Below are positions 1 to 64,000 of a stretch of DNA of 64,000 nt, piece after piece. The notes beneath the pieces are model-generated. The model did not search any database, had not been told where the DNA came from, and saw only the letters and a program-made list of their open reading frames with translations. The stretch spans positions 769,214 to 833,213 of the forward strand of contig NZ_JAHKPY010000014.1 of assembly GCF_018860745.1 (NCBI RefSeq). The letters are read 5' to 3'. The translations under genes were made by a program, and so were the position numbers. The number at the start of each line of letters is the position of its first letter. The first letter of the stretch is position 1. The stretch comes from Zobellia uliginosa (lineage in GTDB: Bacteria; Bacteroidota; Bacteroidia; Flavobacteriales; Flavobacteriaceae).

Positions 1-2112
1 TTCTTTCCAATCCATATTTTTATACCTCTCAATCTGGTCGTTAAAATGAGGCGAACTTGGATTTCCACTTTGCCCACCGGCCAATATACTTTTAGCTTTT
101 ACTTTATCTCCAAATTCAACCACGGCTGCAAAACTATTTCCTCGCGTTCCGTAAATTTTATTGGCACCCTCAGTAGTATAACGAGAACCGTAAGCTGCCA
201 ACGCTCCCCATCTACCCGAGGCAAAACCAATGGCAATACTTGGTTTGGCATCATCAAAATGTTGTACGATATCTCCAGTTGTTCGTTGGTATCTATTTAC
301 TTCTCCCCACGGTATTTTCCATGTTCCAAAGTCTGCTTCTAGCTTGCCAATTGCTTCTTTGAACAATTGTAATTTTCCAACATAATCCCCATTTTCTACC
401 CAATGATATAATAATTCCTTAGAAGATAATCCCTCCGGCCTAGACATGCGACGATAAACTAATTCGCCATAGTAATGTGCCAAGGTCATAGGTATGGATT
501 TTTCTGAAGTTGTAAAATTCCAATCTCTAAGAAGGAATAAAGGCTCCTTCAATCTTTTATCATTTATTCCGTTTTCGTCATAAGTCTCAATTAAGTTAGG
601 AATTAACAGCTCAAATGCCGGCAGAAAAGGGTCATGTGCCAGTTGAATTAAACTGTCTATAGTATATCCTTTTCTGTCTTTCAATAATTCTATGGCATGA
701 ACTCCTCTAAAATTCTCTTGATCTCTAGACATGTAATAGGGGTAATCCTCTTTCTTTGGACTGAATTGTAATGCTGAGGTATACGGGGTCGAATTACAGT
801 TTTGTATCCACCCATTTTCTGGATTCAATACTAAAATATTTTCATCTACCGTATGCAACCCCTGCCAATCGGTCTTTGGATTACTACCGTCAACCGGCTT
901 CCCATAATTAAACTGAACATCTCGCTTAGGAACAAAATTGCCATGGAAATAGGCAATGTTTCCCTCGGTATCCGCATACACCGTATTATTGCTAGAATTG
1001 GTGCGGATATCCATCATATCACGAAATCCTTTATAGCCTATTTGTTTTGTGCGAATAAATGACTGTTCCAGAGCTTTTACGGGTTCCCACATCATGGCGG
1101 AGGCTGTCCATTGTCCATCGGCAACGTGGGTAATGGGTCCATGATGGGTTCTGTAGGCTGGGTATTTTTTCTCTTTTAGGTCGGAACCATCCAGATATTT
1201 TAATACGATTTCAGACGATTCAACAGGCCGAAGCTCTTCTCCATATTGATAGAATAAATCATCGTCGTTTTTAACAATGGTTTCCTTAAATTCATCCATT
1301 ACATCCGTATAGGTTGATGTATGCATCCAACCGGTATTTTCATTAAAACCTTGGTATACGAAAAATTGCCCCCAAGTTACCGCTCCATAAGCATTTAATC
1401 CCTCCTCAGAAACTACATGAACTTCTCCCCTAAAGTAAAATGAAGTATGCGGATTTATCAATAATAACGGATTGCCCGACCGGGTTAATTTTCCTGATAT
1501 AGCTATACCATTAGACCCTTGTGGTTCTTCCGCTTCCTTTTCTTTCTCTATTTGCAACAGTTCCATTTCTGGCAGTTCCATATCGCTTTCATAAAAAGAT
1601 GCTATCTTCTTTGTAGAAATTCGCTCAATATCCCCACCAATAGACCCTTCACTAAAATACATGGGCATCCACGGTTCAAAATGCGTTAACAATCTTGGTT
1701 TTACTTCTGGGTGCGTATGTAGGTAGTAATTAATACCGTCGGCAAAGGCATTACACAACTCTTTTAACCAAGCGGGGCTTTTCTCATAATTCGCTTTAGC
1801 CTCTTCCTCGGTCATGAACAGTTTTGCACGAAGATCACTATATAACGCATCTTCGCCCTCTACTTCTGCCAACCTACCTGTTGCCCAAATGTAGTTTTGT
1901 TCTACTCGGTTGAAATCATCTTCACATTGTGCATATAAAAGGCCAAATACCGCATCGGCGTCCGACTTGCCATAAATATGAGGAACACCAAAATCATCTC
2001 TTATTATTTCAATATTAGCCGCTTGTGCTTCCCATTTCTTGATCTCTTGGTTTTCCTGTTGGCTAATGAAGGAGGATAGAAGAAAGCAACTTATTACTAC
2101 TACATATTTCAT
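1..2112 (-). CDS. Penicillin acylase family amidohydrolase, 3' end cut by window
   Basis: N-terminal nucleophile hydrolase that would cleave amide bonds of acylated substrates such as N-acyl-homoserine lactones or other N-acyl compounds in the periplasm. The frame is open from an ATG at 2112 to base 1 (704 codons) with no stop, so the C-terminus lies outside the window. A short hydrophobic N-terminus (MKYVVVISCFLLSSF) suggests export. The alpha-chain motif RDDFGVPHIYG (about residues 38-48) is followed by a spacer region and G-S-N-G, with Ser200 the predicted autocatalytic cleavage site and nucleophile of the beta chain. Further family blocks include HTSFYFRGEVH and NWGxxW-like segments downstream. 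Substrate cannot be read from sequence. Family assignment is firm; calling it a quorum-quenching acylase would be speculation. Confidence 0.9.
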   Translation of the reverse strand, partial: MKYVVVISCFLLSSFISQQENQEIKKWEAQAANIEIIRDDFGVPHIYGKSDADAVFGLLYAQCEDDFNRVEQNYIWATGRLAEVEGEDALYSDLRAKLFMTEEEAKANYEKSPAWLKELCNAFADGINYYLHTHPEVKPRLLTHFEPWMPMYFSEGSIGGDIERISTKKIASFYESDMELPEMELLQIEKEKEAEEPQGSNGIAISGKLTRSGNPLLLINPHTSFYFRGEVHVVSEEGLNAYGAVTWGQFFVYQGFNENTGWMHTSTYTDVMDEFKETIVKNDDDLFYQYGEELRPVESSEIVLKYLDGSDLKEKKYPAYRTHHGPITHVADGQWTASAMMWEPVKALEQSFIRTKQIGYKGFRDMMDIRTNSSNNTVYADTEGNIAYFHGNFVPKRDVQFNYGKPVDGSNPKTDWQGLHTVDENILVLNPENGWIQNCNSTPYTSALQFSPKKEDYPYYMSRDQENFRGVHAIELLKDRKGYTIDSLIQLAHDPFLPAFELLIPNLIETYDENGINDKRLKEPLFLLRDWNFTTSEKSIPMTLAHYYGELVYRRMSRPEGLSSKELLYHWVENGDYVGKLQLFKEAIGKLEADFGTWKIPWGEVNRYQRTTGDIVQHFDDAKPSIAIGFASGRWGALAAYGSRYTTEGANKIYGTRGNSFAAVVEFGDKVKAKSILAGGQSGNPSSPHFNDQIERYKNMDWKE

Positions 2113-2230
2113 ATGGCTCTATTTGTATTACAATATACTGACAAACTCCAAATAAATAGAAGCAACCTATGGGGTACCCTGTTTATTTTTTTCGTTTTGA
2201 GTACCTTGCAACCTTATATTTAATCTTATT

Positions 2231-3967
2231 ATGGCCGAAAAAAAAGTTAGTATTCTTACCGCGTTTAAAACTATTATATGGCCTAGGCGAAATCTTGTGT
2301 TTCTAGGGCTTCTTCTTATTGTAATAAGCAAAGCGGCAAGTTTTGTTGCACCTATGTCACTTAAATATTTAATGGATGATATTATTCCGAACAAGGACAT
2401 GGATTTTTTAAAATTACTTGTGGGTGTAGTTGGCCTGGCTATACTAGTGCAAGCGGTAACTTCTTTTTTACTGACAAAAATATTAAGCGTACAAGCTCAG
2501 TTTTTAATCTCTGAGCTAAGGGCTCAAGTACAGAAAAAAGTACTCTCCTTGCCTATTCGGTTTTTTGATAATGCAAAGTCCGGAGCTTTGGTTTCCCGTA
2601 TTATGAGTGATGTTGAGGGGGTTCGAAACCTAATCGGGACAGGTTTGGTACAACTAGTAGGCGGAACTATTACGGCAGTAGTTTCTCTTATATTGCTTTT
2701 ACGCATTAGTTGGACTATGACGGTTTTTACACTGGTGCCATTGGCTATTTTTGCGATTATTGCATTAAAGGCGTTTAAGGTAATTAGACCTATTTTTAGA
2801 AACCGTGGAAAGATAAATGCTGAAGTAAAGGGAAGATTGACCGAAACGCTGGGTGGTGTACGTGTAATTAAAGGCTTTAATGCCGAGGAACAAGAAAATA
2901 AAATATTTGAAGAAGGAGTAAATCGTCTTTTTCAAAATGTAAAAAAGAGTCTGACGGCCACTGCTTTTATGACCAGTTCCTCTACCTTTCTTTTAGGTAT
3001 GGCCACCACCGGAATTATGGGTATAGGAGGATACAAAATCATGATGGATGAGCTTACCATTGGCGAGTTCTTGACCTTCACTTTTTTATTAGGATTGATG
3101 GTGGCGCCCATAGTGCAAATGAGCAATATTGGTAGCCAATTAACGGAGGCTTTAGCGGGATTGGACCGTACAGAGGAGCTTATGAATATGACTCCAGAAT
3201 CGGATGAGGAGAACCGAACCATTATTTTGGACGAAATTGACGGCGATATTGTTTTTGATGATGTTTCTTTTTCTTATGAAGAAGATAAAGAGGTGCTCCA
3301 TAACATTAATTTTGAGGTGAAATCAGGCAATGTGGTTGCTTTGGTAGGGAGTTCTGGTTCAGGAAAATCTACTATTGCTGGGTTGGCAGCGACCTTTTTA
3401 AATCCACAGTCGGGTAAAATTACAATAGACGGTAAGGATGTCTCAAAAGTAAACTTGAATAGCTTCAGGCAACACTTGGGAGTAGTTTTGCAGGACGATT
3501 TTCTTTTTGAGGGAACTATACGAGAGAATATTCTTTTTCCGAGACCCAATGCTTCCGAAGAAAAATTAAAACAAGCCGTTGAGGCAGCTTATGTAAATGA
3601 ATTCACGGATAGATTTGATGATGGCTTGGATACGTTGATAGGGGAGCGGGGCGTGAAACTTTCCGGTGGTCAACGCCAACGTATTGCAATTGCTAGGGCT
3701 GTTTTGGCAGACCCTAAAATTTTGATTCTAGACGAAGCTACTTCTAATTTGGATACTGAAAGCGAAGCCTTAATTCAAAAGAGTTTAGCTGCCTTAACAG
3801 AAGGGCGTACCACATTTGTAATTGCTCACAGGTTAAGTACCATTCGAAAAGCAAATCAGATTTTGGTTATCGAAAACGGTAAAATTGCAGAAGAGGGTAC
3901 CCACGATGAGCTTATCACTAAAGAAGGCAGGTACTTTAATCTATTTACGTATCAGGCTAGAATCTAG
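2231..3967 (+). CDS. ABC exporter half-transporter (MsbA/MDR type)
   Basis: ATP-driven export across the inner membrane; substrate unknown (lipid, peptide or drug). The 578-residue protein has a six-helix transmembrane domain (about residues 15-320) fused to a nucleotide-binding domain (about 340-578). The nucleotide-binding domain shows Walker A GSSGSGKST (about 373-381), a Q-loop (VVLQDD), signature LSGGQRQR (about 477), Walker B ILILDEAT (about 497-504) and H-loop AHRLST (about 532). All catalytic residues are present, so it can act as a homodimer. It is the only rightward gene in the first 10 kb and its TAG stop (3965-3967) overlaps the stop of the convergent ferredoxin gene by three bases. 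Confidence 0.93.
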   Translation: MAEKKVSILTAFKTIIWPRRNLVFLGLLLIVISKAASFVAPMSLKYLMDDIIPNKDMDFLKLLVGVVGLAILVQAVTSFLLTKILSVQAQFLISELRAQVQKKVLSLPIRFFDNAKSGALVSRIMSDVEGVRNLIGTGLVQLVGGTITAVVSLILLLRISWTMTVFTLVPLAIFAIIALKAFKVIRPIFRNRGKINAEVKGRLTETLGGVRVIKGFNAEEQENKIFEEGVNRLFQNVKKSLTATAFMTSSSTFLLGMATTGIMGIGGYKIMMDELTIGEFLTFTFLLGLMVAPIVQMSNIGSQLTEALAGLDRTEELMNMTPESDEENRTIILDEIDGDIVFDDVSFSYEEDKEVLHNINFEVKSGNVVALVGSSGSGKSTIAGLAATFLNPQSGKITIDGKDVSKVNLNSFRQHLGVVLQDDFLFEGTIRENILFPRPNASEEKLKQAVEAAYVNEFTDRFDDGLDTLIGERGVKLSGGQRQRIAIARAVLADPKILILDEATSNLDTESEALIQKSLAALTEGRTTFVIAHRLSTIRKANQILVIENGKIAEEGTHDELITKEGRYFNLFTYQARI

Positions 3968-4293
3968 CTCTCAGGAGCCAATTCCACTTCTAATCCGTCT
4001 AAATCTGGGGTCATATGAATTTGGCAACCCAAACGGCTGTTTTCTTTGACGTCAAAAGCTTCGGCTAACATCGCATCTTCATCATCTGATTTTTCAGGAA
4101 GATTATGGTCAGATTCTACGTAACATTGACAGGAAGCGCACATAGCCATACCACCACAGATGCCAATTGTTCCTTCAGGAGCCAATTCGTACGAACGAAC
4201 AACCTCCATTAGGTTCATGTTCATGTCGGTTGGGGCATCTACTTCGTGTAGAACACCTTCTCTATCCGTAATCTTTATTTTAATGTCGCTCAT
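3964..4293 (-). CDS. 2Fe-2S ferredoxin, adrenodoxin type
   Basis: Small soluble electron carrier of 109 residues. The four cluster ligands fit the adrenodoxin/putidaredoxin pattern: Cys46-x5-Cys52-x2-Cys55 and Cys90; Cys57 is an extra cysteine. The acidic stretch between the third and fourth ligands (SDDEDAM) is the usual partner-docking face. The neighbouring ferredoxin-NADP reductase lies 37 bp upstream on the same strand and is the obvious electron donor. Together with the NifU-like and Mrp-like genes further upstream, this suggests a role in Fe-S cluster assembly or in feeding a monooxygenase elsewhere. The stop codon overlaps that of the convergent ABC gene. Confidence 0.92.
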   Translation of the reverse strand: MSDIKIKITDREGVLHEVDAPTDMNMNLMEVVRSYELAPEGTIGICGGMAMCASCQCYVESDHNLPEKSDDEDAMLAEAFDVKENSRLGCQIHMTPDLDGLEVELAPES

Positions 4294-4330
4294 TGGTGTA
4301 CTTAAATTATAATTTGGGCAATAGCAATTG

Positions 4331-5389
4331 TTAATCTATAGATTTAACAACTGCCTTAGGTGCTTCTTTTTTACTTCCGTCAAAACCGGTTACACCGCCT
4401 ACGGTTGTATATTTCATTACATATTTCTTATCAGGATAAATACGCTGATAAGCACTTTGGCACATTAATGTGGCTTCATGAAAACCACAAAGAATCAGTT
4501 TTAACTTCCCAGGATAGGTGTTTACATCACCTATGGCATAAATTCCTGGTATGTTGGTCTGATAATCGAATGTGTTTACCTTAATGGCATTTTTCTCTAT
4601 TTCTAGCCCCCAATCTGCAATGGGCCCTAGTTTAGGGGAAAGTCCAAAAAGCGGAACAAAATTATCAACTTCTAGGGTAACATCCTCATCAGGATTTGTT
4701 GTTTTTCTAATAGAAACAGCCTCTAATTTATCCTCGCCCTTTAATCCTACGATTTCGGCAGGTGTAATTAGATTTATTTTTCCTTGATTCTTAAGTTGTT
4801 GTACTTTTTCTACAGAATCTAAAGCACCTCTAAACTCGTTTCTACGGTGTACCAAAGAAACCTCTGATGCTACATCGGCCAAAAATATACTCCAATCCAG
4901 TGCAGAGTCTCCTCCACCGGCAATAACAACCTTTTTATCACGGTACACTTCCGGGTCCTTTATTATATAGGCAACACCTTTATCTTCGTATTTAGAAAGG
5001 TTTTCTAGTAATGGTTTGCGAGGTTCAAAACTACCAAGGCCACCTGCAATGGCGACAATGGGGGCATTATGTTTAGTGCCTTTGTTGGTGGTTACTATAA
5101 ACGTTCCATCTTCTAATTTCTCAATGGTCTGGGCCCTTTCACCTAGTGTAAATCCAGGTTCAAAAGGCTTTATTTGCTCCATGAGATTGTTTACCAAATC
5201 ACCTGCCAATACTTCAGGAAAACCTGGGATGTCATAAATTGGTTTTTTTGGATAAATTTCGGAACACTGCCCACCTGCTTGTGGTAGCGCATCTATTAAA
5301 TGACATTTGAGCTGTAGAAGGCCTGCCTCAAAAACGGCAAAAAGCCCGGTTGGGCCAGCTCCAATAATCAATATGTCTGTTTTGATCAT
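4331..5389 (-). CDS. Ferredoxin--NADP(+) reductase, thioredoxin-reductase-like (FNR2/YumC type)
   Basis: FAD enzyme of 352 residues moving electrons between NADPH and ferredoxin. It starts with the FAD-binding motif IIGAGPTGL (about residues 7-15), has a second dinucleotide fold VVIAGGGDSALDWS (about 153-166) for NADPH, and the FAD C-terminal motif IYAIGD. The redox CxxC that thioredoxin reductases carry between the two folds is absent, which places it with the bacterial TrxR-like ferredoxin reductases. The GVTGFDGSKK tail fits the C-terminal extension typical of these enzymes. The ferredoxin gene directly downstream supports the assignment. Confidence 0.9.
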   Translation of the reverse strand: MIKTDILIIGAGPTGLFAVFEAGLLQLKCHLIDALPQAGGQCSEIYPKKPIYDIPGFPEVLAGDLVNNLMEQIKPFEPGFTLGERAQTIEKLEDGTFIVTTNKGTKHNAPIVAIAGGLGSFEPRKPLLENLSKYEDKGVAYIIKDPEVYRDKKVVIAGGGDSALDWSIFLADVASEVSLVHRRNEFRGALDSVEKVQQLKNQGKINLITPAEIVGLKGEDKLEAVSIRKTTNPDEDVTLEVDNFVPLFGLSPKLGPIADWGLEIEKNAIKVNTFDYQTNIPGIYAIGDVNTYPGKLKLILCGFHEATLMCQSAYQRIYPDKKYVMKYTTVGGVTGFDGSKKEAPKAVVKSID

Positions 5390-5459
5390 CGGGTTTAGAT
5401 TAAAATTTGGACGAAATTAAAATTAAAAGATGAGTAACAATATGACCAATGTCAGCGTG

Positions 5460-5702
5460 TTAAGCGCCAATGTTAATTACTTCTTCTATTTGCGGTGCAT
5501 ATTTCTTTATGGTCATCTCCACACCACTCTTTAAAGTCATTTGGTTAACGCTACAGCCAACGCATGCTCCTTCTAATTTTACCTTTACAGAGTTTTCGTT
5601 GTCTATGGAAATCAAAGAAATATCTCCTCCATCACTTTGCAAAAAAGGGCGAATCTCTTCTAGCGCCTTCTCAACATTCTGTTTTAGTTCTTCGGATGTC
5701 AT
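5460..5702 (-). CDS. NifU C-terminal domain (Nfu-like) Fe-S scaffold
   Basis: 80-residue stand-alone Nfu domain, a carrier of Fe-S clusters to apoproteins in the cytoplasm. The signature Cys47-Val-Gly-Cys50 is followed by the conserved MTLKSGVE helix. Its ATG sits one base after the stop of the Mrp-type ATPase, so the two are almost certainly co-translated. The pairing of Mrp with Nfu is a recurrent Fe-S assembly arrangement, and both work in cluster trafficking. No N-terminal NifU domain or A-type scaffold domain is present. Confidence 0.92.
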   Translation of the reverse strand: MTSEELKQNVEKALEEIRPFLQSDGGDISLISIDNENSVKVKLEGACVGCSVNQMTLKSGVEMTIKKYAPQIEEVINIGA

Positions 5703-5703
5703 A

Positions 5704-6843
5704 TTATTTTTTCTTTACGACAGAGCAGCCCGCCATAGTTGTTATCTTAATTGCTTCAGTAGGAGGAAGGCTTTTATTTCTGCCTACCACTTCTTGCACT
5801 ACATTTTTTGTTAGGTTCTCAAACGCTTCTTCTACAGGAGTTGCCGTTTGCATAGCGGCCGGTCTACCAATATCACCAGCTTCACGTATGCTTTGCACCA
5901 AAGGAATCTCTCCTAGGAAAGGTACATTTAAATCTTCCGCAAGATTTTTGGCGCCTTCTTTGCCAAATATATAATACTTGTTATCAGGAAGCTCTTCAGG
6001 GGTAAAGTAAGCCATATTCTCTGCTATTCCCAATACAGGAACATTTATAGAATCTTGTTGAAACATAGCCACCCCTTTTCTGGCATCTGCAAGAGCTACA
6101 TTTTGAGGAGTACTTACCACTACGGCTCCAGTTACGGGCATAGCTTGCATTATACTCAAGTGAATATCCCCAGTTCCCGGAGGAAGGTCAATCAGCATAA
6201 AATCCAACTCGCCCCAGTGTGCATCAAATATCATTTGGTTCAGTGCCTTGGCAGCCATTGGTCCACGCCATATTACTGCTTGGTCCGGTTGAGTGAAAAA
6301 TCCGATTGACAATAGTTTTACACCATAATTCTCTACCGGTTTCATTTTTGATTTGCCACCCACATTAACGGCCAAAGGCTTCTCCATAGGAACATCGAAC
6401 ATAATGGGCATGGACGGGCCGTAGATATCTGCATCTAAAACACCTACTTTAAATCCCATTTTAGCCAAAGTAACGGCCAAATTTGCTGTAACCGTAGATT
6501 TACCTACGCCCCCTTTTCCCGAAGCAACGGCAATGATATTTTGAATACCGGGTAATGGTTTTCCTTTTATCTCATTGGTCTTTGGTTTTGCAGGGGCATC
6601 TACCTTTATGTTGATCTTTATTTTTGCTTTTTCATAGACCTCGCGGTGTATGATCTTCAAAATTTCAACTTCGGTTTTTTTTCTGGCCTGTAGGCTAGGA
6701 TTACTTATAGTAATATCCACCTCAACCTCATCACCAAAAATCTGTATATTTTTAACGGCACCGCTTTCTACCATATTTTGTCCTTCTCCAGGTACGGTAA
6801 TATGCTCTAGTGCTCTTAAAACTTCTTTTTTATCAATCTTCAT
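5704..6843 (-). CDS. mrp: Mrp/ApbC/NBP35-type P-loop ATPase, Fe-S cluster carrier
   Basis: 379-residue cytoplasmic ATPase that carries or inserts Fe-S clusters. Residues 1-90 form a DUF59/MIP18 domain; the deviant Walker A VASGKGGVGKST follows at about 105-117, then the DADIYGPS block and DLPPGTGD. The CxxC motif used by ApbC/Nbp35 for cluster binding is missing: the segment after ENMAYF reads TPEELPDNKYYIFGK, and the only cysteine near the end is in AGCSVVKKK. From memory this substitution is common in Bacteroidota Mrp proteins. It heads a unit with the Nfu gene (1-bp gap) and probably the reductase and ferredoxin genes. Confidence 0.92.
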   Translation of the reverse strand: MKIDKKEVLRALEHITVPGEGQNMVESGAVKNIQIFGDEVEVDITISNPSLQARKKTEVEILKIIHREVYEKAKIKINIKVDAPAKPKTNEIKGKPLPGIQNIIAVASGKGGVGKSTVTANLAVTLAKMGFKVGVLDADIYGPSMPIMFDVPMEKPLAVNVGGKSKMKPVENYGVKLLSIGFFTQPDQAVIWRGPMAAKALNQMIFDAHWGELDFMLIDLPPGTGDIHLSIMQAMPVTGAVVVSTPQNVALADARKGVAMFQQDSINVPVLGIAENMAYFTPEELPDNKYYIFGKEGAKNLAEDLNVPFLGEIPLVQSIREAGDIGRPAAMQTATPVEEAFENLTKNVVQEVVGRNKSLPPTEAIKITTMAGCSVVKKK

Positions 6844-6865
6844 TATATAAAATCATTCTAAAGAA

Positions 6866-6873
6866 CAAAGATA
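6866..6873 (-). promoter_or_regulatory. Predicted -7 box upstream of mrp
   Basis: On the minus strand this reads TATCTTTG, an exact match to the Bacteroidota -7 consensus TAnnTTTG, 22 bp before the mrp start codon. No clear TTG appears at the expected -33 distance, so this is only a candidate. Confidence 0.4.
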
Positions 6874-7006
6874 CGCCATAACGGCAAGAAACTAAAGTGT
6901 TTGTATTGAAATGTAATATGGAGTAATAGGGAATAACAATTTAATTTTCATTAAAATAGTTAATCAGAGGTTCTTGGTTGTACAAGAGGCCTAACGTGTT
7001 GGATTA

Positions 7007-7342
7007 CTACCCCAACTCCTTAAACGGGTCCCAAAAGTGTTTTTCAAAATCCATGATTTGATTGTCAACCACCTTTATGCCCTCATTTTCTAAAAGCTGT
7101 TGCATGAGGTTTGTGCCATCAAAATGATGTTTTCCCGTTAGCAGTCCTATTTTATTTACAACGCGGTGTGCAGGTACTTCTGGCATGCTTCCGGCCCCGT
7201 TCATGGCCCAGCCCACCATTCTTGCACTTCTGGCGGCACCCAGATACTTAGCTATGGCGCCATAAGATGTAACACGCCCTTCGGGTATAAGCGCTGCCAC
7301 CTCGTATACTTTTTGAAAGAAGTTTTTGTTCTCTGGTTTCAT
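7007..7342 (-). CDS. Alkyltransferase-like protein (ATL, MGMT family without the acceptor cysteine)
   Basis: 111-residue protein with the DNA-binding half of O6-alkylguanine-DNA alkyltransferase. The active-site motif PCHRV reads Pro57-Ala58-His59-Arg60-Val61, so the alkyl-accepting Cys is replaced by Ala. ATL proteins bind O6-alkylguanine lesions and hand them to nucleotide excision repair; most characterised ones have Trp at this position. The family blocks GRVTSYGAIA and ARMVGWAMN are intact, so it is not a decayed gene. Its ATG overlaps the stop of the LysE-type gene by four bases (ATGA), indicating co-translation. Confidence 0.9.
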   Translation of the reverse strand: MKPENKNFFQKVYEVAALIPEGRVTSYGAIAKYLGAARSARMVGWAMNGAGSMPEVPAHRVVNKIGLLTGKHHFDGTNLMQQLLENEGIKVVDNQIMDFEKHFWDPFKELG

Positions 7343-7971
7343 GAGCGGTAGGCAATTCTAAAAACTGTTATAGTAAGCAAAACTAACATGAGTCCGCTTA
7401 AGATATAATTACTGTTTTTTGAAAACCGATTTGATTTGTTCTCTAATTTATTAAAATATACCGTGTACATATAAAGCACGGTAAAAGTGCCCGTTCCTGC
7501 GGCAAGAATGAAAACCAGAATATCCCAGACTTGAAACTTTATCCATCCAGAAGCATTCCACATAATATTAAGACCACTGTAATAAGGAATAGTTAGCAAA
7601 TTTAAAGCGGCTAGAAGCATACCTTTAAAGAAGCTATTCTTTTTGCTGACTTTAACGATTTTAGTCTTCCTCTTTTTATTTCTTCCTGCGGCAATGAAAA
7701 AATAAACCATAAAAAAGGCAAAGACAACAACTGCTATTTTCAACAGCACATCTACCACCTCAGGGTTTTTATGAAGGAATTTTGAAATATATACGGCAAT
7801 GGTAGCTTGGAGGATAACCACTAGAGCTACTCCTAAACTAAAAATAATGCCATTAAGTTTACCTTTTTCTACACTGACCTTTGCGGCGTTCATATTCAAA
7901 AGTCCAGGAGGAACGGTTGCCATAAAAGCTGCCGAAAATGTAGCAAAAAAAAGAATTAAAAGGTGTTGCAT
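7339..7971 (-). CDS. LysE/RhtB-type translocator
   Basis: 210-residue inner-membrane protein with about six hydrophobic helices, fitting the LysE amino-acid/metabolite exporter family. The N-terminal block AAFMATVPPGLLNMNAAKVSVEKG matches the conserved PGP-like start of the family, with Pro-Pro-Gly in place of Pro-Gly-Pro. A basic loop (RNKKRKTKIVKVSKK) separates the two halves. It starts 3 bp after trmB and overlaps the ATL gene by 4 bp, so the three probably form one transcript. The exported substrate cannot be predicted. Confidence 0.8.
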   Translation of the reverse strand: MQHLLILFFATFSAAFMATVPPGLLNMNAAKVSVEKGKLNGIIFSLGVALVVILQATIAVYISKFLHKNPEVVDVLLKIAVVVFAFFMVYFFIAAGRNKKRKTKIVKVSKKNSFFKGMLLAALNLLTIPYYSGLNIMWNASGWIKFQVWDILVFILAAGTGTFTVLYMYTVYFNKLENKSNRFSKNSNYILSGLMLVLLTITVFRIAYRS

Positions 7972-7974
7972 GAA

Positions 7975-8643
7975 TTAGTGAACCTTGAATTGGATATAGG
8001 TAATAGGTTTCCCTTTTTCAAGATACTGTTTTTCATAGAAAGTCTGAAGTTCTAACACCTCTTTTGGGCTTCCTTCATTCTTATATACATCATGATTAGC
8101 ATAAGTGACTTCCAATCCTAGGCCATGTAATAGCCCTAAGGTATATCCGTGCATGAACTCACTATCCGTTTTAAGATGCATAATACCATCTGGACGAAGA
8201 ATTTTTCTGTATTTATCCAAAAAACCCGCATTGGTCATGCGGTGCTTGGTACGCTTGTATTTAATTTGTGGGTCAGGAAAGGTTATCCAGATTTCGGAAA
8301 CCTCGTCTTGGGCAAAAAGCTCATCTACCAATTCTATCTGTGTTCTTAGAAAAGCTACATTTTTAAGGTTGTCCTCCAAAGCTGTTTTGGCACCTCTCCA
8401 AAGGCGAGCCCCTTTAATGTCAATTCCTATAAAGTTTTTATTGGGGTCTTGTTTAGCCAAACCAACGGTGTATTCTCCTTTGCCGCAGCCCAATTCCAGT
8501 ACAATAGGATGGTCATTTCCAAAGAATTCCTTCCATTTTCCTTTTTTTTCAAACCCTTCTTTTACGGCATCCCGCTTAGGTTGAATGACATTAGAAAATG
8601 TTTCGTTCTCTTTAAAGCGTTTAAGTTTGTTCTTGCTTCCCAA
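7975..8643 (-). CDS. trmB: tRNA (guanine-N7-)-methyltransferase
   Basis: SAM-dependent enzyme forming m7G46 in the variable loop of tRNAs. In 222 residues it shows the SAM-binding motif I LELGCGKGEYT (about residues 49-59), the GIDIKGARLWRGA block, and the family motif WITFPDPQIKYKRTKHR with the tRNA-binding basic residues. Length is normal for bacterial TrmB. It lies 10 bp downstream of the histidine kinase and 3 bp upstream of the LysE-type gene, so it may share a transcript with them although the functions are unrelated. Confidence 0.95.
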   Translation of the reverse strand: MGSKNKLKRFKENETFSNVIQPKRDAVKEGFEKKGKWKEFFGNDHPIVLELGCGKGEYTVGLAKQDPNKNFIGIDIKGARLWRGAKTALEDNLKNVAFLRTQIELVDELFAQDEVSEIWITFPDPQIKYKRTKHRMTNAGFLDKYRKILRPDGIMHLKTDSEFMHGYTLGLLHGLGLEVTYANHDVYKNEGSPKEVLELQTFYEKQYLEKGKPITYIQFKVH

Positions 8644-8653
8644 TAGTATAAAA

Positions 8654-9733
8654 TTAGATTTTTGTTGAGGTTGTAGTGGTGCTTGTGTCTTCTGCTTTTT
8701 CTAAAGTAAAAGAGAATTCAGAACCTACGTCTATTTCACTTTCTACATATATCTTTTCTCCATGCGCCTCAACAATATGTTTTACAATGGCAAGGCCAAG
8801 ACCGGAACCACCTTCACTACGGCTTCCGCTTTTGTCCACACGGTAAAAACGTTCAAATAGGCGTGGTATATGTTGTTTGGGAATACCTTCGCCATTATCG
8901 GTTACCCTTACAATTACTTTGTTTTTAATCAGGTTTTCTACGCTTACCTCCGTGGTGCCATTGGTATGACCATATTTTATGGAGTTTACAAGAAAGTTGG
9001 TAAGTACCTGTTGTATTTTTTCTTTATCGGCAAAGACCATAATAGGCTCATCATACTCCATATCAAAAGTGAGTATGATTTTCTTTTTGGCCGATTTCAT
9101 TTCCAAGAGGTCAAAGACATTCTGAATAAGTTCAATAATATCAAAAGCTTCCTTCTTGAGGTTTAAGTCGCCTACCTCTAATTTGGTGATGAGGTCAAGA
9201 TCTTTCACGATATAGATAAGGCGGTCAACACCTTTGTTGGCACGTTGTAGGTACTTTTTACGAACGTTTTTATCGTCCATTGCACCATCTAGCAGTGTTT
9301 CTATGTAGCCCTGTACGGTAAAAAGAGGAGTTTTAAGCTCGTGCGATACGTTACCGAGGAAGTCTTTGCGGTATTCTTCCCTGATTTTAAGCGTGTCTAT
9401 TTCTACACGTTTGTCCTTGGCAAACTTCCCTATTTCTTCGGTTAGGGTTTTCATATCCGTTGTTATAGGCCCCGTAGTGATAGATGAGGTTTCCAACATG
9501 GCCACATCATCATATATTTTTTTTATACGACGGTAAATAAATCGCTCTATGCGTATTTGCATCACAATGAATGCTACAGGGAATAACAAAAGAGCAGAGA
9601 TGGTGACTATGATCCAATCAACTTTTCCCAAGAGATACAGGAACAAGACCAATAGCGAAATAAAAGTAAAGGTCACCATTAAGGAAGACCTTAACGCAAA
9701 GCGATATGACCTTCTTAGCTTAGCAGCAGCCAT
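8654..9733 (-). CDS. PhoR-like sensor histidine kinase
   Basis: 359-residue membrane kinase. Two hydrophobic helices (about residues 15-35 and 40-60) are joined by a very short loop (GKVDW), so there is no periplasmic sensor domain and no PAS domain. This suits sensing through a membrane partner, as PhoR does with the Pst system. The HisKA box FLGNVSHELKTPL carries the phospho-accepting His. The ATPase domain has the N box (NFLVNSIKYG), G1 DNGEGIP and G2 GGSGLGLAI. The cognate response regulator lies 111 bp upstream. Phosphate sensing is inferred from similarity and the phosphatase genes nearby; it is not proven by the sequence. Confidence 0.88.
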   Translation of the reverse strand: MAAAKLRRSYRFALRSSLMVTFTFISLLVLFLYLLGKVDWIIVTISALLLFPVAFIVMQIRIERFIYRRIKKIYDDVAMLETSSITTGPITTDMKTLTEEIGKFAKDKRVEIDTLKIREEYRKDFLGNVSHELKTPLFTVQGYIETLLDGAMDDKNVRKKYLQRANKGVDRLIYIVKDLDLITKLEVGDLNLKKEAFDIIELIQNVFDLLEMKSAKKKIILTFDMEYDEPIMVFADKEKIQQVLTNFLVNSIKYGHTNGTTEVSVENLIKNKVIVRVTDNGEGIPKQHIPRLFERFYRVDKSGSRSEGGSGLGLAIVKHIVEAHGEKIYVESEIDVGSEFSFTLEKAEDTSTTTTSTKI

Positions 9734-9844
9734 AAGAAACTAGTTTTATATTCGCTAAAAAACGGTTGTACATCATTGTTGGGCACCTCACGGCCCAAAA
9801 TTACTATAAAAATGACGTATAACTTAATTAATGTAGCTACTTAA

Positions 9845-10531
9845 TTAAAGAACGAACTTGTAACCCACTCCCTTAACGGTCTTAAAATGGTCTTCACCAA
9901 TTTTCTCACGAAGTTTTCTTATATGGACATCAATGGTACGCCCACCAACAACTACCTCATTACCCCAAACCCGATCAAGAATGACCTCTCTTTTAAAAAC
10001 CTTACTTGGTTTTGAAGTAAGCAATGCTAGCAGTTCAAATTCTTTTCTTGGCAAGACAATTTCTTTCCCGTCGTTTACGATTTTGTACTCTTCTCTATTG
10101 ATGATGATATTACCAACCTGTACGATATCTTCCTGTTGCGCGTTATCTTCTTTAAGTCTTCTCAATAGGGCTTTTACCTTACTTACCAATACTTTTGGTC
10201 TTATGGGCTTAGTAATATAATCATCTGCACCAGCGTCAAAACCGGCTACTTGGGAATAATCTTCGCCACGAGCGGTAAGAAAGGTGATGATGGAACTTTC
10301 AAGTCCAGAAGTTGCGCGAATGGTCTCGCAGGCTTCAATACCATCCATTTCCGGCATCATAACATCTAAGATAATTAAGTGTGGTTGCTTTTTCTTGGCC
10401 ATGGCAACACCTTCTACTCCGTTTTTCGCAGTAAAGACCTGATAGCCTTCATTAGTAAGATTATAACCCACTATTTCTAGTATATCTGGCTCATCGTCAA
10501 CAAGTAATATCTTAATGTCTTTCTTTTTCAT
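9845..10531 (-). CDS. OmpR/PhoB-family response regulator
   Basis: 228-residue DNA-binding regulator. The receiver domain has the acidic pair Asp12-Asp13, phospho-acceptor Asp56 in LIILDVMMPEMDG, the switch Thr and Lys in ITKPIRP. The C-terminal winged helix (about residues 130-228) contains the recognition region GGRTIDVHIRKLREKIG. It precedes the PhoR-like kinase and is divergent from the TonB-dependent receptor gene, so the 178-bp region between could be controlled by the regulator on both sides. PhoB is the most likely identity by position and similarity; another OmpR-type role is possible. Confidence 0.9.
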   Translation of the reverse strand: MKKKDIKILLVDDEPDILEIVGYNLTNEGYQVFTAKNGVEGVAMAKKKQPHLIILDVMMPEMDGIEACETIRATSGLESSIITFLTARGEDYSQVAGFDAGADDYITKPIRPKVLVSKVKALLRRLKEDNAQQEDIVQVGNIIINREEYKIVNDGKEIVLPRKEFELLALLTSKPSKVFKREVILDRVWGNEVVVGGRTIDVHIRKLREKIGEDHFKTVKGVGYKFVL

Positions 10532-10557
10532 AAGGTCTGTAAAGATGGTTAATTCGT

Positions 10558-10587
10558 CAAAAGTAAAGATAATACCGACATAGCAAA
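10558..10587 (-). promoter_or_regulatory. Predicted promoter of the response regulator gene
   Basis: On the minus strand a TTTG (10587-10584) is followed after 18 bases by TACTTTTG (10565-10558), an exact match to the Bacteroidota TTG-N17-23-TAnnTTTG promoter. It would start transcription about 20 bp before the ATG at 10531. This is the best two-part promoter match I found in the window. Confidence 0.6.
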
Positions 10588-10593
10588 GTCTCT

Positions 10594-10620
10594 TAACGTT
10601 GATTTAATATAGTAACGTTA
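10594..10620. promoter_or_regulatory. Direct repeat of TAACGTT between regulator and TonB receptor genes
   Basis: TAACGTT occurs at 10594-10600 and again at 10613-10619, a 19-bp step, just upstream of the predicted promoter of the response regulator. Related copies (GACGTTA and GGCGTTA) lie at 10679-10685 and 10691-10697, close to the TonB receptor start. A response regulator dimer binding site is plausible. No experimental site is known to me. Confidence 0.3.
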
Positions 10621-10709
10621 ACCTAACCTTATTGCAATAAAGGTTTAACATACGCGTAACTCGACTTTTACTTCACGTGACGTTATTTGCGGCGTTATAA
10701 AACTAGATA

Positions 10710-13538
10710 ATGAGACTAATATACTTTATTGCCCTTTGCTTTTTTTCATTTCAACTAAGCGCCCAAGATACGGGAAGCATTGTTGGTACACTTACCGATA
10801 AAGAAATGAATGATGACCCCCTGCCTTTTGCTAATGTAGTAATAAAAGGCACTACAACAGGTACTACCTCTGATTTTGATGGACTATATGAAATTGCCGG
10901 TGTTGAGCCAGGAACCTATGTGGTATCCTATAGTTATTTAGGGTACGAGACTGTAGATATTGCAGATGTAACTGTTGAGGCCGGGAAGGTGACAACAATT
11001 AATGTGCCAATGAGTGCGTCTGAAGGTGTATCGCTAGATGAGGTTGTAGTGACCACTACTGCGCGTAAAGATTCTGAAACGGCCCTTTTGTTGGATCAGA
11101 AGAAAGCAACGGAGATAAAAGAAAGTATAGGAGCAGTTGAGTTGGCTAAAATTGGCGTGTCCGATGCGGCTACGGCAACTACAAAGATATCCGGCGTTAC
11201 CACTAGTGAAGCTTCCGGAGATGTATTTGTAAGAGGTTTAGGGGACAGATATTTGTCTACAACCTTAAATGGTCTGCCAATTCCCTCTGATGATATCGAC
11301 AAAAAGAACATTAATCTTGGACTTTTTCCAACACGTGTACTTCAGAATGTAAGTATCAGCAAAACCTTTGCCGTTGATGGTTCTGCGGATGAGGCTTCGG
11401 GAGCTGTTAATATTACTTCTAGAGAACTTGCCGGTTCAAGTGAGCTTTCAATTGGAGTTTCTGGAGGAATAAACTCAAATGTAGCAAAAGACGGAGTCTA
11501 CAATAACTTTAAAGTATCACCAAATTCAAAAAATACGGATTTTGGTTTTTATGATCAAAGTCTTAATGCGCAACAGTTAATTACTAGACAGGGTTGGAAT
11601 ACTTTGCAACAAGAAAATCCTATGGATTATTCTATGTCTATTGCCGCAGGTAAAAAGTTCGCGGATAAGCTTTCTGTTTTTCTTAGTGCATCACATTCAC
11701 GTTCTTTTGAACATAGAGAAGGTTTGTTTAGACAATATCGTTCAAACTTTATTGATGATACGATTACGGATGCAACTACTTTCCGTAAGAAAATCGTGAA
11801 CACGGGTCTTTTAGATATTACCTATTTGGCCAATGAGAAAAACAAAATTAAGTCCAGTACTTTTTTCGTAAACAAATTAGATGAGTCTGTCTTTGAAGGT
11901 GGCCGTAATGGTGAGGCAACTATTTTTGAAGAGACTGCTCCATCCGAAGGTTTGTTCCAATTCATAAGAGACCAGAATACTAAGCAGACCAGATTGTTGG
12001 TTACCCAGTTAATAGGTAGACACCAACTAGGAGAAAAGAATACGTTACATTGGGCGGGAGGTTACAACTTCTTAAAGGCTGATGAACCTAATCGTATTCG
12101 TAATGAGGTGAATTTTGACCCGGATGGTACTTTTGTTCAATTGGGTAGAAACGGAGGTTTTCAACAAAGAAAATCTAGTCAGAATATTGAGGATATAGAA
12201 TATAGTGGTTACATCAAAGATGAATTAAAAATCATAGATGAAGAGACCAGAACTTTTAAAATGGATTTTGGAGTTTCTTACAGAAACAAGGAAAGAGATT
12301 TTAGTTCGGAATTTGTTGGTGTGGAAGAAAGAAGTACCAATGCTATAAATCCACCTTCTATAGATAACTTGGGAAGTATCTTCCGTCAATCTAATTTTGA
12401 TTCCGGACTTTTGGAAATTAACCTGTTAGGGTCTAATGCAAATGGAGAAAGAAAAGACTTGTACTTGGGTACTCTAGATTCAAAAGCTGCATTCTTCGCC
12501 TTTAATGTGGGTCTTGATAAATGGAATTTTGATGCGGGAATCAGATATCAAAGCGATGAGATAAATGTAACCTATGACATTGGTAACCTTTCACCTAGAA
12601 CAGGAGAAAGTAATCAAGATTATAGTAATTTCTATCCTAGTTTAAATATTAAGTATACTTTAAATGAGCTTCATGCATTACGTTTAGCAGTTAGCCGTAC
12701 TATAACATTACCTGAGTTCAAGGAAATTGCACCATTCAGTTATGTGTCGCCTACAGGGCAGATTAGCCGTGGTAACCCAGATTTAATAGCTTCTAAAGAT
12801 ATCAACCTTGATCTTAAATGGGAGTATTTCCCTTCTGCTGGTCAATTGGTTTCTGTTGCTGCTTTCTATAAAGATATTTCCGATCCAATAAACAGAGTTA
12901 GGGAAACAGGTTCTGCCGGTATTTTCTCTTATTTCAACTCTGGTGAGAAAGCTGAAATTTTTGGTCTTGAAGCCGAAACAAAGTTAGATTTGGTGAAGCC
13001 AATATTTAATGATGACGACGGTTCAGAATCTGGATATGACCTTAATATGGTTCTTAACGTAACACGCATGTGGCACCAACAGGATCTTAAGGAAATATAT
13101 AACGAAAACGGTACACTCGTAAGAAGTTTTCAATATAAAGGAATTACGGAGTCTGACCTGCAGGGTGCATCTGATTGGATTTTCAATACAAGTCTAAATT
13201 TTGAGGCCGCTACTGAAAATCCTTTTGCAGCTTCACTTACAGCCAATTACGCTTCCGATAAAATTTATTCTTTAGGAGTACCTACAGATCAGACCAACCG
13301 AGATATTTTTTATGATGATGCAGTTGTAGAAAAAGGATTTGTTGTTCTAAACGCCCTTATAAGTAAAGAGATAGGGGAGCATTTAAAGATTAGCCTTACG
13401 GGTCAAAACCTTTTAAACCCAAAAATTGAACAAACCCAGCTGGTGCGCAACCCAGTTACTGAAATTGAAACAGAACAGACTGTGCTTTCTTATACTACTG
13501 GTATGGATATTAGCCTAGGTCTTAGCTATAAATTTTAA
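10710..13538 (+). CDS. TonB-dependent outer-membrane receptor
   Basis: 942-residue outer-membrane transporter. A signal peptide (MRLIYFIALCFFSFQLSAQ) is followed by a CarboxypepD_reg-like beta-sandwich (about residues 20-105), a plug domain (about 115-230, with the VRGLGDRYLSTTLNGLPIP block) and a 22-strand-type barrel ending in GLSYKF. It lacks the extended SusC-type plug features seen in the receptor at 20334-23399, and no SusD partner follows. The downstream partner is instead a repeated beta-rich lipoprotein 48 bp away. Its position divergent from the PhoB/PhoR-like genes suggests uptake of a phosphorus compound, by inference only. Confidence 0.9.
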   Translation: MRLIYFIALCFFSFQLSAQDTGSIVGTLTDKEMNDDPLPFANVVIKGTTTGTTSDFDGLYEIAGVEPGTYVVSYSYLGYETVDIADVTVEAGKVTTINVPMSASEGVSLDEVVVTTTARKDSETALLLDQKKATEIKESIGAVELAKIGVSDAATATTKISGVTTSEASGDVFVRGLGDRYLSTTLNGLPIPSDDIDKKNINLGLFPTRVLQNVSISKTFAVDGSADEASGAVNITSRELAGSSELSIGVSGGINSNVAKDGVYNNFKVSPNSKNTDFGFYDQSLNAQQLITRQGWNTLQQENPMDYSMSIAAGKKFADKLSVFLSASHSRSFEHREGLFRQYRSNFIDDTITDATTFRKKIVNTGLLDITYLANEKNKIKSSTFFVNKLDESVFEGGRNGEATIFEETAPSEGLFQFIRDQNTKQTRLLVTQLIGRHQLGEKNTLHWAGGYNFLKADEPNRIRNEVNFDPDGTFVQLGRNGGFQQRKSSQNIEDIEYSGYIKDELKIIDEETRTFKMDFGVSYRNKERDFSSEFVGVEERSTNAINPPSIDNLGSIFRQSNFDSGLLEINLLGSNANGERKDLYLGTLDSKAAFFAFNVGLDKWNFDAGIRYQSDEINVTYDIGNLSPRTGESNQDYSNFYPSLNIKYTLNELHALRLAVSRTITLPEFKEIAPFSYVSPTGQISRGNPDLIASKDINLDLKWEYFPSAGQLVSVAAFYKDISDPINRVRETGSAGIFSYFNSGEKAEIFGLEAETKLDLVKPIFNDDDGSESGYDLNMVLNVTRMWHQQDLKEIYNENGTLVRSFQYKGITESDLQGASDWIFNTSLNFEAATENPFAASLTANYASDKIYSLGVPTDQTNRDIFYDDAVVEKGFVVLNALISKEIGEHLKISLTGQNLLNPKIEQTQLVRNPVTEIETEQTVLSYTTGMDISLGLSYKF

Positions 13539-13586
13539 TTATTATCTAAATAAATAATCAAATCTTTAATCTTTAAAATGTTAATT

Positions 13587-15635
13587 ATGAAATTGAAAAC
13601 GAGAAACTTTGTAAAAGTTTTGGCAATGGTAGCCGCCATTACCTTTTCAAGTTGTAGTAGCGATGACAATGCTCCGGACGATGGACCTGATGCAACTGTA
13701 CCTACTTGTACCGATGGAATTCAGAACGGTGATGAAACGGGTATTGACTGTGGTGGTGCTTGTGCGGCATGTGAGGCAACTGAAGAAGGAACTACTCTAA
13801 CGGGAACATTAACAGAGGAGAGAACTCTAGATGCTACCAAGACCTATGATTTAGAAAAAAGCTATAGTATTGAAGCTGGTGGTAAATTAATTATTCCTGC
13901 AGGAACGGTAATTAACGCTACAGTTGAGTCTGGTGATGAAACTGAAACTTTTATCGTTGTTCAGAAAGGTGGTGAGATTGATGTTCAAGGTACAGCTGCT
14001 GCACCGGTAACAATGCAGTCTACAGGTGGCGAACCAGGACAATGGGGTGGTTTGGTAATCTTAGGAGATGCTACTACAACAGCTGGTATAGATGCTACTG
14101 CAGAGGTAAGTAACTTCAAGTATGGTGGTACTGCTGATGATGATAACTCAGGTTCTATAAAATACTTGATCATTAAGCATGCGGGTGCACAAATTAATGC
14201 TGAGTCTCAGTACAACGGTCTTACACTTTATGCTGTAGGTTCTGGAACTACTATTGACAATGTTGCAATGATAGATGGTGAGGATGATGGTGTTGAGTTC
14301 TTTGGTGGAACAGTTTCAGCATCTAACCTATACTTTGAGAATAACCAAGATGATTCTATTGACTGGACAGAAGGCTGGAACGGTACGGTTACAAATGCAT
14401 ACGTATTACATACAGAAGAAGGTTTCTCTACTGCTGTTGAAGCAGATAAGGATAACGGTAACCCTAAGTTGATAAACTTTACTGCTGTTTCAACTGTTGG
14501 TGGTACTGCTTTACAGTTTAAAGCTACTTCTGGTGCTACGATCACTGGTCTTTCTTTAAGCGGTTACGATACTTCAATTGATATGAAAGATGATGGTCCT
14601 TTGGCCAATGTAATTATCGAAGGTGAAGATGGTGATCCAGAAAACAGCTATAATGCTAATGCAACTGTTGATGTTGCCATATTTGACTGGGTTAATGCAG
14701 ATGCCGTTGTAGGTGGAAGTAGTATCCTAACAGGAAACATAACTAGCGACCTTACATTGGACGCTTCTATAAGCTATCTTTTAACTACAAGCTTAAGTGT
14801 TGAGTCTGGTGCTACGCTAACTATTCCTGCTGGAACTAAAATCAGTGCTCAGGTTGAGTCTGGTGATGAAACTGAAACTTTTATCGTTGTTCAAAAAGGA
14901 GCTATGATTATGGTTGAGGGTACTGAAGAGAATCCAGTTATTATGACTTCTACGAATGGTAACGCTGGTGACTGGGGCGGTTTGGTCCTTTTAGGAGATG
15001 CTACTACAACAGCCGGTGTAGATGCTACTGCTGAGGTGAGTAACTTTAAGTACGGTGGTGCTGCAGATGATGATAATTCAGGTTCTATTAAATACTTGAT
15101 TATTGAAAATGCAGGAGCACAGATAAACGCTGAGTCTCAATATAACGGTCTTACGCTCTATGCTGTAGGTTCTGGAACTACTATTGACAATGTTGCCATG
15201 ATCGATGGTGATGATGACGGTGTTGAGTTCTTTGGTGGTACGGTTTCTGCTTCTAACCTTTACTTTGAGAATAATCAAGATGATTCTATTGACTGGACAG
15301 AAGGTTGGAACGGTACAGTTACAACTGCATATGTTCTTCACAATGTAGAAGGTTTTTCTACTGCTGTTGAAGCGGATAAAGCTAATGGTAACCCTAAATT
15401 GATTGACTTTACTGCTGTTTCAACAGTAGGAGGAACTGCTCTTCAGTTTAAAGCTACTTCTGGTGCTACTTTAACTAACGTTAGCCTTACAGGTTATGAT
15501 ACAAACGTTGATATGAAAGATGCTGGTCCTCTTGAAAATGTAATTGTTGATGAAACTGCACTTACATCTGCTGAGGACGATGTTTTCAACGGAACTGCCG
15601 TTGATGTTGCCATCTTTGATTGGGCTACAAAATAA
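13587..15635 (+). CDS. Surface lipoprotein of two near-identical beta-helix-like repeats
   Basis: 682-residue lipoprotein, start taken at ATG 13587 because it gives a compact type II signal peptide (an upstream ATG at 13578 adds three residues). The lipidated Cys (residue 23) sits in FSSC and is followed by SSDD, the acidic pattern linked to surface export of Bacteroidota lipoproteins. A Cys-rich linker with the CTDGIQNGDETGIDCGG pattern comes next. The rest is two copies of a roughly 300-residue unit rich in short beta strands and Gly/Asn turns, probably a right-handed parallel beta-helix. Paired with the TonB receptor upstream, it may be the ligand-capture partner. I know no characterised homologue. 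Confidence 0.82.
   Translation: MKLKTRNFVKVLAMVAAITFSSCSSDDNAPDDGPDATVPTCTDGIQNGDETGIDCGGACAACEATEEGTTLTGTLTEERTLDATKTYDLEKSYSIEAGGKLIIPAGTVINATVESGDETETFIVVQKGGEIDVQGTAAAPVTMQSTGGEPGQWGGLVILGDATTTAGIDATAEVSNFKYGGTADDDNSGSIKYLIIKHAGAQINAESQYNGLTLYAVGSGTTIDNVAMIDGEDDGVEFFGGTVSASNLYFENNQDDSIDWTEGWNGTVTNAYVLHTEEGFSTAVEADKDNGNPKLINFTAVSTVGGTALQFKATSGATITGLSLSGYDTSIDMKDDGPLANVIIEGEDGDPENSYNANATVDVAIFDWVNADAVVGGSSILTGNITSDLTLDASISYLLTTSLSVESGATLTIPAGTKISAQVESGDETETFIVVQKGAMIMVEGTEENPVIMTSTNGNAGDWGGLVLLGDATTTAGVDATAEVSNFKYGGAADDDNSGSIKYLIIENAGAQINAESQYNGLTLYAVGSGTTIDNVAMIDGDDDGVEFFGGTVSASNLYFENNQDDSIDWTEGWNGTVTTAYVLHNVEGFSTAVEADKANGNPKLIDFTAVSTVGGTALQFKATSGATLTNVSLTGYDTNVDMKDAGPLENVIVDETALTSAEDDVFNGTAVDVAIFDWATK
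13794..14690 (+). repeat. Tandem repeat unit 1 within the lipoprotein gene
   Basis: First copy of a unit that recurs at a constant offset of 930 bp. Matches start at the LTGTL/LTGNI segment and end at DVAIFDW. Only near the end does the offset change, to 933, showing a one-codon indel. Confidence 0.95.
14724..15623 (+). repeat. Tandem repeat unit 2 within the lipoprotein gene
   Basis: Second copy. The central part (about 14980-15470) encodes almost the same protein as copy 1, and most differences between the copies are at third codon positions. The first about 200 bases are more diverged. This points to duplication followed by purifying selection or gene conversion. Confidence 0.95.
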
Positions 15636-15662
15636 AGAACTACATTAAGTTAAATGTATTTT

Positions 15663-15687
15663 AAACCCCGCAATAGCGGGGTTTTTT
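15663..15687 (+). terminator. Rho-independent terminator after the lipoprotein gene
   Basis: Stem CCCCGC (15666-15671) and GCGGGG (15676-15681), extended by flanking AAA/TTT pairs, loop AATA, then six T. It closes the TonB receptor-lipoprotein unit and lies between convergent genes, so it may also act weakly on the leftward transcript. Confidence 0.9.
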
Positions 15688-15721
15688 GTTTCCAATTAAA
15701 TCATAAGCTCTTAATCGTTAT

Positions 15722-16825
15722 CTAAACTTTTATATAAATCTTCTTTTTGTCCAGCCATAGACCAAGGCTCCAGCAAAATAACATAAAGACTATAGCAAAG
15801 GCAAAGGAGCCAAAGTAAGGACCAATCCAACTAAATCCTTTTTGATAAACATAACTGAATAGGCTTTGCTCACCATCAACACGAATAAAATGCATACCTA
15901 TAGCTACGTATTCGGAGAGCAAATAAATGAATAATGGGTTTTTTCCAAAGATTTCAAAGAAGTTATAGTTAATCGGTTTTTTTACAAATTCTATAGTATA
16001 AATTAAGATGGATAATACCACAATGTCAAGGCCAACGGTAAGTACTACAAAAGAACTGCTCCATAGTTTCTTGTTTACCGGAAAACCAAGGTCCCACAAA
16101 TAGGCAATGACTAGTAGACCCGCTCCTGCAAGTAACATCTTGGCAAGTTTTTCATAATTTATTCCTCCATCTATAATATACTTTCCTATGAGATAACCGC
16201 CCAGAACATTGCAAATAGAAGGTAAGGTACTCAATAGGCCTTCAGGGTCAAAAGGAATGCCGTTCCCCATATATAGATGGCTGTCACCAAGAATAAGACG
16301 GTCTACGGTTCTGGCAAAGTTTCCTTCTAAGGTGTAGTCTCCAAAGGCACTTAGTATGCCCCAATATCCTAAAAGTATTACCACAGACGCTATAATCAGT
16401 TGCTTGTTGGTTAAAAAGTATATCATCACCGCACCAATAAAATAACATAAAGCTATGCGCTGGAGTACCCCAAGAATGCGTGTTTCACTAAACGGTACGG
16501 CAGCAAGGTCACCGGTTTCTGTCCAAGAGACAAATGGAATCCAATACATGGTATATCCCAGTAGGAATATGATTAAAGTCCGTTTTGCTATTTTTTTAAA
16601 GACTTCGGATAAAGGCTTGTCCACCCATTTTGCCTTTACAAAAGCAAAGGCATTGCCAACCGCAAAGAGGAAAGAAGGAAAAACCAAATCGGTAGGGGTA
16701 AAGCCATGCCATTTGGCATGTAAAAGAGGTGAAAAGGTAGAGCTCCAGTCGCCAGGGGTATTAACAATAATCATTAGGCATACGGTTAATCCCCGGAATA
16801 CATCGAGCGCTTTAAATCTTTTCAT
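15722..16825 (-). CDS. Multi-pass membrane acyltransferase, COG4299 / DUF5009 (HGSNAT-like)
   Basis: 367-residue integral membrane protein with about ten helices. The N-terminal block RFKALDVFRGLTVCLMI and the HGFTPTDLVFP segment with its conserved His and Asp match the COG4299 family. This family includes heparan-alpha-glucosaminide N-acetyltransferase, which moves acetyl groups from cytoplasmic acetyl-CoA to glycans across a membrane; bacterial members sit in many carbohydrate clusters. It starts 12 bp after the phosphatase gene and so is in its operon. The acceptor is unknown. Acetylation of a sugar released in the periplasm is a reasonable guess. Confidence 0.82.
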   Translation of the reverse strand: MKRFKALDVFRGLTVCLMIIVNTPGDWSSTFSPLLHAKWHGFTPTDLVFPSFLFAVGNAFAFVKAKWVDKPLSEVFKKIAKRTLIIFLLGYTMYWIPFVSWTETGDLAAVPFSETRILGVLQRIALCYFIGAVMIYFLTNKQLIIASVVILLGYWGILSAFGDYTLEGNFARTVDRLILGDSHLYMGNGIPFDPEGLLSTLPSICNVLGGYLIGKYIIDGGINYEKLAKMLLAGAGLLVIAYLWDLGFPVNKKLWSSSFVVLTVGLDIVVLSILIYTIEFVKKPINYNFFEIFGKNPLFIYLLSEYVAIGMHFIRVDGEQSLFSYVYQKGFSWIGPYFGSFAFAIVFMLFCWSLGLWLDKKKIYIKV

Positions 16826-16837
16826 GGTCGGTTACTT

Positions 16838-18646
16838 TTAGTTATCCCCTAAGTTAAGCGCTTTAATTATTTTTTCAAATACATCGCTGTTTTCGTAGGT
16901 GCCTTGAAAATATTGGGAACGGGGCCCATACGCAAATATCGGCACCATTGTGGCCGTATGATCATAGGTTGTAAAAGTTCCTTCAATAATACTTTCCTTT
17001 AAATTGCCCTGTGGAATGGAAAAACCTCCGGTTTCGTGATCCGCCGTAACTATTACTAAAGTATTTCCAGAAGTGTCTGCAAATTTTATAGCTTCGGTAA
17101 TGGCCTTGTCAAAGTCAATTCCTTCGGTAACTATACCACCAACGTTATTGCGGTGCCCGTTGCTATCTATTTGTGCCGCTTCTACCATTAAGAAAAATGG
17201 TGTGTTCTTGGAGTTTAAAAATTCAATGCCGTTTGTTGTTGCTTCGGCTAAGGCATTGCCCCTTCCGTTTAGTACGCCGGGTACACCTTCCACGGAAAGA
17301 AAATGTCCTAATTTATCAGCTGTATTAGCCCCAATCTCATTGATGTTTTTTACAAGGGTGAAATCTGTCTTTTTCCAATCGAATTCAAAATCTTCAGAAC
17401 CACCACCTACAAAAAGAGAAAGTTTACTTTTCAATAGGTCATTGGCAATAAGCTCCGTATCAGAACGGTCTTTTTGATGGGAGAAGAACGAGGCTGGTGT
17501 AGCTCCAGTAACATGGTCAGTAGTAATTACGCCCGAAACAAAATTGTGTTTGGAGAGAAATTCGGGCATGTTTTCAATGGGTTCTCTATTAGGATTTAAA
17601 CCAATAGCTCTATTGTAGGTCTTGGTGCCAGTAGCTAAAGCAGTACCTGCAGCAGCAGAATCTGTGGTAAAATCATCTGAAGATTGGGTTTTTATAAAAC
17701 CGATACTTTTTAGTTGAGATAGGGTCAACTCACCTTCGTTGGCCAAAACAGCCGATGAAATCTGGTTAAGGCCATTCCCATCTCCAATAAGGAATATCAC
17801 ATTCTTTATAGGCATGTCTTTTTGGTCCGTAGCATAGGTTGGCTTGTATACTTCCGATTTAATTTCATTTTTATAGGTGCGCTGTACCATTGTATTTACA
17901 TACGTAGTGGCCTTATGGGGCATATCGGTATTTATAATGTCTACGCCTAGATCAGAAAATGCTTTCCAGGCAGTTTTGGAATCTGGTGTGCCCCAAAAGC
18001 GGAAAGGTTTTTTTAGTGCATGTGCTTTTTTAATGGCTCCGGAGACTTTTTTATAGTCTTCCTCAGTAAGTCTGCCTTTTCCGTTCCATTCCGAAAAGTT
18101 TTTGAAGCTGACACTTACAAAAGCTACTTTTTGCCAATCATCAGAAGCTAGGTCACTTTCTAATTTTTGATGGTCAAAATAAATAAAGTGGGGATAGGAG
18201 TCATATGTTTTGGCATCAGGCCTGTGCCCGGAAATGACGATTTTTATATCGTGTCTAGAGGTGATTGTAGGATATTTTTTAAGAACTGCTAGTATCTTTT
18301 TTAACGTAGGTTCAGCATCTGATTTAATATCTAACATGAGCATAAGGCCGGATGGGTCGCCAATGTTGTTTTCTATGGCGTATTTTAAAGGCTCTAAGTA
18401 AAGGACCTGTAAGGTGTTGCCATCAATGATTTCAGCTTCGGTATGGGTGACATTTAGTTTTCCGTTCTTCAAAAAGACATCGGCCTCTATTATTTCTAGT
18501 CCGTTGGCATATGCCTTCCAAAACGGTACATTTTGTAGATAGTCATTATGCGAAAGAACCAGTATTTTTCGGTCTTTTTGTGCATTAAGTAAGGTGATGC
18601 AGAAAAGGGCGAATACAAAGGAATATTTTATTTTAAATCTATACAT
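16838..18646 (-). CDS. Bifunctional phospholipase C/GDPD-like and alkaline phosphatase fusion
   Basis: 602-residue exported protein (signal peptide MYRFKIKYSFVFALFCITLLNAQ). Residues about 25-265 form a PI-PLC/GDPD-type TIM barrel with HNDY, EADVF, THTE and WGTPDS motifs. Residues about 280-602 are an alkaline phosphatase: metal motif FLIGDGNG, nucleophile Ser in TTDSAAAGTALATG, ligands in EAAQIDSNGHRNN and TADHETGG. The pair could split a phosphodiester and then strip the phosphate. This fits a phosphate-scavenging role near the PhoBR-like genes. It follows susD after 79 bp that contain a hairpin, so it may be partly separated from that transcript. Confidence 0.88.
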   Translation of the reverse strand: MYRFKIKYSFVFALFCITLLNAQKDRKILVLSHNDYLQNVPFWKAYANGLEIIEADVFLKNGKLNVTHTEAEIIDGNTLQVLYLEPLKYAIENNIGDPSGLMLMLDIKSDAEPTLKKILAVLKKYPTITSRHDIKIVISGHRPDAKTYDSYPHFIYFDHQKLESDLASDDWQKVAFVSVSFKNFSEWNGKGRLTEEDYKKVSGAIKKAHALKKPFRFWGTPDSKTAWKAFSDLGVDIINTDMPHKATTYVNTMVQRTYKNEIKSEVYKPTYATDQKDMPIKNVIFLIGDGNGLNQISSAVLANEGELTLSQLKSIGFIKTQSSDDFTTDSAAAGTALATGTKTYNRAIGLNPNREPIENMPEFLSKHNFVSGVITTDHVTGATPASFFSHQKDRSDTELIANDLLKSKLSLFVGGGSEDFEFDWKKTDFTLVKNINEIGANTADKLGHFLSVEGVPGVLNGRGNALAEATTNGIEFLNSKNTPFFLMVEAAQIDSNGHRNNVGGIVTEGIDFDKAITEAIKFADTSGNTLVIVTADHETGGFSIPQGNLKESIIEGTFTTYDHTATMVPIFAYGPRSQYFQGTYENSDVFEKIIKALNLGDN

Positions 18647-18660
18647 ATTATAAAATTAAT

Positions 18661-18692
18661 AAAAGGGTGCCCGATGAGGTAGCACCCTTTTT
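18661..18692 (-). terminator. Hairpin between susD and the phosphatase gene
   Basis: Perfect 10-bp stem AAAAGGGTGC (18661-18670) / GCACCCTTTT (18682-18691) with an 11-base loop. T runs flank it on both strands. Read leftward it would end or attenuate the susCD message before the phosphatase gene. Confidence 0.75.
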
Positions 18693-18725
18693 GTAAAAAA
18701 CTCAACTAACAAACTATATTTAATA

Positions 18726-20315
18726 CTACCACCCTTTATTTTGTGGAATTCCGGATGATTCAATTACTGTACTAGGTATTGGCCAAACGTGCATGTAGGA
18801 AGCATCAAAATTTCTAGCCGGCCAAACAATCTCTGAGGTGTACGGAGAGTCCGGGTTGGAACGATCTGTATAAATACGGCCGTATATTGGCTCAGCATAG
18901 GTAGCAGCGGCATCTCCCCAACGTACAAGATCAAAATGTCTGTTGGCAAATTCGCCGGCCAATTCTACTCGTCTTTCATGTTTTAAATCTTCCATAGTGG
19001 CATTGGTAATTGCAGGAAGACCCGCTCTTTCGCGAACCATATTCAATGGGACATCACCATTTTTTCCATCCATAATTAATGCTTCGGCTTTCATAAGTAA
19101 AACTTCCGCGTAGCGCATTAATGGAACATTGTATACTGTAGATGGGTCATCTCCATTACTGTTCAGATAAGTTCCGATAGGATTTTCGAACTGGAACTCA
19201 TACATGTATTTGTTGAATTGAAACCCGGATAAAGAGTTCTCCGATTGGTATCTTCGGTCTTCTCCGAAAAAGGTAAAGTCATCGCCAAAGTTTAAAATGG
19301 TAACCGCCTTTCTAGCATCATCTGCTTCAAACTCATTGTACAATCCTTCGGAAGGCGTATAATAGCCCCAGCCATTATATTTACCCCAACCCTTGTTCTC
19401 TAGCATAACACCGGTTAGAATGCTGCCTTTGTCCACTCCGGAGTTTACGGACCAAATATATTCGCTGGTCCAATTGTTTAAATGACTGTGAAGTTCTCGG
19501 TAATCTTGTGATGGATTGCCCGTGTTGATCAATGCTCTGCCAGACCCGCTGTTGGTAACGGCATCTGCATGTTTAACCACCTCGGCATATCTAGAAGCAT
19601 CATATTGTGCCCAGTATAAGTTGGTTTTGGCCATGTAGGCATAAGCAGCGTCTTTGTGCGGGCGACCGTAGTTTTCTGAAGAATAATCAGAAAATAGCGG
19701 TAGCAATTCGGCAGCTTTAATAAGATCTGCTTCTATCTGCTTGTAATTTTCAACAACACTGGCAGGTCTTGAGTAGCTGCCAGGCTCATCGTTCATGTTT
19801 TCTTCAGTAACAATAGGTACGCCTCCGTTATTTCCATCATCGCCATAAGTATGGGCTACCCAGAAATAACTGAAAGCACGCATAAAATAAGCTTCTCCTA
19901 AATATTGGTTTTTTAGGGTTTCGCTAATATCCATATTGGGTACATTTAGAATAACATCATTGGCACGACGTATTACTTTATAGCTATTGGGATAGCAAGT
20001 TGAGGTGTAACCGCCTTCGCCACCGGTGATATTAAAGTCTTTGATATTATCTGCAGAAGCTTTAATACGACCCGTAATCATATCGTCCGAAGCGTTAATG
20101 TACCAGAAGAAACCTCTAGAGAACATCTCTTGGTCGGTCATATAGGCGTACATACTGTTTACCGCTTCCGAGGCATCTTGCTCTGAGGTCCAAAAGTTAG
20201 CGTAAGATGTGCTTCCAAGCGGACTTACCTCTGTGAAATCGTCTGAGCATGTAATGAGGTTTAGACCTGCTAGACCTACTACCAAACTCATTGTTTTTAT
20301 TCTATTGAATTTCAT
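18726..20315 (-). CDS. SusD/RagB-family surface glycan-binding lipoprotein
   Basis: 529-residue outer-surface lipoprotein that lids its SusC transporter and captures ligand. The signal peptide ends at LITCSDD with lipidated Cys23 followed by acidic residues. The TPR-rich SusD core is seen in the AYFMRAFSYFWVAHTYGDDGNNGGVP block and the LLMKAEALI and MVRERAGLP blocks, and the C-terminus has the usual WPIPSTV...NKGW ending. It starts 18 bp after susC. The ligand is unknown, because no glycoside hydrolase or lyase lies in the operon; the downstream phosphodiesterase/phosphatase hints at a phosphorylated substrate. Confidence 0.95.
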   Translation of the reverse strand: MKFNRIKTMSLVVGLAGLNLITCSDDFTEVSPLGSTSYANFWTSEQDASEAVNSMYAYMTDQEMFSRGFFWYINASDDMITGRIKASADNIKDFNITGGEGGYTSTCYPNSYKVIRRANDVILNVPNMDISETLKNQYLGEAYFMRAFSYFWVAHTYGDDGNNGGVPIVTEENMNDEPGSYSRPASVVENYKQIEADLIKAAELLPLFSDYSSENYGRPHKDAAYAYMAKTNLYWAQYDASRYAEVVKHADAVTNSGSGRALINTGNPSQDYRELHSHLNNWTSEYIWSVNSGVDKGSILTGVMLENKGWGKYNGWGYYTPSEGLYNEFEADDARKAVTILNFGDDFTFFGEDRRYQSENSLSGFQFNKYMYEFQFENPIGTYLNSNGDDPSTVYNVPLMRYAEVLLMKAEALIMDGKNGDVPLNMVRERAGLPAITNATMEDLKHERRVELAGEFANRHFDLVRWGDAAATYAEPIYGRIYTDRSNPDSPYTSEIVWPARNFDASYMHVWPIPSTVIESSGIPQNKGW

Positions 20316-20333
20316 TTTTTAGTATTTTTTTGG

Positions 20334-23300
20334 TTAGAGCGATAATGATAAACCTGCAGTGATGGTTCTTGATAATGGGTATCGTGCAACATCTAATCCT
20401 TTGCCACCAACCTCAGGGTCAATACCTGTATAATCCGTTATCGTAAATAGGTTTTCTGCTGAAATGTAGAAACGTAGAGATGAGCCTGGCAGTAGGGAAC
20501 GCATGATACTGTCGTCTATACTGTAGCCCAACGTAACGTTTTTCATTCTTAAATACGAAGCGTCTTCAAGATACCAGCTAGAGGCCAAACCAAAGTTCTG
20601 GTTGTCATCTTTAGTTGATAATCTAGGGGTTGTGGCACCGGCATTGGTAGTGGACCAAGCATTTAGCACTCTGTTGTCTAAATTGTAACCTGTTAATGAA
20701 GCGTTATAAGTAGAGAATTTATAGCCGTTGAAAACTTCAACTCCCGAAACTCCCTGGAACAGCATACCTAAATCAAAGTTCTTGTAATTGAGGTTCAAAC
20801 CGAAGTTATATGTGAAATCCGGTTGGTAGCTATCGTAGAACACCTTGTCATTGTCATCTATTTTTCCATCGTCATTGCTATCGGTAAATTTAAAATCTCC
20901 CGGTTGTGCATTCGGCTGAATTAAAGCGCCATCTTTTGTATGTGCATCTATTTCGGCCTGATTTTGGAAAATGCCCACTTGCGGCACTACGTAAACCGAA
21001 TATAGAGACCTACCAACTTCTGAACGATAGGGCCTTAATACACCTCTAACATTATCTGTATGAGCAATAAAATCTATACCACTTTTGTTGTAACCCTCAA
21101 GGTTTACCAGTTCATTATCTAGAACACTAGTATTGGCATTGACGGTAAAATCTAAATCACCGATTTTATTGGAATAACTGGCTGAGATTTCAAAACCATT
21201 ATTTTTAACTTCACCACCGTTTACATCGGCAGCACTGGTACCTTGGTTAAGATCTTCAAGACCAGGAAGAATCATTCCCTTGGTTGATTTTTCGAAATAA
21301 TCGAAAGTTAGGCTTAAGCTGTTGTTGAAAAGAGCTGCGTCCAGACCAAAGTTGATTGATTCAGATACTTCCCAATTTAAATCTGGGTTTGATTGTTTTC
21401 CAACATAAGCACCCTTTTCATCAAATGAAGCATCTTCGCCAATGGTCACTACCGTAGTGTTCAAAGGAACATCAAAAGAGTAATAGCCTACAGAATTGAT
21501 ATTACCTATTTGCCCCCATGAAGCCCTGAATTTTAAATCATTGATTGCAGTAACATTAAAGAACGATTCATCTGATAATCTCCAACCTACTGTAGCGGAA
21601 GGGAAGTTGTCCGCTTGGTTGTTTGTAGCCAAGCGAGAAGTCATATCCCTTCTGATACTGCCCGAAATAAAATAACGATTTTTGTAATTGTACATTACCC
21701 TTCCTATAGCGGATGTCAATGCATCTTCATACACTTGAGTACTAGGGTTCCGAATGACGGAGGCATTGGATAAATACTGATTAAATGCGTCTTCATTACT
21801 AAAACCTTCTCCTTTACTGGTTAGTTTTTCAAAATCAGTATGCTGAGAGGAATAGATGGCGGTAACATCAAGATTGTGGTCGCCAAATGACTTCTTGTAG
21901 CTTAGCTGATTGTCCCATACCCATCGGTTGGTTGTTGCGTTGCTCTGCTCCAGATAGTTGTTAGGGTTAGAACGCCCCAGCTCGGGTACTTTTGGCTGAA
22001 ATCTTTTGTATTCAGAATTTGTATAGCTATAGGAATACGTTGTTTTGAAAGACAGACCACTGGCAATATCATACTCTAAAAAGACATTGGCATTTAAAAA
22101 GTTGGTGGGCGCAGTAGTTGTAGGTCTCAATAACAAGGCCAAAGGGTTATAAACATCCCCATACGCTCCGGCAAATTGTGATAAGTTTTCTGGTGCTACA
22201 CCTGCAAAACTACCATCTGCATAACGTGTTGGAGAAGCAGAAGGCATATAAATTGCGTTTATAATAGTACCAGAATATGGGTTGTCTGTATTGGTACCTA
22301 CAGCTTCGGTTCTTGAGAAATAAACGTTTTCGCCTATTTTAATTTTATCCGAAAGGTCAAAATCAGATTTCACTCTAAAATTGTAACGATCAGAACTTGT
22401 CCCTTCTAGAAGGCCATCTCTTTTAGTATATCCAAAAGAGGTTAGGTAATTCATGCTTTCACCTGCACCACTAATATTTACATTGGCGTTGTTGATGCCC
22501 GCAGGTCTAAAAATAGCATCTACCCAGTTGGTTCGGTTTACTTGCCCGTAAGGATTCTGTTCCGCATCGTGAGCAGATTGTCTTGGAGTTCCTGCGTTGT
22601 CAGCAGCCGTATTGTAAACTTGGGACTGTTGTTGTGCCGTTAGCGGTGTAGGTAGGTTTGTGGCTTCTTGAATACCGCCATAATAATCTACCGTTACGCG
22701 AGGCTTGCCTATTTCTCCTTTTTTGGTCTGTATTACGATAACTCCTGAAGCGGCTTGTGCTCCATAGATTGCAGCAGATGCGGCATCTTTCAACACGGAT
22801 ACCGAAGCAATATCATTAGGATTGATGGCTGGACCATAATAAGGAACACCATCTACTATGGTAAGTGGACTTTCGTTAGCGAAAGTTCCTAGTCCACGAA
22901 TAACGACATTACCACTAGAGGTGGGGTCACCGCCTTGTGATAATACGGTTACACCGGCCACATTACCTTGTAAGAACTCGGTAACGTTAGACACCGGCCT
23001 AGAAGCAATGCTTTCTACATTGTTGACCGTGGCAATAGCTGTAGTTAAGTCGCCTTTTCTGGAGGAGCCGTAGCCTATAAGAACTACTTCATCTAGAAAG
23101 CTAGCCTCTTCGCTCAGAGATACGTTTAAGGTTTCTTCTCCAGTGAAGGCTACTTCTTTCGTAGCAAAGCCCAAAGAAGAAATTACGAGCGTTCCGTTTT
23201 CTTTGGATAGGTTCAATGAGAAATTGCCATCAAAATCTGTTGAGGTGCCTATTTGGGCATTTCCTTCTAATATAATTGATGCAGATGGAATAGGCATTCC

Positions 23301-23399
23301 GTCTATTTCGGAAACTACCGTTCCCTTTACTGTTACCTGCGAATAAGAAAAGGAAATACATCCTAATGCTATGAGCAGAGTTAAGTACACTTTTTTCAT
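20334..23399 (-). CDS. SusC/RagA-family TonB-linked outer-membrane transporter
   Basis: 1021-residue outer-membrane transporter. Signal peptide MKKVYLTLLIALGCISFSYSQ; CarboxypepD_reg-like domain about residues 22-105; plug with the SusC signature EVVLIGYG, VRGLGTFANESPLTIVDG and LKDAASAAIYGAQAASGVI; then the large barrel with the terminal AENLFTITDYTGIDPEVGG and LSLSL motifs. With SusD it imports oligomers by TonB-driven transport. It is preceded by the HTCS-like regulator on the same strand with a 179-bp gap that carries a promoter match and an inverted repeat. Confidence 0.95.
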   Translation of the reverse strand: MKKVYLTLLIALGCISFSYSQVTVKGTVVSEIDGMPIPSASIILEGNAQIGTSTDFDGNFSLNLSKENGTLVISSLGFATKEVAFTGEETLNVSLSEEASFLDEVVLIGYGSSRKGDLTTAIATVNNVESIASRPVSNVTEFLQGNVAGVTVLSQGGDPTSSGNVVIRGLGTFANESPLTIVDGVPYYGPAINPNDIASVSVLKDAASAAIYGAQAASGVIVIQTKKGEIGKPRVTVDYYGGIQEATNLPTPLTAQQQSQVYNTAADNAGTPRQSAHDAEQNPYGQVNRTNWVDAIFRPAGINNANVNISGAGESMNYLTSFGYTKRDGLLEGTSSDRYNFRVKSDFDLSDKIKIGENVYFSRTEAVGTNTDNPYSGTIINAIYMPSASPTRYADGSFAGVAPENLSQFAGAYGDVYNPLALLLRPTTTAPTNFLNANVFLEYDIASGLSFKTTYSYSYTNSEYKRFQPKVPELGRSNPNNYLEQSNATTNRWVWDNQLSYKKSFGDHNLDVTAIYSSQHTDFEKLTSKGEGFSNEDAFNQYLSNASVIRNPSTQVYEDALTSAIGRVMYNYKNRYFISGSIRRDMTSRLATNNQADNFPSATVGWRLSDESFFNVTAINDLKFRASWGQIGNINSVGYYSFDVPLNTTVVTIGEDASFDEKGAYVGKQSNPDLNWEVSESINFGLDAALFNNSLSLTFDYFEKSTKGMILPGLEDLNQGTSAADVNGGEVKNNGFEISASYSNKIGDLDFTVNANTSVLDNELVNLEGYNKSGIDFIAHTDNVRGVLRPYRSEVGRSLYSVYVVPQVGIFQNQAEIDAHTKDGALIQPNAQPGDFKFTDSNDDGKIDDNDKVFYDSYQPDFTYNFGLNLNYKNFDLGMLFQGVSGVEVFNGYKFSTYNASLTGYNLDNRVLNAWSTTNAGATTPRLSTKDDNQNFGLASSWYLEDASYLRMKNVTLGYSIDDSIMRSLLPGSSLRFYISAENLFTITDYTGIDPEVGGKGLDVARYPLSRTITAGLSLSL

Positions 23400-23430
23400 T
23401 TAAGTATTGTTTTTAATATTGGTTACAGGC

Positions 23431-23438
23431 CAAAAGTA
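23431..23438 (-). promoter_or_regulatory. Predicted -7 box of susC
   Basis: Minus strand TACTTTTG, exact match to TAnnTTTG, 31 bp before the susC start codon. The -33 element is weak (TTC at the right spacing instead of TTG), which would fit a promoter needing an activator. Confidence 0.5.
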
Positions 23439-23491
23439 GACGGAGGCACTGTTGAACTAGATGAAAAAGGAATCAGAAAGGTGTAATTATG

Positions 23492-23511
23492 ACTCAAAAG
23501 AGGGGGTGAGT
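23492..23511. promoter_or_regulatory. Inverted repeat ACTCA-N10-TGAGT upstream of susC
   Basis: Perfect 5-bp arms at 23492-23496 and 23507-23511. They lie about 55 to 75 bp upstream of the predicted -7 box, a position suited to an activator. The right half, with neighbouring bases, gives the 10-mer AACTCACCCC on the minus strand (23512-23503), which also occurs upstream of the regulator gene. Confidence 0.35.
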
Positions 23512-23578
23512 TGTTTCTTTTTGGTGCACTTTTGTTACAATAATTCTAGCGTAACCTTGTAATAATATCTAGATAACA

Positions 23579-26500
23579 TTAAACCTGTGCGATTTTGGTC
23601 CGATATTCTTTTGGGCTACGCTCAAAATTTTTCTTGAAAAGGCGACTAAAATATTTTGGATCGTTAAAACCGCATTCCATACTTATCTCAGATATGTTTA
23701 AGGAGTGATTTTTGAGTAGATATTCTGCTTTTTGCAAACGCAGATTTATAATCACGTCAGAAGGAGACTGTTGCAATACTTCTTTAAAAGCTCTATAGCA
23801 TTTGATCTTGGATACAAAAAGCATTTCTTGTAGCTTCTGAACGTTAAAAGAGGGGTCGTTCAGATTTTCGTTAATGAGAGTAAGTGCTTTTTTTGCCAGT
23901 TTTTGGTTAATAGATAAATTCTCATTTTCGGAAAACGGAGTATCAAAGAAAACCTGTTTTGTTTTGCTGTTTACATATTCCCTTCTGGTAGATGTAAGTT
24001 TCGTTAGCTTATTTAGGATAAAAGATTTACTTATGGGCAACTGAATAAAGGCGTCTACGCCCAGTTCTGTAGTTTGAATGCGTAGTACATGGTCTATGTC
24101 TTCCGATACATAGATTATAGGAAGGGAAATTTGCTTTGTGTTGTTCTTTATTATATGGAACAGTTGTAATAATTGTTCGTCTATGGCAGTGTTATAAAGA
24201 ACCAAACAATGTATGTCTATATGATTAATGGCTGAGGCAATTGCCCCTGCCGTACGCTCAAAAACGAGATTATTTTCATTATCATCAAACAATTGTAGTG
24301 CGGGTAAATAATCATTATCGGTGCAAAAAACAAGTATGTTATTCTTGTCGGATGGTAGTTTTTGATTAAGATCGAGGTGCTTCCATAGTACCTCTTCTAT
24401 TTTATTATTTTCAGTATCTACCACATTAACGGGTAGATTCACGGAAATTGTGAGGTTGTTGTTATTGCTGACGGAAATACTCCCGTTCATTGCTGTAAGT
24501 AGGGTATTGGCAGCTTTGTAATACGGGCTGTAATGCTGTATGCTAAAAAAATTATCAGTAATAACCTTGCTATCGGATTCAATAAGAAGTTCTAAAGACT
24601 CGCCTTTTGTTCGGACGCCCACTTTTAAATAACTGTTTTTGGAAATGTACTTGAGAATGTCGTTAAAAAGATATTTGAAAAACAGCTTAAAGCGCAGGGA
24701 GTCTAACTCAACCCATTGGTCTTCTATATTTATGGAATAATCCAAGTTTACTTTTGATTTCTTAGCATGCACTGAGAGTCCGTCAACAAGTATTTTTATC
24801 GTCTGTTTTATTTTGGTGGCCGATTTTTTGAGTTTCCCTATATCTTTTGAATTGGTAAGATAATCCCATTCGGAAAGCAACGTGATCAACTTGCTGGATT
24901 CATTATTGATATTATGTTTTACCAACTCGTGTTCGGTCAGTTCTTTTGAACTTTCTATAATTTTAGAGACCGGTTCTTTAAACTCCGATAGGACAAAGGT
25001 TTTGAACTTTTCAATTTCAAAATCTTCATTTTTAAGTTGGTGATAAGAGTTTAGGAGCTCTTCCCTTTGTCGGTTTATTTCCTTGTTTTTTTCGTCTAAG
25101 GTATGATTTACCTTAATTAAGCGTTCTTTTTGCCGATTTATGGTTTCGGTTCTTTCTTCTATTTTAAGTTCTAGTTTTTTCTGGTTTTTTGCGATATTCC
25201 GGTTTCTGAACAAAACCCATAAAGTAAAGGCTAAAAGAGAGGTGACCAACAATAGAAGATAAAACCATGTGGTTTTATAAAATGGTTTTTTAATGATTAT
25301 AGGTATGCTTTTAAAGGCTATGTCTTTGGCAAGGGAGTTTCTTACTTCAAAAACATATTCTCCGTCTGGCAAGTCTGTATAATGCACTAGGTCTCCCGTG
25401 AAAGTTTGAAAATCGGTATCAAAACCTACTAGTTTGTAAAGCACCTTATTGTTTGGGTCATCGGTAAATACCACTGGTTCAATTTTTACATCAATTGAAT
25501 TGTTGTTGTAGTTCTTGGTGATACCAGTAGAAAAATCGTTAGTATTATCAATATGGACTTTTAGTTTAGGGAGTTCTTTGGTAATGTTCAAGGTAGCGGG
25601 CGAGAAGTGATTTAGTCCATTTATTCCGGCAAAGAACATAGTGCCCTTTCGATCTTGATAATAGGCACCTTCAGAGAATTCCCTAGCTTGCCATCCTTCA
25701 TCCATGTTCAAAGACGTTACTGAAAAATTATTTCTGTCAACCACGGCTATACCTTTAGTAGTACTCACCCAGACCTTGTCACTGTCTAAAAGCAGCCCAT
25801 AAACCATGTGGCTCGGTAAGCCTTCTTTTTCTGTAATGTTATGGATAAGCTGGTCCTTTTTATCATAGATGCTAATACCCCCAAGGCTTGCAATCCAATA
25901 GTATCCAGATTGTTTGTCCTTAAATGAAGAATAGATACTGTTGCCCAAAACACCATCTTTTACAGTAATATTTTTTAGAGCTCCGGTTAAGGTATTCAAG
26001 ATAAGTAGACCTTCGTTTTCGGTACTGATCAAGAGTTCGTCAGTATCATATTCTATGTTTCTAATTTTGTAGGGCTTCAATTTTTCTTGCCCTTTGAAAA
26101 ATTGAAATCGGTTTGTTTTTAAGTTGAACTTGGCCGCTCCGCCCCAACAAGCTATCCAAAGGTTGTTTTGGTTATCTTCTTGAAAAGAATAGTTCCTATC
26201 ATTGGGGAGTTCTGCAATGTTTTTTGATTCGTAAAGCTCGTAACGTCCATTTTTTATTCGAATAATACCAGCATAGGTACCTACCCAAATCTCTCCTGCT
26301 TTTGTAGTGTATAGTGATCGAATACGTTCCCAATCTGAATTTATAATCGCTTCGCGAATGTTGTATTTAACAAAACATTTTTTTTCTTGGTCAAAATATA
26401 AGATACCTTTTGTGTAATAGCCCAACCAGATACGGTTGTCAAAATCTGTGGTAATCGCGCGTATAGTTTCGTTGGGTAGATGGGGGAATTTGTTGGGGTG

Positions 26501-27295
26501 TGGTATAATGGTGGTAACCTTATCAGAACCGGTATAGGCCATGCTTAATCCACCATCTTTATGACCAAGCCAAATGTTTCCAAAATCGTCTTCGTATATT
26601 CTTTCTACTTCATCGCTATTAAAGCTGTGAGGGTCATATAGGTCATGAAAGTAATGATCTATTTGTTCGTTGTCACGGTTGTTCGTAGTATTAGGAATGA
26701 TATAAACCCCGTTACGCCTTGTGGCATACCAGATATGTCCTGATTTATCTTTAAAAACGTCATTGATAATAGTATTGGGGTATTTATTGAGCAAAATTCC
26801 TTGGAGTATGCTCTCATCTTCTTTTTTTTCTTCAAAAAACTCGGACTCCACGAATTTACCTTCTACAAATTCATAGTTGGTCCTGCCGGTTTTTATCCCA
26901 ATAGTACCATTTTGGGTAAGCACTAAATATTGGGGTGTATCATTAAAAGTAAAATTTTGAAAATTATTGTCGCCAATATATTTGCTTACTTTTTTGTCTT
27001 TGGTGAGTATCCAAATGTTGCCCTTTTTATCTTTTTTTAATCGCTCTATATTGTTGCCGGCTATAGAATTGGAGGTTTTCAAATCATGTTTGTAAACGGT
27101 AAACGTATTTCCGTTATAGCTGTTTAATCCGTCCCATGTGGCAATCCATAATACGCCATCGTTATCGCTAATAATATCGGTAATAGAGTTGTTTGATAGT
27201 CCATCGTTTGTGCTAAGCGTTTTAAATTTTATATTCTGTCCAGAGATAAAGTTGCTGAAGAGCAGTATTAAAAAAATAAAAAATAGCGGTCTCAT
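23579..27295 (-). CDS. HTCS-like membrane regulator with degenerate kinase and receiver, AraC output
   Basis: 1238 residues from ATG 27295, chosen over a start at 27346 because it begins a proper signal peptide (MRPLFFIFLILLF). Order: periplasmic Reg_prop two-bladed-propeller repeats (about 20-610), Y_Y_Y domain (about 610-670), one membrane helix (about 678-698), long coiled coil, HisKA-like helix pair (about 760-840), ATPase-like region, receiver-like domain (about 983-1095), AraC HTH (about 1138-1235). Key residues are gone: the HisKA box reads VLSEFKEPV with no His, no G1 box or glycine-rich loops are visible, and the receiver strand reads LVLYNTAID with Asn for Asp. The susCD genes downstream are the likely target. 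Confidence 0.85.
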   Translation of the reverse strand: MRPLFFIFLILLFSNFISGQNIKFKTLSTNDGLSNNSITDIISDNDGVLWIATWDGLNSYNGNTFTVYKHDLKTSNSIAGNNIERLKKDKKGNIWILTKDKKVSKYIGDNNFQNFTFNDTPQYLVLTQNGTIGIKTGRTNYEFVEGKFVESEFFEEKKEDESILQGILLNKYPNTIINDVFKDKSGHIWYATRRNGVYIIPNTTNNRDNEQIDHYFHDLYDPHSFNSDEVERIYEDDFGNIWLGHKDGGLSMAYTGSDKVTTIIPHPNKFPHLPNETIRAITTDFDNRIWLGYYTKGILYFDQEKKCFVKYNIREAIINSDWERIRSLYTTKAGEIWVGTYAGIIRIKNGRYELYESKNIAELPNDRNYSFQEDNQNNLWIACWGGAAKFNLKTNRFQFFKGQEKLKPYKIRNIEYDTDELLISTENEGLLILNTLTGALKNITVKDGVLGNSIYSSFKDKQSGYYWIASLGGISIYDKKDQLIHNITEKEGLPSHMVYGLLLDSDKVWVSTTKGIAVVDRNNFSVTSLNMDEGWQAREFSEGAYYQDRKGTMFFAGINGLNHFSPATLNITKELPKLKVHIDNTNDFSTGITKNYNNNSIDVKIEPVVFTDDPNNKVLYKLVGFDTDFQTFTGDLVHYTDLPDGEYVFEVRNSLAKDIAFKSIPIIIKKPFYKTTWFYLLLLVTSLLAFTLWVLFRNRNIAKNQKKLELKIEERTETINRQKERLIKVNHTLDEKNKEINRQREELLNSYHQLKNEDFEIEKFKTFVLSEFKEPVSKIIESSKELTEHELVKHNINNESSKLITLLSEWDYLTNSKDIGKLKKSATKIKQTIKILVDGLSVHAKKSKVNLDYSINIEDQWVELDSLRFKLFFKYLFNDILKYISKNSYLKVGVRTKGESLELLIESDSKVITDNFFSIQHYSPYYKAANTLLTAMNGSISVSNNNNLTISVNLPVNVVDTENNKIEEVLWKHLDLNQKLPSDKNNILVFCTDNDYLPALQLFDDNENNLVFERTAGAIASAINHIDIHCLVLYNTAIDEQLLQLFHIIKNNTKQISLPIIYVSEDIDHVLRIQTTELGVDAFIQLPISKSFILNKLTKLTSTRREYVNSKTKQVFFDTPFSENENLSINQKLAKKALTLINENLNDPSFNVQKLQEMLFVSKIKCYRAFKEVLQQSPSDVIINLRLQKAEYLLKNHSLNISEISMECGFNDPKYFSRLFKKNFERSPKEYRTKIAQV

Positions 27296-27410
27296 TATGG
27301 GTAGATATAGCACAATAGTAGTTGGTGTGCTAAAATAGTAAATCAATGTTATGGGAATGGGTCGTATATTTTGTGTTTAGGTTATGAAATATCTGTTCAG
27401 ACAGAGTATT

Positions 27411-27420
27411 AACTCACCCC
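27411..27420 (+). promoter_or_regulatory. Second copy of the 10-mer AACTCACCCC
   Basis: Lies in the 221-bp divergent region between the HTCS-like regulator (start 27295) and dinB (start 27517). The same 10-mer is upstream of susC at 23503-23512 (minus). It is 97 bp before dinB and about 116 bp before the regulator, so the gene it serves is unclear. Confidence 0.3.
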
Positions 27421-27453
27421 AATCCTCGCATTTCAAAATTTAACATACAAGTT

Positions 27454-27470
27454 TTTGGATATAATCCAAA
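27454..27470. promoter_or_regulatory. Palindrome TTTGGAT-ATA-ATCCAAA upstream of dinB
   Basis: Perfect 7-bp arms and 3-bp centre, ending 46 bp before the dinB start. Candidate operator for a damage-response repressor. No known LexA box is recognised. Confidence 0.4.
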
Positions 27471-27494
27471 TAATAGGAAATATTCCATAATTTA

Positions 27495-27512
27495 GCATTG
27501 TTGTTTCAATGC
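27495..27512. promoter_or_regulatory. Inverted repeat GCATTG-N6-CAATGC just before dinB
   Basis: Perfect 6-bp arms ending 4 bp before the ATG at 27517. It could be an operator, or in the RNA a small hairpin over the ribosome entry site. Confidence 0.35.
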
Positions 27513-27516
27513 AGTT

Positions 27517-28731
27517 ATGGAAAAAACCATTTTACATTTAGACCTTGATACGTTTTATGTATCCGTAGAGCGGCTCATCAATAGCGATTTGATGCATAAG
27601 CCGCTACTTGTTGGGGGGCTTAGTGATAGGGGTGTAGTAGCTGCCTGTAGTTATGAAACCCGTGGGTATGGTGTGCATTCCGGTATGCCTATGAAAATGG
27701 CGAAAGAGCTTTGCCCGGAAGCTATTGCAATAAGAGGTAATGCGGGAACCTATAGTAAACACTCAGATGTTGTAACGGAAATCATACAAGAGCAGGTACC
27801 TCTTTTTGAAAAATCCAGTATAGATGAATTCTATGCGGATCTCACCGGAATGGACCGCTTTTTTGGTTCTTATAAATATGCTTCAGAGTTGAGACGACGC
27901 ATTATTAGAGAAACGGGATTACCTATTTCCTTTGGGCTATCAGCAAATAAGGTGGTTTCTAAGGTGGCCACGGGTGAAGCAAAACCCAGTAATCAACTAA
28001 AAATAGATTACGGATTCGAGAAACCTTTCTTAGCGCCTTTATCCATAAAAAAAATACCAATGGTAGGCGATAAAACCTATCAGACCCTTAGGAATTTGGG
28101 GCTTCGTAAAATTCATACTGTTCAGGAAATGCCCATAGAAGTCATGCGGAATGTATTAGGGAAAAACGGAACGGTTATTTGGAAACGTGCTAATGGGTTG
28201 GATAATACTCCGGTAATACCATTCTGTGAACGTAAATCTATTTCTACGGAGCGCACGTTCGATAAGGATACCATAGACGTAAACATGTTACGGGGTATTC
28301 TAATTGCGATGACCGAGAATCTAGCCTATCAACTACGGCGTGGTGAAAAACTTACCGCTTGTATTGCGGTAAAGATTAGGTATTCAGATTTTAATACCTA
28401 CTCAAAACAATTGCGAATACCCTATACCAGTGGCGACCATATTCTGATTCCTAAAATACTGGATCTATTTAAAACACTATATAACCGGAGGTTGCTGGTG
28501 CGGCTGATCGGTATTCGGTTTAGCCATTTGGTAGGGGGTAATTACCAGATTAATCTTTTTGATGATACAGAAGAGGCGCTAAACCTATATGATGCCATGG
28601 ATAGGATTAGGAATAGATATGGCGATAAAAGTGTCATAAGGGCTTCGGCCATGGGTGCACGTAGTATTGGGCGAATGCAGAATCCGTTCGATGGTCGCCC
28701 TCCGGTTGTACTGGCCCATAGAAAACAATAA
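27517..28731 (+). CDS. dinB: Y-family DNA polymerase (DinB/Pol IV type)
   Basis: 404-residue translesion polymerase. Catalytic metal ligands are in LDLDTFYVSVE (about residues 7-17) and SSIDEFYADL (about 100-109); the helix-hairpin-helix region (KKIPMVGDKTYQTLRNLG) and little-finger domain follow. The gene is 75 bp upstream of dnaE2 on the same strand, a polymerase pair resembling the ImuB-DnaE2 mutasome, but this Y-family member keeps its acidic active-site residues, unlike true ImuB. No imuA-like or recA-like gene and no lexA are adjacent. Two palindromes lie in front of the start and may carry damage control. Confidence 0.92.
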   Translation: MEKTILHLDLDTFYVSVERLINSDLMHKPLLVGGLSDRGVVAACSYETRGYGVHSGMPMKMAKELCPEAIAIRGNAGTYSKHSDVVTEIIQEQVPLFEKSSIDEFYADLTGMDRFFGSYKYASELRRRIIRETGLPISFGLSANKVVSKVATGEAKPSNQLKIDYGFEKPFLAPLSIKKIPMVGDKTYQTLRNLGLRKIHTVQEMPIEVMRNVLGKNGTVIWKRANGLDNTPVIPFCERKSISTERTFDKDTIDVNMLRGILIAMTENLAYQLRRGEKLTACIAVKIRYSDFNTYSKQLRIPYTSGDHILIPKILDLFKTLYNRRLLVRLIGIRFSHLVGGNYQINLFDDTEEALNLYDAMDRIRNRYGDKSVIRASAMGARSIGRMQNPFDGRPPVVLAHRKQ

Positions 28732-28806
28732 GTACCCATTAGAATGCTAGTGGTTTTTCAGTTTGAAGAATCAAACCCAATTTTTAACCATTAACCACAA
28801 ACCAAT

Positions 28807-31800
28807 TTGTATTTAAACTGCCATACCTATTATAGTCTGCGTTACGGTACGTTTTCCGAAACGGAACTCTTGCATTTGGCACAGGCCAATCATATAACCC
28901 AATTGGTTTTGACAGATATTAATAATACGTCGGCCGGGCTTAATTTTGTTAGAAAAGCTTCGGAGTATAATGTCAAACCTATTTTGGGAATCGACTTCAG
29001 AAATGGAGTAGATCAATGTTTTGTGGGTATTGCTAAAAACAACGAAGGGTATTTAGAGCTCAATAATTTTCTGTCAAGGCATTTGCATGAAAAAAAAGAG
29101 ATACCCGTAGCAGCGCCTAAGTTTGAACATGCCTATGTGGTGTACCCTTTTGAGAAAGTGGTAGAAAACAACATGTCCATTTTTACCGAAAATGAATTTA
29201 TTGGTATATCTATTTCTGATTTAAGGCGATTGCCCTTTTCAAAAATATTGAACTTGAAAGATAAACTGGTGGTACAACAGCCAGTTACATTTCGAAATAA
29301 AGGAGATTTCAATGCGCATAGATTATTGCGAGCTATAGATAATAATTGCTTGTTGAGTAAATTGGATAAGACCGAAGAAGGCAACGAAGAAGAAAAAATG
29401 TTTCCCATTCAAAACCTGGCAATGGTCTTTTCTGAATACCCCTTTATTCTTGAGAACACAGAACGCTTAATGAACGCCTGTTCCATTTCTTTTGATTTTT
29501 CAGTTGATAGGTCTCCTCAAAACCAAAAAACCTATTTAGGTAGTAAAGAAGAAGATGAGGTGCTTTTGGAAAAGCTTTGTAACGAGGGTTTGCCTTATAG
29601 ATATGAAACGGTTGATCAGGATATATTGGATCGTGTGAGCAAAGAGTTAACGCTTATTAAAAGCATGGGATTTGTGTCTTACTTTTTACTTAATTGGGAT
29701 ATTGTTTCTCATGCACGTAAACAAGGTTTTTTCTATGTGGGTCGTGGTAGTGGAGCCAATAGCATTGTGGCATATTTGCTTCGCATAACAGATGTAGATC
29801 CCATGGAACTGGATTTGTACTTTGAGCGATTCATCAATTTATATCGTGCTAATCCGCCAGATTTTGATATTGATTTTTCGCATCGGGATCGGCCGGAAAT
29901 GACCAAATACATTTTTAATCGCTTTAAAAATGTAGCCTTGTTGGGTACCTATGTGACCTTCAAAGAAAGGGGTGTTATTCGGGAATTGGGAAAGGTATTT
30001 GGCTTGCCAAAAAGTGAAATAGATTTACTTTGTGAGGGCAGATTAGATGTGTCTAGACTTGATGAGGTGGCGCGTTTGGTTTTAAAGTACGGCCGTTTGA
30101 TCAAAGACATGCCCAATTACCTGAGCATACATGCTGGAGGTATTTTAATCAGTGAAAAACCCTTGCATTACTTCTCGGCAACGCACTTACCTCCAAAAGG
30201 ATTTCCGACCGTACAGTTTGATATGGTCATAGCGGAAGACGTAGGTTTATTCAAATTCGATATTCTTGGGCAGCGCGGACTCGCCAAAATACGGGAAGCG
30301 CTGGATATTATTGTATATAACCAACCTGAAAAAAAGGATACGTTCGATATTCATAATATCAAAAAAATAAAGACTGATGGGTCGGTTAATAACCTAGTGA
30401 AGACTGCGCAGTGTATGGGGTGTTTTTATGTGGAATCTCCTGCAATGCGTATGCTTTTAAAGAAATTAGAGGTCGATAATTATTTGGGTTTGGTCGCTGC
30501 CAGTTCTATTATTAGACCTGGTGTGGCCAAAAGCGGAATGATGCGCGAGTATATTTTGCGGCATCGTAATCCGGGTAGAACGGAAGAGAAAGCGCACCCT
30601 GTTTTGCTAAGTATTATGCCAGAGACATATGGGGTTATGGTGTACCAAGAAGACGTTATAAAAGTAGCGCACCATTTTGCCGATTTGGATTTGGGCGAGG
30701 CCGATGTACTCCGCCGTGGAATGAGCGGAAAATTCAGATCACGAGAAGAGTTTCAAAAAGTAAAAGACAAGTTTATAGATAATTGTAGGCGAAAGGGTGA
30801 GAGTGATGACGTTATTTTTGAGATATGGGAGCAGATTGCAAGTTTTGCCGGGTATGCTTTTGCCAAAGGGCATTCTGCTTCGTACGCTGTAGAGAGTTAT
30901 CAGACGCTGTTTTTACGGGCATATTTCCCATTGGAATATATGGTGGCCGTACTCAACAATGGCGGCGGATTTTATCGTCCTGAATTTTATGTGCACGAGG
31001 TGCGTATGTTGGGTGGTACGGTACATCCGCCGTGTGTTAATAGGAGCCATTATGCAAATGCTATCTATGGAACCGATGTTTTTATAGGTTTTGGTTTTTT
31101 ACGGGAATTAGAAAGTAGAGTAGTGGAACGCATTTTAAAAGAGCGCGCTGGCAACGGTCCTTTTTTGTCTTTGGAAGATTTTTTAGATCGTGTGCTTATT
31201 TCTGTGGAACAGGTAGATGTACTTATTCGTATAAATGCATTTCGATTTACGACTGTCAACAAACACGAGTTGTTATGGAAAGCCTATTTTTTTCTTAGTA
31301 AGGGAAAAAAGATAGACCACCCAAAACTCTTCCCGCCCAAACATCAAGATTTTAAGATTCCGGAGTTGTATACCACTCATTTGGAGATGGCATTTACCCA
31401 GTTAGAACTACTAGGTTTTTGTTTGTGCAGTCCGTTTGAACTGTTGGCTGAACCTCCAAAAAATAATAAGGGAAGCAAAGATCTTGAAAAATATCTTAAT
31501 CGTCATATAGATATTTACGGGTATTTGATAACGGTTAAGCATACAAGAACACATACAGGAAAACCCATGCATTTTGCTACTTTGGTAGATCAACATGGGC
31601 AGGTTTTTGATACGGTCCTCTTTCCTCCGGTAGCCGCTAAATATAATTTTCGGGGTAAAGGTATTTATCGGTTTTATGGTAAAGTGGTCAGTGAATTTGG
31701 GTTTCTGAGTATTGAGGTTATAAAAATGCAAAAGCAAGATTATGTTCAAGATCCAAGATATGCAGATATGAAAACGAGTACGAAGGTGTTTGAAAATAAA

Positions 31801-31827
31801 AAAGCGGAGGCTAAACGAAGTACATAA
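28807..31827 (+). CDS. dnaE2: Error-prone DNA polymerase III alpha subunit, DnaE2 type
   Basis: 1006-residue C-family polymerase. It begins with the PHP domain (NCHTYYSLRYGT), followed by the polymerase palm with PDFDIDFSHRDR (about residues 350-361, catalytic Asp residues), the YQEDVIKVAHHFA and RRGMSGKFRSREEF blocks, HhH region and a C-terminal OB fold (about 900-980). The start is TTG at 28807: an in-frame TAA lies 12 bp upstream and the predicted N-terminus YLNCHTYYSLRYG is the expected one. The length, about 150 residues shorter than replicative DnaE, fits DnaE2. Together with the DinB upstream it likely performs damage-induced mutagenesis. Confidence 0.92.
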   Translation: MYLNCHTYYSLRYGTFSETELLHLAQANHITQLVLTDINNTSAGLNFVRKASEYNVKPILGIDFRNGVDQCFVGIAKNNEGYLELNNFLSRHLHEKKEIPVAAPKFEHAYVVYPFEKVVENNMSIFTENEFIGISISDLRRLPFSKILNLKDKLVVQQPVTFRNKGDFNAHRLLRAIDNNCLLSKLDKTEEGNEEEKMFPIQNLAMVFSEYPFILENTERLMNACSISFDFSVDRSPQNQKTYLGSKEEDEVLLEKLCNEGLPYRYETVDQDILDRVSKELTLIKSMGFVSYFLLNWDIVSHARKQGFFYVGRGSGANSIVAYLLRITDVDPMELDLYFERFINLYRANPPDFDIDFSHRDRPEMTKYIFNRFKNVALLGTYVTFKERGVIRELGKVFGLPKSEIDLLCEGRLDVSRLDEVARLVLKYGRLIKDMPNYLSIHAGGILISEKPLHYFSATHLPPKGFPTVQFDMVIAEDVGLFKFDILGQRGLAKIREALDIIVYNQPEKKDTFDIHNIKKIKTDGSVNNLVKTAQCMGCFYVESPAMRMLLKKLEVDNYLGLVAASSIIRPGVAKSGMMREYILRHRNPGRTEEKAHPVLLSIMPETYGVMVYQEDVIKVAHHFADLDLGEADVLRRGMSGKFRSREEFQKVKDKFIDNCRRKGESDDVIFEIWEQIASFAGYAFAKGHSASYAVESYQTLFLRAYFPLEYMVAVLNNGGGFYRPEFYVHEVRMLGGTVHPPCVNRSHYANAIYGTDVFIGFGFLRELESRVVERILKERAGNGPFLSLEDFLDRVLISVEQVDVLIRINAFRFTTVNKHELLWKAYFFLSKGKKIDHPKLFPPKHQDFKIPELYTTHLEMAFTQLELLGFCLCSPFELLAEPPKNNKGSKDLEKYLNRHIDIYGYLITVKHTRTHTGKPMHFATLVDQHGQVFDTVLFPPVAAKYNFRGKGIYRFYGKVVSEFGFLSIEVIKMQKQDYVQDPRYADMKTSTKVFENKKAEAKRST

Positions 31828-31878
31828 ATGATACTAAAGTGGGCAAATTTAAGTTTTATCTTGCTGCTCCGCTTAGAA

Positions 31879-32739
31879 TTATTCATTATAGCGAACGTAT
31901 TTTTTTAGGTTGGTGTCTTCGCAAATAAAAGCAAGGTCTTTGTTGTAGGTTTCTATATAATCAGCGTAAACTTGATTACAATTACTTTCATTATAATGAA
32001 CAATGACAACCAGCTTGCCAGCAGTTAGAAAGCTTTGTGCTCCTGAGGTATCCCACCAATTTTTCTCAGCATTGTATGATTCATAGGTGACGCCATCAAA
32101 GTCTTCCGCATTTTCCGTGAAATTTTTTGACATACATTTCATGCCTTTTTTATGTACGTAATCACAAAGCTCTTGAAAATAAGCAATGCCTTCTTCTTTG
32201 GTAACTTCTAGTCCATAGGTTTCCCTGACATCATCATACAGGGCCCAATCCATATTATCAAATTCTACCCAATCAAAACCCCAATCCGCTATTTTATCTA
32301 TACGGGCTTTCATTACGTCTACAATTCCTGTGGTTGTGGTATTTACAAAGTATTCCCCTGGCCATTCGCCCCATTGTTTGGAAATTAAATAAGGTTGCAA
32401 GTCTTCAAAATCATCTCGCCAGTCTTCACCGGTTCCAATGCTTATGTAGGCAGCCAATTGGTTTCCGTTTGCTTTGATTTTAGACACAGATGCAATTACA
32501 TCATCTTGAAAAGGGTCTAGCAATACATAGGCATTATTCGCATTTAGGGTTATATAGCCTAGTTGGTCTGGTTCATAGTTTTCATTGTAAGCATGGTTAT
32601 AGACCGATATAGCGCTACTAGTTTCAACAGGGCTTTCGGTTTCTTTAATAATATCATTTTTTTCTGTTGTATTCGTGTCATCACTGGTATTACATGCCAA
32701 TTGAAAAATTACCATAAGAAAGGTGCATAGATTTTTCAT
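31879..32739 (-). CDS. GH114-like endo-alpha-1,4-polygalactosaminidase family lipoprotein
   Basis: 286-residue lipoprotein (lipobox region QLACNTSDD, acidic residues after Cys). The TIM-barrel core carries the family blocks YISIGTGEDWRDD, WPGEYFV and WGFDWVEFDNMD, where the acidic residues are the likely catalytic pair. GH114 enzymes cut galactosaminogalactan-type polymers; related proteins are often of unknown substrate. Its ATG overlaps the stop of the OsmC-like gene by 4 bp, so it is translated with it. The cluster gives no further hint to the substrate. Confidence 0.82.
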   Translation of the reverse strand: MKNLCTFLMVIFQLACNTSDDTNTTEKNDIIKETESPVETSSAISVYNHAYNENYEPDQLGYITLNANNAYVLLDPFQDDVIASVSKIKANGNQLAAYISIGTGEDWRDDFEDLQPYLISKQWGEWPGEYFVNTTTTGIVDVMKARIDKIADWGFDWVEFDNMDWALYDDVRETYGLEVTKEEGIAYFQELCDYVHKKGMKCMSKNFTENAEDFDGVTYESYNAEKNWWDTSGAQSFLTAGKLVVIVHYNESNCNQVYADYIETYNKDLAFICEDTNLKKYVRYNE

Positions 32740-33134
32740 ATTTTTTGAATTTCTCCATTAATGGCGCACGATAATTTTACCGTGTTATATATGGTTCCAT
32801 GCTTTTCAATATTCTTTTTTAGTAAATCTATATTCAAACTTTCATCTTTGCTAAATACTTTTAAGACGTAATTTATTTCATCCATTCTGGGCGGTTTTTC
32901 CAAACGTCTGGCTTTCACTATAATTTCGGCAGAGGTATATTCAAAATGCATAAGAATAGAGAAACGCTCCACGTTTTTAAGAATGCAAGAAGAAAATGAT
33001 CCTAAAAACAATTCGGCAGGGTTTGGTAAATTATCTGCTGCTTCTGGAGTTATACCAAAATTAATTTCCGATTCTTTAATCTCTATTGCCGCATTTGTCT
33101 TAGATAATGAACGAGCTGTTACAAAGTAATCCAT
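32736..33134 (-). CDS. OsmC/Ohr-family protein
   Basis: 132-residue protein of the OsmC fold, thiol peroxidases that reduce organic hydroperoxides. The two expected cysteines are present: Cys50 at the start of the central helix (GSFSSCILKN) and Cys123 in VKLSCAING. The PNPAELFLGSF segment is the family's P-E-LL-xxx-A-C block. It is flanked by the GNAT gene (12 bp upstream) and the GH114-like gene (4-bp overlap). The exact substrate is unknown. Confidence 0.85.
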   Translation of the reverse strand: MDYFVTARSLSKTNAAIEIKESEINFGITPEAADNLPNPAELFLGSFSSCILKNVERFSILMHFEYTSAEIIVKARRLEKPPRMDEINYVLKVFSKDESLNIDLLKKNIEKHGTIYNTVKLSCAINGEIQKI

Positions 33135-33146
33135 AATGTAAAAGTG

Positions 33147-33656
33147 TTATTTTTCTGAGTCTTCCTTCAGCTTTACCCAGAGATAATCGTCTATTAGTTT
33201 TCCGTTTTTAAATGCCGCCTTTTTTTTAATGCTCTCTAAAGTAAAGTCATTCTTTTCCAAAACCCGCATAGAAGGTTTATTGAATTCAAATACGCCCGCT
33301 TCTATCCTTACAATATCAAAAGTATTGAAAACGTAATCGGTCATTAGTGCTATGGCCTTGGTGGAAATTCCGTTTCCCCAAAAAGGCTCACCAATAAAAT
33401 AGCCCATCTCGGCACTCAATCTAAAAACATCTTTTTTAATATCTATTCCTATTTCGCCGACAAAAATATCTTTCCAATAGATTAATTTTCTTTGCGCAGA
33501 AGTCTTTTTAAGTTGAATAGCTATAAACTCTTCGGCATCCTTTAAGGTAAAAGGATTGGGAACTTTATCATAACCATTGTCAAAAATAATCGGGTTGTTC
33601 CGGTATTGGGCAAACTGTTTTGCGATTTCTATTTGATAGTCTTTAAGCTCTACCAT
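33147..33656 (-). CDS. GNAT-family N-acetyltransferase (RimJ/RimL type)
   Basis: 169-residue acetyltransferase. The GNAT core shows GEIGIDIKKDVFRLSAEMGYFIGEPFWGNGISTKAI, where GNGISTKA is a shortened acetyl-CoA loop, then the conserved IEAGVFEFNKPSMRVLEKNDF block with the RxxEKxGF-like ending. The RimJ/RimL group acetylates ribosomal-protein N-termini, but most members act on other amines. It leads the OsmC/GH114 group. Confidence 0.85.
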   Translation of the reverse strand: MVELKDYQIEIAKQFAQYRNNPIIFDNGYDKVPNPFTLKDAEEFIAIQLKKTSAQRKLIYWKDIFVGEIGIDIKKDVFRLSAEMGYFIGEPFWGNGISTKAIALMTDYVFNTFDIVRIEAGVFEFNKPSMRVLEKNDFTLESIKKKAAFKNGKLIDDYLWVKLKEDSEK

Positions 33657-33692
33657 TAAGATGATATTTTTTTAAACAGATTTATATTAGAT

Positions 33693-35277
33693 TTATTCCG
33701 GTTTATTGTGGGTTGGCGCTTTTTGCAAATTAGGTGTTTTTCTGTGTTTTGTTCCTTGTTCGTAAGAATATGCCAAGCCTATTAATATGGGTTCATCATA
33801 CATTTTACCCAAGAATTGAAGTCCAGCTGGTAAGTTTTTGGCCGTAAAACCCATAGGTACCGTAAAGGCAGGCTGGCCAGTATGCGGACTAATTATCTGG
33901 TTATTGTCTCCTAAATATTCCTCTTGAAAACGGTCAATTCTTGCAGGGGGATTGTTCCAAGAAGGGTACACTATGGCATCTAGGTTTAAGGAATCCATTA
34001 CATTTTCTATAGCCTCGCGAAAAGCAACTCTACGAACATCCGAATACGCGTCCAAGCATGGAATTTCTGAGTCTTCCCATCTGCCTGTATGCTCGGCATT
34101 TCTTAGTAATCGTTCTTTTGCAAATTTAGAAGTACTACCTACTTTGATAATATCTTCTATGGTTTTTATAGAATCATTTTTTACGTAGTTGGCCAAAAAG
34201 CCCTCAACATCTTCCCGAAATGGAGCGCACCACTGGTTTTCTTTTAAACTAGCAAAATCAGGTACAACTATAGGGGCTACCACAGTAGCGCCAAGAGAAT
34301 CCATATCTAAAAGTGACTGTTCAAATAATCTTTTGATTTCCGGATTAGGGTTGTCATCACTTAACTCCCTAAGAACTCCAATTCTAGCGCCAACAAGAGC
34401 ATTACTGTCAAGGAACTGTGTATAGGTAAGGGGAATGTTTCCATTTGAGTTTTTGGTAAGGGGGTCATCCGCATCGTACCCTGCAATAATTTCTAATATT
34501 TTAGTAGCATCTTCAACGGTTCTGCCCATGGGCCCGACCACATCATTTCTCAAATATAGAGGAACAATGGCACTTCTGCTTATTAGGCCCAGAGTAAGTT
34601 CTAAACCCAACTAATGAGTTGTGCGAAGACGGTCCTCTTATGGAATTTCCGGTATCCGTTCCAAGACCGATAGTGCCAAAATTAGAGGCAATAGAAGCAG
34701 CTGTTCCTCCGCTTGATCCTGCTGGAACAAAATCTGTATTATAAGGGTTTCTTGTAGTTCCCGCAGTTGAGCTTTCTGTATGCATTGGGCTAAAGGCCCA
34801 CTCTGCCATGTTAGATTTGGCGATTACTATGGCACCCGCATCTACTAGTTTCTTTATAATAAAAGCGTCTTCTTTTGGTATGTAATCTTTTAAAGCTAAT
34901 GAGCCCGCCGTAGTTGGTAGTCCTGCCGTATTAATATTGTCCTTAACAATGATAGGAATTCCGTGTAAGGGTCGCAACAAGCCCGTTTCATTGTATTCCT
35001 TGTCAAGCGCTTCTGCAATTGCTATGGCTTTGGGGTTTGTAACTGTAATGGCATTTATGGTACCGTCAAAATTTTCAATCCGTTCCACATAGGCCTGTAC
35101 CAATTGTTTACTAGTAAAAGAGCCTTCTTGATAAGCTTTGTGAATGTTTGAAATGGTTAATTCGGACAGTTCTATCGTTATGTCATTTGTTGGCGCTTCT
35201 TTTTGGTCCTTACAACTAATAAATACAATGGTCAATAGTATAAGCAAGAATTTCTTTTTCGATTTGATCATATTCAA
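33693..35277 (-). pseudogene. Amidase-signature enzyme (lipoprotein) split by a single-base frameshift
   Basis: Two overlapping frames together make one amidase of about 527 residues. The N-terminal part (35277 to about 34600) has a lipoprotein signal (VFISCKDQ), the triad Lys in [11 protein letters not shown], and the Ser region [11 protein letters not shown]...[10 protein letters not shown]. The C-terminal part (about 34600 to 33693) continues with [24 protein letters not shown] and the usual ending. The frame breaks at 34596-34597, where one extra A on the plus strand changes ACTACT into ACTTACT on the coding strand; removing it restores [12 protein letters not shown]. Either a recent inactivation or a sequencing error. 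The rest of the gene shows no other damage. Confidence 0.9.
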
Positions 35278-35707
35278 AATTTGATGTAATGCCCCATTTT
35301 ATTGGATAATGGCATGAGGTTCTATAGTTTTCTGGTAGCTGTACTAAATTAGGGAATATGAAAGGATTTTTGACAGGGAAATCCGCAGTAATAGGGAGTG
35401 GATTTTATATTTGTCATAAAAGTGAATTACGGATACCACTAAAACTATCTATGTGCACTGCAATTTTTAGACCTTTTGAGCGGATATAATTGTAAAAAAA
35501 ATATACTGTTTAGTGATTTTTATAAAACTACTATTAAAGGAATTATGGACTTCACAGCAAATGAAATATAGCTAAGAAAGTTAAAATACTATTGGTTGGT
35601 ATCGCTTTTGTTAATTCTGGTGAATTATCTCTTTCTCAGGGAAATCTATTAGAAGGATGGTGCATATTCTCCTTTTCATTGGGTATTTTTAACTTCAAAA
35701 TTACACT
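35278..35707. other. 430-bp gene-free stretch
   Basis: No credible gene. Short AT-rich sequence, probably holding promoters of the divergent amidase and kinase genes. A left copy of an inverted repeat lies at 35329-35347. A short membrane-like reading frame near 35575-35650 has a stop directly in front and no start, so it was not called. Confidence 0.6.
35329..35347 (+). repeat. Inverted repeat, left copy, flanking the sugar kinase
   Basis: TTTCTGGTAGCTGTACTAA, matching the reverse complement of 36717-36735 at 17 of 19 positions, including an uninterrupted TGGTAGCTGT. Confidence 0.5.
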
Positions 35708-36712
35708 ATGGGCCAGATTATAACATTCGGTGAAGTTTTAATGCGAATTTCTCCACGAGGTAACAAGAAGTTTATTCAATCTAATATTGTAGAATTTTAT
35801 TTTGGAGGAACGGAATTGAATGTGGGTATTTCAATTTCTAATTTTGGAGGAGATGTAAGACATATTAGCGCCGTATCGGACGATTCTATTGGTGAGACTG
35901 CTTTGGCCTACATTCGTAAATTTGGTGTAGATACTTCTTCTATATCCTTATCTAAAAGACCTTTGGGGGTTTATTTCTTAGAAGTAGGAGCGGTTATTAG
36001 GCCTAGCATGATTTCCTATAACCGGTCTCACTCTGCATTTTCTGAAATAGAACCATCAAAAGTAAACTGGGAAAATGCTTTGGAAAATGGGGAATGGGTA
36101 CATTGGACAGGGATTACACCAGCTTTGTCACAAGGGGCTTTTGACACACTCAAAGAAGGTTTGAAATTGGCAAGGAAAAAAGGATTGGCCGTTTCTGCAG
36201 ACCCAACATACCGCAGTAATTTATGGAAATACGGACAGGACCCAAAAGAAGCTTTACGTGAGTTACTCCATTTTTCTACCATTTTTATTGGTGGTGTTAA
36301 TGAAATAAATGAGGTGTTAGGTACGGATTTTGGTTATGAGAATGATGATTTTATAGAAGCTAGCAAACAATTAATGGCCGCTTTCCCTACTATAGAAAAA
36401 GTATTCGATAAAATCAGGACTTCATTGAATTCTTCTTGGCATAAAATAAGGGCTAGAATGTGGAATGGCAATGATTTTAGGGAAACCGAAAATCTTGATA
36501 TTACCCACGTAGTGGACCGAATAGGAACGGGGGATGCTTTTGCTGCCGGTTTAATTTATGGTTTGCAAAAGTACGACGATTATAAGGCAATGGAGTTTGC
36601 AAGTGCCGCATGTGCACTTAAGCATACCTATGAAGGAGATGTTAATCTCGCTACCGTTAAGGAGGTGAGCAATATATTAGGAGGTAATATAACGGGGCGT
36701 TTGCTTAGGTAA
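35708..36712 (+). CDS. kdgK: PfkB-family kinase, probable 2-dehydro-3-deoxygluconokinase
   Basis: 334-residue cytoplasmic kinase that would phosphorylate 2-keto-3-deoxygluconate, the product of uronate and alginate breakdown. N-terminal FGEVLMRISPRG, the substrate-binding FGGTELNVGIS and the C-terminal ATP site DRIGTGDAFAAGLIYGL (catalytic Asp in GTGD) fit KdgK. No KDPG aldolase, uronate isomerase or lyase gene is adjacent, so the pathway role rests on family similarity only; another ribokinase-type substrate is possible. It stands alone between a broken amidase and a convergent DUF1684 gene, enclosed by an inverted repeat. Confidence 0.82.
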   Translation: MGQIITFGEVLMRISPRGNKKFIQSNIVEFYFGGTELNVGISISNFGGDVRHISAVSDDSIGETALAYIRKFGVDTSSISLSKRPLGVYFLEVGAVIRPSMISYNRSHSAFSEIEPSKVNWENALENGEWVHWTGITPALSQGAFDTLKEGLKLARKKGLAVSADPTYRSNLWKYGQDPKEALRELLHFSTIFIGGVNEINEVLGTDFGYENDDFIEASKQLMAAFPTIEKVFDKIRTSLNSSWHKIRARMWNGNDFRETENLDITHVVDRIGTGDAFAAGLIYGLQKYDDYKAMEFASAACALKHTYEGDVNLATVKEVSNILGGNITGRLLR

Positions 36713-36716
36713 TGAA

Positions 36717-36735
36717 TTAGGACAGCTACCAAAAA
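36717..36735 (-). repeat. Inverted repeat, right copy, flanking the sugar kinase
   Basis: Read on the minus strand TTTTTGGTAGCTGTCCTAA. It begins 4 bp after the kinase stop codon and pairs with the copy at 35329-35347. Confidence 0.5.
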
Positions 36736-36782
36736 CAGTTTGCATAAATAGATTTGTTCTTAACGACTTTTTGCAGCTGGTG

Positions 36783-37385
36783 TTATTTCTTAACTGCCTT
36801 TACTCCAGCTTCAATTTTTATAGGAAGGTCGTTTTCTTTTGGCGGAATAGGGCAGGAGCTATAATTATTATACGCGCAATAGGGATTGTATGCCTTATTA
36901 AAGTCAATTACTATTTGATCTGAGTCTGGGATCCGAAGATCAATATACCTACCGCCGCCATAGGTTTCTTCTCCGTTGGTTAAATCAGTAAACGGAAGAA
37001 ATAAATAGTCTTTAAATTCTTCGGTTTGCCGTAAACGATGACTTTGGTATATAGTTAATTTGTGCTGTTGCCCTTCTATTTCAAAAACCACTTCTCCGTA
37101 TTTTTCATAGGTAGGCGTTCTGTTGGTAGTTGTTTTCATTTGAAACGGCAGCGGATTAAGAATTCTTTTGAATTTTGCGGCTACACGTAAATTTTCATTG
37201 ATAGGATAAAAGTCATGACCGGTGAACTTCTTTCGTTCCCTCTTGCTTAAAGGCGACTTTTCTGGGTTTTTGAACTCTGCATTTAATTCGTCTTGAAACT
37301 TCCTGACTTGGTCATTATTAGATTGCTCTTGTGCAGATACTATAGTGTTTGTGAGAAGGAATAGTATTGCTAAGATTGTTTTCAT
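36783..37385 (-). CDS. DUF1684 family exported protein
   Basis: 200 residues with a signal peptide (MKTILAILFLLTNTIVSAQ). The conserved blocks FTGHDFYPINENLRVAAKF, LFLPFTDLTNGEETYGGGRYIDL and FNKAYNPYCAYN followed by CPIPPKEN place it in DUF1684, a family of periplasmic or surface proteins without a known activity. The Cys pair in AYNNYSSCPIPP is part of the family motif. It is the terminal gene of a leftward set and faces the kinase gene. Confidence 0.8.
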   Translation of the reverse strand: MKTILAILFLLTNTIVSAQEQSNNDQVRKFQDELNAEFKNPEKSPLSKRERKKFTGHDFYPINENLRVAAKFKRILNPLPFQMKTTTNRTPTYEKYGEVVFEIEGQQHKLTIYQSHRLRQTEEFKDYLFLPFTDLTNGEETYGGGRYIDLRIPDSDQIVIDFNKAYNPYCAYNNYSSCPIPPKENDLPIKIEAGVKAVKK

Positions 37386-37426
37386 GTTCTTTTACATTTA
37401 TTTGCTTTGGCAAACTAAACTGAATA

Positions 37427-37462
37427 GAACCCTCTTTGTACTTAGAGGGTTCAGTTTTTTTT
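37427..37462 (+). terminator. Strong hairpin with T-tract between DUF1684 and lipoprotein genes
   Basis: Nine-bp perfect stem GAACCCTCT (37427-37435) / AGAGGGTTC (37444-37452), 8-base loop, then a run of eight T on the plus strand (37455-37462). Read leftward, it would follow the lipoprotein gene but with a poor T-tract. The plus orientation has no co-oriented gene immediately upstream. Confidence 0.6.
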
Positions 37463-37492
37463 ATAATAGGTCTTTTTGGGTAGTAAGCTCAC

Positions 37493-38143
37493 CTACTCCC
37501 CAAGTTCCGTAATCTTCTGTTCGTAAAGCTTTTTGCTCTCTACTACGGCAACATTCAATTCTTGCATAATACCTTCAACACGACCTTCTATGCTTTTCAT
37601 TTGATCATTTATGTTATCAAAAGAATTAAGTGCGGCAGCTACTTCTAGTGCTTTTACGACTTCTACGGCATCACCATGTAAAAGTCTTAGTTTATCAATA
37701 GCTTTTGAGGTGTTGGTCAATGTTCCGTTATACTTGGTGCGTGCTTTTTGAATGGCACTCAAAAGTGTTTTCTTGCTGGTTTCGTCACTAAGGCTATTGG
37801 TCTGTTTTTCCATTGCGGTAAATAGGTTCGCGGCCTTTTCTTTTAAATCTTCGTATTCTTTGTTCAGGTTTTGTACACGTTTGTCTACTTTTTCCCAATC
37901 TCCATATACTTTGGCAAATTCTTTATCTTCATTTTTAGTATCCTCTAAGGCAGCTTTCAGTGCACTTAAAGATTCTAGGCCTTTATTTACGTTCTTATTG
38001 GCCGTTTCTTTTTTACTTTCAAAAGTAGACACTTGGCTTTTGAATTTGTCTTTTAAGCGAATAAGGTCTTCAGGACTTTTGTTTTTCCAGCAAGAGGTAA
38101 GTACAAGTGCGGTAAGGGCAATTAATAGTGTTTTCTTAAACAT
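37493..38143 (-). CDS. Coiled-coil lipoprotein of unknown function
   Basis: 216 residues. Type II signal peptide ends at LTSCWKNK (Cys18). The mature part is almost entirely helical and rich in Lys/Glu/Ala heptads, predicted long coiled coil or helical bundle. I do not recognise a named family. No catalytic motif is visible. It ends before the terminator-like hairpin at 37427-37462 and lies 45 bp downstream of the metallophosphoesterase gene on the same strand. Possible roles are envelope tether or periplasmic spacer. Confidence 0.75.
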   Translation of the reverse strand: MFKKTLLIALTALVLTSCWKNKSPEDLIRLKDKFKSQVSTFESKKETANKNVNKGLESLSALKAALEDTKNEDKEFAKVYGDWEKVDKRVQNLNKEYEDLKEKAANLFTAMEKQTNSLSDETSKKTLLSAIQKARTKYNGTLTNTSKAIDKLRLLHGDAVEVVKALEVAAALNSFDNINDQMKSIEGRVEGIMQELNVAVVESKKLYEQKITELGE

Positions 38144-38188
38144 GTAATGTAATTATTAGTTAATGGTAAGGCAAAGATACATATTCTT

Positions 38189-39091
38189 CTAACCTTTCGC
38201 TTTTTGATAGTCCGTTAGCTTTTGGGGACCTTCCAGTAAGACACGTACTACACGAAGCGTGCCATCATCGGTGGTAGAGATTTGCCATTTTATCAGAGAG
38301 ATTTTTCCTTTCTCGATTTCAATACCGGTAATACTTCTTGGGTGAACGCAGCTACCATCGTTAAAAAAGGGGATATCTCCGGGTTCTGGAAAGCGCGGGC
38401 GGTGGGTATGCCCCACAATCGTAATCAGAAGGTTGTTTTTTAAAATCCACTTTTTAATGCGGCGCTCTACTTTTATAAGCTCTTTGTAGTTTTTTGCAGG
38501 ACTTGTAGGGTCTGCAATACCCCATACTTGAAGAGGTTTCCATAGTGCGCGTACCAAAAACCTGCTCCAGCGCCAAAAGGTATAATTCCACCAATCCCCT
38601 TGATGGCCGTGAGTAAGGAAGATTTCTTGTTGGGAACCCTTGTGTTTTAGCACAATGCCCTCATGATAGGTAATGCCTTCAAAGAGTTCTTTTGACTCCC
38701 CGTCTATAGGCTCAAAATAACTGCTTAGATTCTTTTTTACATATTCAGGATCTTTGTAGACCATATCGTGATTTCCCCATATCATGTGTAGCCTTTTACT
38801 TAAATGAAACTTTCGCAAAAGCTCGTAAACATTCTTGTGGGCCTCAAAAATGGATTCAAAAAAACGGTTTTCCCAAAGTTCATCACCATCACCTAATTCA
38901 CAGTAATCAAAACCTTCTTTATAGTAGAAATTAAGGGCGTGAAAGTAAATGTTACGGTTGTTTGCAAAGTCATCGGCAAAACTATTGTCGCCTCTATGGC
39001 AATCACTGAAGAGAATAAATTTCGATTCGTCGTCAAAAGGTACCATTTTGGCAGTTTGGTACGCTTTGGATAACCTAGTATTGGACGACAT
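38189..39091 (-). CDS. Calcineurin-like metallophosphoesterase (LpxH/YbbF-like)
   Basis: 300-residue enzyme with all five metal-binding motifs: SDCHRGD (D-x-H), GDGDELW (G-D), GNHD in MIWGNHDMVY, LTHGHQGD (H) and VGHTHRPRF (G-H-x-H). The arrangement is close to UDP-2,3-diacylglucosamine hydrolases and related phosphoesterases, but the catalytic Asp variant DGDELW and the extra WRWSRFLVRALW segment leave the substrate open. It has no signal peptide and is probably cytoplasmic. It is divergent from the GAF-domain gene, 115 bp apart, and the two could share the regulatory region at 39139-39168. Confidence 0.85.
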   Translation of the reverse strand: MSSNTRLSKAYQTAKMVPFDDESKFILFSDCHRGDNSFADDFANNRNIYFHALNFYYKEGFDYCELGDGDELWENRFFESIFEAHKNVYELLRKFHLSKRLHMIWGNHDMVYKDPEYVKKNLSSYFEPIDGESKELFEGITYHEGIVLKHKGSQQEIFLTHGHQGDWWNYTFWRWSRFLVRALWKPLQVWGIADPTSPAKNYKELIKVERRIKKWILKNNLLITIVGHTHRPRFPEPGDIPFFNDGSCVHPRSITGIEIEKGKISLIKWQISTTDDGTLRVVRVLLEGPQKLTDYQKAKG

Positions 39092-39138
39092 ATCGTAAAT
39101 TTGTATAAATATCTAAAAAAAGCGTTGAAAGGCATAAA

Positions 39139-39168
39139 GTTTGTTTGAACAAACACTAATTTCTTTTG
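39139..39168 (+). promoter_or_regulatory. Promoter with overlapping palindrome upstream of the GAF gene
   Basis: TTG at 39141-39143, then after 17 bases TTCTTTTG (39161-39168), a 7-of-8 match to TAnnTTTG. A perfect 16-bp palindrome GTTTGTT-TG-AACAAAC (39139-39154) covers the -33 element. A repressor bound there would block both this promoter and possibly the divergent phosphoesterase gene. Confidence 0.5.
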
Positions 39169-39206
39169 TAACTTTAGAAGGGTGTTTACGACTGACTAGA
39201 CTGAAG

Positions 39207-41585
39207 ATGAAAGAAAATTTTAGAAAAGATTTGCCCATATCGTCGCTCATTAGTTTTGATAAACTTTTGAAGCAGTATGATGTAATGGCCAAAAGTGGCA
39301 ATGACACCGTGTCTCTTAAGGCGCGGCGAATTTTGGAAATGGCACAACCGTACCCTGAACTACGAGAGGGGTTCAATGATGTTTCCCTGCTTAAAAAGCA
39401 CAAAAATGTCATTAACTTTATTTTGCAAGATATCTTTCCTGAAGTGGTCACTAACAATGAGATAAAGACGGCTTCTTTGCCTTATAGCGATATTATCTTC
39501 AATTCCTCAAAACGTTTCAAGAAAATATTAAAAGATGCTGGTGGTGAGGATTTTATACCTCACATGCGTAATCTGCACGAAGACCAAATGTATATTTTGG
39601 CCTGTACGGTTGTACTTAATTTTCATTACGGTTTTAATTTTGATTTCAAAAGACCGTTTTTTTACGATATACCTGATAAACAAGGCGTAATGCGCCACTA
39701 TAGAATCTTGTATAATGCGGATTTTATTGATATTCTTCCCACGAAAACAGCTAAAAAGCTAACTCAAAGTGATGTGGATGAACTATTGGACAATTTTGAG
39801 AACATAGAACTATGGAAGGAGAAAATACCGCCTAATAGTTTTGTGTCAAAAGGGTTCGTTATCTCCAATATGTTTGATGTAACAGCCGAACATTCTATAT
39901 CTGAAATAAAATCCAGCCTAATCGCTAATGATAAGCGAAACAGTGATAATTTTATGGGTGATTTGCAAGAAACCTTTAGGTCTTTCTTCAATACACCGGA
40001 TATACAGGTGGGCTTTGTAGAGTATAATCCAAAAGCCAATCAATTTGAAAAGGTTTTCGCCAATGGCATGGAGAGTTTTCTATTAGGGGAAAACGATGCC
40101 TTGCATTGTACTAGTGCCTTGTGCAAGAGTTCTTACCAAAAGCTATTGGAGGAAAATAGTTATTTCGCGATTTCAGACATAGACCGAAGTTGTAAAGCTT
40201 CCGGTGGGGAATCTTTATATTCCGGTCTGAAGGAAAAAAATATCAAAAGTGCGATTTTGGCACCCATTGCCGCCAAAGGAGAGCTTTTGGGTGTTTTAGA
40301 ATTGGTGGCTTATGAAGCTAATGTACTTAACAGTATAAATGCCAATAAATTAGAAGACGTCATGCCATTCATTGTATCGGCCGTACTTCGTACAAAAGAA
40401 GAGCAAAGTAACTTGGTAGATGCCGTTATTCAAAATGAATGTACTTCTGTACATGATTCGGTTTACTGGCGTTTTGAAGAGGAAGCGAAACGTTTTATAA
40501 AGGATAACCTAGAAGGAACACAGCCAACTTTCAGAGAAATTGTATTTAAGGATGTGTATCCGTTATACGGGCAAGTAGATATTAAAAATTCGTCTCAGGC
40601 ACGAAATATTGCTATTCAACGAGATTTAATGATTCAACTTTCAACTATTAATACGGTTCTTGAGGCTGCATGGCAAAAAAGGAAATTACCTATTTATGAA
40701 GAGTTGATGTTTAGGGTAAACAATCATATAGACAGTATTAAAGAAAGTCTGCACACCAATAGTGAGCAGTCTATTTTTAATTTTGTAATGGATGAGATAA
40801 ACCCTGTCTTTTCTCATTTGAAAAAAGTGGATGAGGAGTTGAACAATCAGATTCTATTTTATGAATCTTCTGTAGATATGGGAACGGATTCCTATTATGA
40901 CCACAGGCGTAATTATGATGAAAGTGTTACACGTATCAACATGTGCCTGGCATCCTTAATGGACAAAAAACAAAAGGGAGCTCAAAAAATGTTTCCACAT
41001 TATTTTGAGCGCTATAAAACTGATGGTGTAGAACATAATATGTACATTGGTAATGAGATTGTAGGCGATCAAGATTTTGATATGTTATATCTAAATAACC
41101 TTCGTTTGTGGCAATTACAGGTAATGTGTGAAATGGAAAACGCTCATTATGCCTTAAAACCTAAACTTTCGGTTCCATTGGATGTTGCCTCATTGGTGTT
41201 GGTGTATAGCACATCACTATCCATTCGCTTTAGAATGGACGAAAAACGTTTTGATGTAGATGGTACATACAATGCCAGATATGAAATCATCAAAAAACGT
41301 ATTGATAAATCTTTCATAAAAGGAACCAACGAGCGTTTAACGCAAGCAGGTAAAATGGTCATTGTTTATTCTCAGAAAAAAGATGAGCTAGAGTATTTAC
41401 GCTATATTACTTTCTTACGTTCTAAAGGCTACTTTACCGGCAAGGTAGAAATAGTTGAATTAGAAGGTCTACAAGGTGTTAGCGGATTAAAAGCCATACG
41501 TGCCGATATTCTATACAAGACCAAAGAGAACGATTTGGAAATGACTTATACTTACGATGACCTTATGAATGAATTAAAGGCTTAG
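39207..41585 (+). CDS. Large GAF-domain protein, possible signal sensor
   Basis: 792 residues from ATG 39207; a longer frame from 39141 would begin inside the promoter palindrome. An N-terminal helical domain of about 230 residues, which I do not recognise, is followed by a GAF domain (about residues 245-395, with the AILAPIAAKGELLGVLELVA core strand block). A long C-terminal part of about 400 residues follows, rich in helices and ending in a mixed alpha/beta segment. No kinase, cyclase, diguanylate cyclase or phosphodiesterase motif is visible. No signal peptide: cytoplasmic. The stop overlaps that of the convergent HD/PycTM-like gene, and the two genes stand within one divergent-convergent cluster, making a shared pathway worth testing. 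Confidence 0.72.
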   Translation: MKENFRKDLPISSLISFDKLLKQYDVMAKSGNDTVSLKARRILEMAQPYPELREGFNDVSLLKKHKNVINFILQDIFPEVVTNNEIKTASLPYSDIIFNSSKRFKKILKDAGGEDFIPHMRNLHEDQMYILACTVVLNFHYGFNFDFKRPFFYDIPDKQGVMRHYRILYNADFIDILPTKTAKKLTQSDVDELLDNFENIELWKEKIPPNSFVSKGFVISNMFDVTAEHSISEIKSSLIANDKRNSDNFMGDLQETFRSFFNTPDIQVGFVEYNPKANQFEKVFANGMESFLLGENDALHCTSALCKSSYQKLLEENSYFAISDIDRSCKASGGESLYSGLKEKNIKSAILAPIAAKGELLGVLELVAYEANVLNSINANKLEDVMPFIVSAVLRTKEEQSNLVDAVIQNECTSVHDSVYWRFEEEAKRFIKDNLEGTQPTFREIVFKDVYPLYGQVDIKNSSQARNIAIQRDLMIQLSTINTVLEAAWQKRKLPIYEELMFRVNNHIDSIKESLHTNSEQSIFNFVMDEINPVFSHLKKVDEELNNQILFYESSVDMGTDSYYDHRRNYDESVTRINMCLASLMDKKQKGAQKMFPHYFERYKTDGVEHNMYIGNEIVGDQDFDMLYLNNLRLWQLQVMCEMENAHYALKPKLSVPLDVASLVLVYSTSLSIRFRMDEKRFDVDGTYNARYEIIKKRIDKSFIKGTNERLTQAGKMVIVYSQKKDELEYLRYITFLRSKGYFTGKVEIVELEGLQGVSGLKAIRADILYKTKENDLEMTYTYDDLMNELKA

Positions 41586-42784
41586 GTGGGTAATTCAATA
41601 ATTCTTTCGGGGCCGTAGAATTTAAGGGCTACAAAGAAAGCAATTACAGATAAGGTCATACCTATCATGAAAACGGTATACGTCCAACGTAATAACTTGT
41701 ATTTTCGGTCTAAGACAAGACCCAGAAAGTATAAATCCTTCGTTAGGGAATCATAGACATATTTTTGGTCTTTGATCAGTTCTTGAATGGCCCACTCGTA
41801 ATCTTCAAGTTTCATCTTATGAAAATTACCGAAGAACAGTAGGTTTACTTTTTTTTGGTTGACATCCTCTTTAGTGAATTCCCCACTAGTAACATTAGGC
41901 CGCGTAGCCAAGACGGACATAATCATGGAAGCCACGCTAAAAAGAACAAAAATCCCAGCAGGAATTACCAGATAATCGTTTGATGGATTATCTAACTTAG
42001 GTATTAGATTGGAAAGCATCAACGAAATAATAATAGCATTCACGGATAAAAGAATATTTGCCTTAGTATCGGCAATATCACTTAGTTTTAAGTGATTTCG
42101 CATAGTAACCCGAAACATGGTTTGAATGCCCCGTTCAGGACTCTGATTCTTTAACTGTACTTTGAGCTCTTCTTTTTTGCGGGTCTTGTTTTGCTTCTTA
42201 TCCCGCTTCACTAATTTTTTTAAGTTTTCATCTTTTCCTTTTTGCCAGTTCTCTATGGCGTAATCCGTATAAAAACGATGCTCGGTCTGGAACATTTTAA
42301 TATTTGTCCGGCGCCATTCTTTAGTAGAGATTTCCGCAATACCTAAAAGGCGTAATTCCTCCCGTAGCATCTCGCAAGTTTCCGGGTAACTGCCTTGTGA
42401 TAAGTGAGAAGCATCTGCATCTCTCATGATTTCTTCCATGAGATTTTGTGGTTCGTAGCCTCTCTTTGTTGCCATGATTAAATTGCAGACCGTTTCAATC
42501 ATTTGGGAATCGCAATTTTCCTCAGTAAGGAATTCCTTTGCTATTGCGCAGCTCTTTTCCTCATGATTCTCCGTGCCCTTCGTATAACCCGTGTCGTGAA
42601 GCCACGCAGCAAGAGTAATTGCATCACTATCTATAGCGTTTAAGTTATAGTAGTCAAGCAATTCTTTAGTACTTTTAACGACCCGTTGGGTATGCCTTAG
42701 GTTGTGATACAAATAGTTGGAATCTAACTCTTTGACTAACAGGTTGGTTGCAAACTCTTCGGTTTTCGATAGTAAATCCGGCAT
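41582..42784 (-). CDS. HD-domain phosphohydrolase fused to Pycsar-effector-like membrane domain
   Basis: 400 residues. The N-terminal HD domain (about 1-180) carries the metal ligands His31, His63-Asp64 and Asp122 (in RHTQ, WLHDTGY and MRDAD), as in nucleotide phosphodiesterases. A basic coiled linker leads to a domain matching PycTM/DUF5706 (about 222-390): DTKANILLSVNAIIIS helix (243-262), a second helix 271-293 ending in LATRP, and a third at 367-389. PycTM domains are membrane-disrupting effectors of cyclic-pyrimidine antiphage defence; fused HD domains could hydrolyse the signal. The convergent GAF gene overlaps by 4 bp at the stops. No cyclase was found here. Confidence 0.85.
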   Translation of the reverse strand: MPDLLSKTEEFATNLLVKELDSNYLYHNLRHTQRVVKSTKELLDYYNLNAIDSDAITLAAWLHDTGYTKGTENHEEKSCAIAKEFLTEENCDSQMIETVCNLIMATKRGYEPQNLMEEIMRDADASHLSQGSYPETCEMLREELRLLGIAEISTKEWRRTNIKMFQTEHRFYTDYAIENWQKGKDENLKKLVKRDKKQNKTRKKEELKVQLKNQSPERGIQTMFRVTMRNHLKLSDIADTKANILLSVNAIIISLMLSNLIPKLDNPSNDYLVIPAGIFVLFSVASMIMSVLATRPNVTSGEFTKEDVNQKKVNLLFFGNFHKMKLEDYEWAIQELIKDQKYVYDSLTKDLYFLGLVLDRKYKLLRWTYTVFMIGMTLSVIAFFVALKFYGPERIIELPT

Positions 42785-42823
42785 GAAACATTGTTTATGG
42801 TTCCAAATTACAAAATATTGAGA

Positions 42824-45800
42824 ATGAATAGTATTCTATTGCGTAAACATTTTGCTTTAATAGCATTGGTTATGTTATTTATAGGTTGCGCTACTTCTAA
42901 AACAAAGTATGCCAATGAAGCAGGTAAAAAAGATATCCCTACCACCAAAGAAGTGGCACATACTTTTTACCTTATAGGTGATGCTGGTCTTTCTCCTATT
43001 AATGGAATGAACGATGCACTCAAGATATTTAAGGATAAACTTGATACTGCGGACAAGAATAGTACTGCCTTATTTTTAGGCGATAACATTTATCCGGCGG
43101 GTCTTCCTGACCCCATAGATTCTACTGCAGCGTATATTAAGGCCAAAAACGATTTGGACGCCCAATTGAAGACTCTCGAGAATTTTAAAGGGAACCCGAT
43201 TTTTATACCTGGTAACCATGATTGGTATACTGAGGGTTTGGTAGGGCTGGCTAGGGAACAAGATTATATTCAAGATCAGCTGAATAGTAAGGATGTATTT
43301 TTTCCTGAAGATGGCTGTCCTATTGAAACTATAGAGGTAAGTGATAACATTACTATAATAGCCATAGACACGGAGTGGTACCTAACGGACTGGAACAAAC
43401 GGCCGGATATCAATGATAAGTGCGATATTAAGACCCGAAATGCATTTTGGCTAGAATTAGAGGATAAAATAAAGGATAACAGACAAAATACCACTATTCT
43501 CGCCATGCACCACCCTATGTTCAGCTATGGAACGCATGGCGGTCAATATTCATTAAGATCTAATTTTTATCCCAAGGGAAATATTGGTCCGCTTCCTATT
43601 CTTGGAAGCGTTATAAATGTTTTAAGGAGAACAACCGGTGCATCTGTAGAAGATATGCAGAACAAAAGATATGTAGAGCTCAGAAAGCGTTTACTGACCT
43701 TAGCGCAATATTCGGAAAAGGTGGTTATGGTTTCTGGACATGAGCATACGCTTCAATATATTGTTGAGGAGAATACACCTCAAATCGTTAGCGGCTCTGG
43801 AGCAAAAACAGGTGCAACACGCTTACTAAACGGTAGTGAATTTTCAACCGGACAAAGAGGATATGCCACTTTAGAGGTGTATACAGATGGGTCATCTCAA
43901 GTACGTTACTTTGGATTGGATGCCAATAAAAATGAAGAATTTTTATTTACTTCTCAGGTTTTACCACCTGCAAGGACTTTTTTCGAAGAGAAATATCCTG
44001 AGGAATTTCCGGCTACCGTAAGAGCTTCCGTTTACTCGGAAGAAGAGATAGAGAGAAGTGGGTTTTTTAAATTTCTATGGGGAGATCGGTACCGAAAGTA
44101 CTATGCGACCAAAGTAGAAGTTCCAACGGTAAATTTGGATACTTTAATGGGAGGTTTGGTTCCTGTTCACAAAGGTGGTGGACATCAATCAAAATCATTG
44201 CGCCTAAGAGACAAGGATGGTAAAGAGTATGTAATGAGAGCGCTCCGGAAGGATGCCGAACTCTATCTGCAAGCGATGGCTTTCCAAGAGCAATACGTAA
44301 TGGGGAATTTTGAGAATACATTTACTGAAGATATTCTTCTTGATTTTTACACGGGGTCTCATCCGTACGGACCATTTACAACGGATGTGCTTTCAGATGC
44401 GGTAGGACTGTATCATACTAATCCAGTACTATATTATATACCAAAACAACCTGCATTGAACGAATTTAACCAAACCTTTGGCGATGAACTTTATATGATA
44501 GAGGAACATGCCGGTGATGGTCATGGAGATTTAAAAAGTTTTGGTTATTCCAATGAATTAAAAAGTACGGATAGTATGCTTGAAAATCTACGGGATGATG
44601 AAAAGTATGCCGTTGATTCTAAGCTTTACCTAAGAGCACGCCTTTTTGATATGGTCATGGGAGATTGGGACCGTCACGTAGATCAATGGCGTTGGGCAGA
44701 ATTTGAAGACAAGAAAAATGATAAAATACTGTATAAGCCCGTTCCTAGAGACCGTGATATGGTTTATTCCCAACATGGTGATGGCTTTTTTATGAGTCTG
44801 GCCACTAGAATTATACCTGGTTTACGATTAATGGAAGGCTTTAGCAAGGATATAAGAAATGTAAAGGGTTTTAATTCTTCTCCAAAAACTTATGTCTTGG
44901 ATATGGCTCTTTTAACCCAGACTACTCCTGAAGAATGGGAAGAACAAGCCAAATATATAAGGGAAAATCTAACTGCTGAGGTTATTGATAAAGCATTCAC
45001 GCATTTCCCAAAGGAAGTGAGAGATGAGACTGTAGATAGGATAAAAGAGGTTTTATTGGCTAGAGCCGGAAATATTGAGAAAACCGCAAAAATCTATTAC
45101 GGGGTTTTAAATAAATATGCTGTAGTTAGCGGTACCGATAAAGATGATTGGTTTGAGATAAACATCTTAAATGACAAGGAGACAGAGATTAATGTTTACA
45201 GAAATATAAAAGGAGAAAAGGATAAACTGTTTTTTACAAAGATTTTTAATAAAAATAGTACTAAAGAGGTTTGGGTTTACGGTCTGGACGATGATGATAT
45301 TTTTGAGGTAAACGGAGACGAAAGAAGTGCCGTAAAAATACGTTTGATAGGGGGGCAGAATAATGATGTGTATAGGGTAAACGAAGGGGGCAACATTGCT
45401 ATTTATGATTATAAGAGTAAAAAGAACAGTGTTGAGAAACTTAGTGGAGCAAAACTAAAACTAACGGATGATTACAATACTAATAACTATTTGCCTTTGC
45501 AGATAAGAAACTCGGTAAATCAGATTATCCCAACTATTGGTTTTAATCCTGATGACGGAGTCAAAATAGGGTTTAGTGATACGTATACCTTCAATGGTTT
45601 TAGAAAAAACCCTTTCTCCCAGCAACATAAATTGGATGCTTCGTATTATTTTGCAACCAGCGGTATAGAGTTCGGCTATAGCGGCGAGTTCGCTCATATT
45701 TTTGAGAATTGGAACTTGCATTTGGGAGTGCGGTTTACAAGCCCGAATTTTGCAATTAATTTCTTTGATTTTGGTAACAGTACAGAAAATTTTGATGATG

Positions 45801-46549
45801 ACCTAGGATTAGATTACAACCGAGTACGTTTGCAAACCCTAAAATTTGCACCTGCTTTGGTATGGCGAGGCGACTTGGGTGCCAAGTTTAAAGCCGGGGT
45901 TTCCTATGAATCTATAGAAGTTGAAGAAAGTGACAATAGGTTCATTAATACCTTTTACCAAGCCAATGGAGAGGAAACGGTAAATAGATTTGTTGGGGTT
46001 GATGCCACCTATTCTTATGCCAATGCGGATAATGCAGCTTTCCCAACAATGGGTATGTCCACTTCGCTTGAAACCGGTTATAAGAGAAGTACGGAGAACG
46101 GAAAGGCTTTTGGGTATATTAAGCCAAGTCTTGCGTTTGATTATAAGTTGATACCAAGCGGCAGATTGGTTTTGGCTACGAAATGGAAAGCACATTTTAA
46201 TATAGGCGATGATTATGAGTTTTATCAGGCTGCTAGCATAGGAGGTTTAGACGGGTTAAGAGGATTTAGAAACCAGCGGTTTACCGGTAAAAAATCATAC
46301 TATCAGAATACAGACATAAGATATAGTCTAAGAAAGATTAAAACACAGTTGTTGCCATTGTCTATGGGGCTTTATGGCGGATTTGATTATGGTAGGGTAT
46401 GGTTGCCAAAAGAGAATTCCAAAGATTGGCATACTTCTTATGGGGGTGGTTTTTTCTTGAACGGAGCCGATATCGTTACGGCACGCTTGGCACTTTTTAA
46501 TAGTGATGATGGTATGCGGTTTTCCTTTGGGTTAGGATTTGGCTTTTAA
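42824..46549 (+). CDS. Metallophosphoesterase with kinase-like middle and outer-membrane barrel
   Basis: 1241 residues from ATG 42824, chosen because it gives a clean lipoprotein signal (LLRKHFALIALVMLFIGC). Upstream starts at TTG 42791 and ATG 42797 are possible. The N-terminal calcineurin-like domain has GDAGLSP, LGDNIYPAG, GNHDW, MHHPMFSYG and SGHEH. A middle region of about 400 residues contains KSLRLRDKDGKEYVMRAL and then MGDWDRHVDQW and VPRDRDMVYS (44657-44770), reminiscent of CotH/FAM20-type kinases. The C-terminal about 330 residues are a BamA/Omp85-like beta barrel ending in FSFGLGFGF. It starts 40 bp from the divergent HD gene. Confidence 0.8.
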   Translation: MNSILLRKHFALIALVMLFIGCATSKTKYANEAGKKDIPTTKEVAHTFYLIGDAGLSPINGMNDALKIFKDKLDTADKNSTALFLGDNIYPAGLPDPIDSTAAYIKAKNDLDAQLKTLENFKGNPIFIPGNHDWYTEGLVGLAREQDYIQDQLNSKDVFFPEDGCPIETIEVSDNITIIAIDTEWYLTDWNKRPDINDKCDIKTRNAFWLELEDKIKDNRQNTTILAMHHPMFSYGTHGGQYSLRSNFYPKGNIGPLPILGSVINVLRRTTGASVEDMQNKRYVELRKRLLTLAQYSEKVVMVSGHEHTLQYIVEENTPQIVSGSGAKTGATRLLNGSEFSTGQRGYATLEVYTDGSSQVRYFGLDANKNEEFLFTSQVLPPARTFFEEKYPEEFPATVRASVYSEEEIERSGFFKFLWGDRYRKYYATKVEVPTVNLDTLMGGLVPVHKGGGHQSKSLRLRDKDGKEYVMRALRKDAELYLQAMAFQEQYVMGNFENTFTEDILLDFYTGSHPYGPFTTDVLSDAVGLYHTNPVLYYIPKQPALNEFNQTFGDELYMIEEHAGDGHGDLKSFGYSNELKSTDSMLENLRDDEKYAVDSKLYLRARLFDMVMGDWDRHVDQWRWAEFEDKKNDKILYKPVPRDRDMVYSQHGDGFFMSLATRIIPGLRLMEGFSKDIRNVKGFNSSPKTYVLDMALLTQTTPEEWEEQAKYIRENLTAEVIDKAFTHFPKEVRDETVDRIKEVLLARAGNIEKTAKIYYGVLNKYAVVSGTDKDDWFEINILNDKETEINVYRNIKGEKDKLFFTKIFNKNSTKEVWVYGLDDDDIFEVNGDERSAVKIRLIGGQNNDVYRVNEGGNIAIYDYKSKKNSVEKLSGAKLKLTDDYNTNNYLPLQIRNSVNQIIPTIGFNPDDGVKIGFSDTYTFNGFRKNPFSQQHKLDASYYFATSGIEFGYSGEFAHIFENWNLHLGVRFTSPNFAINFFDFGNSTENFDDDLGLDYNRVRLQTLKFAPALVWRGDLGAKFKAGVSYESIEVEESDNRFINTFYQANGEETVNRFVGVDATYSYANADNAAFPTMGMSTSLETGYKRSTENGKAFGYIKPSLAFDYKLIPSGRLVLATKWKAHFNIGDDYEFYQAASIGGLDGLRGFRNQRFTGKKSYYQNTDIRYSLRKIKTQLLPLSMGLYGGFDYGRVWLPKENSKDWHTSYGGGFFLNGADIVTARLALFNSDDGMRFSFGLGFGF

Positions 46550-46561
46550 TTGCTGAAAAGG

Positions 46562-47428
46562 TTACTTAAGCACATATTTGTAAAGGTTTCTACCTTCTTT
46601 TTTAGTTTCTTCATCAGAAAGTAAAAGGGTAGAATTGTCCAAGAAACTAACAGATTCCAATTGAGTACGTACCAATAAATCGGTTTCTATGAGACTGCTT
46701 TCCGGTAAGTTCTCTAAGTCAAAATTGGTGATTGTCCAAAGCTTTCCCGCACCTAATAAAACCAAGGTTTTGCCATCTGGTGAAATATCCGCGGAAGTTA
46801 CTTTGCAAGTGTTCCAATCACCACAAAGAGTAATTTTGCCAAGGAACTCGGCGTCATAGTCTCCTTTGGTATCTGGAACTCTGTAAATATGTGATTCTCC
46901 TGTAAATGGGTTTGCTCTATTCTTTGTAAAGATATAGAGGTAATTGTTGTAGTGCACAAAAGCTTCCGCATCATACAGACGCTTGCTCTTTTTTGGCGGG
47001 AATTTTTTCTGCTCCGGATACTTAAAGGTTATGTGCTCTGCGGTAATATGCTCACCACTTTCGTATTCTGGATTTGGTAGTTTATAGATTATGAGATTTT
47101 TTCTGTTACTCTCATTATTCCCAAAATCACCAATATATAAATTACCCTTTTTGTCTTCGGTAAGGTCTTCCCAATCATGGTTTTTACCATTTTTGACTTT
47201 TAATTCCTTTAAAATTTTCCCGTCGTAATCTACCTGTGTTATAATATCATCATTACCACTGTCCTCTATGAACCAAGCAGAATTGTCCGTATATGTAGCT
47301 ATACCGGAGTTCTCTTTAAGACTCTTTGGTAATTTGGTCACATAAATCAATTGGCCGTGATTGGAGCAGCTATAGAACAGAAAGATGATTATAACTTGGA
47401 GCGATAATTTTTTTGCCATTAATTTCAT
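46562..47428 (-). CDS. Lipoprotein with beta-propeller-like fold (SdiA-regulated/phytase-like)
   Basis: 288 residues; a second Met at 47419 could also start it. Type II signal ends in FYSCSNHG. The mature part has repeated strand motifs such as DWEDLTEDKKGNLYIGDFGNNES, LYDAEAFVHYNNYLYIFTK and TSADISPDGKTLVLLG, the pattern of a six-bladed propeller in SdiA-regulated and phytase-like lipoproteins. Several Asp/Asn could bind calcium. No enzymatic residue set is certain. It is the last gene of the haloperoxidase group, 38 bp downstream of the GyrI-like gene, and its role there is unknown. Confidence 0.72.
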   Translation of the reverse strand: MKLMAKKLSLQVIIIFLFYSCSNHGQLIYVTKLPKSLKENSGIATYTDNSAWFIEDSGNDDIITQVDYDGKILKELKVKNGKNHDWEDLTEDKKGNLYIGDFGNNESNRKNLIIYKLPNPEYESGEHITAEHITFKYPEQKKFPPKKSKRLYDAEAFVHYNNYLYIFTKNRANPFTGESHIYRVPDTKGDYDAEFLGKITLCGDWNTCKVTSADISPDGKTLVLLGAGKLWTITNFDLENLPESSLIETDLLVRTQLESVSFLDNSTLLLSDEETKKEGRNLYKYVLK

Positions 47429-47466
47429 TGGGATGCTTTTAATGAATACAAAGGTAAGTGCTATTC

Positions 47467-48366
47467 CTATTCTTGTGCATGTAAGGGCATGAAAATTTCA
47501 GCTATCCATTCCAATTCGTTTCCACCCATATTTGGATTTGTGTTGAACACTTCGTAAGGTTCTTTCTTTACTTTAATATGCTTTTTATCGGCATAATCAA
47601 TTAAAGCATACCACGCACGATCAGAGGTTAGGTAGTTTCCATTATAGATTGCCTTTATAGCTTTTTGTTCTTCTATGCGTTTGTAGAATATCCCTTTTTT
47701 TCTGGGAAGACTGTCGGTTTTGTGTATTGGGAAACAAAAGTTATAGGCTATACTATCATTTTGAATATTCCATTTTTCAACCTCTACTAATGGTCTACCA
47801 TCCAGCTCAATATTATTTTTAGCCATGAAGCCACTTAATGTAGAGTAGTGGTCCATCATACCTTTTACCTTGTTTAATTGAATACTTTTCAGAGAAATAC
47901 AGGCGCAGTACTTTTCGGGTATAACGGCTTCGCCAACTATCGTTATTTTAAAATTTTTCAAATGACTATTTAATAGGGAGAAAACCTCCTTTACGGTAGT
48001 TTTTGAGCGTTTCTCAAAGTCGGTGTCAAAAAAAGGAATTTGTAAGCGCTGCTTTAAACTGTTTTTAGGATCATTAATATAAACCTTTACAAGAGAGACG
48101 GAATCATTGTCTTTTTCTATAAGCCAATGAAAATTTAGTCTAGTATCATTTAAAGTAAGCGTATTACGAAAATCAGAAAGGCTTTCTTGGCTTTCAAAAG
48201 AAGCGTTTCCTTTTTGGCCCACCCAGAATTTCACAATTTGATTTACCGTTCCAGGTGATGCTTTAGTCCGGAATCTAATCACATAATCTTGAGGCATTAT
48301 AAAAAGGTACCATAAAATCCCTCCAGCGCATAGCGCAATGGTAACTAATGCTATTTTTTTTAGCAT
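47467..48366 (-). CDS. Membrane-anchored GyrI-like/SRPBCC protein
   Basis: 299 residues. One N-terminal helix (ALVTIALCAGGILWYLFIM) anchors or exports it. Residues about 30-140 resemble a polyketide-cyclase/SRPBCC fold, and about 150-299 a GyrI-like small-molecule-binding domain with the characteristic GRPLVEVEKWN and EWIAEIFMP ending. Such domains bind hydrophobic or cationic compounds. It starts 5 bp after the haloperoxidase stop, so it is in the same transcript. A ligand-binding or protective partner is possible, but nothing in the sequence defines the ligand. Confidence 0.75.
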   Translation of the reverse strand: MLKKIALVTIALCAGGILWYLFIMPQDYVIRFRTKASPGTVNQIVKFWVGQKGNASFESQESLSDFRNTLTLNDTRLNFHWLIEKDNDSVSLVKVYINDPKNSLKQRLQIPFFDTDFEKRSKTTVKEVFSLLNSHLKNFKITIVGEAVIPEKYCACISLKSIQLNKVKGMMDHYSTLSGFMAKNNIELDGRPLVEVEKWNIQNDSIAYNFCFPIHKTDSLPRKKGIFYKRIEEQKAIKAIYNGNYLTSDRAWYALIDYADKKHIKVKKEPYEVFNTNPNMGGNELEWIAEIFMPLHAQE

Positions 48367-48371
48367 AGAAA

Positions 48372-49724
48372 CTAATTTTGAGCAACTTTGCTCTGATTGA
48401 TCATGTTGAGATTATCTACCACGAACTTACCTAAATCCCTACCTTGCTTAACACCAACTTCTACAGCTGCACGGTAATGAATACCACCATACATACGGCT
48501 AACAGCAGCTTCATTGGCAGCTTGTTCAAAGGAATTAAAACTACGTATAGGCAAACCGTAAGGAGTTTCGGTATCATCATCAAAAGCAAAGTTGTCCCCA
48601 AAAACATCTGTTAATGCTACGGAGGCAGCACCTGAAACCACGCTATGACCACTTGTGTATTCTGGGAAGGGTGGCGTTTGCAAAACAGGTTTCCAGCTAT
48701 CATCAATATGCTGATTGATCAATGTTTCAGGTCGTATAAGGTTACTTCTGTATTTTTCGTCCCAACAGCTAATAAAAGCATCTGCCATGGCAATAGAAGC
48801 TTTGGTGTACGCATATAAGGCCCTGTGAAAATCGCTATTTGTTTTGCGAGCGGCAATTTTGGCAATACCCATCCAATGCGCACCTGGAGTAATCTTCTTG
48901 GTGGCGAACATTAAATGGCCCCTTGTAACCGAAACATAAGGGTTACAATCCCAAAATTGGGCAATCTGAATTTCTTCTGAGCTATCGCCTTCTTCTGTAA
49001 TTTTATTGCTTATATCGTATACTTCCTTAAGTTCTTTGTAAAAATCGGAATCCTCTTCAAGCGAAAATGCCGGTGGTGGAATAGGCTTGAACTGAGCCGC
49101 AGAATCAATTACGAAAGTCCTGATTTTGTTCCAGTGAGGCTCAATGCCGTCCATATAGGCCGGTGGTGTAGGCTGCCATCGGGTTTCGTCATCAGCATCT
49201 ACCGTGAATTTTGGCATAGTACGGGTCTGTGCATAATTGTCGGTTTTCATCCATTCACCAATATGGTCTGCCACCTGTAAGCCGTATTCTTTGGAACTGG
49301 TAAACAAAACAGGGTTTTTTCCTTCCCATACACTGTAAAGACTGTCTCGGAGGGTTTCCATTCGGTCTTCTGAGAATATTAATCTTTTGCTAAGTTCCAT
49401 GTGAGCGACCATAGCTGCCAAGTCATAATTAATGGTTTGGGTAGTGTCAGGTTCAGGTATGGAGGTAAGTCCGTTTAACTGGCCTGCCAAAGAGTTATAA
49501 CTATCATCGGACATAGCCACTATTTCATAAGCCGCCACGTTTGGGTAAGCAAAAATTCTACTTGCTACCGGAGGGGAAAATATATCATGAATCATAATTT
49601 CCGTAACCTCGTCTATTGAAGCATTAAGGTCTTCGGGGCCAATAACAATAGGTTCTTGCTTTTGAGGGGTTTTGCACGAAATGGCAAAAACAAGTAATAG
49701 TATTGCGATAAAAATCTTATTCAT
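48372..49724 (-). CDS. Vanadium-dependent haloperoxidase, iodoperoxidase type (lipoprotein)
   Basis: 450-residue envelope enzyme using vanadate and H2O2 to oxidise halide. The signal peptide ends at FAISC, a lipobox. All vanadate ligands are in place: Lys324-x6-Arg331 (EKYRSNLIR), Ser358-Gly359-His360 (SGH) and Arg410-x5-His416 (RMYGGIH). Tyr263, Trp321, Asp322 and Phe353 also stand at the positions I recall being reported for the Zobellia galactanivorans vanadium iodoperoxidase, which is why I favour iodide. The PAP2-type acid phosphatase is the alternative family. Its start overlaps the stop of the upstream FG-GAP gene by 8 bp, and it is followed after 5 bp by the GyrI-like gene. Confidence 0.92.
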   Translation of the reverse strand: MNKIFIAILLLVFAISCKTPQKQEPIVIGPEDLNASIDEVTEIMIHDIFSPPVASRIFAYPNVAAYEIVAMSDDSYNSLAGQLNGLTSIPEPDTTQTINYDLAAMVAHMELSKRLIFSEDRMETLRDSLYSVWEGKNPVLFTSSKEYGLQVADHIGEWMKTDNYAQTRTMPKFTVDADDETRWQPTPPAYMDGIEPHWNKIRTFVIDSAAQFKPIPPPAFSLEEDSDFYKELKEVYDISNKITEEGDSSEEIQIAQFWDCNPYVSVTRGHLMFATKKITPGAHWMGIAKIAARKTNSDFHRALYAYTKASIAMADAFISCWDEKYRSNLIRPETLINQHIDDSWKPVLQTPPFPEYTSGHSVVSGAASVALTDVFGDNFAFDDDTETPYGLPIRSFNSFEQAANEAAVSRMYGGIHYRAAVEVGVKQGRDLGKFVVDNLNMINQSKVAQN

Positions 49725-52700
49725 TGGTATTTTGTTTTCTTTTCAGTCTGTAAACCTCTGCAGCTTTGTTGTTAACGGTAACCAACAGATATTTTTCGTT
49801 CTTGAGTTCAATGATATTTAGGTGTCTCACTGATTTTAGACTCAAATCCAAGCCAATTTGAGGAGCTAAAATTACATTATTTTGATCTTTAATCAATGCA
49901 CCTCCAAAAGAATCGAACCTGCCTTGGTACGGTTTAACACCAAAATAATTTCCGGCAACCAAAACCTCTTTTTTGCCGTCAACATCAAAATCATGCGAAA
50001 GCATTGCCATAATTGGTGAGACCTGTAATTCATTACGAAACGCAACGAAACCGAAATCTCCGTTTTCATTTTTTAAATACCCAGATCGTAGCTCGTTGAC
50101 TTCTAAGACTTCAGCTTTGTTCAACATCTCTTTATCAAGAATATCTTCTATGGAAGAACCTGCAAAAGAAGTATAGGTAGTGAATTTCTTTTTAAGGGAA
50201 ACGAGTTGGGAGGAAAGTCCGTCCAGACCTTCCAAAGGATAGTATTTACCATCTTTTTCTATAGTGGTTATGGTTTCGGTCTGTCTGTTATTGTCAAAAT
50301 CACCGTAGAACATTTTCATAGGATGTTCTGCAGACGCTTTGAACTTCGTGTTGCTGCCCCAATTGCCAAGCAAGTAATCTGTATCGCCATCATGGTCTAT
50401 GTCAAAAGGAACAATAGTTTGCCAGAGTCCATTTAAATTTTTCTGGATAACATCAACTTTACTCAGTTTTCCTTTTACATTCTTAAAAAATACTGGAGAC
50501 ATCCATTCGCCAATTACGATAAGGTCCTTTGTGCCGTCAGCGTCAAAATCGGTCCAAATGGCGTCGGTTACCATACCCAAATTAGACAGACTCTCTTCGT
50601 TCTTATTTAAAAATGTGCCATTCTCGTTTATAAGTAGAGCGGATTCTGGAACTTTTCCAAAGTCATTTGAAATGGTCTGGCCGCCAACAAAAAGGTCAAG
50701 GTCTCCATCTTCGTCTACATCAAAAGGAGCTATAACTGAAGTGTTCTTGAAGCTTTCGGGTAGACTTGAAGTTTCAAACGTAGTATTGTTTTGAATGTAG
50801 TACGAATCCAATAACGGTTCCATTTTATTATAGAAGTCACCACCGCCCGTTCCAACAATGAGGTCGTTTTTACCGTCTGAATTAAAATCGGAAATAATTG
50901 CAGTTACATCTTCTTTAATAGAATCCTTGGCTATTTCTGCCATGCGAACTGGAGCAAATGCGGTATCGCTTTGTAGGTAAACTTCAGATGGGATATACTT
51001 GGAACCGCCAAAGAAAATATCTTCTTTACCATCGCCATTTATGTCTCCAATTGCCGTGGCGGGACCGCGGTCCGATATCTGATAAGGGATAAGTTTTTGA
51101 CGATTGAAATCCGTATAATTATCCTCGATATGAATAAAATCGATTCCTAAATTATGTTCAACCTTTTTAAAAAGTGGTTGGTTGCGTGGTTGTAAACTGG
51201 TATAGTCAAATGTAATGTTGCTATTGGCTTCTACCTCCAAAGTCTGATTGGTTTCTACATTTTTTAAAGTGTGATATGTACCATTGGGCCAAACTATTTT
51301 GAGAGAGTCAATTTGTGTGATATCTCCATAACCAAAATGAACCACAGGTTCGGAAGAAGCCTGAAACCCACGAACAGTGTATAGTTCTTTATACTGCAAT
51401 TTTCCTTTGGTGTAAGAGAAAACCTTGGTGCCAATACCAAAAGTGTTTTTGCCTTTGTTTTTCAATTTTAGCTTTAGATAGTTTGCTTTATGGTCCGTTC
51501 TATTGATATACAGCGCAGGCGTTCCGTTTAGATTATTGGTAACTAGGTCCAAGTCGCCATCATTGTCTAGGTCCCCCATGGCCGTAGCTCCAGATACTAA
51601 AGTATCTTTCATCATCCATTGGCCAGATTCATCTTTGAACGTCAAATCATCCGAACCCTTAAAAATGTAATTATGGATTTTTCCGGCAGGCATTTTGTCC
51701 AAAGCTTGTTGATCCATGAGCTTGGTGTTATTCATCTTATTTTGAATCTGCTCGCTACTGACAAAATTGATGAAATCTAAATCGTTAGGTCGTTTAGGAA
51801 TGCCATTGGCAATGAACAAATCTTGTTCGCCATCTTGGTCATAATCACCAAAAAGGGCACTCCAGCTCCAGTCCGTAGCTGCTACGCCACTCATAAGTGC
51901 GGTTTCTGAAAAAGTGCTGTTTTGCTGATTGATGTTCAACATGTTTCTAGTGAACTGATACCCGTATCCATAACGCTCGGTACGCAATTTTTGGGTTTGT
52001 ATATTGTCATCGCCTTCAGACGATTTCAAAACTTTTTCATCCTGTGGAAGCATATCCAAAGAAATCAAATCTGGCCAACCATCATGGTTGATATCCGCCA
52101 CATCGTTACCCATGGAAAAGCGAGAGGTGTGCCCAAAAAATTGTTTTGAGCTTTCGGTAAAAGTACCATCGCCCTTGTTCAAATAGTAGTAATCATCTTC
52201 ATGGAAATCATTGCCCACATAAATGTCCGGATAACCATCTTGGTTAAAATCTGAAATTGCTAGTCCTAAACCGTATCCGTTTACACCGCCATAGATTCCC
52301 GCATTTTCACTTACATCTGTAAATGTATTGCCGTCATTACGTAGTAGTTTGTCTCCTGTTTGAAAATTACGTTTTAGGCGTAAATCTGCTTTTCCAAAAG
52401 ACTCTTGGGTGTGTACGGCATGGTTCAACAGGTAGATGTCTAAGTCACCATCTAAATCAAAATCAAGAAAAGCGGCATTGGAACTGTACGAATCAAAATC
52501 AAGTCCGTATGTAGCGGCACTTTCCGTAAAAGTGCCATCCCCATTGTTTAGAAACAGTTCGTTATAACCGTTGAAGCCATTGATGCCCACCACGGCGCAT
52601 ACATAAATATCCAAGAGACCGTCTCCGTTTATATCGCCCATTACCGATCCTGTGTTCCAAGTGCTGTTCCCTTCAATACCGGCAGTTTTACTAATATCCT

Positions 52701-53034
52701 CAAACTGTAGATTACCTTTGTTTCTATAGAGTTTGTTCTTCACTTGATTGCCCGAAAAAAAGATATCAGGAAGACCATCATTGTCAATATCTCCAATGGC
52801 TACACCACCTCCATTATAGAAATAGAGATAGTCTAGAATATTAAGGTCATCAGTTTCTGTAAGGGTGTTTTCAAAAGTAATGCCTGTTTCTGTGGCAGGT
52901 TGATTGGTAAAAAGTGAACCCTGTTTTTCACCGCAAGCGGAAAAAATAAAAAGGGCGAGATAGAAGTATATATATGTGTGTTTGAAAAGCACGAACGGTA
53001 AGTTTTTTCTTTGAGATTCTTTTGGTAACAACAT
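49717..53034 (-). CDS. FG-GAP/VCBS-repeat and ASPIC/UnbV lipoprotein, copy 1
   Basis: 1105 residues. The signal peptide ends in FSACGEKQG. The N-terminal propeller (about 60-500) has FG-GAP repeats with calcium-type D-x-D-x-D-G loops (for example IGDIDNDGLPDIF). An ASPIC/UnbV domain follows (about 530-600, RGFQASSEPVVHFGYG), then a second FG-GAP stretch. The start codon overlaps the stop of copy 2 by one base (TAATG), so translation is coupled. Copies 1-3 share architecture but are strongly diverged, indicating old duplication. Surface or periplasmic adhesion or binding is the general family role; the substrate is unknown. Confidence 0.88.
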   Translation of the reverse strand: MLLPKESQRKNLPFVLFKHTYIYFYLALFIFSACGEKQGSLFTNQPATETGITFENTLTETDDLNILDYLYFYNGGGVAIGDIDNDGLPDIFFSGNQVKNKLYRNKGNLQFEDISKTAGIEGNSTWNTGSVMGDINGDGLLDIYVCAVVGINGFNGYNELFLNNGDGTFTESAATYGLDFDSYSSNAAFLDFDLDGDLDIYLLNHAVHTQESFGKADLRLKRNFQTGDKLLRNDGNTFTDVSENAGIYGGVNGYGLGLAISDFNQDGYPDIYVGNDFHEDDYYYLNKGDGTFTESSKQFFGHTSRFSMGNDVADINHDGWPDLISLDMLPQDEKVLKSSEGDDNIQTQKLRTERYGYGYQFTRNMLNINQQNSTFSETALMSGVAATDWSWSALFGDYDQDGEQDLFIANGIPKRPNDLDFINFVSSEQIQNKMNNTKLMDQQALDKMPAGKIHNYIFKGSDDLTFKDESGQWMMKDTLVSGATAMGDLDNDGDLDLVTNNLNGTPALYINRTDHKANYLKLKLKNKGKNTFGIGTKVFSYTKGKLQYKELYTVRGFQASSEPVVHFGYGDITQIDSLKIVWPNGTYHTLKNVETNQTLEVEANSNITFDYTSLQPRNQPLFKKVEHNLGIDFIHIEDNYTDFNRQKLIPYQISDRGPATAIGDINGDGKEDIFFGGSKYIPSEVYLQSDTAFAPVRMAEIAKDSIKEDVTAIISDFNSDGKNDLIVGTGGGDFYNKMEPLLDSYYIQNNTTFETSSLPESFKNTSVIAPFDVDEDGDLDLFVGGQTISNDFGKVPESALLINENGTFLNKNEESLSNLGMVTDAIWTDFDADGTKDLIVIGEWMSPVFFKNVKGKLSKVDVIQKNLNGLWQTIVPFDIDHDGDTDYLLGNWGSNTKFKASAEHPMKMFYGDFDNNRQTETITTIEKDGKYYPLEGLDGLSSQLVSLKKKFTTYTSFAGSSIEDILDKEMLNKAEVLEVNELRSGYLKNENGDFGFVAFRNELQVSPIMAMLSHDFDVDGKKEVLVAGNYFGVKPYQGRFDSFGGALIKDQNNVILAPQIGLDLSLKSVRHLNIIELKNEKYLLVTVNNKAAEVYRLKRKQNTNE

Positions 53035-56000
53035 TAATCTAGCGCATAAATTTTTGGAATGCTATTATTTATAGCTGCATTCAGATAGCTCTTGCCGTTT
53101 TTATCCTTGAATTGCTTCAAGTGTTTTACCTCGTTTTTAATGAAAAAACCACTAGTGCCATAATCTTGCCATTTAAAATCTAGGTTTCCATCGCCTAAAA
53201 GTACATTGCCGTAGCTGGCATCCAAGCGTGAATATTGGGGCTTGAATTCAAAATTGTTCCCTGCCATAATCAAATCTAGGTTTCCATCTTTATTAACATC
53301 GGCACAAGTAATACCGCAAACGCATGAAAGTTGAACACGTGAGGGCAATTTTTTAATAGTGAATTTACCACCACCTTCATTAATGGCAATTACGGAAGAC
53401 ATGGTATTGGCTTCTTTAACAATACTGCGCTCAAATATTTCTTTTGGGAAAAGCTCGTCAATTGTTTTTTTTGCGTATTCCGAAGCTTTTAAACTTTGTT
53501 TTTTTAGGGAAACAATTTGTCCGGTCAGCTCTTTTTTCTGGTGAATAGGATAATCCTTTCCATCAAACCCTCGGGTTGTAATCTGCTCCAACGTTCCGTT
53601 ATTATCATAGTCATTGATCCACAATTTCATGGGATGTTCCTTAGAGGCTTCGTAGGGTACGTTTGTACCTTGATTTCCTAACACCAAATCCATATCGCCA
53701 TCATTATCAAGATCAACCGCTTCCGCAGTGTTCCACCAACCATATAGACTGTCAAGGCTTGTTGAAAGTCGGCTTAAGCGCCTACCTGAATTTTTGTAAA
53801 TATTGGGTCTTCCCCATTCAGATGTGGTAACGAGGTCCTGTTTACCATCCCCATCAATATCGGCCCAAATAGCATCCGTTACCATGCCTGCATCTTTAAG
53901 GTCATATGCTAATCGTTCCGTGGCATCAACGAATTTTCCATCGCCTTGATTTTCTAAAAAGAGGTGGTCAGGGTCAATACCGTAGGTGCCAACAACACTT
54001 CTTGAACCTACAAACAGGTCCACATCGCCATCTTGGTCAAAATCAAATGGGGAAATTACAGAAATATTCTTAAAAACAGAGGGGAGGTCATCTTTAGCTT
54101 TACTGAAATTACCTCTTCCGTCATTTAGATATAATCTGGGTTTATATGTGTTTTCTTGATTAATACGATTTCCGCCTGAGCCTACTATCAAATCTTGGTC
54201 GCCATCGCCATCGGCATCAAAAAATGCAGCAGCGGTATCCTCAAAATCAATATCAAAGCTTAATGGCTTTTTAGAAAGCTTGCCATTACCGGAATGGATA
54301 TATACTACTCCCGGCTGCCCATCGGCTCCTCCTAAGAAAATATCTTCGTTACCATCGCCATTTATATCTCCAACAGCCAATGCAGGGCCTTCTTGTGATA
54401 CCGATTTGGAAATTAATCCCTCATAATCAAAGTCTTGATAAACATCTTCTTTGTGCGGGACTAACTTATCGTTTTTCAGTTCGGTGAGCAGTGTTTTTAT
54501 TTTTGATGGTTTGGGCAGGCTATATTTCTCGGTTGCCTCAGACCTTTTTAGCGTTAAAAGCTGGTCTGCAGAAACATTCTCTAGTTTCTGGGTGTAATCA
54601 TCTGGCCAAATAACCCGAAGGGAATCTACGGTTGTGGTTGCACCTAGACCAATATCCATTACATAATCTACCGAAGATTGAAAACCACGTGAGGGAATCA
54701 ATTCTTGAAAAACCACCTGGTCGTCATAATACATTTTAATGCTTGTGCCTACAGCAAACGGATTCTGACCTTGACCTATGAACTTTAATTTGATATAGTG
54801 ATTATTCGTTAGTTCATTGGTTTTGTTCTCGTATATGAACGACTGCATGTTTACATTGTTCACAACAAGGTCTAAGTCTCCATCATTATCAAGGTCTCCG
54901 TATGCCGCTCCGTTCGATAAACTGGGGATTTCAAAGCCCCAATCAACTGCGGCGTTGTCAAAAGTTATATCGCCATTGTTTCGGTATGCATAATTGGGTT
55001 GCGGCTTAATGGGCATTTTATTGATAATGGAATCTATGGATTCTTTTTTACCCGTTAGTGCCATTTTTTGAATGATTTCATTGGCAAAGAAATCTACAAA
55101 ATCAAGGTCCGTAAGGTCATGGTTTACTCCATTGGTGATGAAAATATCCCGAAGACCGTCATTATCCATATCAAATAAAAGTCCGGCCCAACTCCAGTCC
55201 GTTTTTGCTACGCCACTGTGGTAGGCAATTTCAGAAAAAGAACCATTGCCATTGTTGAGTTGTAAAGTATTTTGAATGTACTGCTGATAAAAATCTTTAC
55301 TCTGTTTTAATCTGAAAACATTGTAGCCTTCAAATTCCATGACAGATTTTACACGTTCATCTCCTTCCGGAAGCATGTCCGTAATAAAAATATCGGCATT
55401 GCCGTCATTATTAATATCGGCCATATCAATACCCATTGCGGAAAGTGACAGGTGGGAAGTCCACTCTTTTATTTCTTCTTTAAAAGTGCCATTTTTTTGG
55501 TTGATGTAAAGATAATCCCTTTCGTAAAAATCATTGGAAACATAGATGTCGGGCCATAGGTCTCCATTAACATCGCTTACCATTATTCCAAGACCAAAGC
55601 CAATAAGGCTTCCGTAAATGCCGGCGTCTTCACTAACATCTTTAAATGTACCATTATCATTGCGCAAAAGCATATCGCCCACACCTCTAAAAATATGTGG
55701 TACACCCTCCCAGTCCTGAGCCCTAACGCTACGTTGTTCGGCATAGCCCAAACTGCTAACGGGAATATTACTATTATTTAAGATGTAGGCATCAAGGTCA
55801 CCATCTTTATCATAATCAAAGAATGAAGCATGAGTTGAAAAACCGGTTTCGGCAAGGTTATAGTCTTTTGCTTTTTCAGAAAAAGTAAGGTCTCCGTTAT
55901 TTATATAGAGGTCGTTATCATGGTTGTTGCCTTCCATATTACCTGCATTACTTACGTAAATATCTAGAAAACCGTCTGCATTGATATCTGCCATTACAAC

Positions 56001-56393
56001 ACCTGTTGACCACGGTTTATTCCCTACAACTCCTGCCTTCTCGGAAATATCCTCAAACTTAAAATCGCCTTTGTTTAGGTAGAGTTTGTTCGGTCCCATA
56101 TTTGCAGAAAGGTAGATATCTGCAAGTCCGTCATTATTGATATCACCAATGGCAACCCCGCCACCATTATAGAAATTACGGTATTTGAAGATGTTGAAAT
56201 TCTTTTGGTTCTGAACAACGTTGATAAAATCTATGCCTGTTTCTTTTGCGGGAAGCATACTAAAGAGTGTTTCTTTTTTTTGTTCTACAGTGCTGTCTTC
56301 TTTGGTTTCGGAATTACACGAAAGTAAAAGAACCATTAGTAAAATAATTGTCCAAAGTGGAGTATTATAAACCGTTTTGGCTATTGATTGCAT
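53034..56393 (-). CDS. FG-GAP/VCBS-repeat and ASPIC/UnbV lipoprotein, copy 2
   Basis: 1119 residues from ATG 56393; a longer frame from 56447 would run into copy 3 and lacks a good signal peptide, while this start lies one base after the copy 3 stop. The signal ends in LLLSCNSET. Domains follow the same order as copies 1 and 3: FG-GAP propeller with IGDINNDGLADIY, VSDVNGDLWPDIY and FDMDNDGLRDIF loops, ASPIC/UnbV near residues 530-600 (SRGFQSSVDYVMDIGLG), then further FG-GAP repeats (VGDINGDGNEDIF, ADIDGDGKQDLV). It is the middle gene of the translationally coupled trio. Confidence 0.88.
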   Translation of the reverse strand: MQSIAKTVYNTPLWTIILLMVLLLSCNSETKEDSTVEQKKETLFSMLPAKETGIDFINVVQNQKNFNIFKYRNFYNGGGVAIGDINNDGLADIYLSANMGPNKLYLNKGDFKFEDISEKAGVVGNKPWSTGVVMADINADGFLDIYVSNAGNMEGNNHDNDLYINNGDLTFSEKAKDYNLAETGFSTHASFFDYDKDGDLDAYILNNSNIPVSSLGYAEQRSVRAQDWEGVPHIFRGVGDMLLRNDNGTFKDVSEDAGIYGSLIGFGLGIMVSDVNGDLWPDIYVSNDFYERDYLYINQKNGTFKEEIKEWTSHLSLSAMGIDMADINNDGNADIFITDMLPEGDERVKSVMEFEGYNVFRLKQSKDFYQQYIQNTLQLNNGNGSFSEIAYHSGVAKTDWSWAGLLFDMDNDGLRDIFITNGVNHDLTDLDFVDFFANEIIQKMALTGKKESIDSIINKMPIKPQPNYAYRNNGDITFDNAAVDWGFEIPSLSNGAAYGDLDNDGDLDLVVNNVNMQSFIYENKTNELTNNHYIKLKFIGQGQNPFAVGTSIKMYYDDQVVFQELIPSRGFQSSVDYVMDIGLGATTTVDSLRVIWPDDYTQKLENVSADQLLTLKRSEATEKYSLPKPSKIKTLLTELKNDKLVPHKEDVYQDFDYEGLISKSVSQEGPALAVGDINGDGNEDIFLGGADGQPGVVYIHSGNGKLSKKPLSFDIDFEDTAAAFFDADGDGDQDLIVGSGGNRINQENTYKPRLYLNDGRGNFSKAKDDLPSVFKNISVISPFDFDQDGDVDLFVGSRSVVGTYGIDPDHLFLENQGDGKFVDATERLAYDLKDAGMVTDAIWADIDGDGKQDLVTTSEWGRPNIYKNSGRRLSRLSTSLDSLYGWWNTAEAVDLDNDGDMDLVLGNQGTNVPYEASKEHPMKLWINDYDNNGTLEQITTRGFDGKDYPIHQKKELTGQIVSLKKQSLKASEYAKKTIDELFPKEIFERSIVKEANTMSSVIAINEGGGKFTIKKLPSRVQLSCVCGITCADVNKDGNLDLIMAGNNFEFKPQYSRLDASYGNVLLGDGNLDFKWQDYGTSGFFIKNEVKHLKQFKDKNGKSYLNAAINNSIPKIYALD

Positions 56394-56394
56394 A

Positions 56395-59300
56395 CTATTT
56401 ATAGCTTTTTTTTGATAGGAAAACCGGAATATCATTGTTTCTGCCAATGATATAGAACTCCTTGTTTTTTACTTTGATTTTAGCAGCTTTTCTTGCAGCC
56501 CCTTCAATATTAAAATTCTGATTATCAAGCCACTCAAAACCTCCTTTTTGGTTGTTTCGTAAAATGATGCCGTGTAAGGCATCCATTCTACCTAGTTGTG
56601 TGCTTATTTCAGTTGTGTTACCAATAATAAGTAGGTCTTTAAAACCATCATTATCAAAGTCGTCTATTGCAATATCATGAATTGTAGAAGCTTGTGCAAT
56701 AGTTGGAAGTGCTTTTAATATAAAATTACCAACTCCATCGTTTTCGTAAAATAAACTTTGTAATTCATAGACTTGTTTTTGTTCTGATTTTACCAACTTT
56801 TCTTCTGAAAATAAATCAGAGACTGAGGCTTTGGCAAAATCTTTATAGGATAAGAATTGTTTGTTCAAATAAGGTAGTTGTTTAACGAGTTCATCTTTAG
56901 ATGCAAAAGTAGTTTCTGTTTGTTGTTGATAATGGGTTACGATTGGGTCTACGGTTCCGTTTTGGTCAAAATCTGCGCTATACAGGGTTATGGGTTCGGA
57001 TTTAGATGCGCTAAACTTACTGTTTAGTCCCCAATTTCCCGTAACAAAATCAATATCGCCATCATTATCAAAATCATCTGCAACTATAGTATTCCACCAA
57101 CCATTGCTTTCTTTTAAGTTTTGATGATTTTGGAGGTGCAGTAGTTTTCCGTCATTATAGAAAATAGAAATTGGCATCCAATGGCCAACTGCTATGAGGT
57201 CTTTGAATCCGTTGCCGTTCAAATCCTTCCAGATAAGGTCCTTTACTGCGCCAATATTTTGAAAAGCTTTGCCAAAGGTTTCTGATACATCGGCAAAATT
57301 TCCGGTACCATCATTTTCAAAAATATATTGTGACGGAGTGGAACCAAATTGATGTGGAATCTGGTCGGAAGTGATTGTAATATCTGTATCTCCATCATTA
57401 TCAAAATCTACAGAACTTACATTTGAGGCATTTACATAAAGCTCGTTGAACTGGTTTTCTTCTTTTTTGAATTGGCCATTCTCATTTCGGTAAAAACGCG
57501 GTTGCAACGGTTTGCCCGATTGGAATTCATTTCCTCCACTTACGATTATTAAATCTTGGTCACCATCACCATCGGCATCAAAAAAGACCTGAGAAATATC
57601 TTCGTTAATACGATCTTCTTCAAATAGGGTAGTCTGTTCTTGTATGAAGTTACCTTGTGATTGTTGAACGAACAAGGTGGAGGCTTGCCCCTTTGCCCCA
57701 CTAATGAGAACATCATCTAAACCGTCTAGGTTGACATCGGCCACCGAAATTTCAGGACCTTCATTAGTGTTCGCGAAAGGAACCAACGGACTACGGTTGA
57801 ACTCAAGAGTTGGACTGTCTTTATGGTAAAACCCAAGGAAATCAGGAGCGTTGTTAAGTAGGAGAGGTGTAGATTGCTTTAACTTCCGATCAAAGCTTTC
57901 ATTTGCATCAGAAAAACTGAAAGTGATTTTTTGATTGGTTAAAACGTTCTGTAGCGTTTGATGTTTTCCGTTAGGCCATATGACCTTAACAGAGTCCAAA
58001 AGAGAATCTTTGCCAATACCCAAATGTATTTGGGGAGGTACAGCCGATAGGTACCCTCTGGTCACAAAATTTTCAGCACTTATTGAAGCTGTTTTTCCAT
58101 AAGCGATAACCTTTGCGCCAATTCCGAAAAGATTGTTTTTACTCCCTTTAAAATCGATTTTCAGAAAGTGATTTTTCAAGTTCGAATCGCTTGTGTTTTC
58201 TAAAACATATGCTTCTTGGTCAACATTGTTAACCACAATATCCAAATCACCGTCATTGTCCAGGTCTGCATAAATACTGCCGTTGCTATAACTGGCCTGT
58301 TGATCGGACCATTCATCGGATACGTTCTTGAAGGTTAAATCTCCCTGATTTTTAAAAAAATAGTTGGGGACCTTTTTCTTTGGCATTTCCTCAATAAATG
58401 CCAAATCTTCCTTCGTCATTCCGGCTTCAATGCGTTTTTGGATATTTTCATTGGCAATGAAGTTTATGAAATCCATATCATTGGTGGCACCTTTAATTCC
58501 GTTAGAAACAAAAAGGTCCTTTAATCCATCGTTGTCATAGTCCGCTAAAAGTGAGCCCCAAGACCATTCTGTTGCTGAAATACCTGCAAGGTGTGCAATT
58601 TCGCTGAAGTTATTATTTCCAAGATTTAAGTGAAGCGTATTTTGCATGTATTGCGGGGCATAACCGTTTCGCAGATAGTTTTGGTAAGTTGGGTAAGCAA
58701 ATTCCAAACCAGAAGTTTTGTAGGTCTCTAGATTTTCTGGTAGCATGTCTAGGGAGACAATATCTGTAAGTCCGTCATTATTAATATCAGCCAAATCGTT
58801 GCCCATGGAGAAGTGGGTGGTGTGACCTAGGTTTTTATCGTTTTTTGAAATAATTTCTTCAAACCTACCGTCTTTCTGATTGATGTAGAGATAGTCATTT
58901 TCAAAGAAATCATTTCCTACGTAAATATCAGGATAACCGTCATTGTTAACATCGCTTACACCAAGACCTAGACCATAGCCAATTTCACCTTGAAAAATAT
59001 TGGCTTCTGCGGATACATCAGTAAATTTTCCGTTTTCATTTTTGTACAAACGGTCTCCGGATAGGGAGTCTACTTTTTTTCTTTTGCTTCCTTTGCCATA
59101 GGTGCGATTTGGGTGAACGGAGTGGTTGAGCAAAAACATATCAAGGTCGCCGTCCAAATCATAATCAAAGAAAGAAGCTTGGGTAGAAAAGCCTGAAAAA
59201 TCAAGACCATACTTTTTTGCTTCCTCTTTAAAAATAGGAGTTCCATTAGCGTTATTACCTTGATTTATGTAGAGTAAATTAGAGCCTTTTAAATGCTTAT

Positions 59301-59718
59301 AATTACTGACCTTGCTAATGTAAATATCTAAAAGCCCGTCATTATTGATATCTGCGTGGGTTACTCCTGTGGTCCACCCGTTGGAATTGTCAATACCCGC
59401 TTTTTGGCTTATTTCACTGAATTTGAAGTCGCCTTTATTTAGGTAAAAATGGTCTGCACCTTCGTTTGCCGTAAAATAGAGGTCTGTAAGTCCGTCATTA
59501 TTAAAATCTGCTGCAGCTACTCCAGCTCCATTGTAATAATAAAGGTAATTGAGGATGTTAAGTTCCGGTGTGTTTTTGAGTGAATTAGTAAAGGATATGC
59601 CTGTATGTGAGGCGTCAGTTATTTTAAACAGGGTAGGGGTTTCTTGCTTTTCTTCTGAGCAGGAAATTATTAAAAAGGACAGTGCCCAAACCCAAATAAA
59701 ACCCAATACTTTTTTCAT
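56395..59718 (-). CDS. FG-GAP/VCBS-repeat and ASPIC/UnbV lipoprotein, copy 3 (first gene of operon)
   Basis: 1107 residues from ATG 59718, which begins a compact lipoprotein signal (MKKVLGFIWVWALSFLIISC); a start at 59745 would add nine residues. FG-GAP loops such as AADFNNDGLTDLY, HADINNDGLLDIY and VSDVNNDGYPDIY precede an ASPIC/UnbV domain (about 530-600, TRGYLSAVPPQIHLGIG) and a second propeller. Transcription likely starts in the 171-bp region shared with the divergent sodium symporter gene, which holds inverted repeats at 59775-59796 and 59826-59838. It leads the operon running down to the haloperoxidase and GyrI-like genes. Confidence 0.88.
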   Translation of the reverse strand: MKKVLGFIWVWALSFLIISCSEEKQETPTLFKITDASHTGISFTNSLKNTPELNILNYLYYYNGAGVAAADFNNDGLTDLYFTANEGADHFYLNKGDFKFSEISQKAGIDNSNGWTTGVTHADINNDGLLDIYISKVSNYKHLKGSNLLYINQGNNANGTPIFKEEAKKYGLDFSGFSTQASFFDYDLDGDLDMFLLNHSVHPNRTYGKGSKRKKVDSLSGDRLYKNENGKFTDVSAEANIFQGEIGYGLGLGVSDVNNDGYPDIYVGNDFFENDYLYINQKDGRFEEIISKNDKNLGHTTHFSMGNDLADINNDGLTDIVSLDMLPENLETYKTSGLEFAYPTYQNYLRNGYAPQYMQNTLHLNLGNNNFSEIAHLAGISATEWSWGSLLADYDNDGLKDLFVSNGIKGATNDMDFINFIANENIQKRIEAGMTKEDLAFIEEMPKKKVPNYFFKNQGDLTFKNVSDEWSDQQASYSNGSIYADLDNDGDLDIVVNNVDQEAYVLENTSDSNLKNHFLKIDFKGSKNNLFGIGAKVIAYGKTASISAENFVTRGYLSAVPPQIHLGIGKDSLLDSVKVIWPNGKHQTLQNVLTNQKITFSFSDANESFDRKLKQSTPLLLNNAPDFLGFYHKDSPTLEFNRSPLVPFANTNEGPEISVADVNLDGLDDVLISGAKGQASTLFVQQSQGNFIQEQTTLFEEDRINEDISQVFFDADGDGDQDLIIVSGGNEFQSGKPLQPRFYRNENGQFKKEENQFNELYVNASNVSSVDFDNDGDTDITITSDQIPHQFGSTPSQYIFENDGTGNFADVSETFGKAFQNIGAVKDLIWKDLNGNGFKDLIAVGHWMPISIFYNDGKLLHLQNHQNLKESNGWWNTIVADDFDNDGDIDFVTGNWGLNSKFSASKSEPITLYSADFDQNGTVDPIVTHYQQQTETTFASKDELVKQLPYLNKQFLSYKDFAKASVSDLFSEEKLVKSEQKQVYELQSLFYENDGVGNFILKALPTIAQASTIHDIAIDDFDNDGFKDLLIIGNTTEISTQLGRMDALHGIILRNNQKGGFEWLDNQNFNIEGAARKAAKIKVKNKEFYIIGRNNDIPVFLSKKSYK

Positions 59719-59774
59719 GGTCAAAATCATTTGCAAGATAATCAAAGCTCGTAGGTCTAGGAAATTACAGGGCT

Positions 59775-59796
59775 GTGAAATTTCATCTTATTTCAC
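59775..59796. promoter_or_regulatory. Inverted repeat GTGAAAT-N8-ATTTCAC in the divergent region
   Basis: Perfect 7-bp arms at 59775-59781 and 59790-59796, between the FG-GAP operon and the symporter gene. Candidate operator. Confidence 0.35.
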
Positions 59797-59825
59797 CATC
59801 AAATGTGATATCCTATATATTGTCA

Positions 59826-59838
59826 GTTAATCATTAAC
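59826..59838. promoter_or_regulatory. Palindrome GTTAAT-C-ATTAAC before the symporter gene
   Basis: Perfect 6-bp arms around a single central base, about 52 bp before the symporter start. Possible second regulator site in the same divergent region. Confidence 0.3.
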
Positions 59839-59889
59839 TTTTTCATAAATAATCCAATATATTTAGCGAAAATATCAAACCAATACATA

Positions 59890-61542
59890 ATGATAGGAAT
59901 TTTGTCTTTTGTGGGTTTCACTGCGTTGGTGGCCATCATATCATACTTTGCAACACGTACTACAGATGAGAGCTCTTCAGATGGTTATTTTTTAGGGGGA
60001 AGAAGTCTTACTGCCGGCGTTATTGCAGGGTCTTTGTTGTTAACCAATCTCTCAACCGAACAAATAGTTGGCCTGAACGGGCAATCTTATACAGAAGGTA
60101 TTGTGGTTATGGCCTGGGAGACCTTAGCGGCCATAGCAATGGTTATAACCGCGATTTTTTTATTGCCGAGATATTTAAAGGGAGGTATTACTACCGTGCC
60201 CCAATTTCTAAAAGATAGATACGATGTTACTACTAAAACCTTAACATCCGTCTTGTTTTTGACAGGTTATGTGGTGGTATTGTTACCTACTATACTTTAT
60301 TCTGGGGCGCTGGCAATCAGTACCATGTTCGATCTGCCAACCATGTTAGGAGTTTCTGACGGTACGGCTCTGAATCTTAGTATTTGGGGTATTGGTATCA
60401 TTGGTTCTATCTATGCGGTATTTGGCGGATTAAAAGCTGTAGCGGTTTCCGATACAATAAATGCGGTAGGATTATTAATAGGAGGTCTGTTGATTCCTGT
60501 TTTTGGACTAATTGCTATTGGTGACGGAAGTGTTTTTGACGGTTTGGATGTTCTTTATCAGGCGAATCCGGATAAATTTGATTCTACAGGCGAAATTACC
60601 AATAGTGTACCATTTTCTACATTATTTACCGGTATGATGCTTATCAACTTATTTTATTGGGGAACCAACCAGCAAATTATTCAAAGGGCGTTGGGAGCAA
60701 AGAATTTGGCCGAAGGTCAAAAAGGCTTGTTATTAGCTTCTTTTATAAAAATACTAGGTCCGTTAATTGTAGTACTTCCCGGTATTATTGCTTTTCATTA
60801 TTTCCAAGGTGGTCTAGATATGCCCGATCAAGCATATCCTGCTCTGGTAAACGCCGTCCTACCTAAATACTTAGTGGGCTTTTTTGTAGCGGTTCTTTTT
60901 GGAGCTATTTTGAGTTCGTTCAATAGTGTGTTAAATAGTTCGGTAACACTATTTGGACTTGATGTTTATAAACAGCACATTAACCCTGAAGCCAATGAAC
61001 AAACGGTTGTAAAATATGGAAAGATTTTTGGGATTGTTTTGGCGGTAGGTGCTATGCTTATTGCGCCGTTAATCTCTAACGCAGGTAGCCTCTTTGCTTA
61101 TCTGCAGGAGTTGAACGGTATTTATACCATTCCTATTTTTACAATAATCGTGGTAGGGTACCTTACCAAACGAGTTCCGGCCATTGCGGCCAAAATAGGA
61201 ATTATCGCAGGCGTAGTGCTATACTGTTTTAGTCAGTTTTATTTACAGCCTATGTTTGTTGATGGTGCTTTGGAGGAAGCGGCTACTTCAGGTATAACCG
61301 ATCCTGATACATTGGCCTTGATAAAGGCGGAAGCTTATCCTCATTTTATACATGTCATGGCCATATTGTTCGTGCTGAATGCGGCTATCATGCTTGTCAT
61401 TGGAAAAATAAGGCCGAATGAAAAACCATTTGAGCTGGAATATACCAACCAAGTTTCTATTGAGCCTTACAAATATGTAAAGCAAGTAGGTATAGCAATC
61501 TGCTTTATAGTAGTGGCGCTTTATGTGTATTTTGCGAAGTAA
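59890..61542 (+). CDS. Sodium:solute symporter (SSS/SLC5 family)
   Basis: 550-residue inner-membrane transporter with about 13-14 helices, using the sodium gradient to import a solute. Family blocks include the N-terminal SSSDGYFLGGRSL and the SLLLTNLSTEQIVGLNGQSY helix with its helix break, GSIYAVFGGLKAVAVSDTI, and ILSSFNSVLNSSVTLFGLDVY near the sodium site. It resembles the sugar and sialate-like branch (vSGLT/YidK), so a sugar or sugar acid is likely. It is divergent from the FG-GAP/haloperoxidase operon, and a strong terminator follows. A functional link to the second SusCD pair downstream is possible. Confidence 0.9.
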   Translation: MIGILSFVGFTALVAIISYFATRTTDESSSDGYFLGGRSLTAGVIAGSLLLTNLSTEQIVGLNGQSYTEGIVVMAWETLAAIAMVITAIFLLPRYLKGGITTVPQFLKDRYDVTTKTLTSVLFLTGYVVVLLPTILYSGALAISTMFDLPTMLGVSDGTALNLSIWGIGIIGSIYAVFGGLKAVAVSDTINAVGLLIGGLLIPVFGLIAIGDGSVFDGLDVLYQANPDKFDSTGEITNSVPFSTLFTGMMLINLFYWGTNQQIIQRALGAKNLAEGQKGLLLASFIKILGPLIVVLPGIIAFHYFQGGLDMPDQAYPALVNAVLPKYLVGFFVAVLFGAILSSFNSVLNSSVTLFGLDVYKQHINPEANEQTVVKYGKIFGIVLAVGAMLIAPLISNAGSLFAYLQELNGIYTIPIFTIIVVGYLTKRVPAIAAKIGIIAGVVLYCFSQFYLQPMFVDGALEEAATSGITDPDTLALIKAEAYPHFIHVMAILFVLNAAIMLVIGKIRPNEKPFELEYTNQVSIEPYKYVKQVGIAICFIVVALYVYFAK

Positions 61543-61561
61543 AAAATAAGCTATATAATAT

Positions 61562-61599
61562 AAAGCCTTGTACAGATTACTACTGTGCAAGGCTTTTTC
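61562..61599 (+). terminator. Rho-independent terminator after the symporter gene
   Basis: Eleven-bp stem GCCTTGTACAG (61565-61575) / CTGTGCAAGGC (61583-61593), one G-U pair, seven-base loop, followed by TTTTT. Confidence 0.92.
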
Positions 61600-61617
61600 T
61601 TTTTTTGAAATATATGA

Positions 61618-61920
61618 TTACCTTTTTTTATTGGCTAGGAGGGGAGGCGGTTCACTTGGAAACGGGTTCCATTGGCTATTGTTCTTGGCTTCCATTACAG
61701 CAGCACTAATAACGGAGCGATCTTTGTGCCGTTCACGCATCTTGTCTATGGACAAACTCAAGCAGATTTGCTTTTCATCAACTTCAAATAGATTATTTTG
61801 ATGTTCTCCTTCCACTAAGTGGCTAAACCGAACACCAATCAACCGAACCAGAAGATGTCTATTATATAGTTTTTCGAACAGACTTAATACAACTGGGAGA
61901 ATACTACTGTCTAATGGATT
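61618..61920 (-). pseudogene. Relic of a second dinB-type polymerase, C-terminal part only
   Basis: A minus-strand frame of about 100 codons matches the C-terminus of the DinB at 27517-28731. The segment LYNRHLLVRLIGVRFSHLVEG compares with LYNRRLLVRLIGIRFSHLVGG, and the QNNLFEVDE and DRSVISAAVMEAK parts align with QINLFDDTE and DKSVIRASAMGAR. The palm and finger domains are missing, and no start or promoter is evident. It lies between the symporter terminator and the susD terminator. It is either the rest of a lost dinB-dnaE2 copy or of an imported one; its divergence from the intact gene shows that it is not a recent partial duplication. Confidence 0.88.
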
Positions 61921-61978
61921 TTATGTTTGTTTTAAAACAGAAGTAAGCTAACGTGCTTGTTTTTGGTATGTTAATTAC

Positions 61979-62017
61979 AAAAAAAAATGCCCAGACCTAA
62001 TTAGGTCTGGGCATTTT
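61979..62017 (-). terminator. Perfect 34-bp palindromic terminator after the second susD
   Basis: AAAATGCCCAGACCTAA (61984-62000) pairs without mismatch with 62001-62017. On the minus strand it is followed by a T run, giving a strong terminator for the SusC/SusD message; it may also work rightward. Confidence 0.92.
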
Positions 62018-62036
62018 AAACACTTAATTTAAAATT

Positions 62037-63611
62037 TTAGTACCCTGGGTTTTGAACTAGGTTAGGGTTTGAAAGAAGTGCAGTTTCTGGTATAGGATAC
62101 AAATTGGTGTTCTCATCTCCAGTAACTTCTTTAAGACTCCAAGGGGATGTAAATTGTCCAAATCTAACTAGGTCATTTCTTCTCCAGTATTCAATAAACA
62201 ACTCTCTTCCTCTTTCAGCAAGGAGTTCTTGCTCATCTACTGAGGTTAAATCAGGAGTATCGGTTCTTTTTTGTCTTAGTTCGTTTACAATATCCGTAAC
62301 ATCTTGACCCATACGCATCATAGCTTCTGCTCTCATTAAGTGAGCATCCGCATAACGGAACATAATTTGATGCCTTCTGAACGAATTGTTTTGGTTTTCG
62401 TCATCAGTAGGGTCAAACGGGTGATATTTAATAACACGGACTCCCTCTACTTCGGTATTACCAACCAACGCAGGAATTTCTTTGGTGAAACTTAAAGGAG
62501 CACCTTGACGGTTTGTTAATGGAGTACCATCTTCATTGTACTGCTGACCAATTAAGAAACCATAGCCTATTCCTAAGTTATCATTATTGGCAGTAGTGGC
62601 ATCCGGAACAAAACCTCTTCGCTCTTCTTGGCCATCGCCAACATAATTGGTGTTAGGAGCACCTTCAAAACTATTGTAAAAGTCAGATAACGTTGTGAAT
62701 CCATTCCATCCACCACCTTCATTGTCAGGAGAATTTTGATTGTAGTGAAGGGTATTCCAAATTCTTGCTCCAACCTCACTGTTTAGGTGCCAAATAGTTT
62801 CGGTATCATCCGTTGGTTCAAAAATCTGAAAATATCCTTCTTGAATGGCAAATCCTTTGGCCTCAATAGCATCCACGGCATCTATTACTTTTTGCATATC
62901 GGCAGTGTCGAAAGTATCGGTGCCCTTGTAAACAGATGCATTTAAATACAGTTTTGCTAATAAAAAATTAGCAGCCTCTTGTGTTGCTTTACCAGTGTTA
63001 TCAACACCGGGCGCTACAGATGGTAGGCTTGGAAAAGCGTCAAGTATATCTGATTCTATAAAATCAAAAGCTTCCGTTCTGGTCATTACCATTGGATTAA
63101 CGTCTGGGCCTTCGTCTACACCTCTAAAAGGAACCGAACCAAAAAGGTCTACAACAAAAAACATATTAAATGCACGAAGAAATTTTGCCTCGGCAGTTAC
63201 TGCAGCAGAAGGATTACTTTCAATAATTTCTGTTGCTCTAAAAATGTTCTGGTTTAAATTGTTCCAGGAGTTTAGTATATATAAATGAGATGAAGTCCAA
63301 GTATGTGTGTGCAATTGTCTCCAGATACCATTATCACCCCAGTCGGTTCCTCTAGTAGGAACTAATAGTTCGTCTGTGGAAACTTCAGAAAGTGCATACA
63401 TATTTTCTTGACCTTGAAAGTCCCCTCCAACTTTATTGTAAAGGTCGCTAAGGGAGGATTCAGGGTCACTTAAACCTGTGAAGCCAGTAGATCCAGAATC
63501 TTCACTTATCAAGGAGTCTGTCTCTTCTATTTCAAGATCGGTACAGGAGACCATCAATGCTGTCGTAAAGACCGATAATAATATCGGGGTTATTTTTATA
63601 TTTAGTTTCAT
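62037..63611 (-). CDS. SusD/RagB-family lipoprotein, second pair
   Basis: 524-residue surface lipoprotein. The signal peptide ends in LMVSCTDLEIEE (Cys23) followed by acidic residues. SusD blocks are AKFLRAFNMFFVVDLFGSVPFR, AHLMRAEAMMRMG and the RGRELFIEYWRRNDLVRFG motif, with the LYPIPETALLSNPNLVQNPGY ending. This last pattern is the common type in carbohydrate-binding SusD proteins. It lies 10 bp after its SusC partner. The ligand is not apparent, as the rest of the locus is beyond the window. Confidence 0.95.
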   Translation of the reverse strand: MKLNIKITPILLSVFTTALMVSCTDLEIEETDSLISEDSGSTGFTGLSDPESSLSDLYNKVGGDFQGQENMYALSEVSTDELLVPTRGTDWGDNGIWRQLHTHTWTSSHLYILNSWNNLNQNIFRATEIIESNPSAAVTAEAKFLRAFNMFFVVDLFGSVPFRGVDEGPDVNPMVMTRTEAFDFIESDILDAFPSLPSVAPGVDNTGKATQEAANFLLAKLYLNASVYKGTDTFDTADMQKVIDAVDAIEAKGFAIQEGYFQIFEPTDDTETIWHLNSEVGARIWNTLHYNQNSPDNEGGGWNGFTTLSDFYNSFEGAPNTNYVGDGQEERRGFVPDATTANNDNLGIGYGFLIGQQYNEDGTPLTNRQGAPLSFTKEIPALVGNTEVEGVRVIKYHPFDPTDDENQNNSFRRHQIMFRYADAHLMRAEAMMRMGQDVTDIVNELRQKRTDTPDLTSVDEQELLAERGRELFIEYWRRNDLVRFGQFTSPWSLKEVTGDENTNLYPIPETALLSNPNLVQNPGY

Positions 63612-63621
63612 ATCTGTTTTT

Positions 63622-64000
63622 TTAAAAAGTTACGTTGATTCCAACAGTCAAAGTTCTTGGTCTAGGAAAAGAACTGTAGTCAATACCGGCTATTGGTAAA
63701 CCGTTTAGAAGGTCATCTCCTGCAGGGCTGACGCTAACTTCAGGGTCAAGGCCACTATAATCGGTAATCACGAACAAATTCTGAGCGTTTAAACTTAATC
63801 GCATAGTATCAAAACAACCTTCTCCTGAAAGCGGAACGTTGTAACCAATGGAAGCATTTTGAAGTCTAACAAAATCACCTTTTTCTAAGAATCTAGTTGA
63901 AACTGATGCTTCTGCGAAACGTCCTTCTTCACCAGCAAGTCCAACTACATCTTGGGTTACATTGTTACCACTACCAATTGCTCCAGCTGTAAAGAATGCA
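63622..64000 (-). CDS. SusC-family transporter, C-terminal fragment (cut by window end)
   Basis: Reading frame open to base 64000 on the minus strand; only the last about 125 residues are present. They show the typical SusC end: FLEKGDFVRLQNASIGYNVP, then LSLNAQNLFVITDYSGLDPEVS and the terminal strand LTVGINVTF. The partner SusD starts 10 bp downstream. Confidence 0.93.
   Translation of the reverse strand, partial: AFFTAGAIGSGNNVTQDVVGLAGEEGRFAEASVSTRFLEKGDFVRLQNASIGYNVPLSGEGCFDTMRLSLNAQNLFVITDYSGLDPEVSVSPAGDDLLNGLPIAGIDYSSFPRPRTLTVGINVTF

Follow-up and report, generated by a model that had tools for sequence, protein, structure and literature searches.

The window analysed here, a 64,000-nucleotide stretch of DNA from Zobellia uliginosa, encodes a pseudo-HTCS regulator, termed REG (23579..27295, minus strand, 1238 aa; identified from its open reading frame, Pfam matches and orthologues), for which loss of the phosphorelay of hybrid two-component (HTCS) regulators is strongly supported. 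The REG clade is kept in at least 14 marine bacterial genera, and we consider it rather probable that its members are HTCS regulators that have shed phosphotransfer and act as one-component membrane transcription factors. Since the phosphorelay is lost yet REG is conserved across genera, we infer that the protein probably signals through a conformational change relayed directly to DNA, without ATP.

Domain layout, catalytic sites and conservation

The REG frame runs uninterrupted from an ATG at 27295 to a TAA stop at 23579-23581, as the original prediction had held, and an alternative in-frame TTG start at 27346 would give a protein of 1255 aa; the numbering used here is from the ATG. The HTCS architecture of propeller/Y_Y_Y, transmembrane segment, HisKA-CA, receiver and AraC domain is present on one chain, all of it on the minus strand. 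The periplasmic sensor of two-component propeller repeats and Y_Y_Y (residues 20-670, 25286..27238; Pfam, and a PDB sequence match to 4a2l with E 3e-55) is followed by a transmembrane helix detected by hydropathy (residues 678-696, 25208..25264) and by a signalling helix or coiled coil placed by alignment and the modelled helix (residues 697-768, 24992..25207). Then come a pseudo-DHp (residues 757-835, 24791..25027), a pseudo-CA (ATPase) domain (residues 836-960, 24416..24790), a pseudo-receiver (residues 985-1112, 23960..24343) and an AraC-type DNA-binding domain identified by Pfam and alignment (residues 1129-1238, 23582..23911). Sensor, membrane helix and AraC domain were found intact, also as predicted. 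Pfam matches at E<=1 were to Reg_prop, Y_Y_Y (25.7 bits, slightly below the cut-off of 26.6) and AraC domains, the last of the HTH_18 and not the SusR type, and no match to HisKA, HATPase_c or Response_reg was found in REG at this threshold. Pfam sees the sensor and the AraC domain; the kinase and receiver folds were recognised only by profile-profile and structure comparison.

Residues were compared between 25 REG members from 14 genera, which are not independent of one another, and seven intact HTCSs from REG's own genome, namely those of the ten homologues fetched that carry both a receiver and an AraC domain. As a Pfam control, HisKA, HATPase_c and Response_reg were all matched in 7/10 of these homologues, and the other three have HisKA and HATPase_c and lack a receiver or AraC domain. 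HisKA and HATPase_c were absent from the best 25 of the 39 Pfam families matched by 19 REG members, each family outside the best 25 matching at most one of the 19; Response_reg was weakly matched in two of the 19 (best E 0.0014).

Catalytic losses were present in 25/25 REG members versus 0/7 intact HTCSs, so the alignment with canonical HTCSs confirmed the predicted breakdown of the phosphorelay in every member. The phospho-His column holds Ser in 17 members and Ala in 8 (Ser770 in Zobellia REG, codon 24986-24988). The N-box Asn has become Asp or Glu in all 25 (D879 in Zobellia), S907, S909 and V911 stand in place of the G1 Asp and glycines in Zobellia, and the ATP lid and the G2 box with its glycines are deleted in 25/25. 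The ATP-binding N, G1 and G2 boxes and the lid are thus missing throughout, in agreement with the aberrant N box and missing G1 and G2 motifs noted originally. The original prediction picked the wrong residue in naming an Asn as the replacement of the phospho-accepting Asp; that column is Tyr in 25/25 (Tyr1034, codon 24194-24196), and Asn1035 lies one position further on, in a column that varies N/Q/D. The acidic pair of the receiver is C991 and T992 in Zobellia REG; the first position is C, S or G in all members and the second is still Asp or Glu in 13/25. The receiver Lys, rightly predicted to be lost, is Leu in 25/25 (L1086). A usable His elsewhere would have spoken against the loss, and no conserved His (at least 80%) was found at residues 700-1128 across the 25 members. 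Because the same positions are altered in every member, the second acidic position excepted, the changes are more than chance.

The kinase and receiver folds remain, as judged from models and profiles. REG shows profile-profile homology to the intact HTCS kinase-receiver core with 97% probability, and Foldseek recognised the kinase fold with 497 PDB matches at E<=0.001, the best 50 of which are histidine kinases or, as with phytochromes, proteins that include a kinase; the matches include DivL (4q20) and RetS (6dk7). AlphaFold modelled the receiver and AraC folds with a pLDDT of 86, receiver strand beta-3 ending at residue 1034. The signalling helix also appears in the model, but residues 757-769 at the H box have a pLDDT under 50, and, given a low pTM of 0.39 for the complete cytoplasmic part, we make no claim about how the domains are arranged relative to each other.

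REG is under mostly purifying selection. Median dN/dS in Zobellia was 0.036-0.081 in each domain, even in the inactive kinase and receiver; dS was mostly saturated, and 7-21 of the 21 pairs gave finite values for the medians. The closest copies (L038 and L067), for which dS is low, gave higher values of 0.01-0.29 by domain. Open full-length copies, 43-81% identical, occur in 13 genera and in 4/6 cases in genus g127, and simple decay, doubted originally, is disfavoured on both counts. One match, in genome G376, was flagged with two in-frame stops yet contains an uninterrupted 1241-aa frame (L059), so the flagged stops presumably fall at the margins of the alignment. In two relatives, L094 and L096, the propeller is lost and the cytoplasmic part kept, in an open frame in L094 and with the gene split into two frames in L096; this loss would be odd if a periplasmic ligand were the sole input. 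In a tree that omitted these two relatives, the members sharing the losses grouped as a single clade against the seven outgroups used, long branches being flagged for two of the seven outgroup rows. A profile search confined to the REG family gave five matches in a draw of 395 phylum genomes, all in family f1, the share of the draw outside f1 not being given.

The susCD-phosphatase locus and its candidate operators

On the minus strand beside REG lie susC, encoding a SusC/RagA TonB-linked porin (20334..23399; TIGR04056), susD (18726..20315; Pfam), a GDPD-like/alkaline phosphatase fusion of the PhoA1 type (16838..18646; PF00245 and PF13653) and a NagX-like membrane acyltransferase (15722..16825; BLAST E 1e-8), the last being found beside the phosphatase in Zobellia loci only. 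Both susCD and the fusion were present at 25/25 REG loci, and the fusion occurred in 16/16 genomes with REG versus 30/381 without it (Fisher p 7e-17, genomes treated as independent). The Zobellia genome G002 lacks any match to REG, and at its locus the retained phosphatase stands without susC and susD next to it. The juxtaposition of susCD with phosphomonoesterase/diesterase genes that defines PUS organophosphate loci is found at the REG loci. Because the fusion stands at every one of them, the locus is best read, from its gene content, as one of organophosphate rather than glycan scavenging. The role in glycan uptake assumed originally found no support, the conserved neighbour being a phosphodiesterase/alkaline-phosphatase fusion; a glycan PUL is disfavoured by the fusion at all 25 loci and by a Pfam scan of 18 window proteins that revealed no glycoside hydrolase.

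A PhoB-like response regulator (9845..10531, minus strand; best NCBIfam match PhoB, below cut-off) and a PhoR-like histidine kinase (8654..9733, minus strand; best NCBIfam matches PnpS and PhoR, below cut-off) are encoded 13 kb from REG in the same window. Such genes adjoin the REG locus in four of the five other Zobellia loci fetched on that side (L181-L184), and the sequence fetched for the fifth (L185) showed no such pair.

Between REG and susC, three elements were noted on the minus strand. Four TTA boxes with an 11-bp period, forming a 22-bp direct repeat (23541..23577), are a candidate REG or PhoB operator upstream of susC. A second direct repeat of period 21 (TTTTGAGTC..TTTCTGATTC; 23470..23499) is a further candidate operator. 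The promoter-like TACTTTTG (23431..23438) fits by sequence what we take to be the Bacteroidota -7 element, TAnnTTTG. In a motif-free lag test of 14 intergenic regions, one per genus, self-similarity was highest at lags 21 (z 3.5) and 22 (z 3.6) of 29 tested, against a poorly calibrated null in which other lags reached -4.3. An average spacing of 21 bp is reported for predicted HTCS sites (PMC3878776). The 21-bp motif itself scored a z of 12.3, which is circular as the motif was taken from the sequences scored, so the lag test is the fairer measure.

At least three of the four TTA boxes were present in 23/25 REG loci. Among REG-less loci, with the count restricted to genes that have 80 bp or more of free upstream sequence, they were present at 3/24 SusC, 2/25 GDPD or GDPD-phosphatase and 6/79 other upstream regions. 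With two mismatches allowed, a genome search found 19 sites for the motif and 20 for its reversed control, a result at chance level for that stringency; the genome's sole zero-mismatch site precedes susC. The Zobellia genome yielded a single sub-threshold match for PstS and none for PhoX, so known Pho promoters are unusable as a yardstick. TTA-box-like 11-bp repeats conserved in the five Zobellia sequences compared also precede the phoB-like gene (10613..10649, minus strand), and because of this similarity the array before susC may belong to PhoB rather than REG. The distribution of the boxes points to REG, and the array at the phoB-like gene to PhoB.

Proposed signal transmission without phosphotransfer

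The latch motif S/CHIP-DK, through which receiver and DNA-binding domain make contact, is dismantled in REG. Its Asp and Lys were retained in 0/25 members each and its His in 2/25, versus 6/7, 7/7 and 7/7, respectively, in the intact own-genome HTCSs; Asp is replaced by N or H and Lys by A, L, I or V in 25/25 (N1130 and A1169 in Zobellia). Substitutions in this motif are reported to give phosphorylation-independent DNA binding (PMC11253607). The distance from the membrane to the H box was 73-75 residues in all 24 members measured (of the 25, L096 was left out) versus 33-40 in the seven intact HTCSs, the membrane-to-kinase helix being about 38 residues longer.

Given the missing ATP site, the loss of two latch residues and the lengthened signalling helix, the direct mechanical signalling without ATP of the original prediction is the best-supported mechanism; its conformational step is one that we infer, and mechanisms with a partner protein compete with it. 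The steps may be depicted as follows: A dimer of the periplasmic propeller/Y_Y_Y part would bind a ligand, which is probably one of the phosphorylated compounds that the adjoining locus handles. The resulting change in dimer spacing or angle would travel along the transmembrane segment and then a rigid helix some 73 residues long to the pseudo-kinase, which would now serve as a dimerisation and lever module. The pseudo-receiver, devoid of phospho-site and latch residues, would relay the geometry to the two AraC domains, and these would regulate susCD and the GDPD-phosphatase fusion by binding the candidate operators in the REG-susC intergenic region, a direct repeat of about 21-22 bp. The most extended form of this scheme, put forward tentatively as slightly short of an even chance, is that an HTCS clade turned into ATP-free and phosphorylation-free one-component membrane transcription factors dedicated to organophosphate loci, the kinase becoming a dimer lever and the receiver a linker as the latch was dismantled and the helix lengthened, and that inputs from Pi starvation (PhoB) and substrate (pseudo-HTCS) join on one promoter.

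The constraint on the pseudo-kinase and pseudo-receiver, with their folds kept, means that they may bind a partner rather than be passive levers. REG could then be a phosphate-driven adaptor in trans, like DivL (PMC4211667), binding another two-component protein such as the PhoBR-like pair near the locus and reading its phosphorylation. This is unlikely, as with its AraC output on the same chain REG has no need of a step in trans, and the pair, looked for in Zobellia only, was not found beside L185. The loss of the latch Asp and Lys could also have left the AraC domain always bound, with control by the level of REG or by PhoB on the same promoter; deviations from the latch motif have been associated with phosphorylation-independent DNA binding and with repression (BT2391; PMC11253607), and the propeller-less L094 and L096, the latter with a split gene, are exceptions to sensor conservation. 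A large sensor under purifying selection would be needless for such a binder, which we regard as a shade less credible than the adaptor. The invariance of Tyr1034 (25/25), and a report of covalent Ser/Thr modification of a pseudo-receiver protein (PMC12632262), would suit cryptic chemistry, either as residual activity at Ser770 or Tyr1034 or as Ser/Thr/Tyr phosphorylation by an unrelated kinase; this is very improbable with Ser and Ala mixed in the phospho-His column, the lid and G2 box absent in all members and no conserved His. Decay into a pseudogene, to which the split frame of L096 and the propeller losses might point, is the least credible reading in view of the full-length conservation across genera and the low median dN/dS in Zobellia.

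Relation to known regulators

Relative to canonical HTCSs of the BT4663, BT4124 and BT1754 type, REG has the same order of Reg_prop/Y_Y_Y, TM, DHp, CA, REC and AraC, a homologous kinase-receiver core, an adjoining susCD and candidate 21-22 bp direct-repeat operators. It differs in lacking the phospho-His, N, G1, G2, ATP lid, phospho-Asp, first acidic residue and Lys, in the lost latch Asp and Lys, in the signalling helix longer by about 38 residues and in its linkage to the phosphatase fusion. SusR-like regulators, which span the membrane and are not known to use a phosphorelay, offer a working analogy for REG; their DNA-binding domain is other than AraC-type and they are not known to bear kinase or receiver remnants. 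A spacing of 67/77 bp is predicted for SusR-like operators (PMC3878776).

A phosphorylation-independent HTCS already has one published precedent, BT4236 of Bacteroides thetaiotaomicron, with Gln848 in place of the phospho-His, for which such a mechanism has been suggested (PMC11253607). BT4236 is reported with the His change and a CSIP-EK latch that keeps the Lys, which is lost in REG, the comparison with REG covering those two features. DivL, RetS and aspartate-less receivers resemble REG in having kinase or receiver folds that lack part of the catalytic residues, whereas REG unites pseudo-kinase, pseudo-receiver and an AraC output in a single membrane protein. The PUSII locus of Flavobacterium johnsoniae (PusCD2, PhoA1), induced by Pi depletion, likewise combines susCD with a PhoA bearing an extra PF13653 domain, but the regulator listed there is the FecR-like Fjoh_3252 and not a pseudo-HTCS (PMC8115612).

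In published samples the His was missing from 0.9% of HisKA domains and the Asp from 2.0% of receivers, and the switching of pseudo-receivers was called still a mystery (PMC12632262). REG combines these losses, each rare on its own, in one conserved and self-contained membrane regulator whose output is clear and whose putative target genes lie next to it. The shares of conformation and chemistry in HTCS signalling, a long-standing question, thereby become testable within one protein, and marine flavobacteria gain in REG a candidate regulator of organophosphate uptake.

Catalytic positions of the regulator

The gene of REG, the pseudo-HTCS (hybrid two-component system) regulator, runs on the minus strand as an open frame from the ATG at 27295 to the stop at 23579, and its product is 76-81% identical to full-length copies from other Zobellia genomes. 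The propeller sensor and the AraC domain, originally predicted to be intact, were both recognised by Pfam, and the Y_Y_Y domain scored 0.9 bits short of the cut-off. Between sensor and AraC domain neither a kinase nor a receiver domain was found by Pfam at E≤1. This gap is taken as real because HisKA, HATPase_c and Response_reg scored above cut-off in 7/7 intact HTCSs of the same genome.

These seven HTCSs were compared with 25 REG members: the window copy, six from other Zobellia, twelve from other genera and six from the further genus g127. Key catalytic positions were altered in every member (25/25). The phospho-His column contained Ser (n = 17) or Ala (n = 8), the N-box Asn column Asp (n = 23) or Glu (n = 2) and the G1 Asp column Ser (n = 22), Thr (n = 2) or Ala (n = 1), while the first G1 Gly was Ser and the G2 glycines were deleted in all 25. 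The losses of the phospho-His, the N box and the G1/G2 motifs in the original prediction thus extend to all members. In the receiver, the phospho-Asp column was Tyr and the Lys column Leu in 25/25, and the first acidic position was Cys (n = 14), Gly (n = 7) or Ser (n = 4). Loss of this Lys and of the phospho-Asp had also been predicted; both stood, but the Asn proposed as replacement for the Asp lies one residue downstream in the chain.

Fold, latch and signal transfer

On the models, the central region is kinase and receiver by fold, so that both folds appear to be kept. A REG-family profile (19 relatives, residues 757-1112) matched the core profile of intact HTCSs with a probability of 97% (E 9e-11) over 339 columns, nearly the whole length. 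Modelled by AlphaFold, residues 676-1238 (pLDDT 79, pTM 0.39) contained a helix of about 95 residues, which included the membrane part, entered the kinase region and had pLDDT <50 in its own final ~13 residues. Behind this helix came an ATPase-like domain of alpha/beta type, a receiver with (beta-alpha)5 topology and the helices of the AraC domain. The receiver-AraC model was better (pLDDT 86, pTM 0.63) and matched PhoB receivers and AraC domains structurally. For the kinase fold, Foldseek returned 497 matches at E≤0.001, and the 50 listed were all histidine kinases or kinase-bearing proteins. The membrane helix and the H box were separated by 73-75 residues in 24/24 measured REG members, compared to 33-40 in 7/7 intact HTCSs.

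For HTCSs, a ligand-driven movement of the sensor dimer has been proposed. In REG, a ligand would alter the sensor dimer, the change would travel as geometry along the long helix and then the pseudo-kinase dimer, and this geometry would reach the paired AraC domains. We regard this as the most likely mechanism and as moderately probable. RetS and DivL were among the 50 Foldseek matches listed. An alternative in which REG acts as DivL does, as an adaptor that senses the state of a second two-component protein, seems rather unlikely.

According to the available text of Gao, Wu and Stock, a latch made of S/CHIP in REC and an Asp and a Lys in the DNA domain holds unphosphorylated HTCSs off DNA, and substitutions in its motifs experimentally permit phosphorylation-independent DNA binding (PMC11253607). 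By the published spacing (Asp 39 residues ahead of Lys; PMC11253607), the latch Asp was located in 6/7 and the Lys in 7/7 intact HTCSs, whereas in REG members Asp was replaced by Asn/His and Lys by Ala, Leu, Ile or Val (each 25/25). Latch loss and the longer distance from membrane to H box fit a non-phosphorylated design. That REG binds DNA constitutively we hold to be slightly less likely than the adaptor.

The second receiver acidic position keeps Asp or Glu in 13/25 members, and the Thr switch residue is retained as Ser in 24/25. Within residues 700-1128 no His was conserved in ≥80% of the 25 members, so a replacement phospho-His of the usual type, which would have spoken against the original prediction, was not seen. 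Cryptic chemistry is very improbable.

Pseudo-kinases and pseudo-receivers are already known. For BT4236, an HTCS with Gln for His, a phosphorylation-independent mechanism has been suggested (PMC11253607, available text). The open-access literature, as far as it was covered, held no account of the REG clade, nor of an HTCS without both phospho-sites and the ATP lid.

Selection, origin and distribution

In line with the original prediction, REG does not look like a decaying gene: the median dN/dS of seven Zobellia copies, with dS often saturated, was 0.072 for the ATPase domain, 0.036 for linker and receiver and 0.081 for the sensor, and one very close pair (L038/L067) gave 0.01-0.29 by domain. 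Decay is hardly credible.

In a quick tree, kinase and receiver were omitted and the seven intact HTCSs from one genome served as the outgroup. A single branch with SH-aLRT 100 separated the 23 full-length members from these seven, consistent with a single origin.

REG was present in 7/9 Zobellia genomes and in 16/397 genomes of the family, spread over 13/237 genera. It was also found in 12/395 genomes of an order draw and 5/395 of a phylum draw, the outside-family share of these draws being unstated. The matches from all draws fall in one family, and REG is narrowly distributed in this sample. Two g127 genomes have lost the propeller at an identical junction, leaving an open frame of 625 aa in one (L094:8066-9940) and a split one of 132 + 466 aa in the other (L096:7993-9869); both retained the kinase and receiver substitutions.

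The locus and its phosphate context

REG is followed by susC (20334..23399), susD (18726..20315) and a PF13653 GDPD-like/alkaline phosphatase fusion (16838..18646), all on the minus strand, and this order was found in 25/25 loci. An extra gene of ~325 aa precedes the fusion in three g127 loci, and in Wenyingzhuangia marina (L157) the stretch from REG to the fusion also contains a GDPD gene and another pair of susCD. The g127 susC is only ~32% identical to that of Zobellia, yet REG and the phosphatase are present there. A NagX/HGSNAT-like membrane acyltransferase (15722-16825, minus strand) comes after the phosphatase in Zobellia loci.

The fusion occurred in 16/16 REG genomes but in 30/381 others of the family sample. 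Where checked (10 proteins from 6 loci), fusion loci without REG carry other regulators: ECF sigma with FecR (n = 4), FecR with its sigma neighbour unscanned (n = 1) and an adjacent LacI (n = 1). One Zobellia genome (G002) had no REG match genome-wide; its locus (L180) keeps the fusion and the NagX-like gene and lacks REG, susC and susD, as expected if REG serves susCD. In another (G005) neither REG nor the fusion was found.

The REG-susC gap (~180 bp in Zobellia, 81-183 bp across 25 loci) begins with TTA boxes spaced 11 bp (23541..23577), of which at least three of four were present in 23/25 loci, compared to 104/5000 shuffles. After them, self-similarity peaked at lags 21 (z 3.5) and 22 (z 3.6) among 29 lags in 14 one-per-genus sequences, though these z values are uncalibrated since some lags drop to -4.3. 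Predicted Bacteroides HTCS sites are direct repeats of mean 21 bp (PMC3878776, available text). Boxes and 21-22-bp repeat are each a candidate REG operator. The boxes were near background frequency in REG-less loci, yet resembled repeats ahead of the phoB-like gene (five Zobellia compared). In W. marina, near-identical 11-bp TTA arrays precede both susC genes (L157:5499, L157:10637).

A PhoBR-like pair, for which PhoB and PnpS/PhoR were the best-matching names although none reached its cut-off, lies ~13 kb from REG. Of five further Zobellia REG loci retrieved on the corresponding side, four have the pair next to the locus, and the stretch retrieved for the remaining one (L185) did not contain it. 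Less than 20 kb from REG there are two genes for calcineurin-like phosphoesterases (38189-39091, minus; 42791-46549, plus), the larger (1252 aa) with an additional C-terminal ShlB-like match. An amidase (33693-35277, minus) looks frameshifted, because two overlapping frames (305 aa matching the C-terminal part of PF01425, 244 aa matching its N-terminal part) stand here against a single frame of 515-525 aa in L039, L066 and L180.

The genome gave one PstS-family match, below cut-off, and no PhoX match, so phosphate uptake may rely on other systems. In the available text of Lidbury et al., PusCD2 and PhoA1 (PF00245 plus PF13653) of F. johnsoniae are induced upon Pi depletion (PMC8115612); that locus resembles the REG loci in its susCD and phosphatase but differs in its regulator, FecR. 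From its gene content and this published counterpart, the REG locus is read as one for organophosphate scavenging.
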